IMG/VR virus record: IMGVR_UViG_3300037189_003424
Coordinates: 1 to 47,988 of that record
DNA: 47,988 bases
Strand: one strand, 5' to 3'
From: a virus
Shown: positions 1-47,988 of the stretch, piece by piece
Layout: every line of letters starts with the position of its first letter
How positions within the stretch are numbered: position 1 is the first letter of the stretch
Made by a program: the position numbers and the translations under genes
Notes under the pieces: model-generated
Databases searched by the model: none
Seen by the model: only the letters and a program-made list of their open reading frames with translations
Told to the model about the DNA's origin: nothing

Positions 1-21
1 CGATCAAACTGGGCCTATAGC

Positions 22-450
22 CTATTTTTTGCCTAAAATATGTGACCCATGGACTCGAACTGATATCTGTCCATTATAATAGTCAGTGGATTCTAAAACT
101 TTATGAGTAAACTGTTCTCGTGCCTCAATATATGAACACTGTGCCTTTGAATTACAATAGAATAAAATCTCTCTAGTGAACTTATCTTTGCCTAAATTGT
201 TTACGTCTTCGTTTAATACATCATTTGAACCATAATAGGTTTGCCAGTCTGATTCAACTTTACTTTTAATCTTCTTCTTTTTCTTAACACCATTTTTTTG
301 TGTAATAACTTTATATGATGTTTTAGAAAACTTTGCTAATTTCTTGCCTATGTATTTCCTACCAGTGACTGTATTAACTATAATATAAACAAACCCAATA
401 CAGTCCTCTGGTAGTACTTCTACAATAGCACCATTATGCGTCCAGGACAA
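22..450 (-). CDS. GIY-YIG-type nuclease-like protein (Seg-like)
   Basis: The 142-residue protein carries the two short motifs of the GIY-YIG fold near its N-terminus: GFVYIIVN (about residues 19-26) and YIGKK (about 33-37). A lysine-rich stretch, a W..YYGS element and a YIEAREQF segment that could hold the metal-binding glutamate follow. Related proteins in T4-like marine phages are annotated as Seg-like homing endonucleases, but many sit at fixed positions and may be ordinary phage enzymes. The only available start is TTG, directly after the TAA of the upstream gene, with AAGAAG as a weak ribosome binding site, so translation is probably coupled. There is no DNA-binding domain beyond the GIY-YIG core, and whether it cuts DNA is not shown. 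Confidence 0.7.
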   Translation of the reverse strand: MSWTHNGAIVEVLPEDCIGFVYIIVNTVTGRKYIGKKLAKFSKTSYKVITQKNGVKKKKKIKSKVESDWQTYYGSNDVLNEDVNNLGKDKFTREILFYCNSKAQCSYIEAREQFTHKVLESTDYYNGQISVRVHGSHILGKK

Positions 451-642
451 TTACTTCTTGGCAGCCTTACGTGCATTCTTTTCGGCTGTGATTTCATTAC
501 GGCGAGCCTTGATAGCTTTGCCCATTTCACCTAATGCCTTACGTGCGCGAGCACCGGCAGCGGCATTTCCTGCGATAAACTTAGCGTCCTCGACCTTCCA
601 TGCTGCGAACTGTTCTTCAATTGTTGTTACTACTTCACTCAT
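451..642 (-). CDS. Small basic histone-like protein, copy 2
   Basis: A 63-residue protein with an acidic and aromatic N-terminal third and a strongly basic C-terminal half rich in Ala, Arg and Lys (motif A.ARARKALGEMGK..KARRNEI..EK, ending KAAKK). The composition resembles the small histone-H1/Hc1-like proteins found in some T4-like phages, which are thought to bind DNA. The start is taken at the ATG beginning MSEVVTTI; an upstream in-frame ATG at 714 would run through the preceding gene. It overlaps the end of the upstream gene by 8 bases and shares its C-terminal motif with that protein, so the two are tandem paralogues. DNA binding is inferred from composition only. Confidence 0.65.
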   Translation of the reverse strand: MSEVVTTIEEQFAAWKVEDAKFIAGNAAAGARARKALGEMGKAIKARRNEITAEKNARKAAKK

Positions 643-865
643 TTTTCTTACCTTTCTTCTTACTACGTTCTTTACGTTCTCTTTGTATTTCCATACGCCT
701 CTTTCGAGCGACAATCCTTATCATAGCCAAAGCATTTCGAGCATCTACTCCGGGGCGATCAGCATCAGTTGACTCCCAGCGTTCGTTAGCTTTGAAATAC
801 TTTATTACTTCGATCATTAGTTGATCGTGTAAATTGTCTGTATCGAAAACTATTTTATTACTCAT
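635..865 (-). CDS. Small basic histone-like protein, copy 1
   Basis: A 76-residue protein with an ordinary N-terminal half and a basic tail. The segment DARNALAMIRIVARKRRMEI followed by Q.ERKERSKKKGKK aligns with the ARKALGEMGKAIKARRNEI segment of the next gene downstream, showing a shared spacing of AL, RR and EI. The likely role is binding nucleic acid, possibly in genome compaction or host nucleoid disruption, but no enzymatic motif is visible. It starts 11 bases after the gp46 stop codon and overlaps the next gene by 8 bases, so it belongs to the gp47-gp46 transcript. The function is inferred. Confidence 0.6.
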   Translation of the reverse strand: MSNKIVFDTDNLHDQLMIEVIKYFKANERWESTDADRPGVDARNALAMIRIVARKRRMEIQRERKERSKKKGKKNE

Positions 866-876
866 ATATACCTATT

Positions 877-2655
877 TTAACCTACGATATCCACATCATT
901 TGAGTAAGATGTAAATCCGTTCTCCTTGATAACTCGTAACACATTATTAACTCGTCCGATAAGTTCATCCTTATGAGAGATAAGATAAATGTTTTTATTG
1001 CTTTCTCTAGCCATCTTCTTTAGGATAGCTAAACTGTTTTCAACACCAGCACTATCCATACCACTATCAATCAACTCATCAATAAACAACAAGTTGATAG
1101 GCTGATATAGATTCTCCCACATATCACGGAAGCTCCAGCTTAGTGAAAGTATGAGCCTATTACGTTCACCACGAGAAAGATTATCAAAATCCAAATCTTG
1201 ACCAAGTTGTGTAATCTCCACTTGTAGATCATTCTGGAAAGTAACCTGATGAGGTAATCCAGTACGATCTAGATAAAAAGTTAGACGCTGATTAAGGTAA
1301 CTAAGATTCTGATCAATGATCTTCTTACGGATAAACGAATCTTTATTTGTTAGCAACTTCAATAGGAATTCTTGATGTTCCTTAACTCTAGTTAAATCGT
1401 TAACTAGACTCCAATCAATTTCCTGTATTGCCGTATTCTCAAGTTCTTCAATCTGTTCTTGATAAGGATCGGTATCATCTATCTTAGATTGATATTGTGA
1501 AGTTAATCTATCAAGATTGTTCTTATGTTCATAAGCATCTTCAATCTTATTATAGAATGTTTCTGGTCTAGCAGATAGTTCTCCGATATCGTTTATCTTA
1601 GCAACAACTTCAGTTAATTTCTCTTGTATGGAATCGTAATAGTCCTTGCTTTCTTTTAGATCCTTGTTAAGTTTTTCAAGTATTATTCCTAAGTTAGCAT
1701 CATGTAATGTGCTACCACAGGCATAACAAGTGTGATCCTCAGAATCCTTTATCTGACTTTCCAGTTTTTGTACTGCTTTAGCCGCTTGGCCGGAACTGCT
1801 CTCGAGGGATGCTTTTTCCCTGACAAGGCCCTTAACCATTTCTCGTGCCTCGCTCCACGCTTTGAGCGACGTCTGAGCTTCAATTTCTGAAACGATGTCA
1901 ACTGCCTGAAGAGACCTAATAGCGGCTTCCGTAGCTTTAATTTCTTCTTCGTGTTTAACGTACCAGGCTTTCTTTTTGAGTTTAAGTGAATCGATCGTAG
2001 ACTTAATCCTGTCATTGCTAGCTTTCGTTGCTTCAATGTTTGCTGCCTCCTGCGTTATCTGATCCTTGGTTAATTTAACCTGTTCCTTAAGGAGATCAGC
2101 CTTTTCACTTAGTAAAGTGATGCCTAACAGTTGTTCGATAACTTCACGTTGATCGTTTGCCTTTAGGCTTAGGAACGGTTCTGTATAGGTATTCAATGCC
2201 AAAATATGTTTAAACATAGTATGACTCATACCTATTAGTTCATTAATAGACTCTTGGGTTTTACGGCTGTCACCTTGGCTTTCGTCTAGGTCTTCTAGGC
2301 TCTGTTCTTGATTGTTAACATAGAATTTTAGTAAGTTTGGCTTGCGACCGCGTTCAATTTTATAATCAATTCCGTCTTTTTCAAAACTAACAGTGACGAG
2401 CATACCTTTGCCGTTGATATTATTGATTAGATTATCACGCTTAATGTTTGTGAGTGCTAACCCAAAGATACCATAACTTAATCCGTTAATGATCGTGGTC
2501 TTGCCTGTACCATTACGTGAACCACTATCATCACCGCCTTGATCAATATTCTCGCCTAAAACAAGTGTTAACTGTTCCTTCTCAAAATCAACAGCCTGTG
2601 TTTGATTACCAACACTCATAAAGTTTTTAATTGTTAAATTTTTTACCTTAATCAT
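877..2655 (-). CDS. 46: Recombination endonuclease subunit gp46 (SbcC/Rad50-like ATPase)
   Basis: A 592-residue SMC-type ATPase, close to the 560 residues of T4 gp46. It has a Walker A motif GSRNGTGKT (residues 45-53), a long coiled-coil middle, a CxxC zinc hook (CYACG, near residue 309), the ABC signature LSRGERNRL (about 493) and a Walker B LLFIDEL (about 521) followed by a conserved switch histidine region (LISHKDE). With gp47 it forms the Mre11-Rad50-type complex that resects DNA ends for phage recombination-dependent replication and helps degrade host DNA. Its ATG overlaps the gp47 stop by four bases (ATGA), so the two subunits are translationally coupled. All key motifs are intact. Confidence 0.95.
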   Translation of the reverse strand: MIKVKNLTIKNFMSVGNQTQAVDFEKEQLTLVLGENIDQGGDDSGSRNGTGKTTIINGLSYGIFGLALTNIKRDNLINNINGKGMLVTVSFEKDGIDYKIERGRKPNLLKFYVNNQEQSLEDLDESQGDSRKTQESINELIGMSHTMFKHILALNTYTEPFLSLKANDQREVIEQLLGITLLSEKADLLKEQVKLTKDQITQEAANIEATKASNDRIKSTIDSLKLKKKAWYVKHEEEIKATEAAIRSLQAVDIVSEIEAQTSLKAWSEAREMVKGLVREKASLESSSGQAAKAVQKLESQIKDSEDHTCYACGSTLHDANLGIILEKLNKDLKESKDYYDSIQEKLTEVVAKINDIGELSARPETFYNKIEDAYEHKNNLDRLTSQYQSKIDDTDPYQEQIEELENTAIQEIDWSLVNDLTRVKEHQEFLLKLLTNKDSFIRKKIIDQNLSYLNQRLTFYLDRTGLPHQVTFQNDLQVEITQLGQDLDFDNLSRGERNRLILSLSWSFRDMWENLYQPINLLFIDELIDSGMDSAGVENSLAILKKMARESNKNIYLISHKDELIGRVNNVLRVIKENGFTSYSNDVDIVG

Positions 2656-3665
2656 AGGTTATTATAAATCTCCAGTAGGACTTTTGAATCAAATGTATCA
2701 CTTTCAATATTGATAATCTGATTCATAACGATTTGATCAACACTTTCAAACTTAGTGATTTCCATAGTGCTAGTAGCCTCATCAAATTCTTTCTGCTGTG
2801 GAATTAATGTACATTCTCTAATGTCATAATTCTGCATCACAATCTCTTTAATATGGGTTGACTCTTCAAAACTAATATCAATATCAAGACTTACACGAAG
2901 ATGCATCTTAGGTTTACATATCTTGTCCATCTCATCAATAAGTTGACTTAGTTTAATTGTGCGATAGCGTGGCATATTTTGCCAATCGATATACTGAGGT
3001 TTTCCACCCCACTCTAATATCATCATACCACGAGCATCGTCCCAAGCATCTGCGAAGTTATGGGGAAAAGCATTACCGATATAATGGATGTTTCCTTTGT
3101 TCTGACGCTTATGGAAGTGTCCAGTAAACACATATTCATTGCGAGCAAAGTCGTCTACTTTTAGTTCACCATGGTCTGGCATCTGGACCATTGCATTCAT
3201 GTAGAACAATGGCAATTCAAAATGGCCAAACATATAGCGGCTCTTGATTTTAGAAATCTTCTTCCACTCATCACCTACAAGCCAAGGGATAAAAGCAACT
3301 TCATCTATAACGATTGGTTCAGTGATCATCTGGATACCTGGAACATGCTTTCCGAAAGCAACTGAATTCATATCACGCCTATCCTTATAATATAGGTCAT
3401 GATTACCAGGAAAGAAGATTGTTTTTTCGAAAGCAGCACCAATCTTTTCTAGACATTCTAGTCCAGCGTTCATAGTAGTGATATTGATGCTGTTTCTATT
3501 GTGATTCCAATCGCCGCAGAATATCGCAGTTTCGCAACCTTCTGCTTTAGCAGTTGCTATAAACCAATCTACGAATTCTACGCAATCATCATTATGGGTC
3601 TTAGCATTTGATTTTAATCCAAGATGGATATCTGTAAACACAGCGGCTTTTTTAAAAAATGTCAT
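2652..3665 (-). CDS. 47: Recombination endonuclease subunit gp47 (SbcD/Mre11-like)
   Basis: A 337-residue calcineurin-type metallophosphoesterase, nearly identical in length to T4 gp47 (339). The metal-binding motifs are in order: DIHLG (D12, H14), GDWNHNR (about 51-57), GNHD (about 93) and GHFHKR (about 180). It is the nuclease partner of gp46, processing double-strand ends in recombination-dependent replication. The ATG is preceded by a GAGGA ribosome binding site five bases upstream. A possible TATAAT box lies further upstream, so this gene may head the gp47-gp46-histone-like-nuclease transcript, with readthrough from gp55. Confidence 0.95.
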   Translation of the reverse strand: MTFFKKAAVFTDIHLGLKSNAKTHNDDCVEFVDWFIATAKAEGCETAIFCGDWNHNRNSINITTMNAGLECLEKIGAAFEKTIFFPGNHDLYYKDRRDMNSVAFGKHVPGIQMITEPIVIDEVAFIPWLVGDEWKKISKIKSRYMFGHFELPLFYMNAMVQMPDHGELKVDDFARNEYVFTGHFHKRQNKGNIHYIGNAFPHNFADAWDDARGMMILEWGGKPQYIDWQNMPRYRTIKLSQLIDEMDKICKPKMHLRVSLDIDISFEESTHIKEIVMQNYDIRECTLIPQQKEFDEATSTMEITKFESVDQIVMNQIINIESDTFDSKVLLEIYNNL

Positions 3666-3679
3666 AAGTGTCCTCTGAC

Positions 3680-3711
3680 ATTATAGTAACACCGCTGCGA
3701 TTATTTGTCAA
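3680..3711 (-). promoter_or_regulatory. Possible sigma70-type promoter for gp47-gp46
   Basis: Read on the minus strand, a perfect TTGACA (3711-3706) and a perfect TATAAT (3685-3680) lie just before the gp47 start. The spacer is 20 bases, longer than the usual 16-18, and TTGACA overlaps the gp55 stop codon, so the match may be chance. If used, transcription would begin close to the gp47 ribosome binding site. Confidence 0.3.
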
Positions 3712-4538
3712 TCATTACTTCCGCCACCGTTGCGATCTTTAGCAAGTTGCCATTCGTGATTGCCTTGACGTGTATAACTTGGATTGAAGTTATTCATTTC
3801 TAAGATATCATCACGGATGTTTTGATTGCGCTTCTCTATATTAATCACTCGTACGAAGCTGTTAGTAACTGCGGCAGTATAGTATGCGAATGGGTTATTT
3901 GACTTACTCTCATCAAACTGTAAACCAATCTGAGTTAGCTGTAGGATAGCCTGTCCGCGCATCTCATCGTTGTAAGTGTATCCTCTTACGTTACCTCTAG
4001 TAGCGTATCTTTCGCAGAGTTTCATAAACATCTTTGCTAGCTTTGGAGTGAACTGTCCGTGATCTTTAGAGAAATGACCATTCTCCATGCCGCCTTGCCA
4101 GTGACTCTTTCCTACACAGACTAAGTTACCTTGATCGTCATATTTCCAATGTTGGAACGGTGGAAAGTTTACTTTATCGTGTTTGTCTGCTGTAGTCTTA
4201 GTCTTCTTTTTTCTTCCAGGAGCAAGTGGAATATGATCAAATGTCATTATACGGAATACTAAATCACTCTTTTCAATCTTGCGATAATCTATTTCGCAAT
4301 CAGCCATCTTGCTCTTTTTATCACCGGCTAGTTTACGTTTTTCAAATTCTCTAGCAGTTAGTTTCTTAGCCTGTATACGTTTAGCTTCTGCTATAGTCCT
4401 GATATTAAGCTTATCTAGATCCGGTAAGATTAAATCGTATTCGCTATATGCCGGGTCAACATAGCTACAATATGATCCTTTACTTTTATGTATTTCTTCT
4501 AGTAGATCCTTATTATTTAGGTAATTAACTTTTGCCAT
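3708..4538 (-). CDS. 55: Late transcription sigma factor gp55, enlarged
   Basis: The C-terminal third matches the T4 gp55 family: a helix around ERYATRGNVRGYTYNDEMRG, then DESKSNNPFAYYTAAVTNSF and a charged helix VRVINIEKRNQNIRDDIL. This corresponds to the sigma region 2-like part that binds RNA polymerase and melts late promoters. T4 gp55 has 185 residues; this one has 276. The extra length lies mainly between the N-terminal YLNNKDLLEEI element (about residues 6-16) and the core (from about residue 157), and includes a basic APGRKKKTKTT stretch. The tail is also short and polar rather than an obvious clamp-binding hydrophobic end, so contact with gp33 or the sliding clamp cannot be read. It is transcribed away from the structural genes it should activate. 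Confidence 0.85.
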   Translation of the reverse strand: MAKVNYLNNKDLLEEIHKSKGSYCSYVDPAYSEYDLILPDLDKLNIRTIAEAKRIQAKKLTAREFEKRKLAGDKKSKMADCEIDYRKIEKSDLVFRIMTFDHIPLAPGRKKKTKTTADKHDKVNFPPFQHWKYDDQGNLVCVGKSHWQGGMENGHFSKDHGQFTPKLAKMFMKLCERYATRGNVRGYTYNDEMRGQAILQLTQIGLQFDESKSNNPFAYYTAAVTNSFVRVINIEKRNQNIRDDILEMNNFNPSYTRQGNHEWQLAKDRNGGGSND

Positions 4539-4540
4539 TT

Positions 4541-4555
4541 ATTGGAGTCTCCAAT
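4541..4555. repeat. Perfect palindrome over the gp55 ribosome binding site
   Basis: ATTGGAG-T-CTCCAAT is a perfect 7-base inverted repeat around one central base, ending three bases before the gp55 ATG. On the minus-strand transcript it contains the only good Shine-Dalgarno core (GGAG). It could fold as a short ATTGG/CCAAT hairpin with GGAG partly in the loop, or act as a DNA operator. The palindrome is seen directly; the regulatory role is inferred. Confidence 0.5.
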
Positions 4556-4558
4556 CTT

Positions 4559-4587
4559 AGTATAATATCACCACATTTTTATTGCAA
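4559..4587 (-). promoter_or_regulatory. Sigma70-type promoter for gp55
   Basis: On the minus strand, TTGCAA (4587-4582; four of six consensus positions) and TATACT (4564-4559; five of six) are separated by exactly 17 bases. Transcription would begin near 4552, inside the palindrome that covers the gp55 ribosome binding site. The -35 element overlaps the divergent late promoter at 4586-4593. Confidence 0.5.
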
Positions 4588-4593
4588 TAAATA
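4586..4593 (+). promoter_or_regulatory. T4-type late promoter for the baseplate operon
   Basis: AATAAATA differs from the T4 late consensus TATAAATA only at the first base. Transcription would start about six bases later (near 4599), giving a short leader with AAGGAG and then the ATG at 4611. It is predicted to be recognised by gp55, whose own gene diverges from this region. Confidence 0.6.
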
Positions 4594-4610
4594 TATTTAA
4601 GGAGATTTCG

Positions 4611-5462
4611 ATGTCAGACAGCTTTTTCGGTGATGTAGGTAATGCTATTGCAGATGTTACAAATGCTATAGGTGAAACTATCTCAGATTTTGGTACAGGG
4701 TTAATGTCAGGACTTCTATCATCAGGAGTTGGTACTAATCCAAACTTGTTAATTAGTTCTTTTAGGGCCCAAGGAATTCCTCCCGGTGCGCAGTCCAATT
4801 ATAATTATAGTCCTGTTTCTGCAAAGTTTTCCTCTTCGGTTAATCAAACAGATTGGAGAGTTCGGATATCTCATGATTCAATTTATAAACAAAATCCTGT
4901 CATGGCGCCGCTAACTGCTACTGGCGGTTTAGTATTTCCTTATCTTCCTACGATTACTATGTCACATACAGCAACGTATGAAACTATCCAAACAGCCCAT
5001 ACAAACTATCCATTTCTTGCTTATAAGAATAGTCAAGTTGATGACATAACTATCACTGGACAGTTTACAGTTCAAAGCCAGGAAGAAGCATTACATTGGT
5101 TGGCATCTATGCATTTTTTAAGGACAGTTACTAAGATGTATTTTGGTCAAGGTAATAACTTAGGTAATCCACCACCGATATGTACTTTAAATGGATACGG
5201 AGAATTTGTTTACAATGATGTATCAGTAGTAGTTAAATCGTTTAATATAACATTAGAAAAAGATGTTGATTATATAGCAGCACAGATTGGAGTAACAACT
5301 GGAAGTAAATCTGGAACCAATGTGAGCTATGTACCAACACTATCTACGATAACTGTAGTAGTAGCTCCAGTATACAGCAGAGAAAAGATAAAATTATTTA
5401 ATCTTAATGCATTTGCCCAAGGGCAACTTATAGTCGGTGCAGATAATAAAGGATTTATTTAA
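4611..5462 (+). CDS. Baseplate/tail-tube junction protein, gp48/gp54-like
   Basis: A 283-residue protein. After an Ala/Gly-rich N-terminal segment (to about residue 60) it has a conserved core with DWRVRIS, GGLVFPYLPTITM, a YPFLAYKNSQVDDITITG stretch, an HWLASMHFLRTVTKMYFG helix and PPPICTLNGYGEF. This pattern is found in the gp48 (tube cap) and gp54 (tube initiator) proteins of T4-like marine phages, which sit on the baseplate hub and start tail-tube polymerisation. T4 gp48 and gp54 are 364 and 320 residues. Which of the two it represents cannot be decided here. It is the first gene after the late promoter, and the next ATG overlaps its stop codon. Confidence 0.7.
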   Translation: MSDSFFGDVGNAIADVTNAIGETISDFGTGLMSGLLSSGVGTNPNLLISSFRAQGIPPGAQSNYNYSPVSAKFSSSVNQTDWRVRISHDSIYKQNPVMAPLTATGGLVFPYLPTITMSHTATYETIQTAHTNYPFLAYKNSQVDDITITGQFTVQSQEEALHWLASMHFLRTVTKMYFGQGNNLGNPPPICTLNGYGEFVYNDVSVVVKSFNITLEKDVDYIAAQIGVTTGSKSGTNVSYVPTLSTITVVVAPVYSREKIKLFNLNAFAQGQLIVGADNKGFI

Positions 5463-5761
5463 TGGCGAAATATTCAGCATCTAGTCCGTGGTATGATACT
5501 ACCCAAAATTCTATATATCTCGAGATGTGGGAACCTAGACCAATACCATCAAGTTCTGATGATTTTCCTTATACTATCCAACCACAATATAATTTTCGAC
5601 CAGATTTATTAGCTTATGACGTTTATGGTAATCCTAAACTTTGGTGGGTATTCATGCAAAGGAATGCAGATATTATATTTGATCCAATCTACGATTTCCG
5701 TTCCGGAGTTACTATAGCATTACCTAAGAAAACAAGTCTCTTATCTTATTTAGGATTATAA
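5462..5761 (+). CDS. 53: Baseplate wedge protein gp53-like, short form
   Basis: A 99-residue protein with PQYNFRPDLLAYDVYGNPKLWWVFMQRN followed by DPIYDFRSGVTIALP. The pattern (YG.P.LWWVF..RN...DPI.D...G..I..P) is the LysM-like part of T4 gp53, a wedge protein linking gp6 to the hub in the baseplate. T4 gp53 is 196 residues, so this copy seems to keep only the core. The last LSYLGL is typical of the family's C-terminus. It is packed between two structural genes with almost no spacer, and no frameshift is evident. Confidence 0.7.
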   Translation: MAKYSASSPWYDTTQNSIYLEMWEPRPIPSSSDDFPYTIQPQYNFRPDLLAYDVYGNPKLWWVFMQRNADIIFDPIYDFRSGVTIALPKKTSLLSYLGL

Positions 5762-5763
5762 TA

Positions 5764-7659
5764 ATGGGTTTAACTGTACCAGGACCATCAGCTGACAATT
5801 CTAATATAGCAATGTATCAAGCAGCTGGAACAAACTATCTCAATAAGTTTGTTTCATATAATTGTCTTTTTACATTGGCTTGTTTAGATAAGTCTTCTCA
5901 AAATGCTGGAAAATTTAATAAATCAAATATTTCACATATAATTGCACGGTCTCAAGGAGATTGGGGACCTAGCAATAAGAGAGTACAGTCAGAGTTCGGC
6001 CAATTTGATTATTTTATTGATGATTTAATCATAGTAAGTCAACCGGCGTTATCTGGAAAAACTGGAGAATCTTTTGCTACGAAAATAACTTTTAAAGTAA
6101 CAGAACCTTATAGTATGGGACTTTTTCTTGATACTATGTTAGTAGGAGCCCAACAGGGAGGATATGGAAATTTCCGCGAAGCTTCGTATCTATTAATGAT
6201 TGAATTTGCTGGATACACTGATGATAATAAACCGCATGATCCTGATCCAAATCTTACTAGATATATTCCAATTAAATTTATTGATGTGCATTTAAAAGTT
6301 ACTAGTGCTGGAAGTGTTTATGAATGTGAAGTAATCCCTTACAATGAGTTAGCTTTTAGATCACCAACATCAGATACAAAAGTTCCTATGATGTTAGAAG
6401 GAGCTACAGTACAAGAGATGTTAGTAACAGGACCAAAATCATTAAACCAAGCAATAAAAGATTTTTATCAAACTTTGAAAAAAGATAAAGAAATGACTGC
6501 TACTGATGAAGTAGAAATAATTTTCCCCGAGAAATTTAATGACAAAGGAGATACTGGAACTTTAATAAAAAATAGTGCTCTCTTTAAAGATTTTAATAAT
6601 AACGGTAGTGTTAGATTTCCAAATCAAGATGATGTACATGATGCGCAGAAACAAATTTTTAAAGATAGCAATGTAACTATAAAAGAAAACAAAGTTTTTC
6701 AATTTAATCAGGGTACTAAAATACAAAATATCATAAAAGATGTTATTATACGAAGTGACTATATACTAAATCAATTAACTAATGATGCAGTTAAAACTAA
6801 TATTAAAGGAATGATTAATTGGTTTAGGATAGAAATACATATTGAAGATAAAGATGAAAATGCCACTACTAATCGTCAAAATAGAAAAATTATATATAGA
6901 GTGGTTCCGTATGAAGTACATATCAGTAAGTTATTACCTCCAAATACTATCCCTGTAGGGTATGATAATTTAAAAAAGACAGTTAATAGAGTGTATGATT
7001 ATGTATATACAGGAAAAAATACAGAAATCATAAGTGTTGATCTAGATTTTAATATGGCTTTCTTTAGTAAATTATCCGCAGACGCCGGCGGTAAAACTGG
7101 AACTGACAATCCCGGTCAACGTGCCGATGCTGCTCGAAGGCAAGCAGCAGCTAACATAAATCCTGCTAATACAACATTTAGTCCAGATCAGCAACAAGCA
7201 CAAGAGATCGCTAAAACTAATGTTAAAAATGATCCAGGTGGGTCAGATAATGATGCGAGCGCACAAGTAAAGAATTATAGAGAAATGTTAACTAGTGAAG
7301 GTGATCTAATAGAAATAAAGATGACCATAAGAGGAGATCCGTATTATCTTCCTAGCAGTGGAATGGGAAATCAGATAAAACAGCCTGCTGGTGATAATGT
7401 AATGGCTGATGGATCGATGAATTATCAAAGTGGTGAAGTTGATATAGTTTTAAATTTTCGAACTCCTATTGATTTAGATCCTGCAACTGGTTTTTATAAA
7501 TTTCATAAACAAGTTGATCAATTTAGTGGATTGTTTCAAGTATTTGAAGTTGAATCTAGATTTAATCAAAATAAATTTACACAAACAATAACAGCCCAGC
7601 GTCGTAGAACACAGTTAAGAGGTTCTGGCGAAAAGGCAGTAGCATTGGGAATAGTATAA
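5764..7659 (+). CDS. Putative baseplate hub protein (gp27 position)
   Basis: A 631-residue protein directly upstream of the gp5-like spike, the place expected for the hub that carries it. The N-terminal part has QFDYFIDDLIIVSQP and ITFKVTEPYSMGLFLDTM, and the C-terminal part has DIVLNFRTPIDLDPATGFY, FQVFEVESRFNQNKFTQTI and TAQRRRTQLRG, patterns seen in hub-type structural proteins of T4-like marine phages. The middle (about residues 430-500) is Gln/Ala/Asn-rich and looks like a linker. T4 gp27 is 391 residues, so this one is much larger. Assignment as hub rests on gene order and overall pattern, not a diagnostic motif. Confidence 0.55.
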   Translation: MGLTVPGPSADNSNIAMYQAAGTNYLNKFVSYNCLFTLACLDKSSQNAGKFNKSNISHIIARSQGDWGPSNKRVQSEFGQFDYFIDDLIIVSQPALSGKTGESFATKITFKVTEPYSMGLFLDTMLVGAQQGGYGNFREASYLLMIEFAGYTDDNKPHDPDPNLTRYIPIKFIDVHLKVTSAGSVYECEVIPYNELAFRSPTSDTKVPMMLEGATVQEMLVTGPKSLNQAIKDFYQTLKKDKEMTATDEVEIIFPEKFNDKGDTGTLIKNSALFKDFNNNGSVRFPNQDDVHDAQKQIFKDSNVTIKENKVFQFNQGTKIQNIIKDVIIRSDYILNQLTNDAVKTNIKGMINWFRIEIHIEDKDENATTNRQNRKIIYRVVPYEVHISKLLPPNTIPVGYDNLKKTVNRVYDYVYTGKNTEIISVDLDFNMAFFSKLSADAGGKTGTDNPGQRADAARRQAAANINPANTTFSPDQQQAQEIAKTNVKNDPGGSDNDASAQVKNYREMLTSEGDLIEIKMTIRGDPYYLPSSGMGNQIKQPAGDNVMADGSMNYQSGEVDIVLNFRTPIDLDPATGFYKFHKQVDQFSGLFQVFEVESRFNQNKFTQTITAQRRRTQLRGSGEKAVALGIV

Positions 7660-7661
7660 TA

Positions 7662-10178
7662 ATGGCAGACAGCGTTAGAGTAACAAATGATAATCCTATT
7701 ACAAATTTAGATTCCCCTGGTCCGCATTTAGCTAGGGTAATCAATAATATCGATCCAATGCGACAGGGTGGTTTAGAAGTTGAATTACTATTACCTGTAG
7801 GCGCACAAGATGCTGCTAATAGACAATTATATGTTGTAAAATATCTAAGCCCTTTCTACGGTGTTACTGATGTTGGAGTTAACGGGTCAGATCCTAAAGA
7901 TTATAATCAAACCCAAAAAAGTTATGGATTTTGGTTTGTACCTCCCGACACTGGTTCACTTGTTATGGTTATTTTTATTAACGGAAATCCAGGACAAGGC
8001 TATTGGATGGGTTGTGTACAAGATGTTTATATGAATTACATGATTCCCGGAATGGCAGCTAGCAAAGCTGCTTCAGATCAAGCTAGAGAGCAAGACGATA
8101 AACAATGGAAAGAATCGACTAAACCTACTAAAGAATTATATGGAACTGATTTTGTTCCAACCGGAGAAATAAATCGAAAATCAATTGGCGAAGGTGAAAG
8201 CACTATTAATCCTAATATTGATGCTATGACTAAACCGGTACATCCTATAACACAAGTTTTAACTGATCAAGGAACTATAACTGATACAGTTAGGGGAACA
8301 CACACTAGTAGTTCTAGACGAGAAACACCAAGTAATGTTTTTGGTATTAGTACTCCAGGACCAATTGACAAGAGAACTAATGCCCAAAAAGGAAGAATAG
8401 GTAGAATAGATAATCAAATTAATAAATTTGTTAGTCGGTTAGGTGGGCACACATTTATAATGGACGATGGCAATGATCGTTTGTTAAGGAAGTATAAGCC
8501 TAGCGAAGGACCACCTGAATATGCTGATGTAGAAAAAGGAGAAACTGACGGATTAGTTGAGTTTCCACATGATGAAAGTTTCCGAATAAGGACCCGTACC
8601 GGTCATCAAATACTCATGCACAATTCTGAAGATCTAATTTATATCACTAATGCTACTGGATCAGCTTGGATTGAATTAACCAGTCAAGGTAAAATAGATA
8701 TCTATGCAGCTGATAGCGTAAGCATAAGGACAGAAAGTGATTTTAATTTTGTTGCCGATAGAGATATTAATTTATCAGCTGGCCGCAGTATTAATTTACA
8801 TGCTCAATCTAGGACAAATATTAATTCTATCGATATTGTTAATATACAATCCGATGCTTCGGTTTATCTTAATGCTAGTAGCAACCTAAATATAAAAGCA
8901 ACAGGTAAGCTACAAATGAGTGGCGACAGTAATATTGATATGAAAACCCAGTCATTTAAGTTAGGTAGTTCTACTACGGATATTTTAACAGCAGGATTAA
9001 CACATATAACGAGCCTTGGTAATTTAGAAATTAAGAGTGGAAATACACTAATAAGTTCTGCTGGTAATACTGAAATGTTAAGCGGGTCTAATACTAAAAT
9101 TACAGCAAATGATTTTCAAGTTAAAAGCGTAACATTAAATGTTTTAAGTTCAGGTGCGATCGTATTAAAGGGAAGTAAGATTGATCTAAATCCTGAGTCT
9201 CCTCCAAATATTTCAGCGGCAGTACAAGCAAATACTGCCCTTGTAGCTAATGGTGCCGAAGTTGCTCCTAAACTAGTTCTATTTCCGGTACCTGGAGTTG
9301 GACCTCTTATTGTTAAGAGAGCACCAACACAGGAACCATGGGATCATCATGAAAATCAAAATCCAGCAGGGTTTACATTTGATCTTACTGACAGAGAATC
9401 TTCACAAATGCCATATACTAAGGATGGTCCGAAAGTTGAAATTAGGAGCACAACTGATATTGAAAAAGTTCCTTCTGAACAAGGTGGCAATGCTGGATAC
9501 AGCGGACAGTCATCTGAAGGTGTAGCAGGAGGCGGTGCAGGAAATAATCGTAGACAGACTAAAATTCCTCCTGATTCTTCTAATTCAACAACAGAAAAGA
9601 TAAATGAAGCACAGCTTGCTAATATGCCTCAGGAGTGGACTAAAGACCAAGAATTCCTAAGTGCCGTTCAAAAGCTTGCCGGTAAGATGGGAGCTAAATC
9701 TGAAGAGCTATTAGCACTTATGATGTTTGAATCAGCTAATACAATGAGTCCGTCAATTACTAACAGTTTAGGTTATACTGGTTTGATACAGTTTGGAAAT
9801 TCAGCGTGTGAAACCTTATCTAAATATTATAAGACAAGTATTACCACTGCTATGTTAAGGCAGATGAGCCGAGCTCAACAGATGGAATGGGTAGACAAAT
9901 ATTTTAGTTATTGGATGAAGACTAAGGGAGTAAGCCCTCCGATGACATTGGCTCAGATGTATATTTTAGTTGCATTACCGGGCTATGTTAATAGTCCTCC
10001 GGATGCTACTCTTGCAGGTCCGAACGGTCCAAATGAAAAAATTTGGAGAGCTAATCCTGGTTGGAGAGTCGGTGCTCCGTCGAGTAATGTTATTACAAGA
10101 GAGTCTATAGGAAATGCACCTAGAAAGCTTATTCCTAGGGTACAGGGATTATTGGAACGAAATGGTATAAAACTTTAA
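7662..10178 (+). CDS. 5: gp5-like baseplate spike with C-terminal lytic transglycosylase-like domain
   Basis: An 838-residue protein. Residues about 15-125 form a gp5/VgrG-type OB-fold (HLARVINNIDPMRQGGLEV, YGFWFVPPDTGSLVMVIFI, YWMGCVQD). Residues about 260-500 show short alternating repeats (IDIYAADSVSIRTESDF, INLSAGRSINLHAQSRTNI) typical of the triple-stranded beta-helix needle. After a low-complexity linker, residues about 655-838 resemble a soluble lytic transglycosylase: a catalytic-type Glu690 in MMFESANT and GYTGLIQFG at 704-712. T4 gp5 instead carries a phage-lysozyme domain between OB-fold and needle. The protein should puncture the outer membrane and open peptidoglycan during infection. 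The cleavage chemistry of the end domain is inferred. Confidence 0.8.
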   Translation: MADSVRVTNDNPITNLDSPGPHLARVINNIDPMRQGGLEVELLLPVGAQDAANRQLYVVKYLSPFYGVTDVGVNGSDPKDYNQTQKSYGFWFVPPDTGSLVMVIFINGNPGQGYWMGCVQDVYMNYMIPGMAASKAASDQAREQDDKQWKESTKPTKELYGTDFVPTGEINRKSIGEGESTINPNIDAMTKPVHPITQVLTDQGTITDTVRGTHTSSSRRETPSNVFGISTPGPIDKRTNAQKGRIGRIDNQINKFVSRLGGHTFIMDDGNDRLLRKYKPSEGPPEYADVEKGETDGLVEFPHDESFRIRTRTGHQILMHNSEDLIYITNATGSAWIELTSQGKIDIYAADSVSIRTESDFNFVADRDINLSAGRSINLHAQSRTNINSIDIVNIQSDASVYLNASSNLNIKATGKLQMSGDSNIDMKTQSFKLGSSTTDILTAGLTHITSLGNLEIKSGNTLISSAGNTEMLSGSNTKITANDFQVKSVTLNVLSSGAIVLKGSKIDLNPESPPNISAAVQANTALVANGAEVAPKLVLFPVPGVGPLIVKRAPTQEPWDHHENQNPAGFTFDLTDRESSQMPYTKDGPKVEIRSTTDIEKVPSEQGGNAGYSGQSSEGVAGGGAGNNRRQTKIPPDSSNSTTEKINEAQLANMPQEWTKDQEFLSAVQKLAGKMGAKSEELLALMMFESANTMSPSITNSLGYTGLIQFGNSACETLSKYYKTSITTAMLRQMSRAQQMEWVDKYFSYWMKTKGVSPPMTLAQMYILVALPGYVNSPPDATLAGPNGPNEKIWRANPGWRVGAPSSNVITRESIGNAPRKLIPRVQGLLERNGIKL

Positions 10179-10193
10179 TAGGAGTAATTAAAA

Positions 10194-10625
10194 ATGTCAG
10201 TTCAAGGATATAATAATCCTCAAATAGGATCTAATAATACAGCCAAGGCGTTCCTTCCGAGGACCTATAAGGGATTTAGTACTGTTAATACTAATTCTAT
10301 TAACGGATCTTTATATGATTTAGCTCTTATTAAACAAGATTTAATCAATCAATTTCATATACGAAAAGGTGAAAAGTTAGAAAATCCTGAATTTGGAACT
10401 ATTATTTGGGATATGTTGTTTGAACCATTAACTGAACAAGTAAAATCATTAATAGTTAACGATGTTACTGTTATTGTAAACAGTGATCCTAGAATAAAAT
10501 CAGTACAAACGATAGTTACACAAGTATCTCAAGGGTTACAGATTGAACTAACTTTAATTTATGTACCATATAACATACAAGAAACTATGCAGTTTATGTT
10601 TGATCAAAAAAACGGTATTAGCTAA
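10194..10625 (+). CDS. 25: Baseplate wedge protein gp25
   Basis: A 143-residue protein matching gp25, which in T4 has 132 residues and forms part of the wedge and the anchor for the sheath. Visible family features are KQDLINQFHIRKGEKLENPEFGT, then IWDMLFEPLTEQV, a conserved DPRIKS segment and a beta-rich end LTLIYVPYNIQETMQFMF. Homologous domains occur in type VI secretion baseplates (TssE). An AGGAG site sits nine bases before the ATG. It is followed by a late promoter and gp6. Confidence 0.85.
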   Translation: MSVQGYNNPQIGSNNTAKAFLPRTYKGFSTVNTNSINGSLYDLALIKQDLINQFHIRKGEKLENPEFGTIIWDMLFEPLTEQVKSLIVNDVTVIVNSDPRIKSVQTIVTQVSQGLQIELTLIYVPYNIQETMQFMFDQKNGIS

Positions 10626-10647
10626 TAAAATACCATATTTTAATTAA

Positions 10648-10655
10648 AATAAATA
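10648..10655 (+). promoter_or_regulatory. Late promoter before gp6
   Basis: AATAAATA lies in the 52-base gap between gp25 and gp6. A start six bases downstream (near 10661) gives a 17-base leader with a GGGGTG ribosome binding site before the ATG at 10678. It is the same octamer as the one before the baseplate operon at 4586. Confidence 0.55.
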
Positions 10656-10677
10656 AACTAAATGGGGTGTTTGATCG

Positions 10678-13600
10678 ATGTCAGTTACTAGTCGCCAAAA
10701 TAATTTATTTCTAGCAGAAGATTGGAAGAGAGTATATCAATCTTTCAAAAATTCTAATTTTACTAGTTATGATTTTGAAAATCTACGTAGGGTAATGATA
10801 GCTTATCTTCGAGAGAATTATCCTGAAGATTTTAATGATTATATTGAATCTAGTGAATATCTAGCTTTAATTGATCTCATAGCATTCCTTGGTCAAAGTT
10901 TAGCATTTCGCATTGATATGAATGCTCGTGAAAACTTTTTAGAATTAGCCGAACGCAGAGAAAGTATCCTACGACTTGCCCAATTAATAAGTTATAATCC
11001 TAAGCGTAGTATATGTGCTAATGGCTTGCTTAAAGTTGAATCTGTTTCTACATCTGAATCTATAATTGATGCAACTGGTCGGAATATTCAAAATTTAGAA
11101 ATCGTATGGAATGATATGACTAATTCTAATTGGTTTGATCAGTTCATAAAAGTAGTCAATGCTTCTATGATAAGTGAAAATGAATTTGGACTACCTCAAG
11201 CAAGTGACTGGGTGAATGAAATTTGGACAGAACAGTATAGAATTAATAGTAATATCGATGACTTACCAATATTTCCATTTAATAAAACAATAGATGGTAA
11301 AAATTATTCATTTGAAACTACTAGTACTGTAATTAGTACAGATTTAGTTACAAAAAATAGCATAATACAAGAAGAAACACCTAAAAAGAATAATCAAGTT
11401 GCCTTTATATATAGAGATGATCTTTCAGGATATGGAGGTGTTAACACTGGATTTTTCTTCCATTTCCGTCAAGGTGATTTACAAAAACAGGATTTTTCTC
11501 TAAGCAATCCAACTAATAATCAACTGGTTAATATTAATGACAATAATATTAACAATGAAGATATTTGGTTGTATTCGTTAGATAATAATAATGATGAATT
11601 AAATTTATGGACTAAAGTTCCTGCAATTACTGGAAATAACATAATTTATAATAGTTTAGATAAAACTATTAAGAACATCTATAGCGTACAAACAGCAACT
11701 AATGATTCAGTTAATTTAATATTTGCTGACGGAGTTTTTGGTAATCTACCAAAAGGAGCTTTCCGTTGTTATTATAGAACCTCTAATGGTATTTCATATA
11801 CTATTAATCCTAGAGATATGAGAGGTATTGTTTTAAATATCCCATATATTTCTGCTACCGGATCTGCTGAATCAATTAGATTTATAGTATCATTAAAATC
11901 GTCAGTAACTACAGCAACAGCTAGTGAAACAAATGACGAAGTTAGATTTAATGCTCCATCTACTTATTATACACAAAATAGGATGATTACTGGTGAAGAT
12001 TATAATCTTGCTCCATTAAATGTTAGTCAAAATATAGCAAAAATAAAATCAATCAATCGTACATCTAGTGGAATTAGTCGAAATTTTGACATAGTTGATG
12101 TTACTGGAAATTATAGCACCACTTCAATTTTTTGTACAGATGGTATTTTATATAGAGAACAGATACAACAGAAATTTGATTTTAAATTTAATTCTAGGAC
12201 TGACATTGAATCTGTAATAGTTAATCAGATACAACCTATAATTAAATTACCGTTAATCCGTGATTTCTATTATGAATATTATACTAGAAAAGGTTTAACA
12301 ACTGAAACAAGAATATTTAATCAAGCAACGGCTGCTTATAATGAAAGTACTGGGTATACGACTGATGCAAACGAAAATATAACTCCATTAGGTTCTTTTA
12401 CATCATCAAATGCACAATATATTGAACCTGGGGCTTTAATTAAATTTGTAGCTCCTCTTACAAAAACTACTAATCTTAAGCAATATTTTACTACTAGTGG
12501 AAAATTAACAACAACAAAAACTCCTACAACTGTTGAAAGTATTTGGGCTAAAGTAGTATCAGTTGTTGGTGATGGAACAGCTAACGGATTAGGAAAATTA
12601 ACTACTGGAATTGGTCCACTAGTTCTTAATGTAGTAGTGCCAACTGGTGCTCAGATTTATCAAGTAATACCAAAGTTTTTAGGATATATCCCTACTGACA
12701 TCCAGTCATTAATGATTGATTTGATTTTTAATTATAAAAACTTCGGAATAAAGTATGACAATGAAACTAGATTGTGGAACATAATTCAGGAAAAAGATCT
12801 AAATCTATATGATGCGTGGAATTCAAATTCCGATACAACTGGAAATAAATTGGATAGTAGTTGGTTGATTGCGTTAGAAACTAACGGAGAGAAATATACT
12901 GTAACTTATAGAGGATTAGAGTACTATTTTGAATCAATACTTGAAAATCGTTTCTTCTTTGACGGAACTAGGAAAATATATGACAGCACAACTGGTAAAT
13001 TACAGAAAGACAAAATATCAGTTTTAAAGATTAATGCTGATCCTAACAGTATATTAGGTGAATCATTAAAAGCTGATCACCCATGGCAAATTATAGGAAA
13101 TACTATTGAAAATAATGGATATATTAGTAGCAAGTCTGTAAAAGTTACTTTCTGGGATGATAACGACGATAACATAGTTGATAATCCAGATGCGTTTTCT
13201 GAAATAGTAAAACTTTATAATGTTATTGATGGTAATACAACTATTAATACAGATAGTTTTATTTTCTTTGAAAAATATACAACAGATGATTATATTGAAG
13301 ATTATAGATATATTTCAAATTCTATTAAAGCTGATAGAAATCCTATGTTTGTTATTGCACCGGAAGAAAAAGACATTAATAGAACATCTTATAGCAACGG
13401 ACAATTATTTTATTTCTATAAGAACGATACTATAAAAATATATAACAGCACAACAACACAGTTAATAACTACATTAGATTATTATGCCGTTGTAGGTCGT
13501 CAAGACATAAATTTCCATTATCTTCATAATGCTGATTCTACTACTAGGATTGATCCAAGTGCTACTAATATAATTGATTTATATATTTTAACAAAAGATT

Positions 13601-14184
13601 ACGACACATCATTCCGTCAGTATCTTAATGGTGTAACTGATACAGCTCCATTACCACCAAGTAGCACTAGCTTAAGATTAAATTACGGTAAAAATCTTGA
13701 TTTAATAAAAAGTGTTAGCGATGATTTAATTTATCATCCTGTTAATTATAAGGTATTATTTGGTAGTATGGCAGAATCAAGATTACAAGCATCTTTTAAG
13801 ATTGTTAAAAATAATGAACAAGTTATAACAGATAACGATATTAAAACTAGGATAGTAAAAGCTATTAATGAGTTTTTTAGTTTAGATAATTGGAATTTTG
13901 GTGATACTTTCTATTTTACAGAATTATCTGCTTTTGTAATGAATAAAGTTACACCTTATATTACAACTTTTGTTATAGTTCCAACTAACGGTGATCAAGT
14001 TTATGGTAGCCTCCAACAGATAATCTCTTCACCAAATGAAATATTCATTAGTGGTGCAACAGTTAATGACATTGAAATAATTCCGGCAATTACTGCTACA
14101 AGATTAAAGACATCAGGTTACATAGTAACTACCGCAGTGATTGATGTTAATAATTCTAACATAAAAAGTTCTACAAGTTACTAA
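10678..14184 (+). CDS. 6: Baseplate wedge protein gp6, enlarged
   Basis: The N-terminal part (about residues 20-120) is typical of gp6: FTSYDFENLRRVMIAYLREN, then EYLALIDLIAFLGQSLAFRI, DMNARENFLELAERRES and LISYNPKRS. Further on come DGVFGNLPKGAFRCYYRTSNG and RMITGEDYNLAPLN (about residue 440), both characteristic of gp6/gpJ-type wedge proteins, and the C-terminal part returns to an LSAFVMNKVTPYI segment. gp6 forms the ring of the baseplate and its rearrangement triggers sheath contraction. T4 gp6 has 660 residues while this has 1,168, the extra being a beta-rich middle (about 550-950). It has its own predicted late promoter. Confidence 0.9.
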   Translation: MSVTSRQNNLFLAEDWKRVYQSFKNSNFTSYDFENLRRVMIAYLRENYPEDFNDYIESSEYLALIDLIAFLGQSLAFRIDMNARENFLELAERRESILRLAQLISYNPKRSICANGLLKVESVSTSESIIDATGRNIQNLEIVWNDMTNSNWFDQFIKVVNASMISENEFGLPQASDWVNEIWTEQYRINSNIDDLPIFPFNKTIDGKNYSFETTSTVISTDLVTKNSIIQEETPKKNNQVAFIYRDDLSGYGGVNTGFFFHFRQGDLQKQDFSLSNPTNNQLVNINDNNINNEDIWLYSLDNNNDELNLWTKVPAITGNNIIYNSLDKTIKNIYSVQTATNDSVNLIFADGVFGNLPKGAFRCYYRTSNGISYTINPRDMRGIVLNIPYISATGSAESIRFIVSLKSSVTTATASETNDEVRFNAPSTYYTQNRMITGEDYNLAPLNVSQNIAKIKSINRTSSGISRNFDIVDVTGNYSTTSIFCTDGILYREQIQQKFDFKFNSRTDIESVIVNQIQPIIKLPLIRDFYYEYYTRKGLTTETRIFNQATAAYNESTGYTTDANENITPLGSFTSSNAQYIEPGALIKFVAPLTKTTNLKQYFTTSGKLTTTKTPTTVESIWAKVVSVVGDGTANGLGKLTTGIGPLVLNVVVPTGAQIYQVIPKFLGYIPTDIQSLMIDLIFNYKNFGIKYDNETRLWNIIQEKDLNLYDAWNSNSDTTGNKLDSSWLIALETNGEKYTVTYRGLEYYFESILENRFFFDGTRKIYDSTTGKLQKDKISVLKINADPNSILGESLKADHPWQIIGNTIENNGYISSKSVKVTFWDDNDDNIVDNPDAFSEIVKLYNVIDGNTTINTDSFIFFEKYTTDDYIEDYRYISNSIKADRNPMFVIAPEEKDINRTSYSNGQLFYFYKNDTIKIYNSTTTQLITTLDYYAVVGRQDINFHYLHNADSTTRIDPSATNIIDLYILTKDYDTSFRQYLNGVTDTAPLPPSSTSLRLNYGKNLDLIKSVSDDLIYHPVNYKVLFGSMAESRLQASFKIVKNNEQVITDNDIKTRIVKAINEFFSLDNWNFGDTFYFTELSAFVMNKVTPYITTFVIVPTNGDQVYGSLQQIISSPNEIFISGATVNDIEIIPAITATRLKTSGYIVTTAVIDVNNSNIKSSTSY

Positions 14185-14203
14185 ATGGAGTTTTTATAGA
14201 TAA

Positions 14204-17200
14204 ATGGCCCAAAATAATCAAGATGAATATCCACTAAACGTAAATCAAGCTAATCGAAGAACAGCTCAGCATCTTCCTAGTTTTTTTCGTACAGATCCTA
14301 ACAAAAAATTCCTAGGTGGTACGTTAGACCCTCTAACTCAACCTGGAAAATTAACTAGGATAAATTCTTACGTTGGTCGTAGAGATATTCCAAATTATAC
14401 GTTTGATGACAACTATGTAGAAGAGGATACAAACCCTAGACAATATTATCAATTAGAGCCATCTTTTATATATGAAGATTCTGTTACTGGTAAAGTTAAC
14501 TGGTATGCTGATTATATTGATTATATGAATAGTTTAAAATATTTTGGTGCAGTAACCGGAAATCACGGCAAGTTAAACAAAAGCGAATCCTATTCATGGG
14601 ATCCAAATATCGATTGGGATAAGTTTATAAATTATAGAGAATACTATTGGCTTCCTAATGGTCCAGATCCTGTAACTATCTACGGAGAAGAAGAAGCAAT
14701 TGTATTAGTATATAATGTTACTTCTAGACTAGATGATGATAATTCAGTTTATCTATTTTCTTCAGTAGTTGGTCCTGTTAATAATACAACAACAACAGAA
14801 TTACTTACAGCTAATCCTAGATTAACTTTATATAGAGGCAAGACATATACATTTAATATCAATGCTAACGGTGCTCCATTTTGTATTAAGACTAGTCCAG
14901 TAACTGGATCGAGTTATTTTTATAATGTTGGAGTTAGTTCTCAGCTAGTTCAAAATGGTAAAATAACATTTACTGTTCCATTTGAAGCACCTGATTCTCT
15001 TTATTATTTGAATAATAATGATATCAATTCTGCTGCTATACTTGAAATCGCAGACGTCAAGGATGCAACATTCCTTGATATTGACTTAACAATTATTGGT
15101 AAAAAAAATGTCACTGTTATGAAAACAGATTTAAATCCTAATGGATTTAATCTTATTAACGGACTTAAACTTACATTTGCAGGAAAAGTTGTTCCCGAAA
15201 AATACGCTACAGGTAACTGGTACGTTGAAGGTGTTGGTAACAGTATTAAGTTAATAAGTGAAAACGATTTAAAAACTCCAACTACTTACGGTACTGTATT
15301 AGAAACACCGTTTGATAATCAACCTTTTGACTCGTTACCTTGGGAAATAGCAGATAATTATTCAACAACAAAAGATTATATTGTAATTAATAGATCATCT
15401 AGAGATAGAAATGTATGGGCTAGAAATAATCTTTGGTTCCATATTAATGTAATTAACGCTACAGCAACCGCTAATAATCAAACTTCTCTGTTTAATCAAG
15501 AACAACGAGCAATACGACCAATTATTGAATTTTCCCCCAATTTAAAATTATTCAAAAGCGGACAGATTTCTAAACTAGATGTAGATTTTGTAGATACTCT
15601 AGAAACTGATGTATTTTCAAATATTGAAGGAAGTCTTTTTTCAGACGCTAGCGGAAATCTTAAAGTTCACATTGACCAAACAGAAATCAATGAAGGACAG
15701 CGTATATTGTTTTTAGCAGACACTGATTCTTTAGTGTATGGGAGAATATTTAAAGTTGTAAAAATATTTAATGCTAATGAAAACAAATATCAAATTTCTT
15801 TCCAAACTGTTGATGATAGTGAACCAGTCGAAGGCGAAGTTGTTTATGTTACAAATGGAGTAAAAAATAAAGGAAAATCTTATTATTTCCAAGATGGAAA
15901 ATGGAGTGAAGCTCAACAAAAGACAAAAGTAAATCAAGAACCTTTATTTGATTTGTTTGACGAAAATTATAATAGTTTCTCAGATCAAACTGTATATCCG
16001 TATAATAACTTTACCGGAAATAAGATTTTCAGTTATCAAAAAGGTACAGGAACAAATGACACAGAACTTGGTTTTCCGATAGTCTATCGTTCAATTAGTA
16101 ATATTGGAGATATTGAATTTTCTTTTGATTTACAAAAGCAATCTTGGACATACCAAGAAAATAACAGTTTAAATCTTGTAAATTCATATGTAGGATTTGT
16201 TAAGAAATTAAATGATAATGATACATTTTCTTATACTAATGGTTGGATTAGAACTTATAAAAATCTAGAACAACCAGTAGTAAGAATATTAAAAATTGAT
16301 ACTCCAACAGATTTAATATCTATAGATGTATATGATAACAGTGCAAGTGTAAGAGGACTTTCGGTACGAGTTTATGTTAATAATAAAAAAGTTGATCCAA
16401 ATACTATATCTTTCGTAGCAATAGAAGGATATTATTATATTAAATTTTCTAAAGTTTTAAACGTTAACGATAAAGTTGTTTATAAAGTATTTTCTAATGA
16501 AAATAAAAATACTAAAGGTTATTACGAAATACCACACAATTGGCAAAATAATCCATTAAATGAAACTATCGACTCTTTTACATTTGGAGAAGTATCTGAT
16601 CACGTTAATTCAATAATTGATAATATAATAACATTCAAAGGAAATTATCCAGGAATTAGTAATTTAGCTAATTTAGGGTTTATATCTCGTTACGGAAATC
16701 GATTTTTACAACATGCTGGATCAATGCCATTAGCAGCATTTGTAATGACTGATAAACATGCTAACATAATAAAAGCTTTACGTTATACTGCTAAGAAGTA
16801 TACAGCGTTTAAGAAAGAATTCGTCCGTTTAGCTACACATACAGCACACGACGGAACTCCAGCTGATATCGTTGACGCTATATTACAAGATTACTCATAT
16901 TCAAAATATGTTGATTTATCAGCATTTTATTATTCAGATATGGTAGCAGCAGGTGCAGCTTCTGTAAGAGAATATGTAGTAACTGATCCGCGCCTTCCGG
17001 TATTTGTTATTGATAGTATTTTTACTCCAATGACTTCTAGCAAAAGACAAATATTAGTGTATGTTAATAATGAACAATTAGCCTACGGAATACAATACGA
17101 TTTTGATACTACAGATGCATTTGTTATAATAAAATCACCATTAAATCAAGGTGATTATATAATAATTAAAGATTACTCTAACACAGATGGTCGTTCGTAT

Positions 17201-20200
17201 ATTCCTTATACACCTTCAAAATTAGGATTATATCCAACATATCTTCCAAGAATATATATTGATGACACGTATGCTACACCAACTAAGGTTATACAAGGAC
17301 ACGATGGAAGTATTACATTAGCTTATAATGATTACAGAGATTTGTTAATATATGAGCTAGAAATGAGAATATTTAATTCTCGTAAAGTTGAATACAATAC
17401 TTCAATCTTTAACATTGATGATATAATAGGTGGATACTATCGTACTACTGATTTTAGTAAAGAAGAAATAGACAGTTTGCTAATAAGCGATTTCTTAAAA
17501 TGGAATTCTATAGCAGACCTTGATTTAACTAGCAATGATTTTTATATTGAAGAAAATTCTTTCACATATAATTATAGTGCTTCAACTGGACCAGATGGTA
17601 TATACGGTCTTAGTGGATATTGGAGAGGAGTTTATAAGCATTTCTTTGATACAGATAGACCACATACCCATCCTTGGGAGATGCAGGGATTTGTAATTAA
17701 ACCCTTATGGTGGGATGAAATTTATGGTCCTGCTCCGTATACTAATGAAAACAAAATATTATGGGATAATATTGAAAAGGGATTAATAGCAGATCCGTCT
17801 AATAGAAGAGTAAATTTAAGATATACTAGAAGTGGATTAAGCAAGTACATACCAGTAGACTCTGATGGAAATCTACTTAGCCCATTAGATAGTAATATAG
17901 CAAAAGATTTCTCATTAGTGAATGCTAAGAACGAATACAAATTTGGTGATCATGCACCTGTTGAAACAGCATGGAGGCGTTCTAGCGAATATCCATATTC
18001 TGTTATTTCGACAATTTGTTTGTTAAGAGGTGCTGATTTTATTGGAAAAATGTGGGATAGATTTACTATTAAGCGTAATATAGCTGGACAAATTTATTCA
18101 ACAGTAACAGGAGCTAAAATACAACCTTCAACTGTTGCTTTTCCAAATGTTTCAAAAGGCAACCCAAATGATCTTACATTGCCTGTTTCAGTAACTTCGG
18201 GATTAGTTAATTTTATTGAAGAATATCTCTTCGATGCCAAATACACTAGTACAACTTTATATAAAGAAACATTAAAAGCATTAGATGCCAAGCTAGCATA
18301 TAAGATTGGCGGATTTACAAGTAAAGAACACATTAATGTATTACTTGATAGTCGTAGTCCAAATGCTTCTGGTACTGTGTTTTTACCTCCTGAAAATTAT
18401 AAGATATTCTATAATAAAAGTTTTCCTGTTTCTACGGTCACATACAGTGGCGTTATTGTTGAAAAAGTTGGAAGTTCATATCCTTTATGGATTTCAGGAA
18501 ATCGTTATCATATTGGAGACAGAGTTAGTTTCCAAAGCGAGATATATCATTGCACTACTAATCATGTTAGTAGTATTGATAGATTATTAACATCTGTTGA
18601 AAAGTTTAATAAAGATAGTAATTATTGGGCAAAAGAAATAATCGGAAAAATTGGTTATAAAGTTCGAGGATACGATTCAGAAAGAAATTATTTTGAAGTA
18701 TATGGATATCGGTCTACTCAAAATGATCCAGCAATGAATGTTGGTGGTATATCAGAATCTTATGTAAACTGGGAAGAATCAAAATATTACACTAAAGGGC
18801 AAATAATTAGATTAGGAAATATTGGTTACTATCGATCAATATTAAGTCACACTTCATCTAAGGATTTTAATAGTGATGCAGTAAAATGGGCTCCGTTATC
18901 TAAACTTCCTATTGTAGGTGGCGTTTCAGTTCTGCGTAGAACTCGATTTGGAACTGATCCTATTAAGATTAATTATGGAACTATTTTCTCTACTGTGCAA
19001 GAAGTAGTTGATTTCTTGTTAGGATATGAAAAGAGATTAGAATATTTAGGTTTTTCGTTTGATGATTATAGTAAAGATTTAGATGTTCCATTGACATGGG
19101 TAACAAGTGCTAAAGAATTTATGTTTTGGACATTACAAAATTGGTCGGCTGGATCCGTAATAACATTAAGTCCGTCAGCTAATAGGATAAAATTTTTCCC
19201 TCAAATAAAAGCATCGGTTGATAATACTGATACTGATTTTTATGATTATAGTATATTCAAAGCAGATGGATCACCTCTCAAAGCTGATTTAACAGACATC
19301 TATAGAGAAGATGCAGGATTTATTATAAAACCATCCTCAGTTACTAATGACGGAGTTTTCCACATTAGGGCTAATTTAGTTTATAAAGAACATGTTTTAT
19401 TATTTGATAATGTGTCTATTTTTAATGATATGCTTTATGACAAAGTTCCAGGGTATCGCCAAGGAAGATTAAAGATATTTGGATATAAGACAGCAAAATG
19501 GGATGGTAGTTATACCAGTCCAGGATTCTTATATGATTCTGCAGAAGTTAAAAATTGGATGCCAAATACAGACTATATGATAGGTGATATAGTTAAATTT
19601 AAAAACTATTATTTTACAGCATTAGTAAAAGTTTTAGATAAATCAGATTTTATTTACACTGATTGGAAGCAATTAGATTCTGCTCCAACAGCTGGATTAA
19701 TTTCTAACTTTGATTACAAAATAGAACAGTTTAGAGATTTTTATAGCTTAGATGCTAGTATGTTTGATACAACTCAAGAATCTTTAGCTAGACATCTTAT
19801 AGGATATCAACCTAGACAATATCTAGCAAATATTATTAACGATGAAGTAGCTCAGTATAAGTTTTATCAAGGATTTATTAAGGAAAAAGGAACACTTAAT
19901 AGTATTAATAAATTGTTTGATGTACTTCGTTCTAGTGGATTTAGTAGCATTGATATTAAAGAAGAGTGGGCGTTTAAGATAGGTGAATATGGATCTTCAG
20001 ATGCCTATACTGAAATAGAATTTGAATTAGACGAACAAAAATTTAGACATAATCCACAAAATATTAGTCTAACTCAGAATAATCAAACATATACTGATTT
20101 ATCTGTCTATAATATAAAATCAAGTGATGTTTCGATTAAACCAAGCACATATGATAGCAATCCTTTTAATCAAATTAATATTGATCCAACACAACATAAT

Positions 20201-23200
20201 TATGGAGTGTTTAAGTATCAAGTTGCTGGCTATGTTATGGATAGTGATGTAGATCATATTCTTATTAATGAAGCAGCACTATTAAATTATGATATAACTC
20301 TTTTTAAAGAAAAAGATAAGATATGGTTAGGATATACTTCAAATAATGATTGGAACGTATATGAGTATCTTAATGCTAATATATTAATCATTAGTTGGAC
20401 TGCATCTGACAATACTATTTCATTACAGTGTAATGTTATTCCTGATGTTAGTGTTAATGATATTATAGTAATTTCAAATTTAGATTCTATTAACGGATCT
20501 TATAAAGTACAAGCAGTTTATAATAATATTATAGAAATTTTTACATTTAACTCTACTATCTTTACTATACAGGATAATGTAACTTCTGGCGTTGTACATG
20601 TAATAAAATCATCTAGATTTTCTTCATTAGATGCAGTATCAGCTAACAGATACAATAATAAAGATATACGTGGAGAAATTATCTGGGTCGATAGTGATAG
20701 TAGTGGGAAATGGTTAGTATTCCAAAATCAAAATGCATTTACTACTTCAGAAGTTCCAGCATACTATAAAACAGTTTCTTTAGAAAATAATATAGAAAAT
20801 ATTGAATGTGGTAATGAAGTTAAAATTTCTAAAGATAACAAATGGATGTTTGTTTCAACTTGGAAATTTGAATCTGGTAGAGTTTCTGTGTATCGTCGTA
20901 CAACTGATAATGGAATATGGGTTTGGGTACAAAATCTATTACTTCCTGCAGAATATTTTGAAAATACACCTTCAAACTTTAAATTTGGAATAAGCGTTGA
21001 TACTACAAATGATGGATCCATTGTTGTTGTTGGAAGCATAGATGCAACTTCCCTTAAAACAAAAACACTTAACGGAGTTCATGTTGGATCAGAACTCGGT
21101 ACAAATAGCGGATTAGCTACTCAAGGTGTAGTTGCAGTATTTGTGTATAATCCAGTAGAGTTTATGTATGAATTAGATATAGTTATTGCATCTCAAGACC
21201 CACAAGCTAATGAAAAATTTGGCAGCAAAGTAAAAATATCAAATGACGGTGATAACATCTGGTTATTTGTTTCGAGTAAAAACTATCTTGATGACTTAGG
21301 TCGTGTACAAATATTCAAGAAAATAGACAATGAATGGTCAGTAAATTATCAACCAATGTTAAACTTTGATCATCGTTTAGGAGGGTCGTCGCCTATCTTG
21401 CTAACAGGGGGGATGTATGGACATGATTTAGTTTGTACAGACGGAGCAGATATAGTTGCTGTATCTGCACCTTATCCAAGTACTTTTACTAATGGTGGTA
21501 CTGGAGCAGTTTATATTTTTAAAAGAACAGAAAATATTTTTACATTAATAGAAACTATTGACTCAACTAACATGAATAATGGAGTTATACCAAATTCAGT
21601 ATACGGTAACACTTATCTAAACGATCAAGACTATTTTGGATATAGTCTATCTATAACAGCGGATACACTGTTTATATCATGTCCAAATGATGATAATAAA
21701 GGATATAATGTTGGGTCTGTTTATATTTTTAGAAAAACATCAAACACAGAATTTAACAAACAATATGAATTGTCTCAGTATGTATTACCTCCTATTATTA
21801 ATACTAATGAACGATTTGGTACTAAATTAGATGTAAATCCTTCTAATAATTTGTTAACAGTATCTGCTATTGGTGGAGATACATTAATACCATTAACTTT
21901 TAATAATTATTTGAATAGGGTTTCACCTGAAGATATAGAAATTACAGGTATAACCGGAACTATAGTATCTAACTCATCCACTACAACTATTACAGGTATT
22001 CCGAGTACAATAAAGTTGTTTATCGGAATGACTTTGATAAGAACTAGTGGTAATGGAGCATTTGGTGGAATAACAAGAATTACAGATATTGATAGTAAAA
22101 ATAACGGATACCGATCAATTTCTATTAATTCAGAAACAAATAACAGTAAGGGATCTATTACATTTACAGCACACGGAATTTACTCTAGTTATAAATTAGA
22201 TAGTAATAGTACTAAACTTGATACCGAAACTTCGTTTGATAATAACTCAACAGTATTTTATGATAGAATAGATTATACTGGAGCAGTTTATGTTTATAAT
22301 AGATTTGATGATAAATTTATCTATGGTGATAGATTACGCCCAGTAGATGATTTGGAATCAAATGATAAATTTGGATCATCAGTATCAGTAACTGATAGAA
22401 CTATTGCTGTTGGAACTCCAAGTAGAGCTGTTAACGGTAAGATGTATGGTACGGTCTTTACATTTAATTATACAGAACTAAGTTGGAAGATTAAACAGTC
22501 TCAATCAGAATTAGTTGATATTTCTAAATTTAAGAAAGCATTTATTTACAATTCAAAGACAAATAACTTAATTGAACATCTTGATTTTTATGATCCAGCT
22601 AAAGGTCGTATTCCTGCTATTGCTGAACAAGAACTCAAGTATCAAACTTATTATGATCCTGCTGTTTATCAATATGGTGTTGCTAGTGAAGTATCGGTTG
22701 ATGAAAGTATGCCATGGACTGATGAGCATGTTGGTGAACTATGGTGGGACTTAACAAAGGTAAAGTTTGTTTGGTATGAACAGAGTGATTTAACTTACAA
22801 GAGCAATAATTGGGGCAGGATATTTACTGGATGTACTGTTGATATTTATGAATGGGTTGAAACTACATATCTACCAAGCAAATGGGCTGAGTTAGCAGAT
22901 ACCGAACAAGGACTTGCGTTAGGAATCAGTGGTATTCCGAAAGACATTGATAACTTTACTTGGAGCAGTAAATTTAAATATGATTCTATAAGTGGAACTA
23001 AAACTACCTTATATTATTATTGGGTCAAAGGAAAGAATATAGTTCCAAACATACAAACTAGACATCTAAGTTGCGCCGATGTAGCTAGATTAATACTAGA
23101 TCCAAAATCTCAAGGATACAAGTATGCTTCAATAACAGGCAAAAATACACTAATGTTAACTAATATTGGGAGTAAGTTAGTTGATACTGATGTATCATTA

Positions 23201-26200
23201 AATCTTCAATTTTATGAAGTTGATAATACAGAATTACTAACACACAGAGAATATGTATTAATTGCTAAAGATGATCCGTATGCTATCATACCGCCCTCAA
23301 TTGAAACTAAATGGTTTGACAGTCTTGTAGGATCGAATATGTTTGGACAGCCTTTACCAGATTTAAAACTTAATAAGAAACAGAGATATGGTAATTTAAA
23401 TAGTCCTCGACAGACTTGGTTTGTTAATCGTTTTGAAGCATTGAAGCAATTAATTGAATATGTAAATTCTGTATTAGCAAAGAACATCATAATTGATGAT
23501 ATTAATTTCGCTAATCTAAAAAAGAATGATCCTATCCCAACTTTATATTCTGGAGATGTTGATGAGATTGTTGATGTTTTTTATGAATTAAAATTTGTTG
23601 GAACATCAAAACTTAAAACAGCAAAGCTGTCTCCATTGATACTAGAAGGTAAGATAACAGCCGTAACTATAGTTGATGAAGGATACGGTTACGGTCGTAA
23701 TGTGGTCTATAAAATCGATGAATTTGGCGAGCCAATTAGTTGGTATGGTCCTAATGTTAAAATATTAGGATCTGGCAAAGGTGCAGAAATCCGTACAGTT
23801 ATAAATGATCAAGGAGTTATTACTGAAGTTTTAGTAATTAAGCCAGGTTCAGGATATGATGATAATACTACTCTTTCTATAAGAAATTATACTGTATTAG
23901 TTAATAATGATGAAGAGGCTAATAATGCTTGGACATTATACTACTGGAATACTACAGATAAAGAATGGGACAGATTTAGAACTCAAGCATATGATGTAAC
24001 AAGATATTGGTCATACAAAGATTGGTATGAAACAGGATATGGTCTGTCATCGGATATCGGATATCAAGTTGAAAGGACTGTTGATTTAAATGGACTTCCG
24101 ACCCTAATTGGTGACATAGTTAAAATTAATAATGTTGGATATGGAAATTGGTTACTATTAGAAAGAATCAATGACAGTAATTCTCTAGATTTTACTGACG
24201 ATTACAAAGTAGTTGGTAAACAAAACGGAACTATAGAATTTTCAAGCAAACTCTATAATTATCAAACTTTAGGGTTTGACACTAATACTAGTTTTGATTT
24301 GTCTTTCTATGATCAAGGACCGACGACTGAAATAAGGATAATTTTAGAAACTTTACGTGATACTATATTAGTTAATACTTTAAGAGTAGAATATGTAAAA
24401 ATGTTCTTTAATAGTGTATATTATGTTCTAAGTGAGCAACTATATACGGATTGGTGTTTTAAGACTAGTTTCTTAAAGGCTAATCATAATGTTGGATCGC
24501 TTAAGCAGAGAATTACATTCCAAAGTGACGAAGTAGATAGTTATGAATCATTTATGGAAGAAGCTAAACCTTATAAAACCAAAATACGTGAATGGATAAG
24601 TTCTTATCAATCTTTAGAAGAGACTAATCTTCTAGTAACAGATTTTGACTTACCGTCATATTATAGTACTGCTAACAATATAAACAGGATAGAACAAACT
24701 ACATTAAGATCGGATAATATTGTACAGTATCCTTGGAAAAATTGGTTAGATAATCACACATATAAAATTACTGATATAGTGCTAATGGATGGTGGTGATG
24801 ATTATACAACTACCCCAATTGTAATAATATCCGGCGGCGGAGGTTCAGGAGCTAAAGCTACTGCTTATATTGCCAATAGAAAAGTTTATAGTATTGTAAT
24901 CGATGATCATGGTTATGGATACACATCAGCTCCTGTTATTTTTATAAGCGGCGGAAATGGAAACATTGAATCTAAAAGAGCAAAAGCATATGCTAAAATC
25001 GGTAATGGATTAGCTCGATCAACACTAGTGGGTATGAAATTTGATAGATATGCACGAACATATGTTCAAACTGTTGATAAAAATGGAGAAAATAATTTCA
25101 GTTACACTGATAAATTTAAAGGTACTGGTAATACAAAATCATTTAAATTGACATATGCTCCTGAAATAGAGAAGAGCAAATTTACAATATTAGTTAACAA
25201 TCTTCAATATTATGGATCACAATATAGTGTTTCTATTATAGAAGTAGAGCATGATACTTACACTGCATTAGAAGGATATATTGTGTTTGTTCAAGCACCT
25301 TCATTTGGTGTTGATATTGAAATAACCTATGATAAAAATATTAAATTATATTCAGCAGCTGATAGGATTAACTATGCCTACACGCCAACAGTTGGACAAT
25401 ACGGTAAAGACTTAGGACAGTTAATGACTGGTATTGATTATGGAGGAGTTTCCATTACCAGTATTGATTTTGAAATAGGTGGCGGTTGGTCTGTATTACC
25501 ATGGGATGTATCTTCATGGGATAACGTACTTTCAAGTAATGATGATTTTGCTGTAATATATGGTGATACTAGAGAGTTTACGCTTCCATTTACTCCAGCA
25601 GTTGGAGAAACGATTAATATCTATCGAGAGAATCCTATCACAATCTCATCAATTATTACTGATAATATAGATAATTTAATGACAATTCCAGTTAAAGATG
25701 TTTACAATGTACAACTTGGTGATACTGTACATGTTAATGGAGTTGGAGTTGTTGGAAGAGTATTGTCTATAGAAAACAATATTGTAATATTAGACAAATC
25801 AGTTGATCATAATACGGCAAAAGATACAGTTATAACATTCACTAGACAGATTACAACTAGACTTGATCCGGATCTTATGGATTCATTTATTGGTAATGGA
25901 ACTACTAATGTAATAACTATTCCGTCTGGTGTACATTTAGAAAATGGCTTTATATTAATATTCCGTAAGAGTACTTGTGATGGGTCTATATTACCATCAG
26001 ATAGAAGTGTAATGGATACATTAATATCAGGTGGTAATTTATCTTATTCGTCAGCAACAGGATCTAAACCTGAAGATATTGTAATAGATGGTGATCAATT
26101 GATCAGTTCAGATACAAGTCATGGTCCAGAAGAATTAGTTGAAGGTCAAGTATTTGATACTGTAAGTTTAAAAGTATATCATACCCCAACAACCGGCGGA

Positions 26201-28216
26201 CCAAATGTTTATCTTAATAATTTTAGAGGAGACGAACGAACCACTGAATATAAAATTAGTCAATTGCCAGGAACAAAAGATGGAGTATTGGTTTTAGTTA
26301 ATAATGTTCCTACAGATTATTCAATTAATTTTGCCAACAAAACTGTCATACTTAGCAGTCCTCCAAAATTAAATACTCAGATCGTTATCATTGTATTTGA
26401 TACAGCTGGATATGATATGTTAGATAAATTAACATACATTGGAAACGGAACAACTAAAGAATTCTTAACAGCAGCTAGATATGAGAAAGATAATGTTTCT
26501 GTATTTGCAACTATTAATGGAATTGAAACTGATGCAACAGTTAAAACTAGCACCAAGGCCGACGGAGTTGTCGGTAACGTTATAGTACAATTTAACACAG
26601 TTCCAGTTGTTGGATCAGTTATACAGATAATGGTATTTTCTGGAAACATACAGAAATATAGTAAAGTAACTGTTGATAATATTCCTACTGTAGCAGGACA
26701 AAGAACATATGTACTTCCATCAGTTCCTGCAAATCAAGGACCATTATCTTCAAACGTTCTAATTGAAGTTTCTGGAGAATATTTAACCCCACCTGACTGC
26801 AAGAATTTCGTTTATGACGGAAATGATCTAACAATTATTGATAATAGATATCTATCAGGAATGATATCATATTCTGATATTAATGTTTATCGAAATGGAA
26901 TTCAACTAATAGCTATACAAGATTTCACATTAAATTCTATACAAAATACTATAACATTGCAGAATGGTGTAGCAAATAATGATGATGAAATAATTGTAGA
27001 AATTCTTAAGAGAAATGATTATCAAATCGTTGATAACAAATTAATCCTCACAAGTAATTTTATTATTTTAGATGGACGAAACATTAAAGTAACAACTTTT
27101 ACTAACCATGACATATTTAAAATTAAAAATTCTAATAAAGGATTTAAATTTGGTCTTGGTTTTGACATGTTAGGTTATGACAATTTTAGATATGATCTAA
27201 ATAGCACATCAACTAATACTAGTGGAATATTTGATCTACCAAGGACAGTTTCTAATACTAGTGGAGTATTTGTAGTATTAAGTCGTAAGATGCTAGCACC
27301 AAATGTTGATTTCGTAGTACTTGATAATAGACGACAGATCAAAGTTAAACTACCTGATGAGTTAATTAGTTCTGATTACATTGAAATTATTACAACTAAT
27401 GAAAACACAAATATTCCAAGTTTTGGATTTAGAATATTTAAGGATTTGTTAAATAGGACATCTTATAAAGTATTAGATGGTAGCAAAGTTACGACCCTTG
27501 CTAACGATCTAAGTATATCTGATACTAGCATAACTGTATCAAATGGAACAATATTAACAGATGTAGATAATAATCAGAATATAGGAAATAGACTTCCTGG
27601 TGTCATTGATATCAATGGAGAAAGAATTGAATATTTTGTAAAGAACGGAAATACAATTAGTCAATTACGCAGAGGAACTCTTGGTACTCCAGTTAATAAC
27701 TTTGTTGCTAGTGGAACATTTGTTTATAATAACGGAATAACATTAACTATTCCTTATGCTGATACTGAAACTAAAAAGACAGCATATGGTAATGGATTAA
27801 AAAAAGTATTTGATTTAGATTTTATTCCATCTAAGAGAAAAAATAAAAAGACTGGAATTACAATTCCGTTTACATATCAAGGTAGTATTCCTTCTGATTA
27901 TTACCCATGTGATGAGATTGAAGTCTTTGTTGGCGGTCGTCGATTACTTAAAGATCCATTAACTGTTTATGATAAAACATTAGGTCAAGATAGTTATAAA
28001 GGGTTAGCTGATAAGAAAATTGAAGCAGAATTTTCAGTTGATGGGACTAGTAGATCAGTAAGACTAACAGTAGCACCAACCGCTGGAGAATTAGTAGTAA
28101 TCATTTCAAATCGTGGCAAGACTTGGCAAGGTATGTCGGAAAGCTTATCATTAGCATATAGTAGTACAGATATTGCTAGGTTCTTGAACACAACACAGGT
28201 TGATTTACCTAAATAA
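14204..28216 (+). CDS. Giant mosaic virion/baseplate protein (4,670 residues)
   Basis: One uninterrupted frame, placed after gp6 where T4 has gp7. The N-terminal block (SWDPNIDWDKFINYREYYWL, about 129-150) is a pattern I associate with very large structural proteins of T4-like marine phages. Other visible parts: three W..Y..GD.V modules at about 1425, 1520 and 1782 resembling chitin-binding CBM5/12-like folds; a helical segment at about 1845-1930; seven FG-GAP-like repeats between about 2200 and 2765 suggesting a beta-propeller; a conserved GELWWDLTKVKFVWYEQ segment near 2840; Gly-rich GYGY repeats at about 3150-3220 and 3527-3587; and C-terminal repeats headed by GNGTT or similar (about 3650-4600). 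No protease, signal peptide or membrane segment is visible. It may replace gp7/gp10-type wedge parts and bear adhesin domains. The exact role is unknown. Confidence 0.75.
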   Translation: MAQNNQDEYPLNVNQANRRTAQHLPSFFRTDPNKKFLGGTLDPLTQPGKLTRINSYVGRRDIPNYTFDDNYVEEDTNPRQYYQLEPSFIYEDSVTGKVNWYADYIDYMNSLKYFGAVTGNHGKLNKSESYSWDPNIDWDKFINYREYYWLPNGPDPVTIYGEEEAIVLVYNVTSRLDDDNSVYLFSSVVGPVNNTTTTELLTANPRLTLYRGKTYTFNINANGAPFCIKTSPVTGSSYFYNVGVSSQLVQNGKITFTVPFEAPDSLYYLNNNDINSAAILEIADVKDATFLDIDLTIIGKKNVTVMKTDLNPNGFNLINGLKLTFAGKVVPEKYATGNWYVEGVGNSIKLISENDLKTPTTYGTVLETPFDNQPFDSLPWEIADNYSTTKDYIVINRSSRDRNVWARNNLWFHINVINATATANNQTSLFNQEQRAIRPIIEFSPNLKLFKSGQISKLDVDFVDTLETDVFSNIEGSLFSDASGNLKVHIDQTEINEGQRILFLADTDSLVYGRIFKVVKIFNANENKYQISFQTVDDSEPVEGEVVYVTNGVKNKGKSYYFQDGKWSEAQQKTKVNQEPLFDLFDENYNSFSDQTVYPYNNFTGNKIFSYQKGTGTNDTELGFPIVYRSISNIGDIEFSFDLQKQSWTYQENNSLNLVNSYVGFVKKLNDNDTFSYTNGWIRTYKNLEQPVVRILKIDTPTDLISIDVYDNSASVRGLSVRVYVNNKKVDPNTISFVAIEGYYYIKFSKVLNVNDKVVYKVFSNENKNTKGYYEIPHNWQNNPLNETIDSFTFGEVSDHVNSIIDNIITFKGNYPGISNLANLGFISRYGNRFLQHAGSMPLAAFVMTDKHANIIKALRYTAKKYTAFKKEFVRLATHTAHDGTPADIVDAILQDYSYSKYVDLSAFYYSDMVAAGAASVREYVVTDPRLPVFVIDSIFTPMTSSKRQILVYVNNEQLAYGIQYDFDTTDAFVIIKSPLNQGDYIIIKDYSNTDGRSYIPYTPSKLGLYPTYLPRIYIDDTYATPTKVIQGHDGSITLAYNDYRDLLIYELEMRIFNSRKVEYNTSIFNIDDIIGGYYRTTDFSKEEIDSLLISDFLKWNSIADLDLTSNDFYIEENSFTYNYSASTGPDGIYGLSGYWRGVYKHFFDTDRPHTHPWEMQGFVIKPLWWDEIYGPAPYTNENKILWDNIEKGLIADPSNRRVNLRYTRSGLSKYIPVDSDGNLLSPLDSNIAKDFSLVNAKNEYKFGDHAPVETAWRRSSEYPYSVISTICLLRGADFIGKMWDRFTIKRNIAGQIYSTVTGAKIQPSTVAFPNVSKGNPNDLTLPVSVTSGLVNFIEEYLFDAKYTSTTLYKETLKALDAKLAYKIGGFTSKEHINVLLDSRSPNASGTVFLPPENYKIFYNKSFPVSTVTYSGVIVEKVGSSYPLWISGNRYHIGDRVSFQSEIYHCTTNHVSSIDRLLTSVEKFNKDSNYWAKEIIGKIGYKVRGYDSERNYFEVYGYRSTQNDPAMNVGGISESYVNWEESKYYTKGQIIRLGNIGYYRSILSHTSSKDFNSDAVKWAPLSKLPIVGGVSVLRRTRFGTDPIKINYGTIFSTVQEVVDFLLGYEKRLEYLGFSFDDYSKDLDVPLTWVTSAKEFMFWTLQNWSAGSVITLSPSANRIKFFPQIKASVDNTDTDFYDYSIFKADGSPLKADLTDIYREDAGFIIKPSSVTNDGVFHIRANLVYKEHVLLFDNVSIFNDMLYDKVPGYRQGRLKIFGYKTAKWDGSYTSPGFLYDSAEVKNWMPNTDYMIGDIVKFKNYYFTALVKVLDKSDFIYTDWKQLDSAPTAGLISNFDYKIEQFRDFYSLDASMFDTTQESLARHLIGYQPRQYLANIINDEVAQYKFYQGFIKEKGTLNSINKLFDVLRSSGFSSIDIKEEWAFKIGEYGSSDAYTEIEFELDEQKFRHNPQNISLTQNNQTYTDLSVYNIKSSDVSIKPSTYDSNPFNQINIDPTQHNYGVFKYQVAGYVMDSDVDHILINEAALLNYDITLFKEKDKIWLGYTSNNDWNVYEYLNANILIISWTASDNTISLQCNVIPDVSVNDIIVISNLDSINGSYKVQAVYNNIIEIFTFNSTIFTIQDNVTSGVVHVIKSSRFSSLDAVSANRYNNKDIRGEIIWVDSDSSGKWLVFQNQNAFTTSEVPAYYKTVSLENNIENIECGNEVKISKDNKWMFVSTWKFESGRVSVYRRTTDNGIWVWVQNLLLPAEYFENTPSNFKFGISVDTTNDGSIVVVGSIDATSLKTKTLNGVHVGSELGTNSGLATQGVVAVFVYNPVEFMYELDIVIASQDPQANEKFGSKVKISNDGDNIWLFVSSKNYLDDLGRVQIFKKIDNEWSVNYQPMLNFDHRLGGSSPILLTGGMYGHDLVCTDGADIVAVSAPYPSTFTNGGTGAVYIFKRTENIFTLIETIDSTNMNNGVIPNSVYGNTYLNDQDYFGYSLSITADTLFISCPNDDNKGYNVGSVYIFRKTSNTEFNKQYELSQYVLPPIINTNERFGTKLDVNPSNNLLTVSAIGGDTLIPLTFNNYLNRVSPEDIEITGITGTIVSNSSTTTITGIPSTIKLFIGMTLIRTSGNGAFGGITRITDIDSKNNGYRSISINSETNNSKGSITFTAHGIYSSYKLDSNSTKLDTETSFDNNSTVFYDRIDYTGAVYVYNRFDDKFIYGDRLRPVDDLESNDKFGSSVSVTDRTIAVGTPSRAVNGKMYGTVFTFNYTELSWKIKQSQSELVDISKFKKAFIYNSKTNNLIEHLDFYDPAKGRIPAIAEQELKYQTYYDPAVYQYGVASEVSVDESMPWTDEHVGELWWDLTKVKFVWYEQSDLTYKSNNWGRIFTGCTVDIYEWVETTYLPSKWAELADTEQGLALGISGIPKDIDNFTWSSKFKYDSISGTKTTLYYYWVKGKNIVPNIQTRHLSCADVARLILDPKSQGYKYASITGKNTLMLTNIGSKLVDTDVSLNLQFYEVDNTELLTHREYVLIAKDDPYAIIPPSIETKWFDSLVGSNMFGQPLPDLKLNKKQRYGNLNSPRQTWFVNRFEALKQLIEYVNSVLAKNIIIDDINFANLKKNDPIPTLYSGDVDEIVDVFYELKFVGTSKLKTAKLSPLILEGKITAVTIVDEGYGYGRNVVYKIDEFGEPISWYGPNVKILGSGKGAEIRTVINDQGVITEVLVIKPGSGYDDNTTLSIRNYTVLVNNDEEANNAWTLYYWNTTDKEWDRFRTQAYDVTRYWSYKDWYETGYGLSSDIGYQVERTVDLNGLPTLIGDIVKINNVGYGNWLLLERINDSNSLDFTDDYKVVGKQNGTIEFSSKLYNYQTLGFDTNTSFDLSFYDQGPTTEIRIILETLRDTILVNTLRVEYVKMFFNSVYYVLSEQLYTDWCFKTSFLKANHNVGSLKQRITFQSDEVDSYESFMEEAKPYKTKIREWISSYQSLEETNLLVTDFDLPSYYSTANNINRIEQTTLRSDNIVQYPWKNWLDNHTYKITDIVLMDGGDDYTTTPIVIISGGGGSGAKATAYIANRKVYSIVIDDHGYGYTSAPVIFISGGNGNIESKRAKAYAKIGNGLARSTLVGMKFDRYARTYVQTVDKNGENNFSYTDKFKGTGNTKSFKLTYAPEIEKSKFTILVNNLQYYGSQYSVSIIEVEHDTYTALEGYIVFVQAPSFGVDIEITYDKNIKLYSAADRINYAYTPTVGQYGKDLGQLMTGIDYGGVSITSIDFEIGGGWSVLPWDVSSWDNVLSSNDDFAVIYGDTREFTLPFTPAVGETINIYRENPITISSIITDNIDNLMTIPVKDVYNVQLGDTVHVNGVGVVGRVLSIENNIVILDKSVDHNTAKDTVITFTRQITTRLDPDLMDSFIGNGTTNVITIPSGVHLENGFILIFRKSTCDGSILPSDRSVMDTLISGGNLSYSSATGSKPEDIVIDGDQLISSDTSHGPEELVEGQVFDTVSLKVYHTPTTGGPNVYLNNFRGDERTTEYKISQLPGTKDGVLVLVNNVPTDYSINFANKTVILSSPPKLNTQIVIIVFDTAGYDMLDKLTYIGNGTTKEFLTAARYEKDNVSVFATINGIETDATVKTSTKADGVVGNVIVQFNTVPVVGSVIQIMVFSGNIQKYSKVTVDNIPTVAGQRTYVLPSVPANQGPLSSNVLIEVSGEYLTPPDCKNFVYDGNDLTIIDNRYLSGMISYSDINVYRNGIQLIAIQDFTLNSIQNTITLQNGVANNDDEIIVEILKRNDYQIVDNKLILTSNFIILDGRNIKVTTFTNHDIFKIKNSNKGFKFGLGFDMLGYDNFRYDLNSTSTNTSGIFDLPRTVSNTSGVFVVLSRKMLAPNVDFVVLDNRRQIKVKLPDELISSDYIEIITTNENTNIPSFGFRIFKDLLNRTSYKVLDGSKVTTLANDLSISDTSITVSNGTILTDVDNNQNIGNRLPGVIDINGERIEYFVKNGNTISQLRRGTLGTPVNNFVASGTFVYNNGITLTIPYADTETKKTAYGNGLKKVFDLDFIPSKRKNKKTGITIPFTYQGSIPSDYYPCDEIEVFVGGRRLLKDPLTVYDKTLGQDSYKGLADKKIEAEFSVDGTSRSVRLTVAPTAGELVVIISNRGKTWQGMSESLSLAYSSTDIARFLNTTQVDLPK

Positions 28217-28219
28217 ATA
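28212..28219 (+). promoter_or_regulatory. Possible late promoter at the giant-gene stop
   Basis: AATAAATA overlaps the stop codon of the giant gene. A start near 28225 would leave only nine bases before the ATG at 28234 and remove part of the GAGAG ribosome binding site, so this is weaker than the other late-promoter candidates. Confidence 0.35.
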
Positions 28220-28233
28220 AGAGAGTGAAACTT

Positions 28234-28899
28234 ATGCAGAAAAAAGATGATAAACCTAAAGAAACCAAGGATCAGGATAAAGATATGAAGAATCAGCCTA
28301 ATGAAACCGGACCTTTTCACATTGAAGGACATATAAAAATATTTGATCCAGAGTCGGGTCAGGTTTACATCAATAAGAGAAATGCTATCCATTATGAGAA
28401 TATGAGCATAGCAATGGCACAGAGTCTTGCTAATTCTGGGCAAGGCTATATATATCAGATGGCGTTTGGAAATGGTGGAACTATCGTTGATACTACGGGT
28501 ATTATTACATATCTAACGCCAAACAGTGTTGGTACTAATAGTACTCTTTACAACGAGACATACAAAAAAGTAGTCGATGATCGTAGCGTAGCTAATACCG
28601 ATCCAACTCGAAACAAGATAGAAACATCTCATCTTACTGGAACTACATATACTGATATTATAGTATCTTGTTTACTTGATTATGGTGAACCATCTGGCCA
28701 GGAAGCATTTGATAATGCTAGTAATACTGGAGACTATGTATTTGACGAATTAGGACTTAGAGGATATGATCCTACTGCAACTGACAATGAAGGAAAGTTA
28801 TTAACTCATGTAATATTCCATCCGGTACAGAAGAGTCTAAATAGATTAATACAGATAGATTATACTGTTCGCATACAGAGCCTATCGGGAGTTAATTGA
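28234..28899 (+). CDS. Conserved virion structural protein between giant protein and fibres
   Basis: A 221-residue protein starting with a very charged Lys/Asp-rich stretch (residues 1-25), then HIKIFDPESGQVYINKRNAI, YIYQMAFGNGGTIVD and DYVFDELGLRGYD, ending THVIFHPVQKSLNRLIQI and DYTVRIQ. I recognise this as a conserved protein next to fibre genes in T4-like marine phages, without an established function. The position suggests a baseplate-to-fibre connector. The start is put at ATG 28234, which has GAGAG eight bases upstream; a GTG at 28225 in the same frame is possible. It lacks the length and motifs needed to call it gp8 or gp10. Confidence 0.65.
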   Translation: MQKKDDKPKETKDQDKDMKNQPNETGPFHIEGHIKIFDPESGQVYINKRNAIHYENMSIAMAQSLANSGQGYIYQMAFGNGGTIVDTTGIITYLTPNSVGTNSTLYNETYKKVVDDRSVANTDPTRNKIETSHLTGTTYTDIIVSCLLDYGEPSGQEAFDNASNTGDYVFDELGLRGYDPTATDNEGKLLTHVIFHPVQKSLNRLIQIDYTVRIQSLSGVN

Positions 28900-28901
28900 T
28901 A

Positions 28902-31199
28902 ATGTCTTATAATGTTAAATATACAGATCAAAGTTATAATGTTAATCATTTTATTACAGTAAATGATGGTACTGTTAATAGTCTTACAAATTTAAAATTT
29001 CCAGGACGTAATCAACCTGGATATGCTGTTGATATAGCTGAAAACTTCTTACATCTTTTAGAAAATTTCGCATCAACTAGCTCACCAAATATTTCAATTG
29101 GCGGTCAGTCAGTTGCTGGACAACTTTGGTTTGATACTACTGAAGGTGTAAAAGAATTAAAAGTTTTCGACGGAACTAATTGGAAACCAGTAGGGTCGGT
29201 TAAAAAAAGTATAGGTCAACCAACTTCAAATCTAAAAGGCGATTTATGGGTTAATACAGCTACCTCTCAACTGTTCATTTGGAATGACGCATCTTGGGTT
29301 CCAGTAAATCCAGATAGGACTGGAAGTAGTAATACTAGCACACAAGCAGCAACTATTAAAGATAACACTGCTACTGGTATTGAACATTTAGTTTTATATA
29401 ATTATGTTGATAATAATATCGTATCTATAATAAGTTCTTCAGAATTCACACCTAAGATAGGTATTTCGGGATTTACTAACATTAAACCCGGGATAAATCT
29501 TAGCACCAGTAAATTTTCTGGAAATACAAATTATAATAAATTTTGGGGCACAAGTGAGAAAGCTGAAAATCTTATTGACGGAACTACTATTATTCCAGCA
29601 AGTAAATTTCTACAGACAGACAAAATAAACACTGTTTCTCAACCATTTACTATTAAAAATAGTTCTGGACTATATATTGGAAATGAAGCAGAATTAAGAT
29701 TACGTATTACAGACAATAGAGGAGTTCTATATCACGCCACACCGACTTCTAGATTAGATTTTAGAGTTAATGTAAATTCAAGTGAAACTACTTTAATAAG
29801 TCTAAATTCAACTACAAGCAAAGTTGGAATAGGTACTAACCATTTTTCACCAGATTCTACGCTATCGGTTTTAGGTACGGGCAGTTTTAGTGGTCAGTTA
29901 AAGATTACAGACGTTACTGAAACAGAATCCGATATTACCGGAGCATTAATTGTTAGTGGCGGTGTAGTAATTAAAAAGAAACTAAAAGTTTCCGGATCAA
30001 TTGAAACTTCAGGTCAAATAACCAGTACATCAATAATACCAACTACAAATAATATTAGTAATATAGGATCAATAGAAAAAAGATTTAATAATGTATATTC
30101 TTCTAATTTTAGTTCAGGAGTTAGCGGATCCCCTGCAACATTCACTGGATCATTTAACGGTCAATTAGACGGTTCGGTAACAGGTACTGCATCTAGATTA
30201 GTATCTAGAACACAATTTTCAATGATTGGAGATGTATCTAGTTTTGGATTTAGTTTTGATGGTCAAGATACTATTGTAAATGCTGGTTCATTTGTAACCG
30301 GTAGAAACTATATGATAACAACGGTTGGAAATACTGATTTTACATTAATTGGTTCAACATCAAGTACTATAAACACATCCTTTGTAGCTACAGGACCAGG
30401 AATTGGTTCAGGAACAGCTAAAGAACTTAAACAATTTTATACTAGGATATCAACAGACTTTATTAGTACTAAAGCTCCATTGCAGACTACAATTGGATCA
30501 GATGAATTGTTATTAAACAGAACTGTCACATTTGGTGGCAACGATCCTGACGTATATAAAGTAACTAAATCTAATTTCTTAAAGGGATTAGCATTAGTTC
30601 CAATTGGATCGATCTTTCCTTTTGCTGGGTCACTTGTACCTTCAGGATATTTGTTATGTGACGGCAGTGAAAAATCTAGATCGGTCTATGTAGAACTTTA
30701 CAATATTATTGGGTTTACATACACAACAGGAACTTTATATGGTAATAACACATTTAAATTACCAGACTTAAGAGGAAGATTTCCTTTAGGTTTAGATAAT
30801 ATGGATAATAAAGATTTTATTCCTAGTAAAGCTGATCCTGGTATTAGTATTGATGCTGGTGGCGGCCCTGCTAATAGAGTAGGAGCTGCGGCAGCGAGTA
30901 ATTTAGGAAATGCAGGCGGTCTTGAGCAAGTAACACTTGATGTTTCAAAGTTACCAAATCACAAACATACGCTCACTGATACGAACGGTGATCAGTTTTA
31001 TGTTACTAATAATTCTTCAACTGCTCCGCCTAATGGTAATCAGTCCGTATTAATAGACGGACCTGCTGTAAGTAGTTCAACTCAAAAAAGACATTTAACA
31101 ACTACAGGTAATATTAATGCTGCTACTGTTGGTGAACCAGTATCAGTAATGAATCCATATTTGTCAATTAATTATATAATCTATACAGGAGTTTACTAG
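28902..31199 (+). CDS. Tail fibre protein 1 with collar domain (gp12-like end)
   Basis: A 765-residue fibre. Residues 1-110 are the module shared with the next two fibres: VNDGTVNSLTNLKFPGRN, ENFLHLLENFA, GQLWFDTTEG. The middle has receptor-fibre type repeats (KVGIGTNHFSPDSTLSVLG, then a NNISNIGSIEKRFNNVY segment). A small inserted module at about 463-510 (YMITTVGNTDFTLIGS, ending GIGSGTA) is found in many phage fibres. Residues about 568-625 form a phage tail-collar domain (GSIFPFAGSLVPSGYLLCDG, later FKLPDLRGRFPLG), as in T4 gp12, the short tail fibre. The ATG at 28902 is preferred to an in-frame TTG at 28896. Likely role: host attachment. Confidence 0.8.
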   Translation: MSYNVKYTDQSYNVNHFITVNDGTVNSLTNLKFPGRNQPGYAVDIAENFLHLLENFASTSSPNISIGGQSVAGQLWFDTTEGVKELKVFDGTNWKPVGSVKKSIGQPTSNLKGDLWVNTATSQLFIWNDASWVPVNPDRTGSSNTSTQAATIKDNTATGIEHLVLYNYVDNNIVSIISSSEFTPKIGISGFTNIKPGINLSTSKFSGNTNYNKFWGTSEKAENLIDGTTIIPASKFLQTDKINTVSQPFTIKNSSGLYIGNEAELRLRITDNRGVLYHATPTSRLDFRVNVNSSETTLISLNSTTSKVGIGTNHFSPDSTLSVLGTGSFSGQLKITDVTETESDITGALIVSGGVVIKKKLKVSGSIETSGQITSTSIIPTTNNISNIGSIEKRFNNVYSSNFSSGVSGSPATFTGSFNGQLDGSVTGTASRLVSRTQFSMIGDVSSFGFSFDGQDTIVNAGSFVTGRNYMITTVGNTDFTLIGSTSSTINTSFVATGPGIGSGTAKELKQFYTRISTDFISTKAPLQTTIGSDELLLNRTVTFGGNDPDVYKVTKSNFLKGLALVPIGSIFPFAGSLVPSGYLLCDGSEKSRSVYVELYNIIGFTYTTGTLYGNNTFKLPDLRGRFPLGLDNMDNKDFIPSKADPGISIDAGGGPANRVGAAAASNLGNAGGLEQVTLDVSKLPNHKHTLTDTNGDQFYVTNNSSTAPPNGNQSVLIDGPAVSSSTQKRHLTTTGNINAATVGEPVSVMNPYLSINYIIYTGVY

Positions 31200-31201
31200 T
31201 A

Positions 31202-32614
31202 ATGCCATATACAATTACACCCTCTAATGGTGAAAATCCATTTACTATAAAAGATGGAACAGTATACTCAGATATTGATTTAAAATTAATTGGTAGAAAT
31301 TCTACTTCTTTTGGTCAAACGATTAATCAAAATCTTTTTTACTTACTTGAAAACTTTGCTAACGGTACTTCGCCTAATTATCCAGTAACTGGTCAATTGT
31401 GGTATAATACAGCAGATTCAAGACTAGAAGTTTATACTGGTAAAACAAATGGTTGGAGAGCAACTGGTGCTCCGATAGTTAAAGATGAAGAACCGACTAG
31501 TCTTGTAACAGGTGATTTTTGGATTGATAGTAAAAATAAGCAACTTTGGTTTTTTGATGGATCTGCGTTAACATTGGCTGGCCCAACTTGGACACAGAGT
31601 CAAGGGACAACTGGATTAGTTGCCGAAACACTATATGATAGCATATATGGTAATGCTCGCCCAGTGTTAAAACTTTTAGTTAATAATTATCTATTAGGAA
31701 TTTATTCAGCATACGAATTTACGCCTAAAACTCCAATTCCGGGATTTAGTACTATAAGCAAGGGATACACTTCAGTTTCAGGTCAGTATACATCGGATGC
31801 AGGTGCAACTAGTATAGGCACGATGGTTACTGTAAAAACTACTTTTGGTTTAGAAATTGGAATGACTGTTACAGTTCTTACTGGTCCGACTACAAATGGT
31901 ATTGGTGCATTTGCTGCCGGAACTACTGTTACTAGTATTGTTGATCAGTTTAATTTTACAGTCTCGCAACTTCCAACTACTCCGTTATCAAACGGTGCTG
32001 TTGTATTAGGATCATCAGTTAAGGTTATTTTTAATGTTGATGTAACTAATTCTCAAAAGTTAAATGGTATTGTTGGAACAAACTATCTAAGAAAAGATGT
32101 CAATTCAACTATGAATGGGCAGCTTTCTATAACAAATGATCTAGGGTTAATGGTCGGCGGCGGCTCTATTGGTAGCCTGTCAGTAACTGGAACAACATTA
32201 GCTTTAAAAAACACAGCTGGTGATATTGCTATTACAACTAAAGATACTAGTTCGATTACAAATAACAGTATCTATATACAATCTACAAACAATCGAGTTG
32301 GTATACGCACAAGCTCACCTCAACGAGATTTTGATATAAGCGGTAATACTCGAGTATCTGGCACGTTTGAAGTTACAGGAAAGATATTAACAAAACCAAT
32401 AGTACTTACATTAATTGATAATGATATTTTAGCAACTATTCAGACTAGTACAATAACTATATTAGAAACTATTGCTAGCACCTTAAATTATCTAAATGGT
32501 CAGCAAGCACTTGTACATTATCAGCATATAAACTTTGCAGGATCGAGCATCACTCGACATACTTCCAGATATATTATATCCAGTGGATCTTGGACACATG
32601 ATGCGGATTTGTAG
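31202..32614 (+). CDS. Tail fibre protein 2
   Basis: A 470-residue paralogue of the neighbouring fibres. The N-terminal module is clear: IKDGTVYSDIDLKLIGRN, NQNLFYLLENFANGTSPNYP, GQLWYNTADSRLEVY, then SLVTGDFWIDSKNKQLWFF. Residues about 202-273 are an inserted beta module (LEIGMTVTVLTGPTTNGIGA, FAAGTTVTSI) that resembles one inside the giant protein. The C-terminal part has IQSTNNRVGIRTSSPQRDF, a fibre-type repeat, and ends without a collar domain in RYIISSGSWTHDADL. It begins two bases after the previous stop codon. Probably part of the host-binding fibre assembly; which fibre is unknown. Confidence 0.7.
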   Translation: MPYTITPSNGENPFTIKDGTVYSDIDLKLIGRNSTSFGQTINQNLFYLLENFANGTSPNYPVTGQLWYNTADSRLEVYTGKTNGWRATGAPIVKDEEPTSLVTGDFWIDSKNKQLWFFDGSALTLAGPTWTQSQGTTGLVAETLYDSIYGNARPVLKLLVNNYLLGIYSAYEFTPKTPIPGFSTISKGYTSVSGQYTSDAGATSIGTMVTVKTTFGLEIGMTVTVLTGPTTNGIGAFAAGTTVTSIVDQFNFTVSQLPTTPLSNGAVVLGSSVKVIFNVDVTNSQKLNGIVGTNYLRKDVNSTMNGQLSITNDLGLMVGGGSIGSLSVTGTTLALKNTAGDIAITTKDTSSITNNSIYIQSTNNRVGIRTSSPQRDFDISGNTRVSGTFEVTGKILTKPIVLTLIDNDILATIQTSTITILETIASTLNYLNGQQALVHYQHINFAGSSITRHTSRYIISSGSWTHDADL

Positions 32615-32619
32615 TGTTT

Positions 32620-32627
32620 GATAAATA
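32620..32627 (+). promoter_or_regulatory. Late promoter before tail fibre 3
   Basis: GATAAATA lies in the 42-base gap between fibre 2 and fibre 3. A start six bases on (near 32633) gives a 24-base leader that contains TAGGAG seven bases before the ATG at 32657. Position and leader fit the same late-promoter class as 4586 and 10648. Confidence 0.5.
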
Positions 32628-32656
32628 GCTTATAGATATGATTTAGGAGCCCTTGT

Positions 32657-34228
32657 ATGGTATACCAACTGAACCGATTTAATAGAGAATTCTTAGTTAA
32701 CGTTGATGACGGTTCAACTGAGAGTAACACTACATCTTTAACTTTTGTAGGTAAGAATTTTGCCGGATATGGCGGTATACAGAATGAAAATTTCCTTTAT
32801 CTCTTAGAAAATTTTGCCAGTGGATCTGAGCCACCACATGCTATTGCCGGACAAATTTGGTATGATAGCACTAATAAGAAATTAAAATTTTATGTAATGA
32901 CTGGCCCAACAACAGGTCAGTGGAATACAACTGGTGGATCGTATGTTAGTTCTACAGCTCCAACAAATACTCTTAATACAGGCGACTTTTGGTATGATAC
33001 AAGTACACACCAGCTAAAAGCATGGGATAGTGATAAGGGTGCTTATGTATTAATTGGTCCACAGTCTGTAGTAGTAGGTGGTCAAACTAATTTAGAAAGC
33101 GCGAACGTTTTAGACTCTCCTGATGGAAATCCACACGCTATTGTTAAAGCAGTTGCTAATGGACATGTAGTATTTGTTATAAGCAATGATACATTTACAT
33201 TACAGTCTGCTTCTAATACTGCACTTATTAACGACGGGTTTAGTTATATACGAAAAGGTATTACTTTACCCGATACTCCAGGTGCCGGTCTTACTAATGA
33301 AGGTGTTACATCTTCAACATATAGACTCTGGGGAACAGCAAGCAATGCTGATAAGTTAGACAATCTTGATAGTAGTGCATTTATTCTAGCAGCCAGTGCA
33401 TCATTTACTGGATTAGCAAGTTTTCCTGATGCTGGTATTGTAATTGGATCTCCAAACAATGATATAAAAATCTATATCGATAGTGGTAACGGTACTATTA
33501 AAAACACCTATTCAAAAAGTTTATATTTTAGAACAACTGATGCTTCTAGCCTAAGAACACCATTAATATTAGATGGTTATGATGTATATCCGGGAGATAC
33601 TGATACTTATAATTTAGGTACAGCATCAAATCGATGGAACACTGTAAGAGCAAGAACTGTATATGCTGATTCGTTTGAAGGACCAATATCTGGTATAGCA
33701 GCCAAATCAGATACATTGTATTATGCTAGGTCATCACTTGCTGGCGCATCAAAATATTCATCAGCTACGGATCAAAATACAGGTAATACAATTGTTGCTA
33801 GAGATGTAAGTGGTAATTTTTCTGCTAATGTTATTAGTGCAACTGCAACACAAGCAAGATATGCTGACTTAGCAGAAAAATATGATTCCGATGCTGTATA
33901 TGAGCCAGGTACAGTTGTTATATTTGGCGGAGAAAAAGAAATAACAGTTACAGATATTGACGAAGATACTAGAGTTGCTGGAGTAATTTCAACTGATCCT
34001 GCTTACTTAATGAATGTTGAATCAGACGGATTGGCAGTAGCATTAAGAGGGAAAGTACCTTGTAAAGTTATAGGACCAATCAATAAAGGCGATGTATTAG
34101 TATCATCAACTACACCGGGATATGCTAGGAGAGGTAATGTTCTTTCTCCAGCAGCATGTATAATTGGAAAAAGTTTAGAAAATAAAATAGATAGCGCTCC
34201 TGGTGTCATAATGGTTGTAGTTATATAA
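32657..34228 (+). CDS. Tail fibre protein 3 with conserved C-terminal domain
   Basis: A 523-residue protein. Residues 1-110 repeat the shared fibre module (VDDGSTESNTTSLTFVGKNF, NENFLYLLENFASGSEPP, GQIWYDSTNKKL, then TGDFWYDTSTHQL). The middle has a YPGDTDTYNLGTASNRWNTV repeat (about residue 315). Residues about 400-523 form a compact domain, ARYADLAEKYDSDAVYEPGT, RVAGVISTDPAYLMN, VALRGKVPCKVIGPINKGD, common at the C-terminus of marine T4-like fibres; the shape recalls the peptidase G2-type domain that some phages use for self-trimming. Cleavage is not shown. It has its own predicted late promoter. Confidence 0.7.
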   Translation: MVYQLNRFNREFLVNVDDGSTESNTTSLTFVGKNFAGYGGIQNENFLYLLENFASGSEPPHAIAGQIWYDSTNKKLKFYVMTGPTTGQWNTTGGSYVSSTAPTNTLNTGDFWYDTSTHQLKAWDSDKGAYVLIGPQSVVVGGQTNLESANVLDSPDGNPHAIVKAVANGHVVFVISNDTFTLQSASNTALINDGFSYIRKGITLPDTPGAGLTNEGVTSSTYRLWGTASNADKLDNLDSSAFILAASASFTGLASFPDAGIVIGSPNNDIKIYIDSGNGTIKNTYSKSLYFRTTDASSLRTPLILDGYDVYPGDTDTYNLGTASNRWNTVRARTVYADSFEGPISGIAAKSDTLYYARSSLAGASKYSSATDQNTGNTIVARDVSGNFSANVISATATQARYADLAEKYDSDAVYEPGTVVIFGGEKEITVTDIDEDTRVAGVISTDPAYLMNVESDGLAVALRGKVPCKVIGPINKGDVLVSSTTPGYARRGNVLSPAACIIGKSLENKIDSAPGVIMVVVI

Positions 34229-34262
34229 AAAAGAAGATATATAATAAGAGGAAGATAAAAAA

Positions 34263-35243
34263 ATGACGATATCATCAGGCGGATTGATACAAGCAACAGA
34301 CTATAATACACTTCGATCAACGGTTGTAAGTATTTTAGGTACTACTGGTTCAGGAGATGTTGGATACGGTCAAGCTGTTACAGCAGATACTGATGTTGTT
34401 GCTAATACTGATCGTGTATCAGCTGCCCCTACTACTGTTAAGCAGTGGGTAGCTTTGTATAATGACATGCTTAAAATTGCGCAGCATCAAGGAACCGATA
34501 TTTCTGCTGTTACTACAGCCTTTACTAGAGCTTCAGCTCCTATTGCAACTGGAAGTCTTATACAATATTCAGATATTAACACGATCTCAACAGCAGTAAC
34601 TACACTTTATAATAATAGACTTAATATAGCAGCTAGTGGTTATAGTGCTATCACAACACCATTAACTTCACAGAGAACTACAGAGTGGGGATCCGCAGCC
34701 ACTAAACCAATTATACAGCATCAATTTACAGTAACTTTTACTAATTATAACGAGGCTCGATATTTCTTTAATACTGGAGGTGCTATACAATTTTCAGCAA
34801 CACGTACAGGTGGAGGTGCTACAGCACAGAATACTGCTTGGGATACGTTGCTTTCGGGAATGGGAACTATTAGTTTTGGATATACTGCTACTACTACAAC
34901 AGGAACAGGATCAACTTCCTCAATCGGATTTTATGATCTAAGTGCTTCCCCGCAGACGATTTTCTCAAAAGGTGGATACGGGCTAACAGGAAGAACAGAT
35001 AGTCTTTATACAAATAATGATTATTATATTACTGCTACGATAAGTACTGCTGCTACAACTATTATAACTTTTAACATATATCTTACAGACGATGCTAAAC
35101 AACAAGTTTCTTTCCCTTGGGGTGTTTTTGACTATGTTGATGGTATTTTAACAAGTAATATAGGAATGAAACGAGCAGTAGTATCTGGCGGTGTTACTGC
35201 TACTGCACCAACATTTGCTAATACTATAAATCTTTCTGCTTAA
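34263..35243 (+). CDS. Virion structural protein of the tail-fibre region
   Basis: A 326-residue protein. The N-terminal half has repeated elements: LIQATDYNTLRSTVVSILGT, SGDVGYGQ, then later SLIQYSDINTISTAVTTLYN, suggesting an internal duplication of an I..SDYN.L.S.V motif. The C-terminal half is a Thr/Ser/Gly-rich beta domain (FTVTFTNYNEARYFFNTGG, a T-rich loop, SKGGYGLTG). I recognise similar proteins encoded next to fibre genes in T4-like marine phages, where they are listed as structural; the exact place in the virion is unknown. A GAGGAAG site precedes the ATG. It is the last structural gene before the accessory operon. Confidence 0.65.
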   Translation: MTISSGGLIQATDYNTLRSTVVSILGTTGSGDVGYGQAVTADTDVVANTDRVSAAPTTVKQWVALYNDMLKIAQHQGTDISAVTTAFTRASAPIATGSLIQYSDINTISTAVTTLYNNRLNIAASGYSAITTPLTSQRTTEWGSAATKPIIQHQFTVTFTNYNEARYFFNTGGAIQFSATRTGGGATAQNTAWDTLLSGMGTISFGYTATTTTGTGSTSSIGFYDLSASPQTIFSKGGYGLTGRTDSLYTNNDYYITATISTAATTIITFNIYLTDDAKQQVSFPWGVFDYVDGILTSNIGMKRAVVSGGVTATAPTFANTINLSA

Positions 35244-35250
35244 TCAAAAC

Positions 35251-35279
35251 TTGAACTTTTTCCAATAATAATGTATAAT
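35251..35279 (+). promoter_or_regulatory. Sigma70-type promoter of the accessory operon
   Basis: TTGAAC (35251-35256, four of six consensus positions) and a perfect TATAAT (35274-35279) are separated by exactly 17 bases in the 59-base gap before the first accessory gene. Transcription would begin near 35286, and GGAG (35292-35295) lies seven bases before the ATG at 35303. No ATAAATA late element is present, unlike the structural genes. Confidence 0.6.
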
Positions 35280-35293
35280 TATATTATTATTGG
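35262..35293. repeat. Perfect 11-base inverted repeat framing the TATAAT box
   Basis: CCAATAATAAT (35262-35272) and ATTATTATTGG (35283-35293) are exact reverse complements separated by ten bases that contain TATAAT. As DNA it could be an operator for a dimeric regulator; as RNA from upstream transcription it could form an AU-rich hairpin. No U-run follows, so a classical terminator is unlikely. Confidence 0.65.
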
Positions 35294-35302
35294 AGATTTC
35301 GC

Positions 35303-35653
35303 ATGGATGACAGATTAAAGTCAGCTCTTGATGTAGCTAACAGGATGGTTACATTTAATACACAAAAAGAATTAATTAAGCAAGAATATAAAGAAAATTG
35401 TCTTTATCATGAGAATGGTCATCAATTCACTATCGGTCAGGAACTCATAAACTTCTTAACATCACTTATACAGATGGGCCATGATGAAGATGTAGTGATT
35501 ATTGATGATTTTGAAAATCCTTATATGATATCCGATGTTGAAAGATTCCGTAATAATATTTTCAGTATATATGCTGAAAAGAGCAACGAATACTATCACA
35601 AGTATGTTGAATTAAAGAAAAATCGATCAGTTTTAAAAATGATTGGAGTATAA
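35303..35653 (+). CDS. Conserved small protein heading the accessory operon
   Basis: A 116-residue protein of unknown function, conserved as far as I recognise in T4-like marine phages close to structural and glycosyltransferase genes. Visible: a helical N-terminus (LKSALDVANRMVTFNTQKEL), a short hydrophobic strand EDVVIIDDFENPYMI (about residues 69-83) and a helical, basic C-terminus (YYHKYVELKKNRSVLKMI). No enzyme motif, signal peptide or membrane segment. It starts after the sigma70-type promoter, and its TAA is followed directly by the ATG of the next gene, so it is translated with the glycosyltransferases. Confidence 0.55.
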   Translation: MDDRLKSALDVANRMVTFNTQKELIKQEYKENCLYHENGHQFTIGQELINFLTSLIQMGHDEDVVIIDDFENPYMISDVERFRNNIFSIYAEKSNEYYHKYVELKKNRSVLKMIGV

Positions 35654-36535
35654 ATGACATCGGGCGTTTTAATGTTTGCCCATAATAATCGAGAAATTGA
35701 TTATGGTATGATGGCATATGTATCAGCTAGATACGTAGAAAAAAATCTAAAAGTTCCTGTTAGTTTAGTTACTGACTCGGGCACTATAGATTGGTTAGAT
35801 AAAAAAGATCCTAATTTAAAATCTGCGTTCGATAAGATTATTTTAACAGATACACTACCTAAACTTGATCCATATGATAAGAGATTCTATGATGGTTCAT
35901 TAACTTATAAAAAGACTGCATTTAATAATGGATTTCGTGCTAGAGCATACGATCTTTCTCCATACGATCAAACTCTAGTTATAGATACTGATGTCTTAAT
36001 CAAGAATGATAGATTAAAAAACATATGGAATTCAAATGCTGATTTTATGATAAATTCTAAACATATTGATCTAGCATATGAAAGAGATGGCAGTGAATTT
36101 TTGAGAGTAAGTGAATATACTGTAGATTTTTATTGGGCTACTGCTTTCTATTTTAAAAGAACAACATGGACAGAAACGTTTTTTAATCTATGTCAACATA
36201 TTGCTGAAAATTATGATTACTATAGATTTTTATATCAGATTGCATATCCTGTATTGCGTAATGATTTTATCTTTAGTATAGCTATACATATCATGAATGG
36301 ATTTAGCAATAAGACAGTTCCTCAAACATTACCAGCAGAGTTTTATTACACTACTGATAGAGATGAATTATATCAAGTTAATCTTGATGGAACTTTAATA
36401 TTTTTAGTACAAAAGAAGAATTCCTTAGGAGAATATACTTTAGCTAAAACAAGTTCACAAAATATACATATAATGAACAAATACAGTTTCAACAGGAATA
36501 TGTCCAAGATGTTGGAGGTTTTAGATGCCAACTAA
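35654..36535 (+). CDS. Glycosyltransferase-like protein A (GT-A fold)
   Basis: A 293-residue protein with GT-A features: an N-terminal VLMFAHNNREIDYGMMAYVS strand-helix, VPVSLVTDSGT, then YDLSPYDQTLVIDTDVLIK, in which D111-T-D113 is a DxD metal/nucleotide-sugar motif. The later FYWATAFYFKRT segment matches the acceptor side of family 8-like transferases. It should move a sugar from a nucleotide donor to an unknown acceptor in the cytoplasm. The next gene encodes a paralogue and overlaps by 11 bases. The sugar and acceptor are not readable. Confidence 0.65.
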   Translation: MTSGVLMFAHNNREIDYGMMAYVSARYVEKNLKVPVSLVTDSGTIDWLDKKDPNLKSAFDKIILTDTLPKLDPYDKRFYDGSLTYKKTAFNNGFRARAYDLSPYDQTLVIDTDVLIKNDRLKNIWNSNADFMINSKHIDLAYERDGSEFLRVSEYTVDFYWATAFYFKRTTWTETFFNLCQHIAENYDYYRFLYQIAYPVLRNDFIFSIAIHIMNGFSNKTVPQTLPAEFYYTTDRDELYQVNLDGTLIFLVQKKNSLGEYTLAKTSSQNIHIMNKYSFNRNMSKMLEVLDAN

Positions 36536-37394
36536 GGGATATTTAATACTTGCCCAAAATAACAGTTCTAACGACTATGTAAGGATGGCATATGTATTAG
36601 CACTTAGTATAAAAAACTCACAAAAAGAAATCACTTCGGTTAGCCTTATAACAGACGTTCCTGATGCTGTTCCTAATCATTACAAGGAAGTATTTGATCA
36701 TATTATAGAAATACCTTGGTATGATGATGCATTAAACTCAGATTGGAAAATTGAAAATCGTTGGAAAATATATCATATAACTCCGTACGATGAGACTGTA
36801 TTGCTTGATGCTGATATGTTATTTTTAACAAATGTTGATCATTGGTGGGGAAATCTTAGTAAGAATTATGATCTTTTTATTACTTCTAATGTAATGACCT
36901 ATCGTAATGAAACAGTAACAAGTGATTATTATCGAAAAGCATTTGTGAGAAATAATTTACCAAATACATATAGTGCTTTCACTTACTTTAAGAAAACAGA
37001 ATTTGCTGAGGAATTTTGGACTTTAGTTGAAGTTATAGTTAAGAATTGGAAAGAATTTTATGATAAATTTTTACCAAACTATACACCTAAACACCTTAGT
37101 ATAGATATTGCATTTGCTTTAGCTGTAAAGATTTTAGATATTGAAGATCGAGTAACAACAAAATTTGATTATCCAACATTTGTACATATGAAAAGTAAAA
37201 TACAAAATTGGTTTATATCTACTGATGATTGGATGGATTTTGGCGGTGTTTATCTAAATAGGCAGGGTTTACTTAAGATAAGCAATTATCAACAGACTGG
37301 TATATTCCATTATACAGAAAAGAAATTTTTAACTAAGCATATAGAATATGTTTACGAAGATCTTTATAAGGAGAAAATAAATGGATCAAGATGA
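36525..37394 (+). CDS. Glycosyltransferase-like protein B (GT-A fold)
   Basis: A 289-residue paralogue of the preceding protein. It shares YLILAQNNSSNDYVRMAYVL at the N-terminus, SVSLITDVPD, and YHITPYDETVLLDADMLFL with a DxD motif D95-A-D97. The YSAFTYFKKTEFAEEFWTLV segment aligns with FYWATAFYFKRTTWTETFF of the neighbour. A tandem duplication followed by divergence is likely, so the two may add different sugars or act as a pair. The gene overlaps the previous by 11 bases and the next by 14, consistent with a single mRNA. Confidence 0.65.
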   Translation: MPTKGYLILAQNNSSNDYVRMAYVLALSIKNSQKEITSVSLITDVPDAVPNHYKEVFDHIIEIPWYDDALNSDWKIENRWKIYHITPYDETVLLDADMLFLTNVDHWWGNLSKNYDLFITSNVMTYRNETVTSDYYRKAFVRNNLPNTYSAFTYFKKTEFAEEFWTLVEVIVKNWKEFYDKFLPNYTPKHLSIDIAFALAVKILDIEDRVTTKFDYPTFVHMKSKIQNWFISTDDWMDFGGVYLNRQGLLKISNYQQTGIFHYTEKKFLTKHIEYVYEDLYKEKINGSR

Positions 37395-38013
37395 TTTAGA
37401 TGCTTTAGAATTGTTAAAACAATTACTAAATCCTACTCCTAATATAGAATTTTATTTCCATTATGATACATTAACTGGTCGTGTTATGAGTATTCGAAAT
37501 TATTTTGAATCAGATGATACATATCCTTATATCAAAGTTTCTCAAAGTGATTATGATCCAGATATATCTATGAATGATTATAGGATCATAGATAAAGATG
37601 GTAAGAAAACTCTAGTTAAAAATTTAAATCTTATTGATAATATACCAAAAATTGATGATACTATATATCAGATCCGAAAACAATTAGCATCTCCTGAGGT
37701 AAAAATATCTCAAAGAAATTATCAATTTGATTTATTAATTGAACAGGATAATGACAAAAAAGAATTTCGAATTAGAGTATCGGGAGAAATAAAGGATCAG
37801 TATCATCAAGTTCTAACAACAAATCGAAAACTTGTATGCTACGTAACAGCAGAAAATGATCCAAATATTCTTTATAGAACTCTTGACATTCCAATGGGAC
37901 ATTTGTTAAACTATAATTATTATACTATACCATACGGTGAATATGATGGCACTCCGTGTAACATATTTGCTTTTCGATTTTTTCAAAATTATTTACATTT
38001 GGTGATTGAATGA
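37381..38013 (+). CDS. Unrecognised protein in the glycosyltransferase operon
   Basis: I do not recognise this 210-residue protein. It begins with an acidic helix (DQDDLDALELLKQLL), then a predominantly beta pattern (IEFYFHYDTLTGRVMSI, YIKVSQSDYDPDIS, FDLLIEQDNDKKEFRIRVSG, LVCYVTAENDPNILYRTLDI). No signal peptide, membrane segment or catalytic motif. The beta pattern and alternating charges suggest a carbohydrate- or protein-binding module rather than an enzyme. An AAGGAG site precedes the ATG inside the end of the upstream gene, and its own stop overlaps the next start (ATGA). Confidence 0.5.
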   Translation: MDQDDLDALELLKQLLNPTPNIEFYFHYDTLTGRVMSIRNYFESDDTYPYIKVSQSDYDPDISMNDYRIIDKDGKKTLVKNLNLIDNIPKIDDTIYQIRKQLASPEVKISQRNYQFDLLIEQDNDKKEFRIRVSGEIKDQYHQVLTTNRKLVCYVTAENDPNILYRTLDIPMGHLLNYNYYTIPYGEYDGTPCNIFAFRFFQNYLHLVIE

Positions 38014-38888
38014 CTAAACTGATATTACATGACATTGATACAATATTCATCAGCTATGATGAACCTAACGCTGATAAGAATTATTCTGAATTGGTTAAGA
38101 TTCTCCCTTGGGCTAAACGTATACACGGTGTTAAAGGAAGCGATGCTGCACATAAAGCTGCTGCTAATTTAAGTGAAACTGATAGATTTGTCACAGTTGA
38201 TGCTGATAATATAATTGATTCTAGATTCTTTGCACAAAACATTGAACTGACTGATGAAAATAAAGATTTTGTGTTCTCATGGTGCGGCAGAAATGCCATT
38301 AATGATCTTGTTTACGGTAATGGTGGATTAAAGTGTTGGACCAAAGATTTTGTCCTTAACATGAAAACACATGAAAATTCAGATCCAGATGATAGTGAAA
38401 GTGTTGTTGAATTTTGTTTTGATCCTAGATATTATCAGATGAATGAATGTTATTCTGTAAGCCATATTAATGGCAGTCCGTTCCAAGCATGGCGTGCTGG
38501 ATTTCGAGAAGGTGTTAAGATGAGTCTCGATCGTGGTGCTAAGGCTGTTGATATTAAACGTGTATGGTGGCAGAATTATCAAAGACTATTAATATGGTGC
38601 AATATCGGTGCTGATGTAAAGAACGGCATTTGGGCAATGTACGGTGCTAGATTAGGCTGTTACCTAACAGCTTGTACTGAATGGGATTATACACAAGTTA
38701 GAGATTTTGAGTATCTAACAGACTATTGGACAAAACATGTTGAACATGTAGATGTTGAAGATGAAATTGAAGGCATCGGAAATAATCTAAAACAGAATTT
38801 AGATCTAGAGATAGCAGAAATGGATGCGAATGCTTCTCGATTCTTTAAGTCAGTATATCAAAATACCCCAAGGGTGATAGGAAGATAA
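38010..38888 (+). CDS. Glycosyltransferase-like protein C (family 2-like)
   Basis: A 292-residue protein. The start LHDIDTIFISYDEPNADKNY followed by AKRIHGVKGSDAAHKAAANL and FVTVDADNII carries a DxD motif at D64-A-D66, a pattern known in phage proteins related to family 2 glycosyltransferases. The later FSWCGRNAINDLVYGNGGLK and HINGSPFQAWRAGFREG segments are conserved in that group. The truncated last gene in this window shares the same start-and-WVIDLD pattern, suggesting a family within this operon. It overlaps its upstream neighbour by four bases. Confidence 0.55.
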   Translation: MTKLILHDIDTIFISYDEPNADKNYSELVKILPWAKRIHGVKGSDAAHKAAANLSETDRFVTVDADNIIDSRFFAQNIELTDENKDFVFSWCGRNAINDLVYGNGGLKCWTKDFVLNMKTHENSDPDDSESVVEFCFDPRYYQMNECYSVSHINGSPFQAWRAGFREGVKMSLDRGAKAVDIKRVWWQNYQRLLIWCNIGADVKNGIWAMYGARLGCYLTACTEWDYTQVRDFEYLTDYWTKHVEHVDVEDEIEGIGNNLKQNLDLEIAEMDANASRFFKSVYQNTPRVIGR

Positions 38889-38892
38889 ATTT

Positions 38893-40281
38893 ATGAGTAC
38901 TGAGAATAGTAACGAAGCAAAAATAAGTCTTTTAGAAAAAAAAAGAGACATGATGAATTCGGTTAGTCCGAGTTTTTGTTCAGCTAAATGGTTACAAACG
39001 ACATTATATCTACAAAACGGCTATAATCACAGTTGCCATCATCCAGCACCTCATATTATACCTCTACAAGAAATTGAAGAAAATCCAGCAGCTCTACATA
39101 ATACTAATTTTAAAAAAGAACAGCGTAAGTTAATGCTCGATGGAAAACGCCCAACAGAGTGTGATTATTGTTGGAGGCTTGAAGATTTAAATAAAGACCA
39201 TTTTAGCGATCGTCATTATAAGACAGCTGATCTTTGGGCATGGGATCGATTTGATGAGATATCAAAATCTAATCCTAATGATAATGTAAATCCTTCATAT
39301 TTAGAAGTTAGTTTTTCAAATGCTTGTAATTTTAAATGTTTATATTGTAGTCCAGAAATCAGTTCTAGATGGTTAGATGAAATTGAAGAACATGGTCCGT
39401 ATCCAATAACTAGAGGAAGCCAGGATCTTAAATGGTTAAAAGAAATTAACAAATTTCCCTATAAGCATAATGAACATAATCCTTATGTAGAGGCATTTTG
39501 GAAATGGTTTCCAGATATGTTGCCATCATTGCGAGTTTTTAGAATTACTGGTGGCGAGCCATTAATGAGCAAAGATACTTGGCGTGTGTTAGACTATATT
39601 AGGAAAAATCCACAACCTAATCTAGAACTAGCAATTAATACTAATCTCTGTGTTGATGATAGACTAATCGAACGTCTAATAGATGAAGTTAATAGTATCA
39701 AGGATTGTGTTAAGAAAGTTGATATCTATACAAGCTTAGAAAGCACTGGCGCACAAGCAGAATATACTAGATTTGGTTTAGACTACGATAAATGGTTAAA
39801 AAATGTTAGATTAGTTTTAGATAAAACCGATTGTATAGTAGCAATAATGACCACAGTAAATATATTAAGCTTGCCTACATTTACTGATTTTATAGAAACA
39901 ATTATGCAGTTCCGTAAGGAATACAATTTAGATTTTGCTTATAATCGGATCCCATTAACTATTAATTATTTAAGATGGCCACCTCATCTTTCTGCTAAGA
40001 TTTTGCCAGAAGACATGAGAAAAGAATATGCCTCTAAAATACTGCTCATCTGTGAGCAGTGGTTAAAGTATTATAGGAAAGAAACATTTGCAAGGATCTA
40101 TCTTGAAGAATGGGATCAAATACAGAGATTTTGCAATCTCTTAATAAAAAATGATCCTTTTACAAACGAACGATATGACTTTGTTGATTATATAACAGAA
40201 GCAGATAAACGAAGGAATACAAATTTTAAAGAAACTTTTCCAGAGTATGCTCATCTTATAGATAAATGGAATGATGAATAA
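38893..40281 (+). CDS. Radical SAM enzyme 1, N-terminal twitch type
   Basis: A 462-residue radical SAM protein. The SAM cluster motif CxxxCxxC is C145, C149, C152 (CNFKCLYC), followed by an RITGGEPLMS segment and later strands typical of the partial TIM barrel. Before it, C29 (FCSAKW), C48 (SCHHP) and C90/C93 (CDYCW) form a second Cys set that fits an auxiliary iron-sulfur cluster placed N-terminally, as in N-terminal-twitch radical SAM proteins. Substrate unknown. The next gene encodes a clear paralogue (ENPYV.AFWKW, then RITGGEPLMS). It starts four bases after the preceding glycosyltransferase-like gene, pointing to a shared pathway. Confidence 0.8.
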   Translation: MSTENSNEAKISLLEKKRDMMNSVSPSFCSAKWLQTTLYLQNGYNHSCHHPAPHIIPLQEIEENPAALHNTNFKKEQRKLMLDGKRPTECDYCWRLEDLNKDHFSDRHYKTADLWAWDRFDEISKSNPNDNVNPSYLEVSFSNACNFKCLYCSPEISSRWLDEIEEHGPYPITRGSQDLKWLKEINKFPYKHNEHNPYVEAFWKWFPDMLPSLRVFRITGGEPLMSKDTWRVLDYIRKNPQPNLELAINTNLCVDDRLIERLIDEVNSIKDCVKKVDIYTSLESTGAQAEYTRFGLDYDKWLKNVRLVLDKTDCIVAIMTTVNILSLPTFTDFIETIMQFRKEYNLDFAYNRIPLTINYLRWPPHLSAKILPEDMRKEYASKILLICEQWLKYYRKETFARIYLEEWDQIQRFCNLLIKNDPFTNERYDFVDYITEADKRRNTNFKETFPEYAHLIDKWNDE

Positions 40282-40283
40282 TT

Positions 40284-41789
40284 ATGCCAAAGAAACCAAA
40301 TGAATCATTAATTGAATATCGTACTCGTGTAATTGACTCGAAAAGTAAAAGTTTTTGCGGAGCTAAGTGGCTCAATGCTACTACTTGGCTCGGAAGCGGA
40401 ACCACAGCAAGCTGTCATCACCCACCAGCTCATAAAATTCCACTTGAAGAAGTAGCAGAAAATTTTACAGCAATACATAATACTAAGCATAAGAAACTTA
40501 TGCGTAAGATGATGCTCGAAGGAGATCGACCAGCAGAGTGCGAATATTGTTGGAAGATTGAAGATATGGGTAAAGATAGCGTTAGCGATCGAATATTTAA
40601 AACCATCATTTATAAAGATGAAGAATTGGATTTTATTAATGCATTACCATGGGATTCAAATGTTAATTTAAAAACATTTGAAATTAGTTTTGATCGTGTT
40701 TGTAATTTAGCTTGTAGTTATTGCAATGCTAGTTTTTCAACTACCTGGGCTAAAGATATTAAGAACAATGGACCTTATCAAAATCTAGTTAGTGATGGTA
40801 GCGGAGCATTTAAGCAAGACGGGTCCTGGGTTGAACCTTTTAAACGAGATGAAGAAAATCCTTATGTTACAGCATTTTGGAAATGGTGGGATAGCGGATT
40901 AAATGAGTCTTTAGAAGAAATACGTATCACTGGTGGTGAGCCTTTAATGAGCAGTGAAACATGGAAACTTCTAGATTCTTTTGAAGAACGCCAATCAAAC
41001 ATGCGATTTGCCCTTAACAGCAATCTTATTGCTAAGAAAGACATCATTGACAAATTAATTGCTAAAACAAAAAAGATAAAAGATTTCCATTTATACACAA
41101 GCTGTGAAGCAATTGGAGAACAAGCAGAATATATTCGAGATGGTTTTGAATATAGACTTTGGAAAGATAATTTAACAAGAATAGCAACTGAAGGTAATCT
41201 TAAAGGTCTTCATGTAATGATGACTATTAATAGTCTTTGTTTGTTTAGTATTACAGAATTTCTTGACGAAATATACGGCCTTAAAGAACATTTTGGAACT
41301 CGTAGTTTAACTGTAAGTGTAAATCTTTTACGTTTCCCAAGTTTCCAAAGTCCATTAGCATTACCTGATCATATAAAGAATTATTGTAGAGAAAATCTGG
41401 AGACATGGTACAACTCTGTTAAAGATAAACCATTATGGCATGAATTTGAAAAAGCCAGTATTGAAAGATTAATTGATTATCTCATTACGGTAGATGCTCC
41501 TCATCGAAGGACAAGCAATCGTATCACTCTTTGGAGAGATTTCAAAACGTTCTATTCTCAGTATGATGAGCGTAGAGGTAAAAGTATTAAAGTATTTCCA
41601 AATATTCTAACAGATTGGATGGATCAGTTACCTGACACTATAGTAGAATCTCAAACTCAATTAATCAATGGTGATAGTACACAGCAATATATAAATGATG
41701 AACAATTAAATGAATTAGCCAAACGTGAAGGATGGATATTGACCCCGTCTAATACAAATATCGAAAGGCCGTTAGACAAATATGAATAA
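40284..41789 (+). CDS. Radical SAM enzyme 2, N-terminal twitch type
   Basis: A 501-residue paralogue of the previous enzyme. The SAM cluster is C140, C144, C147 (CNLACSYC); the auxiliary set is C25 (FCGAKW), C44 (SCHHP) and C86/C89 (CEYCW). It shares GPY, ENPYVTAFWKWW and RITGGEPLMSSETWK. It differs by an insertion near SDGSGAFKQDGSWVEPFKRD and an extra C-terminal tail of about 60 residues (GDSTQQYINDEQLNELAKRE onward). Tandem duplication with divergence suggests two different substrates or consecutive steps. It begins two bases after the previous stop and overlaps the next gene by eight bases. Confidence 0.8.
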   Translation: MPKKPNESLIEYRTRVIDSKSKSFCGAKWLNATTWLGSGTTASCHHPPAHKIPLEEVAENFTAIHNTKHKKLMRKMMLEGDRPAECEYCWKIEDMGKDSVSDRIFKTIIYKDEELDFINALPWDSNVNLKTFEISFDRVCNLACSYCNASFSTTWAKDIKNNGPYQNLVSDGSGAFKQDGSWVEPFKRDEENPYVTAFWKWWDSGLNESLEEIRITGGEPLMSSETWKLLDSFEERQSNMRFALNSNLIAKKDIIDKLIAKTKKIKDFHLYTSCEAIGEQAEYIRDGFEYRLWKDNLTRIATEGNLKGLHVMMTINSLCLFSITEFLDEIYGLKEHFGTRSLTVSVNLLRFPSFQSPLALPDHIKNYCRENLETWYNSVKDKPLWHEFEKASIERLIDYLITVDAPHRRTSNRITLWRDFKTFYSQYDERRGKSIKVFPNILTDWMDQLPDTIVESQTQLINGDSTQQYINDEQLNELAKREGWILTPSNTNIERPLDKYE

Positions 41790-42645
41790 ATTTGTTGATA
41801 AACAGAAAATAAAAAGATTTTTTTCTTTTGGATGCAGTTTTACTCGATATGCTTGGACGACATGGTCTGATATCATTGCAGAAGAATTAAAAGTTCCATA
41901 TTATAATTATGGTGGTGCAGGCGCCGGGAATCAATACATATTTAATACAATAATGCAAGCCGATGCTTTTTATAAATTTAACGAAAATGATTTAATCATG
42001 GTTTCTTGGACTAATGTTTGTAGAGAAGATAGGTATATAAAAGATAAATGGCAATGCCCCGGTAATATATACAGTCAAAATTTATATTCAAAAGAATGGG
42101 TTGATCAATTTGCTGATACAACTGGCATGGCAATGAGAGATTTTGCCGCAATCCATGCTGTAAATACTATTCTCAAAAGTAAACAATGTCAATATTATTT
42201 TTTATCAATGATAGATATTACAAAATTTTTTAATCAATATCAAATTAACGATGAAAATCTTAAAAATGAAACTACTTCTACCCTTATTTCGATATATAAT
42301 AATTCATTATCAACTATAATATCTAATTTTTACGATGTATTGTGGAATGGGGAAATCAATAATAAGATTAATAAAAATAAAAAAAAATTTAATTGTCGTT
42401 TTAATGATCCCCATCCTTCCCCAATTGAACATTATGAATATCTTAAAGAATCTTTAAAATATGAATTTAATGAAACTACTATAAAAAAAGTACAAGAAGC
42501 AGAAGATACATGGGAAAGATTACTAATTAAATGGGCATACAATACTAAAGATTCTATAAAACCGCCTCTCAAAGAAATATATTCTCTTACACAAATTGCT
42601 TTTGAATATGAAGTTAACCCACAAGGATGGATTCTTTATAGATAA
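41782..42645 (+). CDS. SGNH/GDSL-type hydrolase-like protein
   Basis: A 287-residue protein with the SGNH block pattern: FSFGCSFTRYAW carries the putative nucleophile Ser19, GGAGAGNQYI supplies the glycine (about residue 49) and Asn50, and DPHPSP near the C-terminus supplies Asp209 and His211. SGNH enzymes hydrolyse or transfer acyl esters, often on surface polysaccharides. Position among glycosyltransferases supports an acyl-sugar role, but this is an inference. The stretch after about residue 160 is very AT-rich and Lys/Asn-rich compared with upstream genes. No signal peptide, so it should act in the cytoplasm. It overlaps the upstream radical SAM gene by eight bases. Confidence 0.65.
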   Translation: MNKFVDKQKIKRFFSFGCSFTRYAWTTWSDIIAEELKVPYYNYGGAGAGNQYIFNTIMQADAFYKFNENDLIMVSWTNVCREDRYIKDKWQCPGNIYSQNLYSKEWVDQFADTTGMAMRDFAAIHAVNTILKSKQCQYYFLSMIDITKFFNQYQINDENLKNETTSTLISIYNNSLSTIISNFYDVLWNGEINNKINKNKKKFNCRFNDPHPSPIEHYEYLKESLKYEFNETTIKKVQEAEDTWERLLIKWAYNTKDSIKPPLKEIYSLTQIAFEYEVNPQGWILYR

Positions 42646-42681
42646 AATTTTTTAAAAAATAATATAAAGGTAATTAATTAT

Positions 42682-43947
42682 ATGAAATCAATATCTGATC
42701 TTAAAAAAAATAAAACTTTCTGTATGGCCCCTTGGACACATATGCATTTTATGCCAAATAAAGCAGTTAACCCTTGCTGTCTTTCTCCGATAGATCAAGT
42801 TTTAGGCAATTTAACAGATCAAACAATTAAAGAAGTATGGAATAGTGATGTAACCAAACAACTTAGACTAGATATGTTAAATGAAGTTCCTAGGAAGGAT
42901 TTCTGTGTACGATGTTATGAAAAAGAAGAAGATGGATTTTCTAGTCTTAGGTCACATATGAATGATAGTTATTCTGAAAAACATCGTAAAGTTGTAGAAA
43001 GCACCCAAACTGACGGAACAGTTGAAAATCTTAATTTAATACATTGGGATTTTAGATTTAGTAATATTTGTAATCAACGTTGTCGTACATGTGGAATTGA
43101 ATTTTCATCTCAATGGCATGATGATTATATTAAACTTTGGGATGTTCCAAAAGAAAATCAACCACCTAAGATTAAAAAGATATGGAATAATCTTGAATCT
43201 TTTGAAAAAGATTTTGAAGGATTGTTTGATATAGTTGAATACATTCACTTTGCTGGCGGCGAGCCATTAATCACTGATGAACATTATAAGGTATTGGAAA
43301 AGTTAATAGAGAAAAAACAATTTGATGTTAAAATACGATATAGCACTAATTTTACTAGTTTAAAATATAAAAGTTATGATTTAGTAGATATGTGGAAGAA
43401 TTTTAAAAACATTGAACTAATGGCTAGTCTAGATGATTTTGGAGATAGATATAATTATATTAGAAAAGGTGGAGATTGGAATAAAGTTGTAGAAAATTTT
43501 CAAAGACTTAAAGATGCAGGTCTATTTAAAAATGGTAATATCCGTTGGGGAATACATCCTACTATAAGTTTTTGGAATATCTATTATCTTCCAGAGTTTC
43601 ATTCAGAATGCGTTCGATTAGGAATGATAGATTTTAGAGAAAGAAAAAATCATTTTAATACTACATTTCATTTAAACAATCTTATGTTTCCGGATTACTA
43701 TTGCTGTCAAATTTTACCAAGAGAACTAAAAGAAGAAGTATCGAAGAAATTATTAGCCTATGCTGGTGTTTGTGAATCTGAATATAAGATTAGTGCAGAT
43801 GGAATTAGAAATCTAGTATCTTTCATGAATCAAGAAGATAAATCTCATCTATTGCCAAAGATGAAATATATGAGTGATAAAATTGATAAAATACGCAATG
43901 AAAATACAGCAGAAGTATTTCCGTTTATTAAGGAGTTGTTCCAATGA
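42682..43947 (+). CDS. Radical SAM enzyme 3, N-terminal SPASM/twitch-like
   Basis: A 421-residue protein with SAM cluster C130, C134, C137 (CNQRCRTC) and an IHFAGGEPLIT segment. The N-terminus reads like a SPASM motif placed in front of the barrel: FCMAPW (C14), NPCCLSP (C32, C33), VLGNLTDQTIKEVWNSD, FCVRC (C75, C78). It is only distantly related to the two radical SAM proteins upstream. N-terminal-twitch radical SAM proteins are known but mostly without assigned substrate. The 36-base gap before it carries AAAGG and an AT-only palindrome. Its stop overlaps the next ATG, linking it to the SEK-motif proteins. Confidence 0.8.
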   Translation: MKSISDLKKNKTFCMAPWTHMHFMPNKAVNPCCLSPIDQVLGNLTDQTIKEVWNSDVTKQLRLDMLNEVPRKDFCVRCYEKEEDGFSSLRSHMNDSYSEKHRKVVESTQTDGTVENLNLIHWDFRFSNICNQRCRTCGIEFSSQWHDDYIKLWDVPKENQPPKIKKIWNNLESFEKDFEGLFDIVEYIHFAGGEPLITDEHYKVLEKLIEKKQFDVKIRYSTNFTSLKYKSYDLVDMWKNFKNIELMASLDDFGDRYNYIRKGGDWNKVVENFQRLKDAGLFKNGNIRWGIHPTISFWNIYYLPEFHSECVRLGMIDFRERKNHFNTTFHLNNLMFPDYYCCQILPRELKEEVSKKLLAYAGVCESEYKISADGIRNLVSFMNQEDKSHLLPKMKYMSDKIDKIRNENTAEVFPFIKELFQ

Positions 43948-45122
43948 TATCCTTAGTAAAATTTAAAATTATCTCCGAATTTCAAAAAAATAAATTTTAT
44001 AACGCTAGGGTTGAACCAGACGAAGATCCAAATTACGGTAAAAAAGATGATAATCTAATTAATGATTCTTCTAAATATCATTTCTTTAGAGTTGTTAACA
44101 TAGATACTACTTGGTATTTTAACGATAATACTAGTTATATTTTTCCAATTTTTATTGATAATTTAGTTTTTTCAGTTAATGAATTAACTTTTTTTCTTAA
44201 CAAATTTAAGATTTTTATTGAAGAACATGAAGAACTATTTTTAAATAAAAAATTAATTCCAGTTTTTTTAGATCCGTTTGAAGGTAACATACATGTAGGA
44301 GATGAAATAAACAATTTTACTAGAACCTATAATAACATTCAATTTTATCATATTAGTGCTGATTATAAATTAAAATACAAAGAAAATAAATTTAAATTTT
44401 GCTATGTTAATATGTGGCAGTATCGTTTAGAATCTCAAGAAAATATAATTGATTATATTCCTAAAAAAGATTATATAAATCTCAATCGAATGCCGAGATT
44501 ACATAGATGTTTATTAATCCAGAGTTTAATTGATAATTCGTTATTAAGTAATGGATATAACTCCTGGGCCCCTGCTAATACAACTAATAATTCTATGTAT
44601 TCTAATGGATTTCTTGATATATTTAGAAATAAATATCCAAATAATACGATTGAACAACAAAGATATGATATCTTAGATGTAGTTGACATCGAACACGAAA
44701 ATCCTAATTCACTTATTCCGATAGAACATTGCAGAGAAAGTTTTATGTATATAGTTACAGAAACTCATTTTGATAATGAATGTTTCTTTATAAGTGAAAA
44801 ATCATATAAACCTATAGCAATAGGTATGCCATTTATGATATTAGGAAATCCAGGAACACTTCAATATTTTAGAGAAAAAGGCTATGCTACTTTTTCAAAT
44901 TGGATCGATGAAAGCTATGATATGGATCTACCGCTTGAAGACAGAATTAATATCATAGTACAGAATTTAATTAAAATATCAACTTTACATAATATTGAAA
45001 AGATCAACATTCGTAGACAAATGAATGAAATTTGTAAACATAATCTAGATCTATATAAATTACTCAACAGGAAAAATAATTTAATTGAGACTCTAAAATT
45101 AATAGAGAAACAGATGATATGA
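43944..45122 (+). CDS. Putative glycosyltransferase-like protein with SEK motif, copy 1
   Basis: A 392-residue protein without a recognised catalytic domain at the N-terminus. The C-terminal part has YIVTETHFDNECFFISEKSY, KPIAIGMPFMILGNPGTLQY, FREKGYATFSNWIDESYD and an R-I-NIIVQ helix. The SEK..KP......PF...G.PG.L...R..G..TF....DESYD order resembles the nucleotide-sugar-binding end of family 10-like transferases and of a widespread group of marine phage proteins. The next gene carries the same pattern in a weaker form. Function as a transferase is inferred. Codons are strongly AT-biased. Confidence 0.5.
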   Translation: MISLVKFKIISEFQKNKFYNARVEPDEDPNYGKKDDNLINDSSKYHFFRVVNIDTTWYFNDNTSYIFPIFIDNLVFSVNELTFFLNKFKIFIEEHEELFLNKKLIPVFLDPFEGNIHVGDEINNFTRTYNNIQFYHISADYKLKYKENKFKFCYVNMWQYRLESQENIIDYIPKKDYINLNRMPRLHRCLLIQSLIDNSLLSNGYNSWAPANTTNNSMYSNGFLDIFRNKYPNNTIEQQRYDILDVVDIEHENPNSLIPIEHCRESFMYIVTETHFDNECFFISEKSYKPIAIGMPFMILGNPGTLQYFREKGYATFSNWIDESYDMDLPLEDRINIIVQNLIKISTLHNIEKINIRRQMNEICKHNLDLYKLLNRKNNLIETLKLIEKQMI

Positions 45123-46123
45123 TTGAGTTAAACTATAATATTTGGAGTCACAGTGTATCTGATATAATTTTAAGGGATATCGCAGAACGATCTCCAAATC
45201 GTATTAATATTTTTGCAGCCGAAGAACACGAAATTAATCGAAACTGGTCTATCACACAATGTGAACCATATAAAACAATATTTAAAGAAAATAATATTGA
45301 AGTAAATTTTGTTTTTGGGTCAGCTGATATGTCTTTTTATAATGAAAACTATCATTTTCCAACAGATAATATTAATACATATTTATGGCCACATTATCAT
45401 ATGTATCGTTCATTTAACGAATTATATGATCATCGATATTTTTTAAATCAAAATAAATTAAATTTAAAATTTACGATACCGTTTATTTCAATGAACAATC
45501 GATCACATACACATCGCAAAATTTTAATGGATAATTTAGAAAAATATAATCTTATCAATTATGGAGCAGTATCTTGGCATAATGATAATGATATTTCTTA
45601 CGATTGGAACTATTGGAAAAATAATCATAGATTAGTTTTATCAGGTGATTATCAGAAAAATTTTAATAATTTTATTATTCCGTTAGAATGGAACGATAGC
45701 TTTATGAATTTAGTATCAGAATCAACAATTGATAAAATATTTTTTACTGAAAAAACATGGACACCATTATTTCTTCAGAAACTGTTTTTAGTACAGAGCG
45801 CCCCTCATTTTTATAAAGTTTTTCAAGAAATGGGTTTTTTAATTTACGATGAAATATTTGACTATTCATTTGACAATATTTTAGATATAAATGAAAGAAC
45901 AGATGCTATTGTTCAAAATGTTAAAAATATTATAGGAAAAGATTATGAACAATTGTATAATATTTCTAAATTAAAATTAGAATATAATTTTAATCATGCG
46001 ATAAAAATAATAAGCTCTGATAACAATATTATACCTATTGTAAAAAATAGTGAGTTTGCAATGAAACAATATAATTTAGAGTATATTAAATCTATCGCAT
46101 TACCATTTTTAAAAAATAACTAG
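45119..46123 (+). CDS. Putative glycosyltransferase-like protein with SEK-type motif, copy 2
   Basis: A 334-residue protein with LNYNIWSHSVSDIILRDIAE at the N-terminus, IPFISMNNRSHTHRKILMDN (about residues 120-140), and a C-terminal block IDKIFFTEKTWTPLFLQKLF, LVQSAPHFYKVFQEMGFLIY, DEIFDYSFD. The block aligns with the SEK block of the preceding protein (FF.EK...P......F.....P.......E.G......I.D.S.D), so they are distant paralogues. HRK near residue 132 could be a nucleotide-binding element as in similar phage proteins. The start overlaps the previous stop. This is among the most AT-rich genes in the window. Confidence 0.5.
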   Translation: MIELNYNIWSHSVSDIILRDIAERSPNRINIFAAEEHEINRNWSITQCEPYKTIFKENNIEVNFVFGSADMSFYNENYHFPTDNINTYLWPHYHMYRSFNELYDHRYFLNQNKLNLKFTIPFISMNNRSHTHRKILMDNLEKYNLINYGAVSWHNDNDISYDWNYWKNNHRLVLSGDYQKNFNNFIIPLEWNDSFMNLVSESTIDKIFFTEKTWTPLFLQKLFLVQSAPHFYKVFQEMGFLIYDEIFDYSFDNILDINERTDAIVQNVKNIIGKDYEQLYNISKLKLEYNFNHAIKIISSDNNIIPIVKNSEFAMKQYNLEYIKSIALPFLKNN

Positions 46124-46135
46124 AAGGAAAAAATA

Positions 46136-47368
46136 ATGAATATAGGATTTATAGGTATCGGAAAATTAGGAATGCCCTGTGCTGAAGTCATAGCAGCTAA
46201 AGGTCACTCAGTTAACGGTTACGATATATCTATTAAAAAAAGTAATTTAGTTAACGTAGTCTTGTCAATAGAAGAATGTGTTAATGGTAGAGACATTGTC
46301 TTTATAGCAGTTCCAACTCCTCACGATCCTGCATATGATGGAAGAGCTCCAACAGCTCATTTAGAGCCTAAGGATTTTAATTATGATATTGTTAAGGACT
46401 GTGTAATTGAAGCAAATAAATTCATGAATAAGGATCAGTTGCTAGTATTAATTTCAACTGTTCTTCCAGGAACTACACGTAGAGAATTTATTCCATTAGT
46501 AACAAATACTAGGTTTGTGTATAATCCTTATCTTATCGCGATGGGCAGTGTGGCTTGGGATATGGTAAATCCAGAAATGGTTATGATTGGAACTAAGGAT
46601 GGCAGTCTTACAGGTGATGCTAGACAATTAGTTAATTTCTATGAAACTATTATGGAAAATAGTCCTAGATATGAAATCGGTACTTGGGACGAATGCGAAT
46701 GTATCAAGGTTTTTTATAATACATTTATATCTGCTAAGATTGGACTAGTGAATATGATACAGGATGTAGCACTTCGACAGGGAAATATTAATGTTGATAT
46801 TGTTACAAATGCTCTTGCTAAATCAACGATGAGAATTATGGGTCCGCAATATATGAAAGCAGGAATGGGAGACGGCGGAGCGTGTCATCCACGAGATAAT
46901 ATAGCACTAAGATATATGGCCGAAGAATTAGGATTAGGGTATGACTTATTCGATTCTATAATGAATGCTAGAGAAATACAAGCTTCAAATCTAGCAAAAG
47001 TTTTAGTTTTACAAGCTAAACAAAATTTGATGGACATTTATATACATGGCAAAGCTTATAAACCTACAGTTGATTATCTCGACGGTAGCTATAGTTTGTT
47101 AATTGGGCATTATTGTGAGCAATATGGATTTCCTCCAAAATATATTGATCCATTAACTGGAGATAACCATGACGAAGTTTATGGTGTCATACTGTTAGCC
47201 CATAATAGACGAGTTACTTACGAATATAGTGGGCAAACTGAAGAGCAAGGATTGTATTGTAAGATCAGTAATGGTAGCATAATTGTCGATCCGTGGAGAT
47301 CTTTTACAACTGATAATGAAAATATCAAGGTAATTCATTATGGAAATACTAGGATAATACAGGATTAA
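46136..47368 (+). CDS. UDP-glucose/UDP-sugar 6-dehydrogenase-like protein
   Basis: A 410-residue nucleotide-sugar dehydrogenase. The N-terminus MNIGFIGIGKLGMP holds a GxGxxG NAD-binding motif (G7, G9, G12). ECECIKVFYNTFISAKIGLV matches the E..K...N.....K catalytic block, and GDGGACHPRDN carries the catalytic cysteine C250, with AYKP at the third domain. The family oxidises UDP-glucose (or GDP-mannose and similar) to the uronic acid in two NAD-linked steps, supplying an acidic sugar for transferases. A longer loop than usual follows the PTP motif (AYDGRAPTAHLEPKDF). It has an AAGGA site and sits downstream of the glycosyltransferase-like genes, supplying their probable donor. Confidence 0.85.
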   Translation: MNIGFIGIGKLGMPCAEVIAAKGHSVNGYDISIKKSNLVNVVLSIEECVNGRDIVFIAVPTPHDPAYDGRAPTAHLEPKDFNYDIVKDCVIEANKFMNKDQLLVLISTVLPGTTRREFIPLVTNTRFVYNPYLIAMGSVAWDMVNPEMVMIGTKDGSLTGDARQLVNFYETIMENSPRYEIGTWDECECIKVFYNTFISAKIGLVNMIQDVALRQGNINVDIVTNALAKSTMRIMGPQYMKAGMGDGGACHPRDNIALRYMAEELGLGYDLFDSIMNAREIQASNLAKVLVLQAKQNLMDIYIHGKAYKPTVDYLDGSYSLLIGHYCEQYGFPPKYIDPLTGDNHDEVYGVILLAHNRRVTYEYSGQTEEQGLYCKISNGSIIVDPWRSFTTDNENIKVIHYGNTRIIQD

Positions 47369-47384
47369 TATGTTATAATAAATT

Positions 47385-47988
47385 ATGTATGATATTTTCT
47401 ATCTTAAAAAAATTGAAACAACCAATGGAAACCTTATTGAATTACGTAAAAGGTTTCCATTAATCAAAGTTGTTGAATACAGTGATGACAAATTTGAAGC
47501 ATTAAACAAGATTAAACAAAAATCAATAACTAAACTTTTTTGGGTGATTGATCTTGACATTGATTATCAAATTTCGGATAGTTTTAATTTTGATTATGTA
47601 GTTCCTGAATGGGATAAAATCTACGTACATATTTGGAAGAAAAAAAATAATACTGAAGAAAGTTCTTTTGGAAATGTTTATTTGATATCTAAAGATTATC
47701 CTTTATCTAAAAAAGAGGGAAAATATTTTTTCTTTATTAATAAAAAAGAAATTCCTATTGAAGCATCGAGGATATCGTATGATGTATTGGAATTAAAAAA
47801 AAATGATAATGTACATGATAAAATAGTTTCATTCCAAAATCAATGCAATGCCTCTATGTTCTGGGTATTAGCCCCTGATTGTAGAATATTGGGTGAATTG
47901 AATTATGTAGTACCTGATTATGATAAAGAATATGTACATCAATGGACGCCAATTAATCACGAGTCACCAAATTTATTCTTAATACCAA
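47385..47988 (+). CDS. Two-repeat protein related to glycosyltransferase-like C, cut by window end
   Basis: The frame opens at ATG 47385 (MYDIFYLKKIETTN) and runs without stop to the end, at least 201 residues. It contains two copies of one unit: KLFWVIDLDIDYQI, then FDYVVPEWDKIYVHIW in the first, and MFWVLAPDCRIL, then LNYVVPDYDKEYVHQW in the second. The unit resembles the beginning of the glycosyltransferase-like protein at 38010 (IFISYDEPNADKNY, FVTVDADNII). The second repeat keeps APDC instead of a DxD pair, so it may bind rather than catalyse. The C-terminal part lies outside the window. A TATAAT just before the ATG may be chance. Confidence 0.55.
   Translation, partial: MYDIFYLKKIETTNGNLIELRKRFPLIKVVEYSDDKFEALNKIKQKSITKLFWVIDLDIDYQISDSFNFDYVVPEWDKIYVHIWKKKNNTEESSFGNVYLISKDYPLSKKEGKYFFFINKKEIPIEASRISYDVLELKKNDNVHDKIVSFQNQCNASMFWVLAPDCRILGELNYVVPDYDKEYVHQWTPINHESPNLFLIP

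Follow-up and report, generated by a model that had tools for sequence, protein, structure and literature searches.

Islands in which phage fibre genes stand beside glycosyltransferase (GT) genes and radical SAM cassettes are already known, and the pelagimyophage HRC is the closest known kind. The available passages of PMC7029224 describe the HRC of pelagimyophages and cyanomyophages as a hypervariable island of the structural region with fibres, GT8, UDP-glucose 6-dehydrogenase and radical SAM cassettes, place it in pelagimyophages between the VrlC and gp14 genes, and propose that it modifies the host O-chain against coinfection. Polysaccharide clusters of jumbo phages contain several GT families and are proposed, in the accessible part of PMC7824862, to pre-empt the attachment of other phages; the cyanophage clusters differ in carrying kinases and nucleotidyltransferases, and the text of that paper does not mention radical SAM. 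The T4-related Campylobacter phages CP220 and CPt10 have an interchangeable five-gene radical SAM module with a glycine amidinotransferase, for which the relevant passages of PMC2853527 assign no role and report no GT or fibre linkage. The marine T4-like environmental genome TARA_ERS488813_N000010 encodes 12 radical SAM genes, read as Fe-S metabolism (PMC5332604); it is rich in radical SAM genes like the locus described here, and GT context is not discussed in that paper.

The DNA analyzed here (the window), a 47,988-base piece recorded in IMG/VR, comes from a large uncultured aquatic phage, a T4-related jumbo-type myovirus. It resembles the HRC in that its structural region holds fibres together with GT, Ugd and radical SAM genes. 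Unlike the HRC, its baseplate relatives are neither pelagimyophages nor cyanomyophages: the baseplate wedge protein is closest to those of the jumbo phages Salicola phage SCTP-2, Agrobacterium Atu_ph07 and Sinorhizobium Phosso (~34% identity). The preliminary description spoke of an undescribed system, which is too strong in view of the related islands and modules of PMC7029224 and PMC2853527. What is new against the known islands is the lineage, a fixed g1-g5 core, a pair of radical SAM genes (A-B) with a CHHPxxH twitch variant, and a predicted leader switch; neither an own promoter nor a hairpin was found in the available description of the HRC (PMC7029224).

Thirteen packed ORFs were called on the + strand from 35303 to the window end, where the last one (g13) is cut. 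They overlap by 11, 14, 4, 8, 4 and 4 bases or are separated by gaps of 0-16 bases, with a single 36-base gap before 42682, a spacing that agrees with the preliminary description. Four fibre-like genes immediately precede the operon, which encodes five GT-like proteins, of which three are of GT-A and two of GT-B type, together with three N-twitch radical SAM proteins, one SGNH-like protein and Ugd. The genes are as follows.

34263..35243, + strand: fib0, Thr/Ser-rich fibre-like protein directly 5' of the operon
35303..35653, + strand: g1, conserved 116-aa protein without assigned function, always the first gene of the operon (conservation)
35654..36535, + strand: g2, GT8/glycogenin-like GT-A glycosyltransferase (profile)
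36525..37394, + strand: g3, GT8/glycogenin-like GT-A glycosyltransferase (phrog_1903, profile)
37381..38013, + strand: g4, fast-evolving 210-aa protein without assigned function
38010..38888, + strand: g5, GT-A-fold glycosyltransferase-like protein with a DAD motif (structure model)
38893..40281, + strand: rSAM_A, N-twitch radical SAM protein with CHHPxPH replacing the CC twitch motif (NF033640)
40284..41789, + strand: rSAM_B, N-twitch radical SAM protein with CHHPPAH, the most conserved of A, B and C (NF033640)
41782..42645, + strand: SGNH-like hydrolase/acyltransferase, an accessory gene (motifs only)
42682..43947, + strand: rSAM_C, N-twitch radical SAM protein with canonical twitch cysteines (NF033640)
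43944..45122, + strand: g10, SEK-motif GT-B-fold glycosyltransferase-like protein (structure model)
45119..46123, + strand: g11, shorter SEK-motif protein, probable GT-B (alignment with g10)
46136..47368, + strand: Ugd, UDP-glucose 6-dehydrogenase-like (phrog_9148)
47385..47988, + strand: g13, repeat-domain protein related to g5-type genes, truncated at the window end

The baseplate-fibre region also contains a single ORF of 4670 aa (14204-28216) with FG-GAP repeats and a CBM5/12 carbohydrate-binding module.

The preliminary description of the operon is accurate. A profile of g2, g3 and their relatives matched glycogenin (E 1.6e-7, profile positions 9-106), and in 32 sequences the DxD motif has an invariant D97 and a nearly invariant D95; g2 and g3 are GT8/glycogenin-like GT-A glycosyltransferases with putative nucleotide-sugar activity. 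For g5 a sequence-profile search of solved structures gave nothing usable. Its model (pLDDT 89.7) has its best solved matches mostly among GT-A glycosyltransferases, with some nucleotidyltransferases (matches include SunS, RmlT and GlyE), and the model of the SEK protein g10 (pLDDT 87.2) matched GT-B glycosyltransferases among the matches listed (SdgB, SenB, a fucosyltransferase). The models reach low TM-scores of about 0.2-0.45 (by query length) and support the fold class, GT-A for g5 and GT-B for g10, and not the family. Membership of the SEK proteins in the GT10 fucosyltransferases found no PDB profile match and no Pfam match, the fucosyltransferase 2nzy appearing at rank 16 only, as a GT-B fold match. 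Profile searches of solved structures with g1, g4, rSAM_B and SEK gave nothing usable, and a syntaxin match of g1 (E 0.015) was taken as chance. Ugd matched phrog_9148 at 6.5e-95. The putative SGNH assignment comes from motifs (GCSFT, GAGN, DPH), and profile searches returned no match. Among the 13 ORFs in the window none was recognised as a gene for export, a membrane protein or a lipid carrier, a point against action on the host surface, access to which must then go via host machinery.

All three radical SAM proteins matched NF033640 ('N_Twi_rSAM') over their full length and above its cut-off of 170 bits (A 335, B 306, C 364 bits). The CxxxCxxC radical SAM motif is present in every homologue (133/133 for A, 101/101 for B, 175/175 for C). 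The twitch cysteines have the CC form in 158 of the 175 C homologues and are replaced by CHHPxxH in A and B (96 each), which form a subtype. Literature searches found no substrate of any NF033640 enzyme and no paper on N-twitch radical SAM enzymes in phages. A viperin-like antiviral role, in which the radical SAM proteins would make chain-terminating nucleotides against rival phages, is suggested by weak pVip matches of 27-31 bits. These cover part of the radical SAM core only, the NF033640 scores over the full length are tenfold greater, NF038283 reaches only 19-25 bits where its cut-off is 180, and the twitch domain and the GT linkage do not fit; the viperin-like identity was rejected, and such a role is extremely improbable.

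In a search of 50,697 phage records the only matches of rSAM_A and rSAM_C were distant radical SAM proteins, most of them from the Vibrio phages K566 and K567, while rSAM_B, g5, g3, SEK and a g1 relative found no match. In Vibrio phage K566 (L189) three annotated radical SAM genes are clustered near a PagP lipid A acylation gene, and this cluster is possibly a candidate cultured system for surface modification.

The strongly syntenic relatives are uncultured aquatic phages. A first scan with rSAM_C yielded ten contigs in which the cassette was largely syntenic; profile scans then gave at least 574 relatives for rSAM_B and at least 592 for g5, of which 80 each were fetched for comparison of the loci. 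Of 88 distinct loci among the fetched relatives, 86 retain the order fibre-g1-g2-g3-(g4)-g5, nearly always with fib0 in front, and in 66 of 69 cases B comes no more than two genes after A. The dN/dS values against the nearest relative are 0.06-0.30 for the operon genes tested, indicating purifying selection, and 0.39 for fib0, the fastest-evolving neighbour. The preliminary description had made co-conservation in relatives one of the points on which its proposal could fail, and the proposal withstands this check strongly; gene order is retained in dozens of other contigs, which together with the dN/dS values places the operon far beyond chance.

The region 3' of g5 is variable. It is a near-empty slot in freshwater phages, and many loci hold just a second g5-like gene, followed by an opposite-strand block starting with a ThyX-like gene. 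Elsewhere the cassette continues after A-B with additional genes of the radical SAM, SEK, SGNH, Ugd, epimerase or carbamoyltransferase kind. A second phage lineage has A and B downstream of GT7-family and other enzymes and a chaperone-domain fibre. At several loci (L028, L030, L048, L053, L057, L060, L066-L068) genes for a fatty-acid desaturase, an Asp/Asn hydroxylase-like and a GNAT-like protein lie just 5' of A-B, which suggests lipid or acyl tailoring. Two phage cassettes (L010:15520-16392, L011:15485-16417) contain a TctC-type solute-binding receptor gene adjoining the carbamoyltransferase.

The radical SAM paralogues, with the carbamoyltransferase and epimerase of the variable part, would also suit the production of a secreted metabolite or a modified peptide, and a secreted-product role is suggested for some jumbo cyanophage clusters in the available part of PMC7824862. 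That the GT genes are invariant and the radical SAM genes variable speaks against such a product, as does the failure to identify a precursor peptide, transporter or synthetase in the operon, and we regard it as improbable.

The position of the operon next to fibre genes is invariable, and it also suits a decoration of the virion, in which fib0/fib1 would be glycosylated in the cytoplasm by the GTs, and the radical SAM enzymes would act on the sugar so attached or on the peptide of the fibre. The Ser/Thr-rich composition of fib0, the resemblance of g2 and g3 to glycogenin, a protein-glycosylating enzyme, and the presence of the protein/peptide glycosyltransferases SdgB and SunS among the weak structural matches to the g10 and g5 models point the same way. 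Against it stand the cellular relatives and the regulatory signals.

Bacterial homologues were obtained from MAGs and a pattern-limited genome scan, in which 12 of 15 loci belong to MAGs of Bacteriovoracaceae/Bdellovibrionales; the remaining three are from another MAG, a Deltaproteobacteria MAG and a Neomarinimicrobiota MAG contig resembling phage. Ordinary chromosomal genes are found near the cassette genes on several bacterial contigs. In Bacteriovoracaceae, A lies immediately 5' of a GT4 glycosyltransferase gene in six loci, and in two loci of this family (L186:6286-8628, L187:11346-13682) the GT4 gene behind A forms a fusion with the gene that follows it in the cluster. A and B homologues neighbour GT genes in bacterial chromosomes, with no fibre seen there, which weighs against virion decoration; linkage to GT genes in phages and bacterial chromosomes alike favours a host surface glycan. 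Bacterial and phage rows of A and B are interleaved in a quick tree with long branches, which is weak evidence consistent with exchange between phages and bacteria in either direction. The 335 kb contig PBPT01000016.1 (L188), binned as Candidatus Neomarinimicrobiota, carries the cassette (Ugd 74% identical, SEK, SGNH, radical SAM) and is probably a misbinned jumbo phage.

The signals that bear on the time of expression are the following.

35251..35279, + strand: sigma70-type promoter of the g1 operon, TTGAAC-17-TATAAT (conserved site in relatives)
35259..35296, + strand: 17-bp RNA hairpin with its loop at the -10 hexamer (35274-35279) and its 3' arm holding the g1 Shine-Dalgarno sequence GGAG (35292-35295)
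32621..32627, + strand: T4/cyanophage-like late motif ATAAATA before fib1

Further late motifs at 4587, 10649 and 28213 lie ahead of structural genes; in all, ATAAATA precedes four structural units in the window (4611, 10678, 28225, 32657) and is absent before g1. Sigma70-type sites of 10/12 are found in the window before g1, a gp55-like sigma gene and SbcD. A promoter scan of the region alone found 101 sites against 105 expected, which is chance level, so that no single site in the window counts as evidence and only position-specific conservation does. Among relatives, 80% of the g1 leaders have a sigma70 site of at least 10/12 and 64% one of at least 11/12, as against 2% and 0.3% of dinucleotide shuffles. 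Leaders of fibre genes have a sigma70 site in 0-2%, and ATAAATA in 85% for fib1. Most internal operon genes have neither signal, and c13 and c15 of the opposite-strand block have a sigma70 signature like that of g1. This conservation led us to give up the idea that g1-g5 are transcribed as part of the late fibre unit. As judged from these motifs, the promoter class of the g1 operon differs from that of the late fibre genes, middle expression or late leakage being possible.

A second sigma70 promoter, TTGACA-17-TATAAT, lies before the second g5-like gene in numerous loci (L022, L024, L026, L031-L033, L044-L046, L050, L054 and others) and marks a second radical SAM operon in the same island. TATAAATA is absent from the window, where shuffles predict 16 occurrences, and TATAAAT is present 25 times; the phage seems to use late sites of the AATAAATA/GATAAATA type and to avoid the T4 form.

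An early-type promoter would also be expected if GT and radical SAM enzymes put a bulky sugar on the phage bases against restriction. T4 encodes early DNA glucosyltransferases, and a carbamoyltransferase is present in some of the cassettes. The operon is without a base hydroxymethylase, a thymidylate-synthase-family gene was found in 4 of 12 searched contigs, some of them possibly incomplete, and hypermodification of DNA leaves the fixed linkage to fibres unexplained. This role is very improbable.

The hairpin of the window has a predicted energy of -18.8 kcal/mol (z -6.15). In an alignment-free duplex test of 64 promoters of relatives the promoter spacer was complementary to the leader with a median z of -3.8, and after thinning to <70% identity with a median z of -3.1 (35 leaders), as against -0.9 for the control promoters before c13. 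The g1 ribosome site is predicted to pair with the promoter spacer in 25 of 34 leaders, and about a quarter of the g1 leaders have no clear spacer pairing. Whole-leader folding reached z < -2 in 52% of g1 leaders and in 0% of fib1 leaders. In a gapless set of 11 leaders 90% of the hairpin pairs are kept, four pairs having changed on both sides; RNAalifold on MAFFT alignments of the g1 leaders gave no consensus hairpin. Predicted median energies for g1 are -12.8 kcal/mol for read-through transcripts and -0.2 kcal/mol for own-promoter transcripts. Since the latter start within the 3' arm, they are predicted to be open, and read-through from the fibre genes to have a hidden ribosome site.

Leaders of this kind are known from the T4 genes e, soc, 49 and I-TevI, in which a promoter lies in a hairpin that hides the ribosome site of longer transcripts, and transcripts of the gene e type that start at the internal promoter do not contain the 5' arm and are translated (PMC3014915). 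The g1 leader is alike in that its ribosome site is predicted to be paired in longer transcripts. It differs in that the internal promoter of T4 is late and early read-through is blocked, whereas the g1 promoter is of the sigma70 type and late read-through would be blocked.

This architecture of promoter and hairpin separates the operon from the late fibres. The preliminary description had left the choice between attachment of a sugar to the fibres and alteration of host surface glycans that excludes other phages; the second is now favoured and the first weakened. With a promoter class unlike that of the late fibre genes and a predicted hairpin that should shut off read-through, virion decoration is unlikely.

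The best explanation, which we hold to have about an even chance of being correct, is a fibre-linked operon for glycan modification that acts on the infected host and not on the virion. Built on the observed gene content, folds, synteny, promoter class and complementarity of spacer and ribosome site, it suggests the following course. Host RNA polymerase would transcribe the operon from the sigma70-type g1 promoter soon after infection. The GT-A enzymes g2, g3 and g5 and the GT-B enzymes g10 and g11 would make or lengthen a surface glycan, with UDP-glucuronate provided by Ugd, and radical SAM A, B and C together with the SGNH protein may tailor the sugar, e.g. by epimerisation, deoxygenation, dehydrogenation or acyl transfer. 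Rival or sibling phages would fail to adsorb to the receptor modified in this way. Late read-through transcripts from the fibre genes would fold the hairpin over the g1 ribosome site, and the operon would be silent during virion assembly. The glycan may be the receptor for the adjoining fibres, which would explain why fibres and operon stay together.

A more specific form of this host-directed reading is offered tentatively, at a likelihood well short of even: fibre and receptor mask would be an exchangeable unit of uncultured aquatic phages, the mask made early only, through the sigma70 promoter within the hairpin, and the fibre late only, and the A-B pair with CHHPxxH would perform a new radical tailoring of surface glycans, which predatory Bacteriovoracaceae would share.

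GT and radical SAM genes near phage fibres have so far been listed as auxiliary, with their roles guessed. The promoter and hairpin evidence offers a concrete means to tell decoration of the particle from a change of the host surface, one that metatranscriptomes already at hand would allow to be checked. A-B is a conserved two-enzyme radical SAM module of hundreds of viral contigs and of Bacteriovoracaceae that has no close relative in the isolate phage records, and the g1 leader would mirror the classic lysozyme switch of T4.
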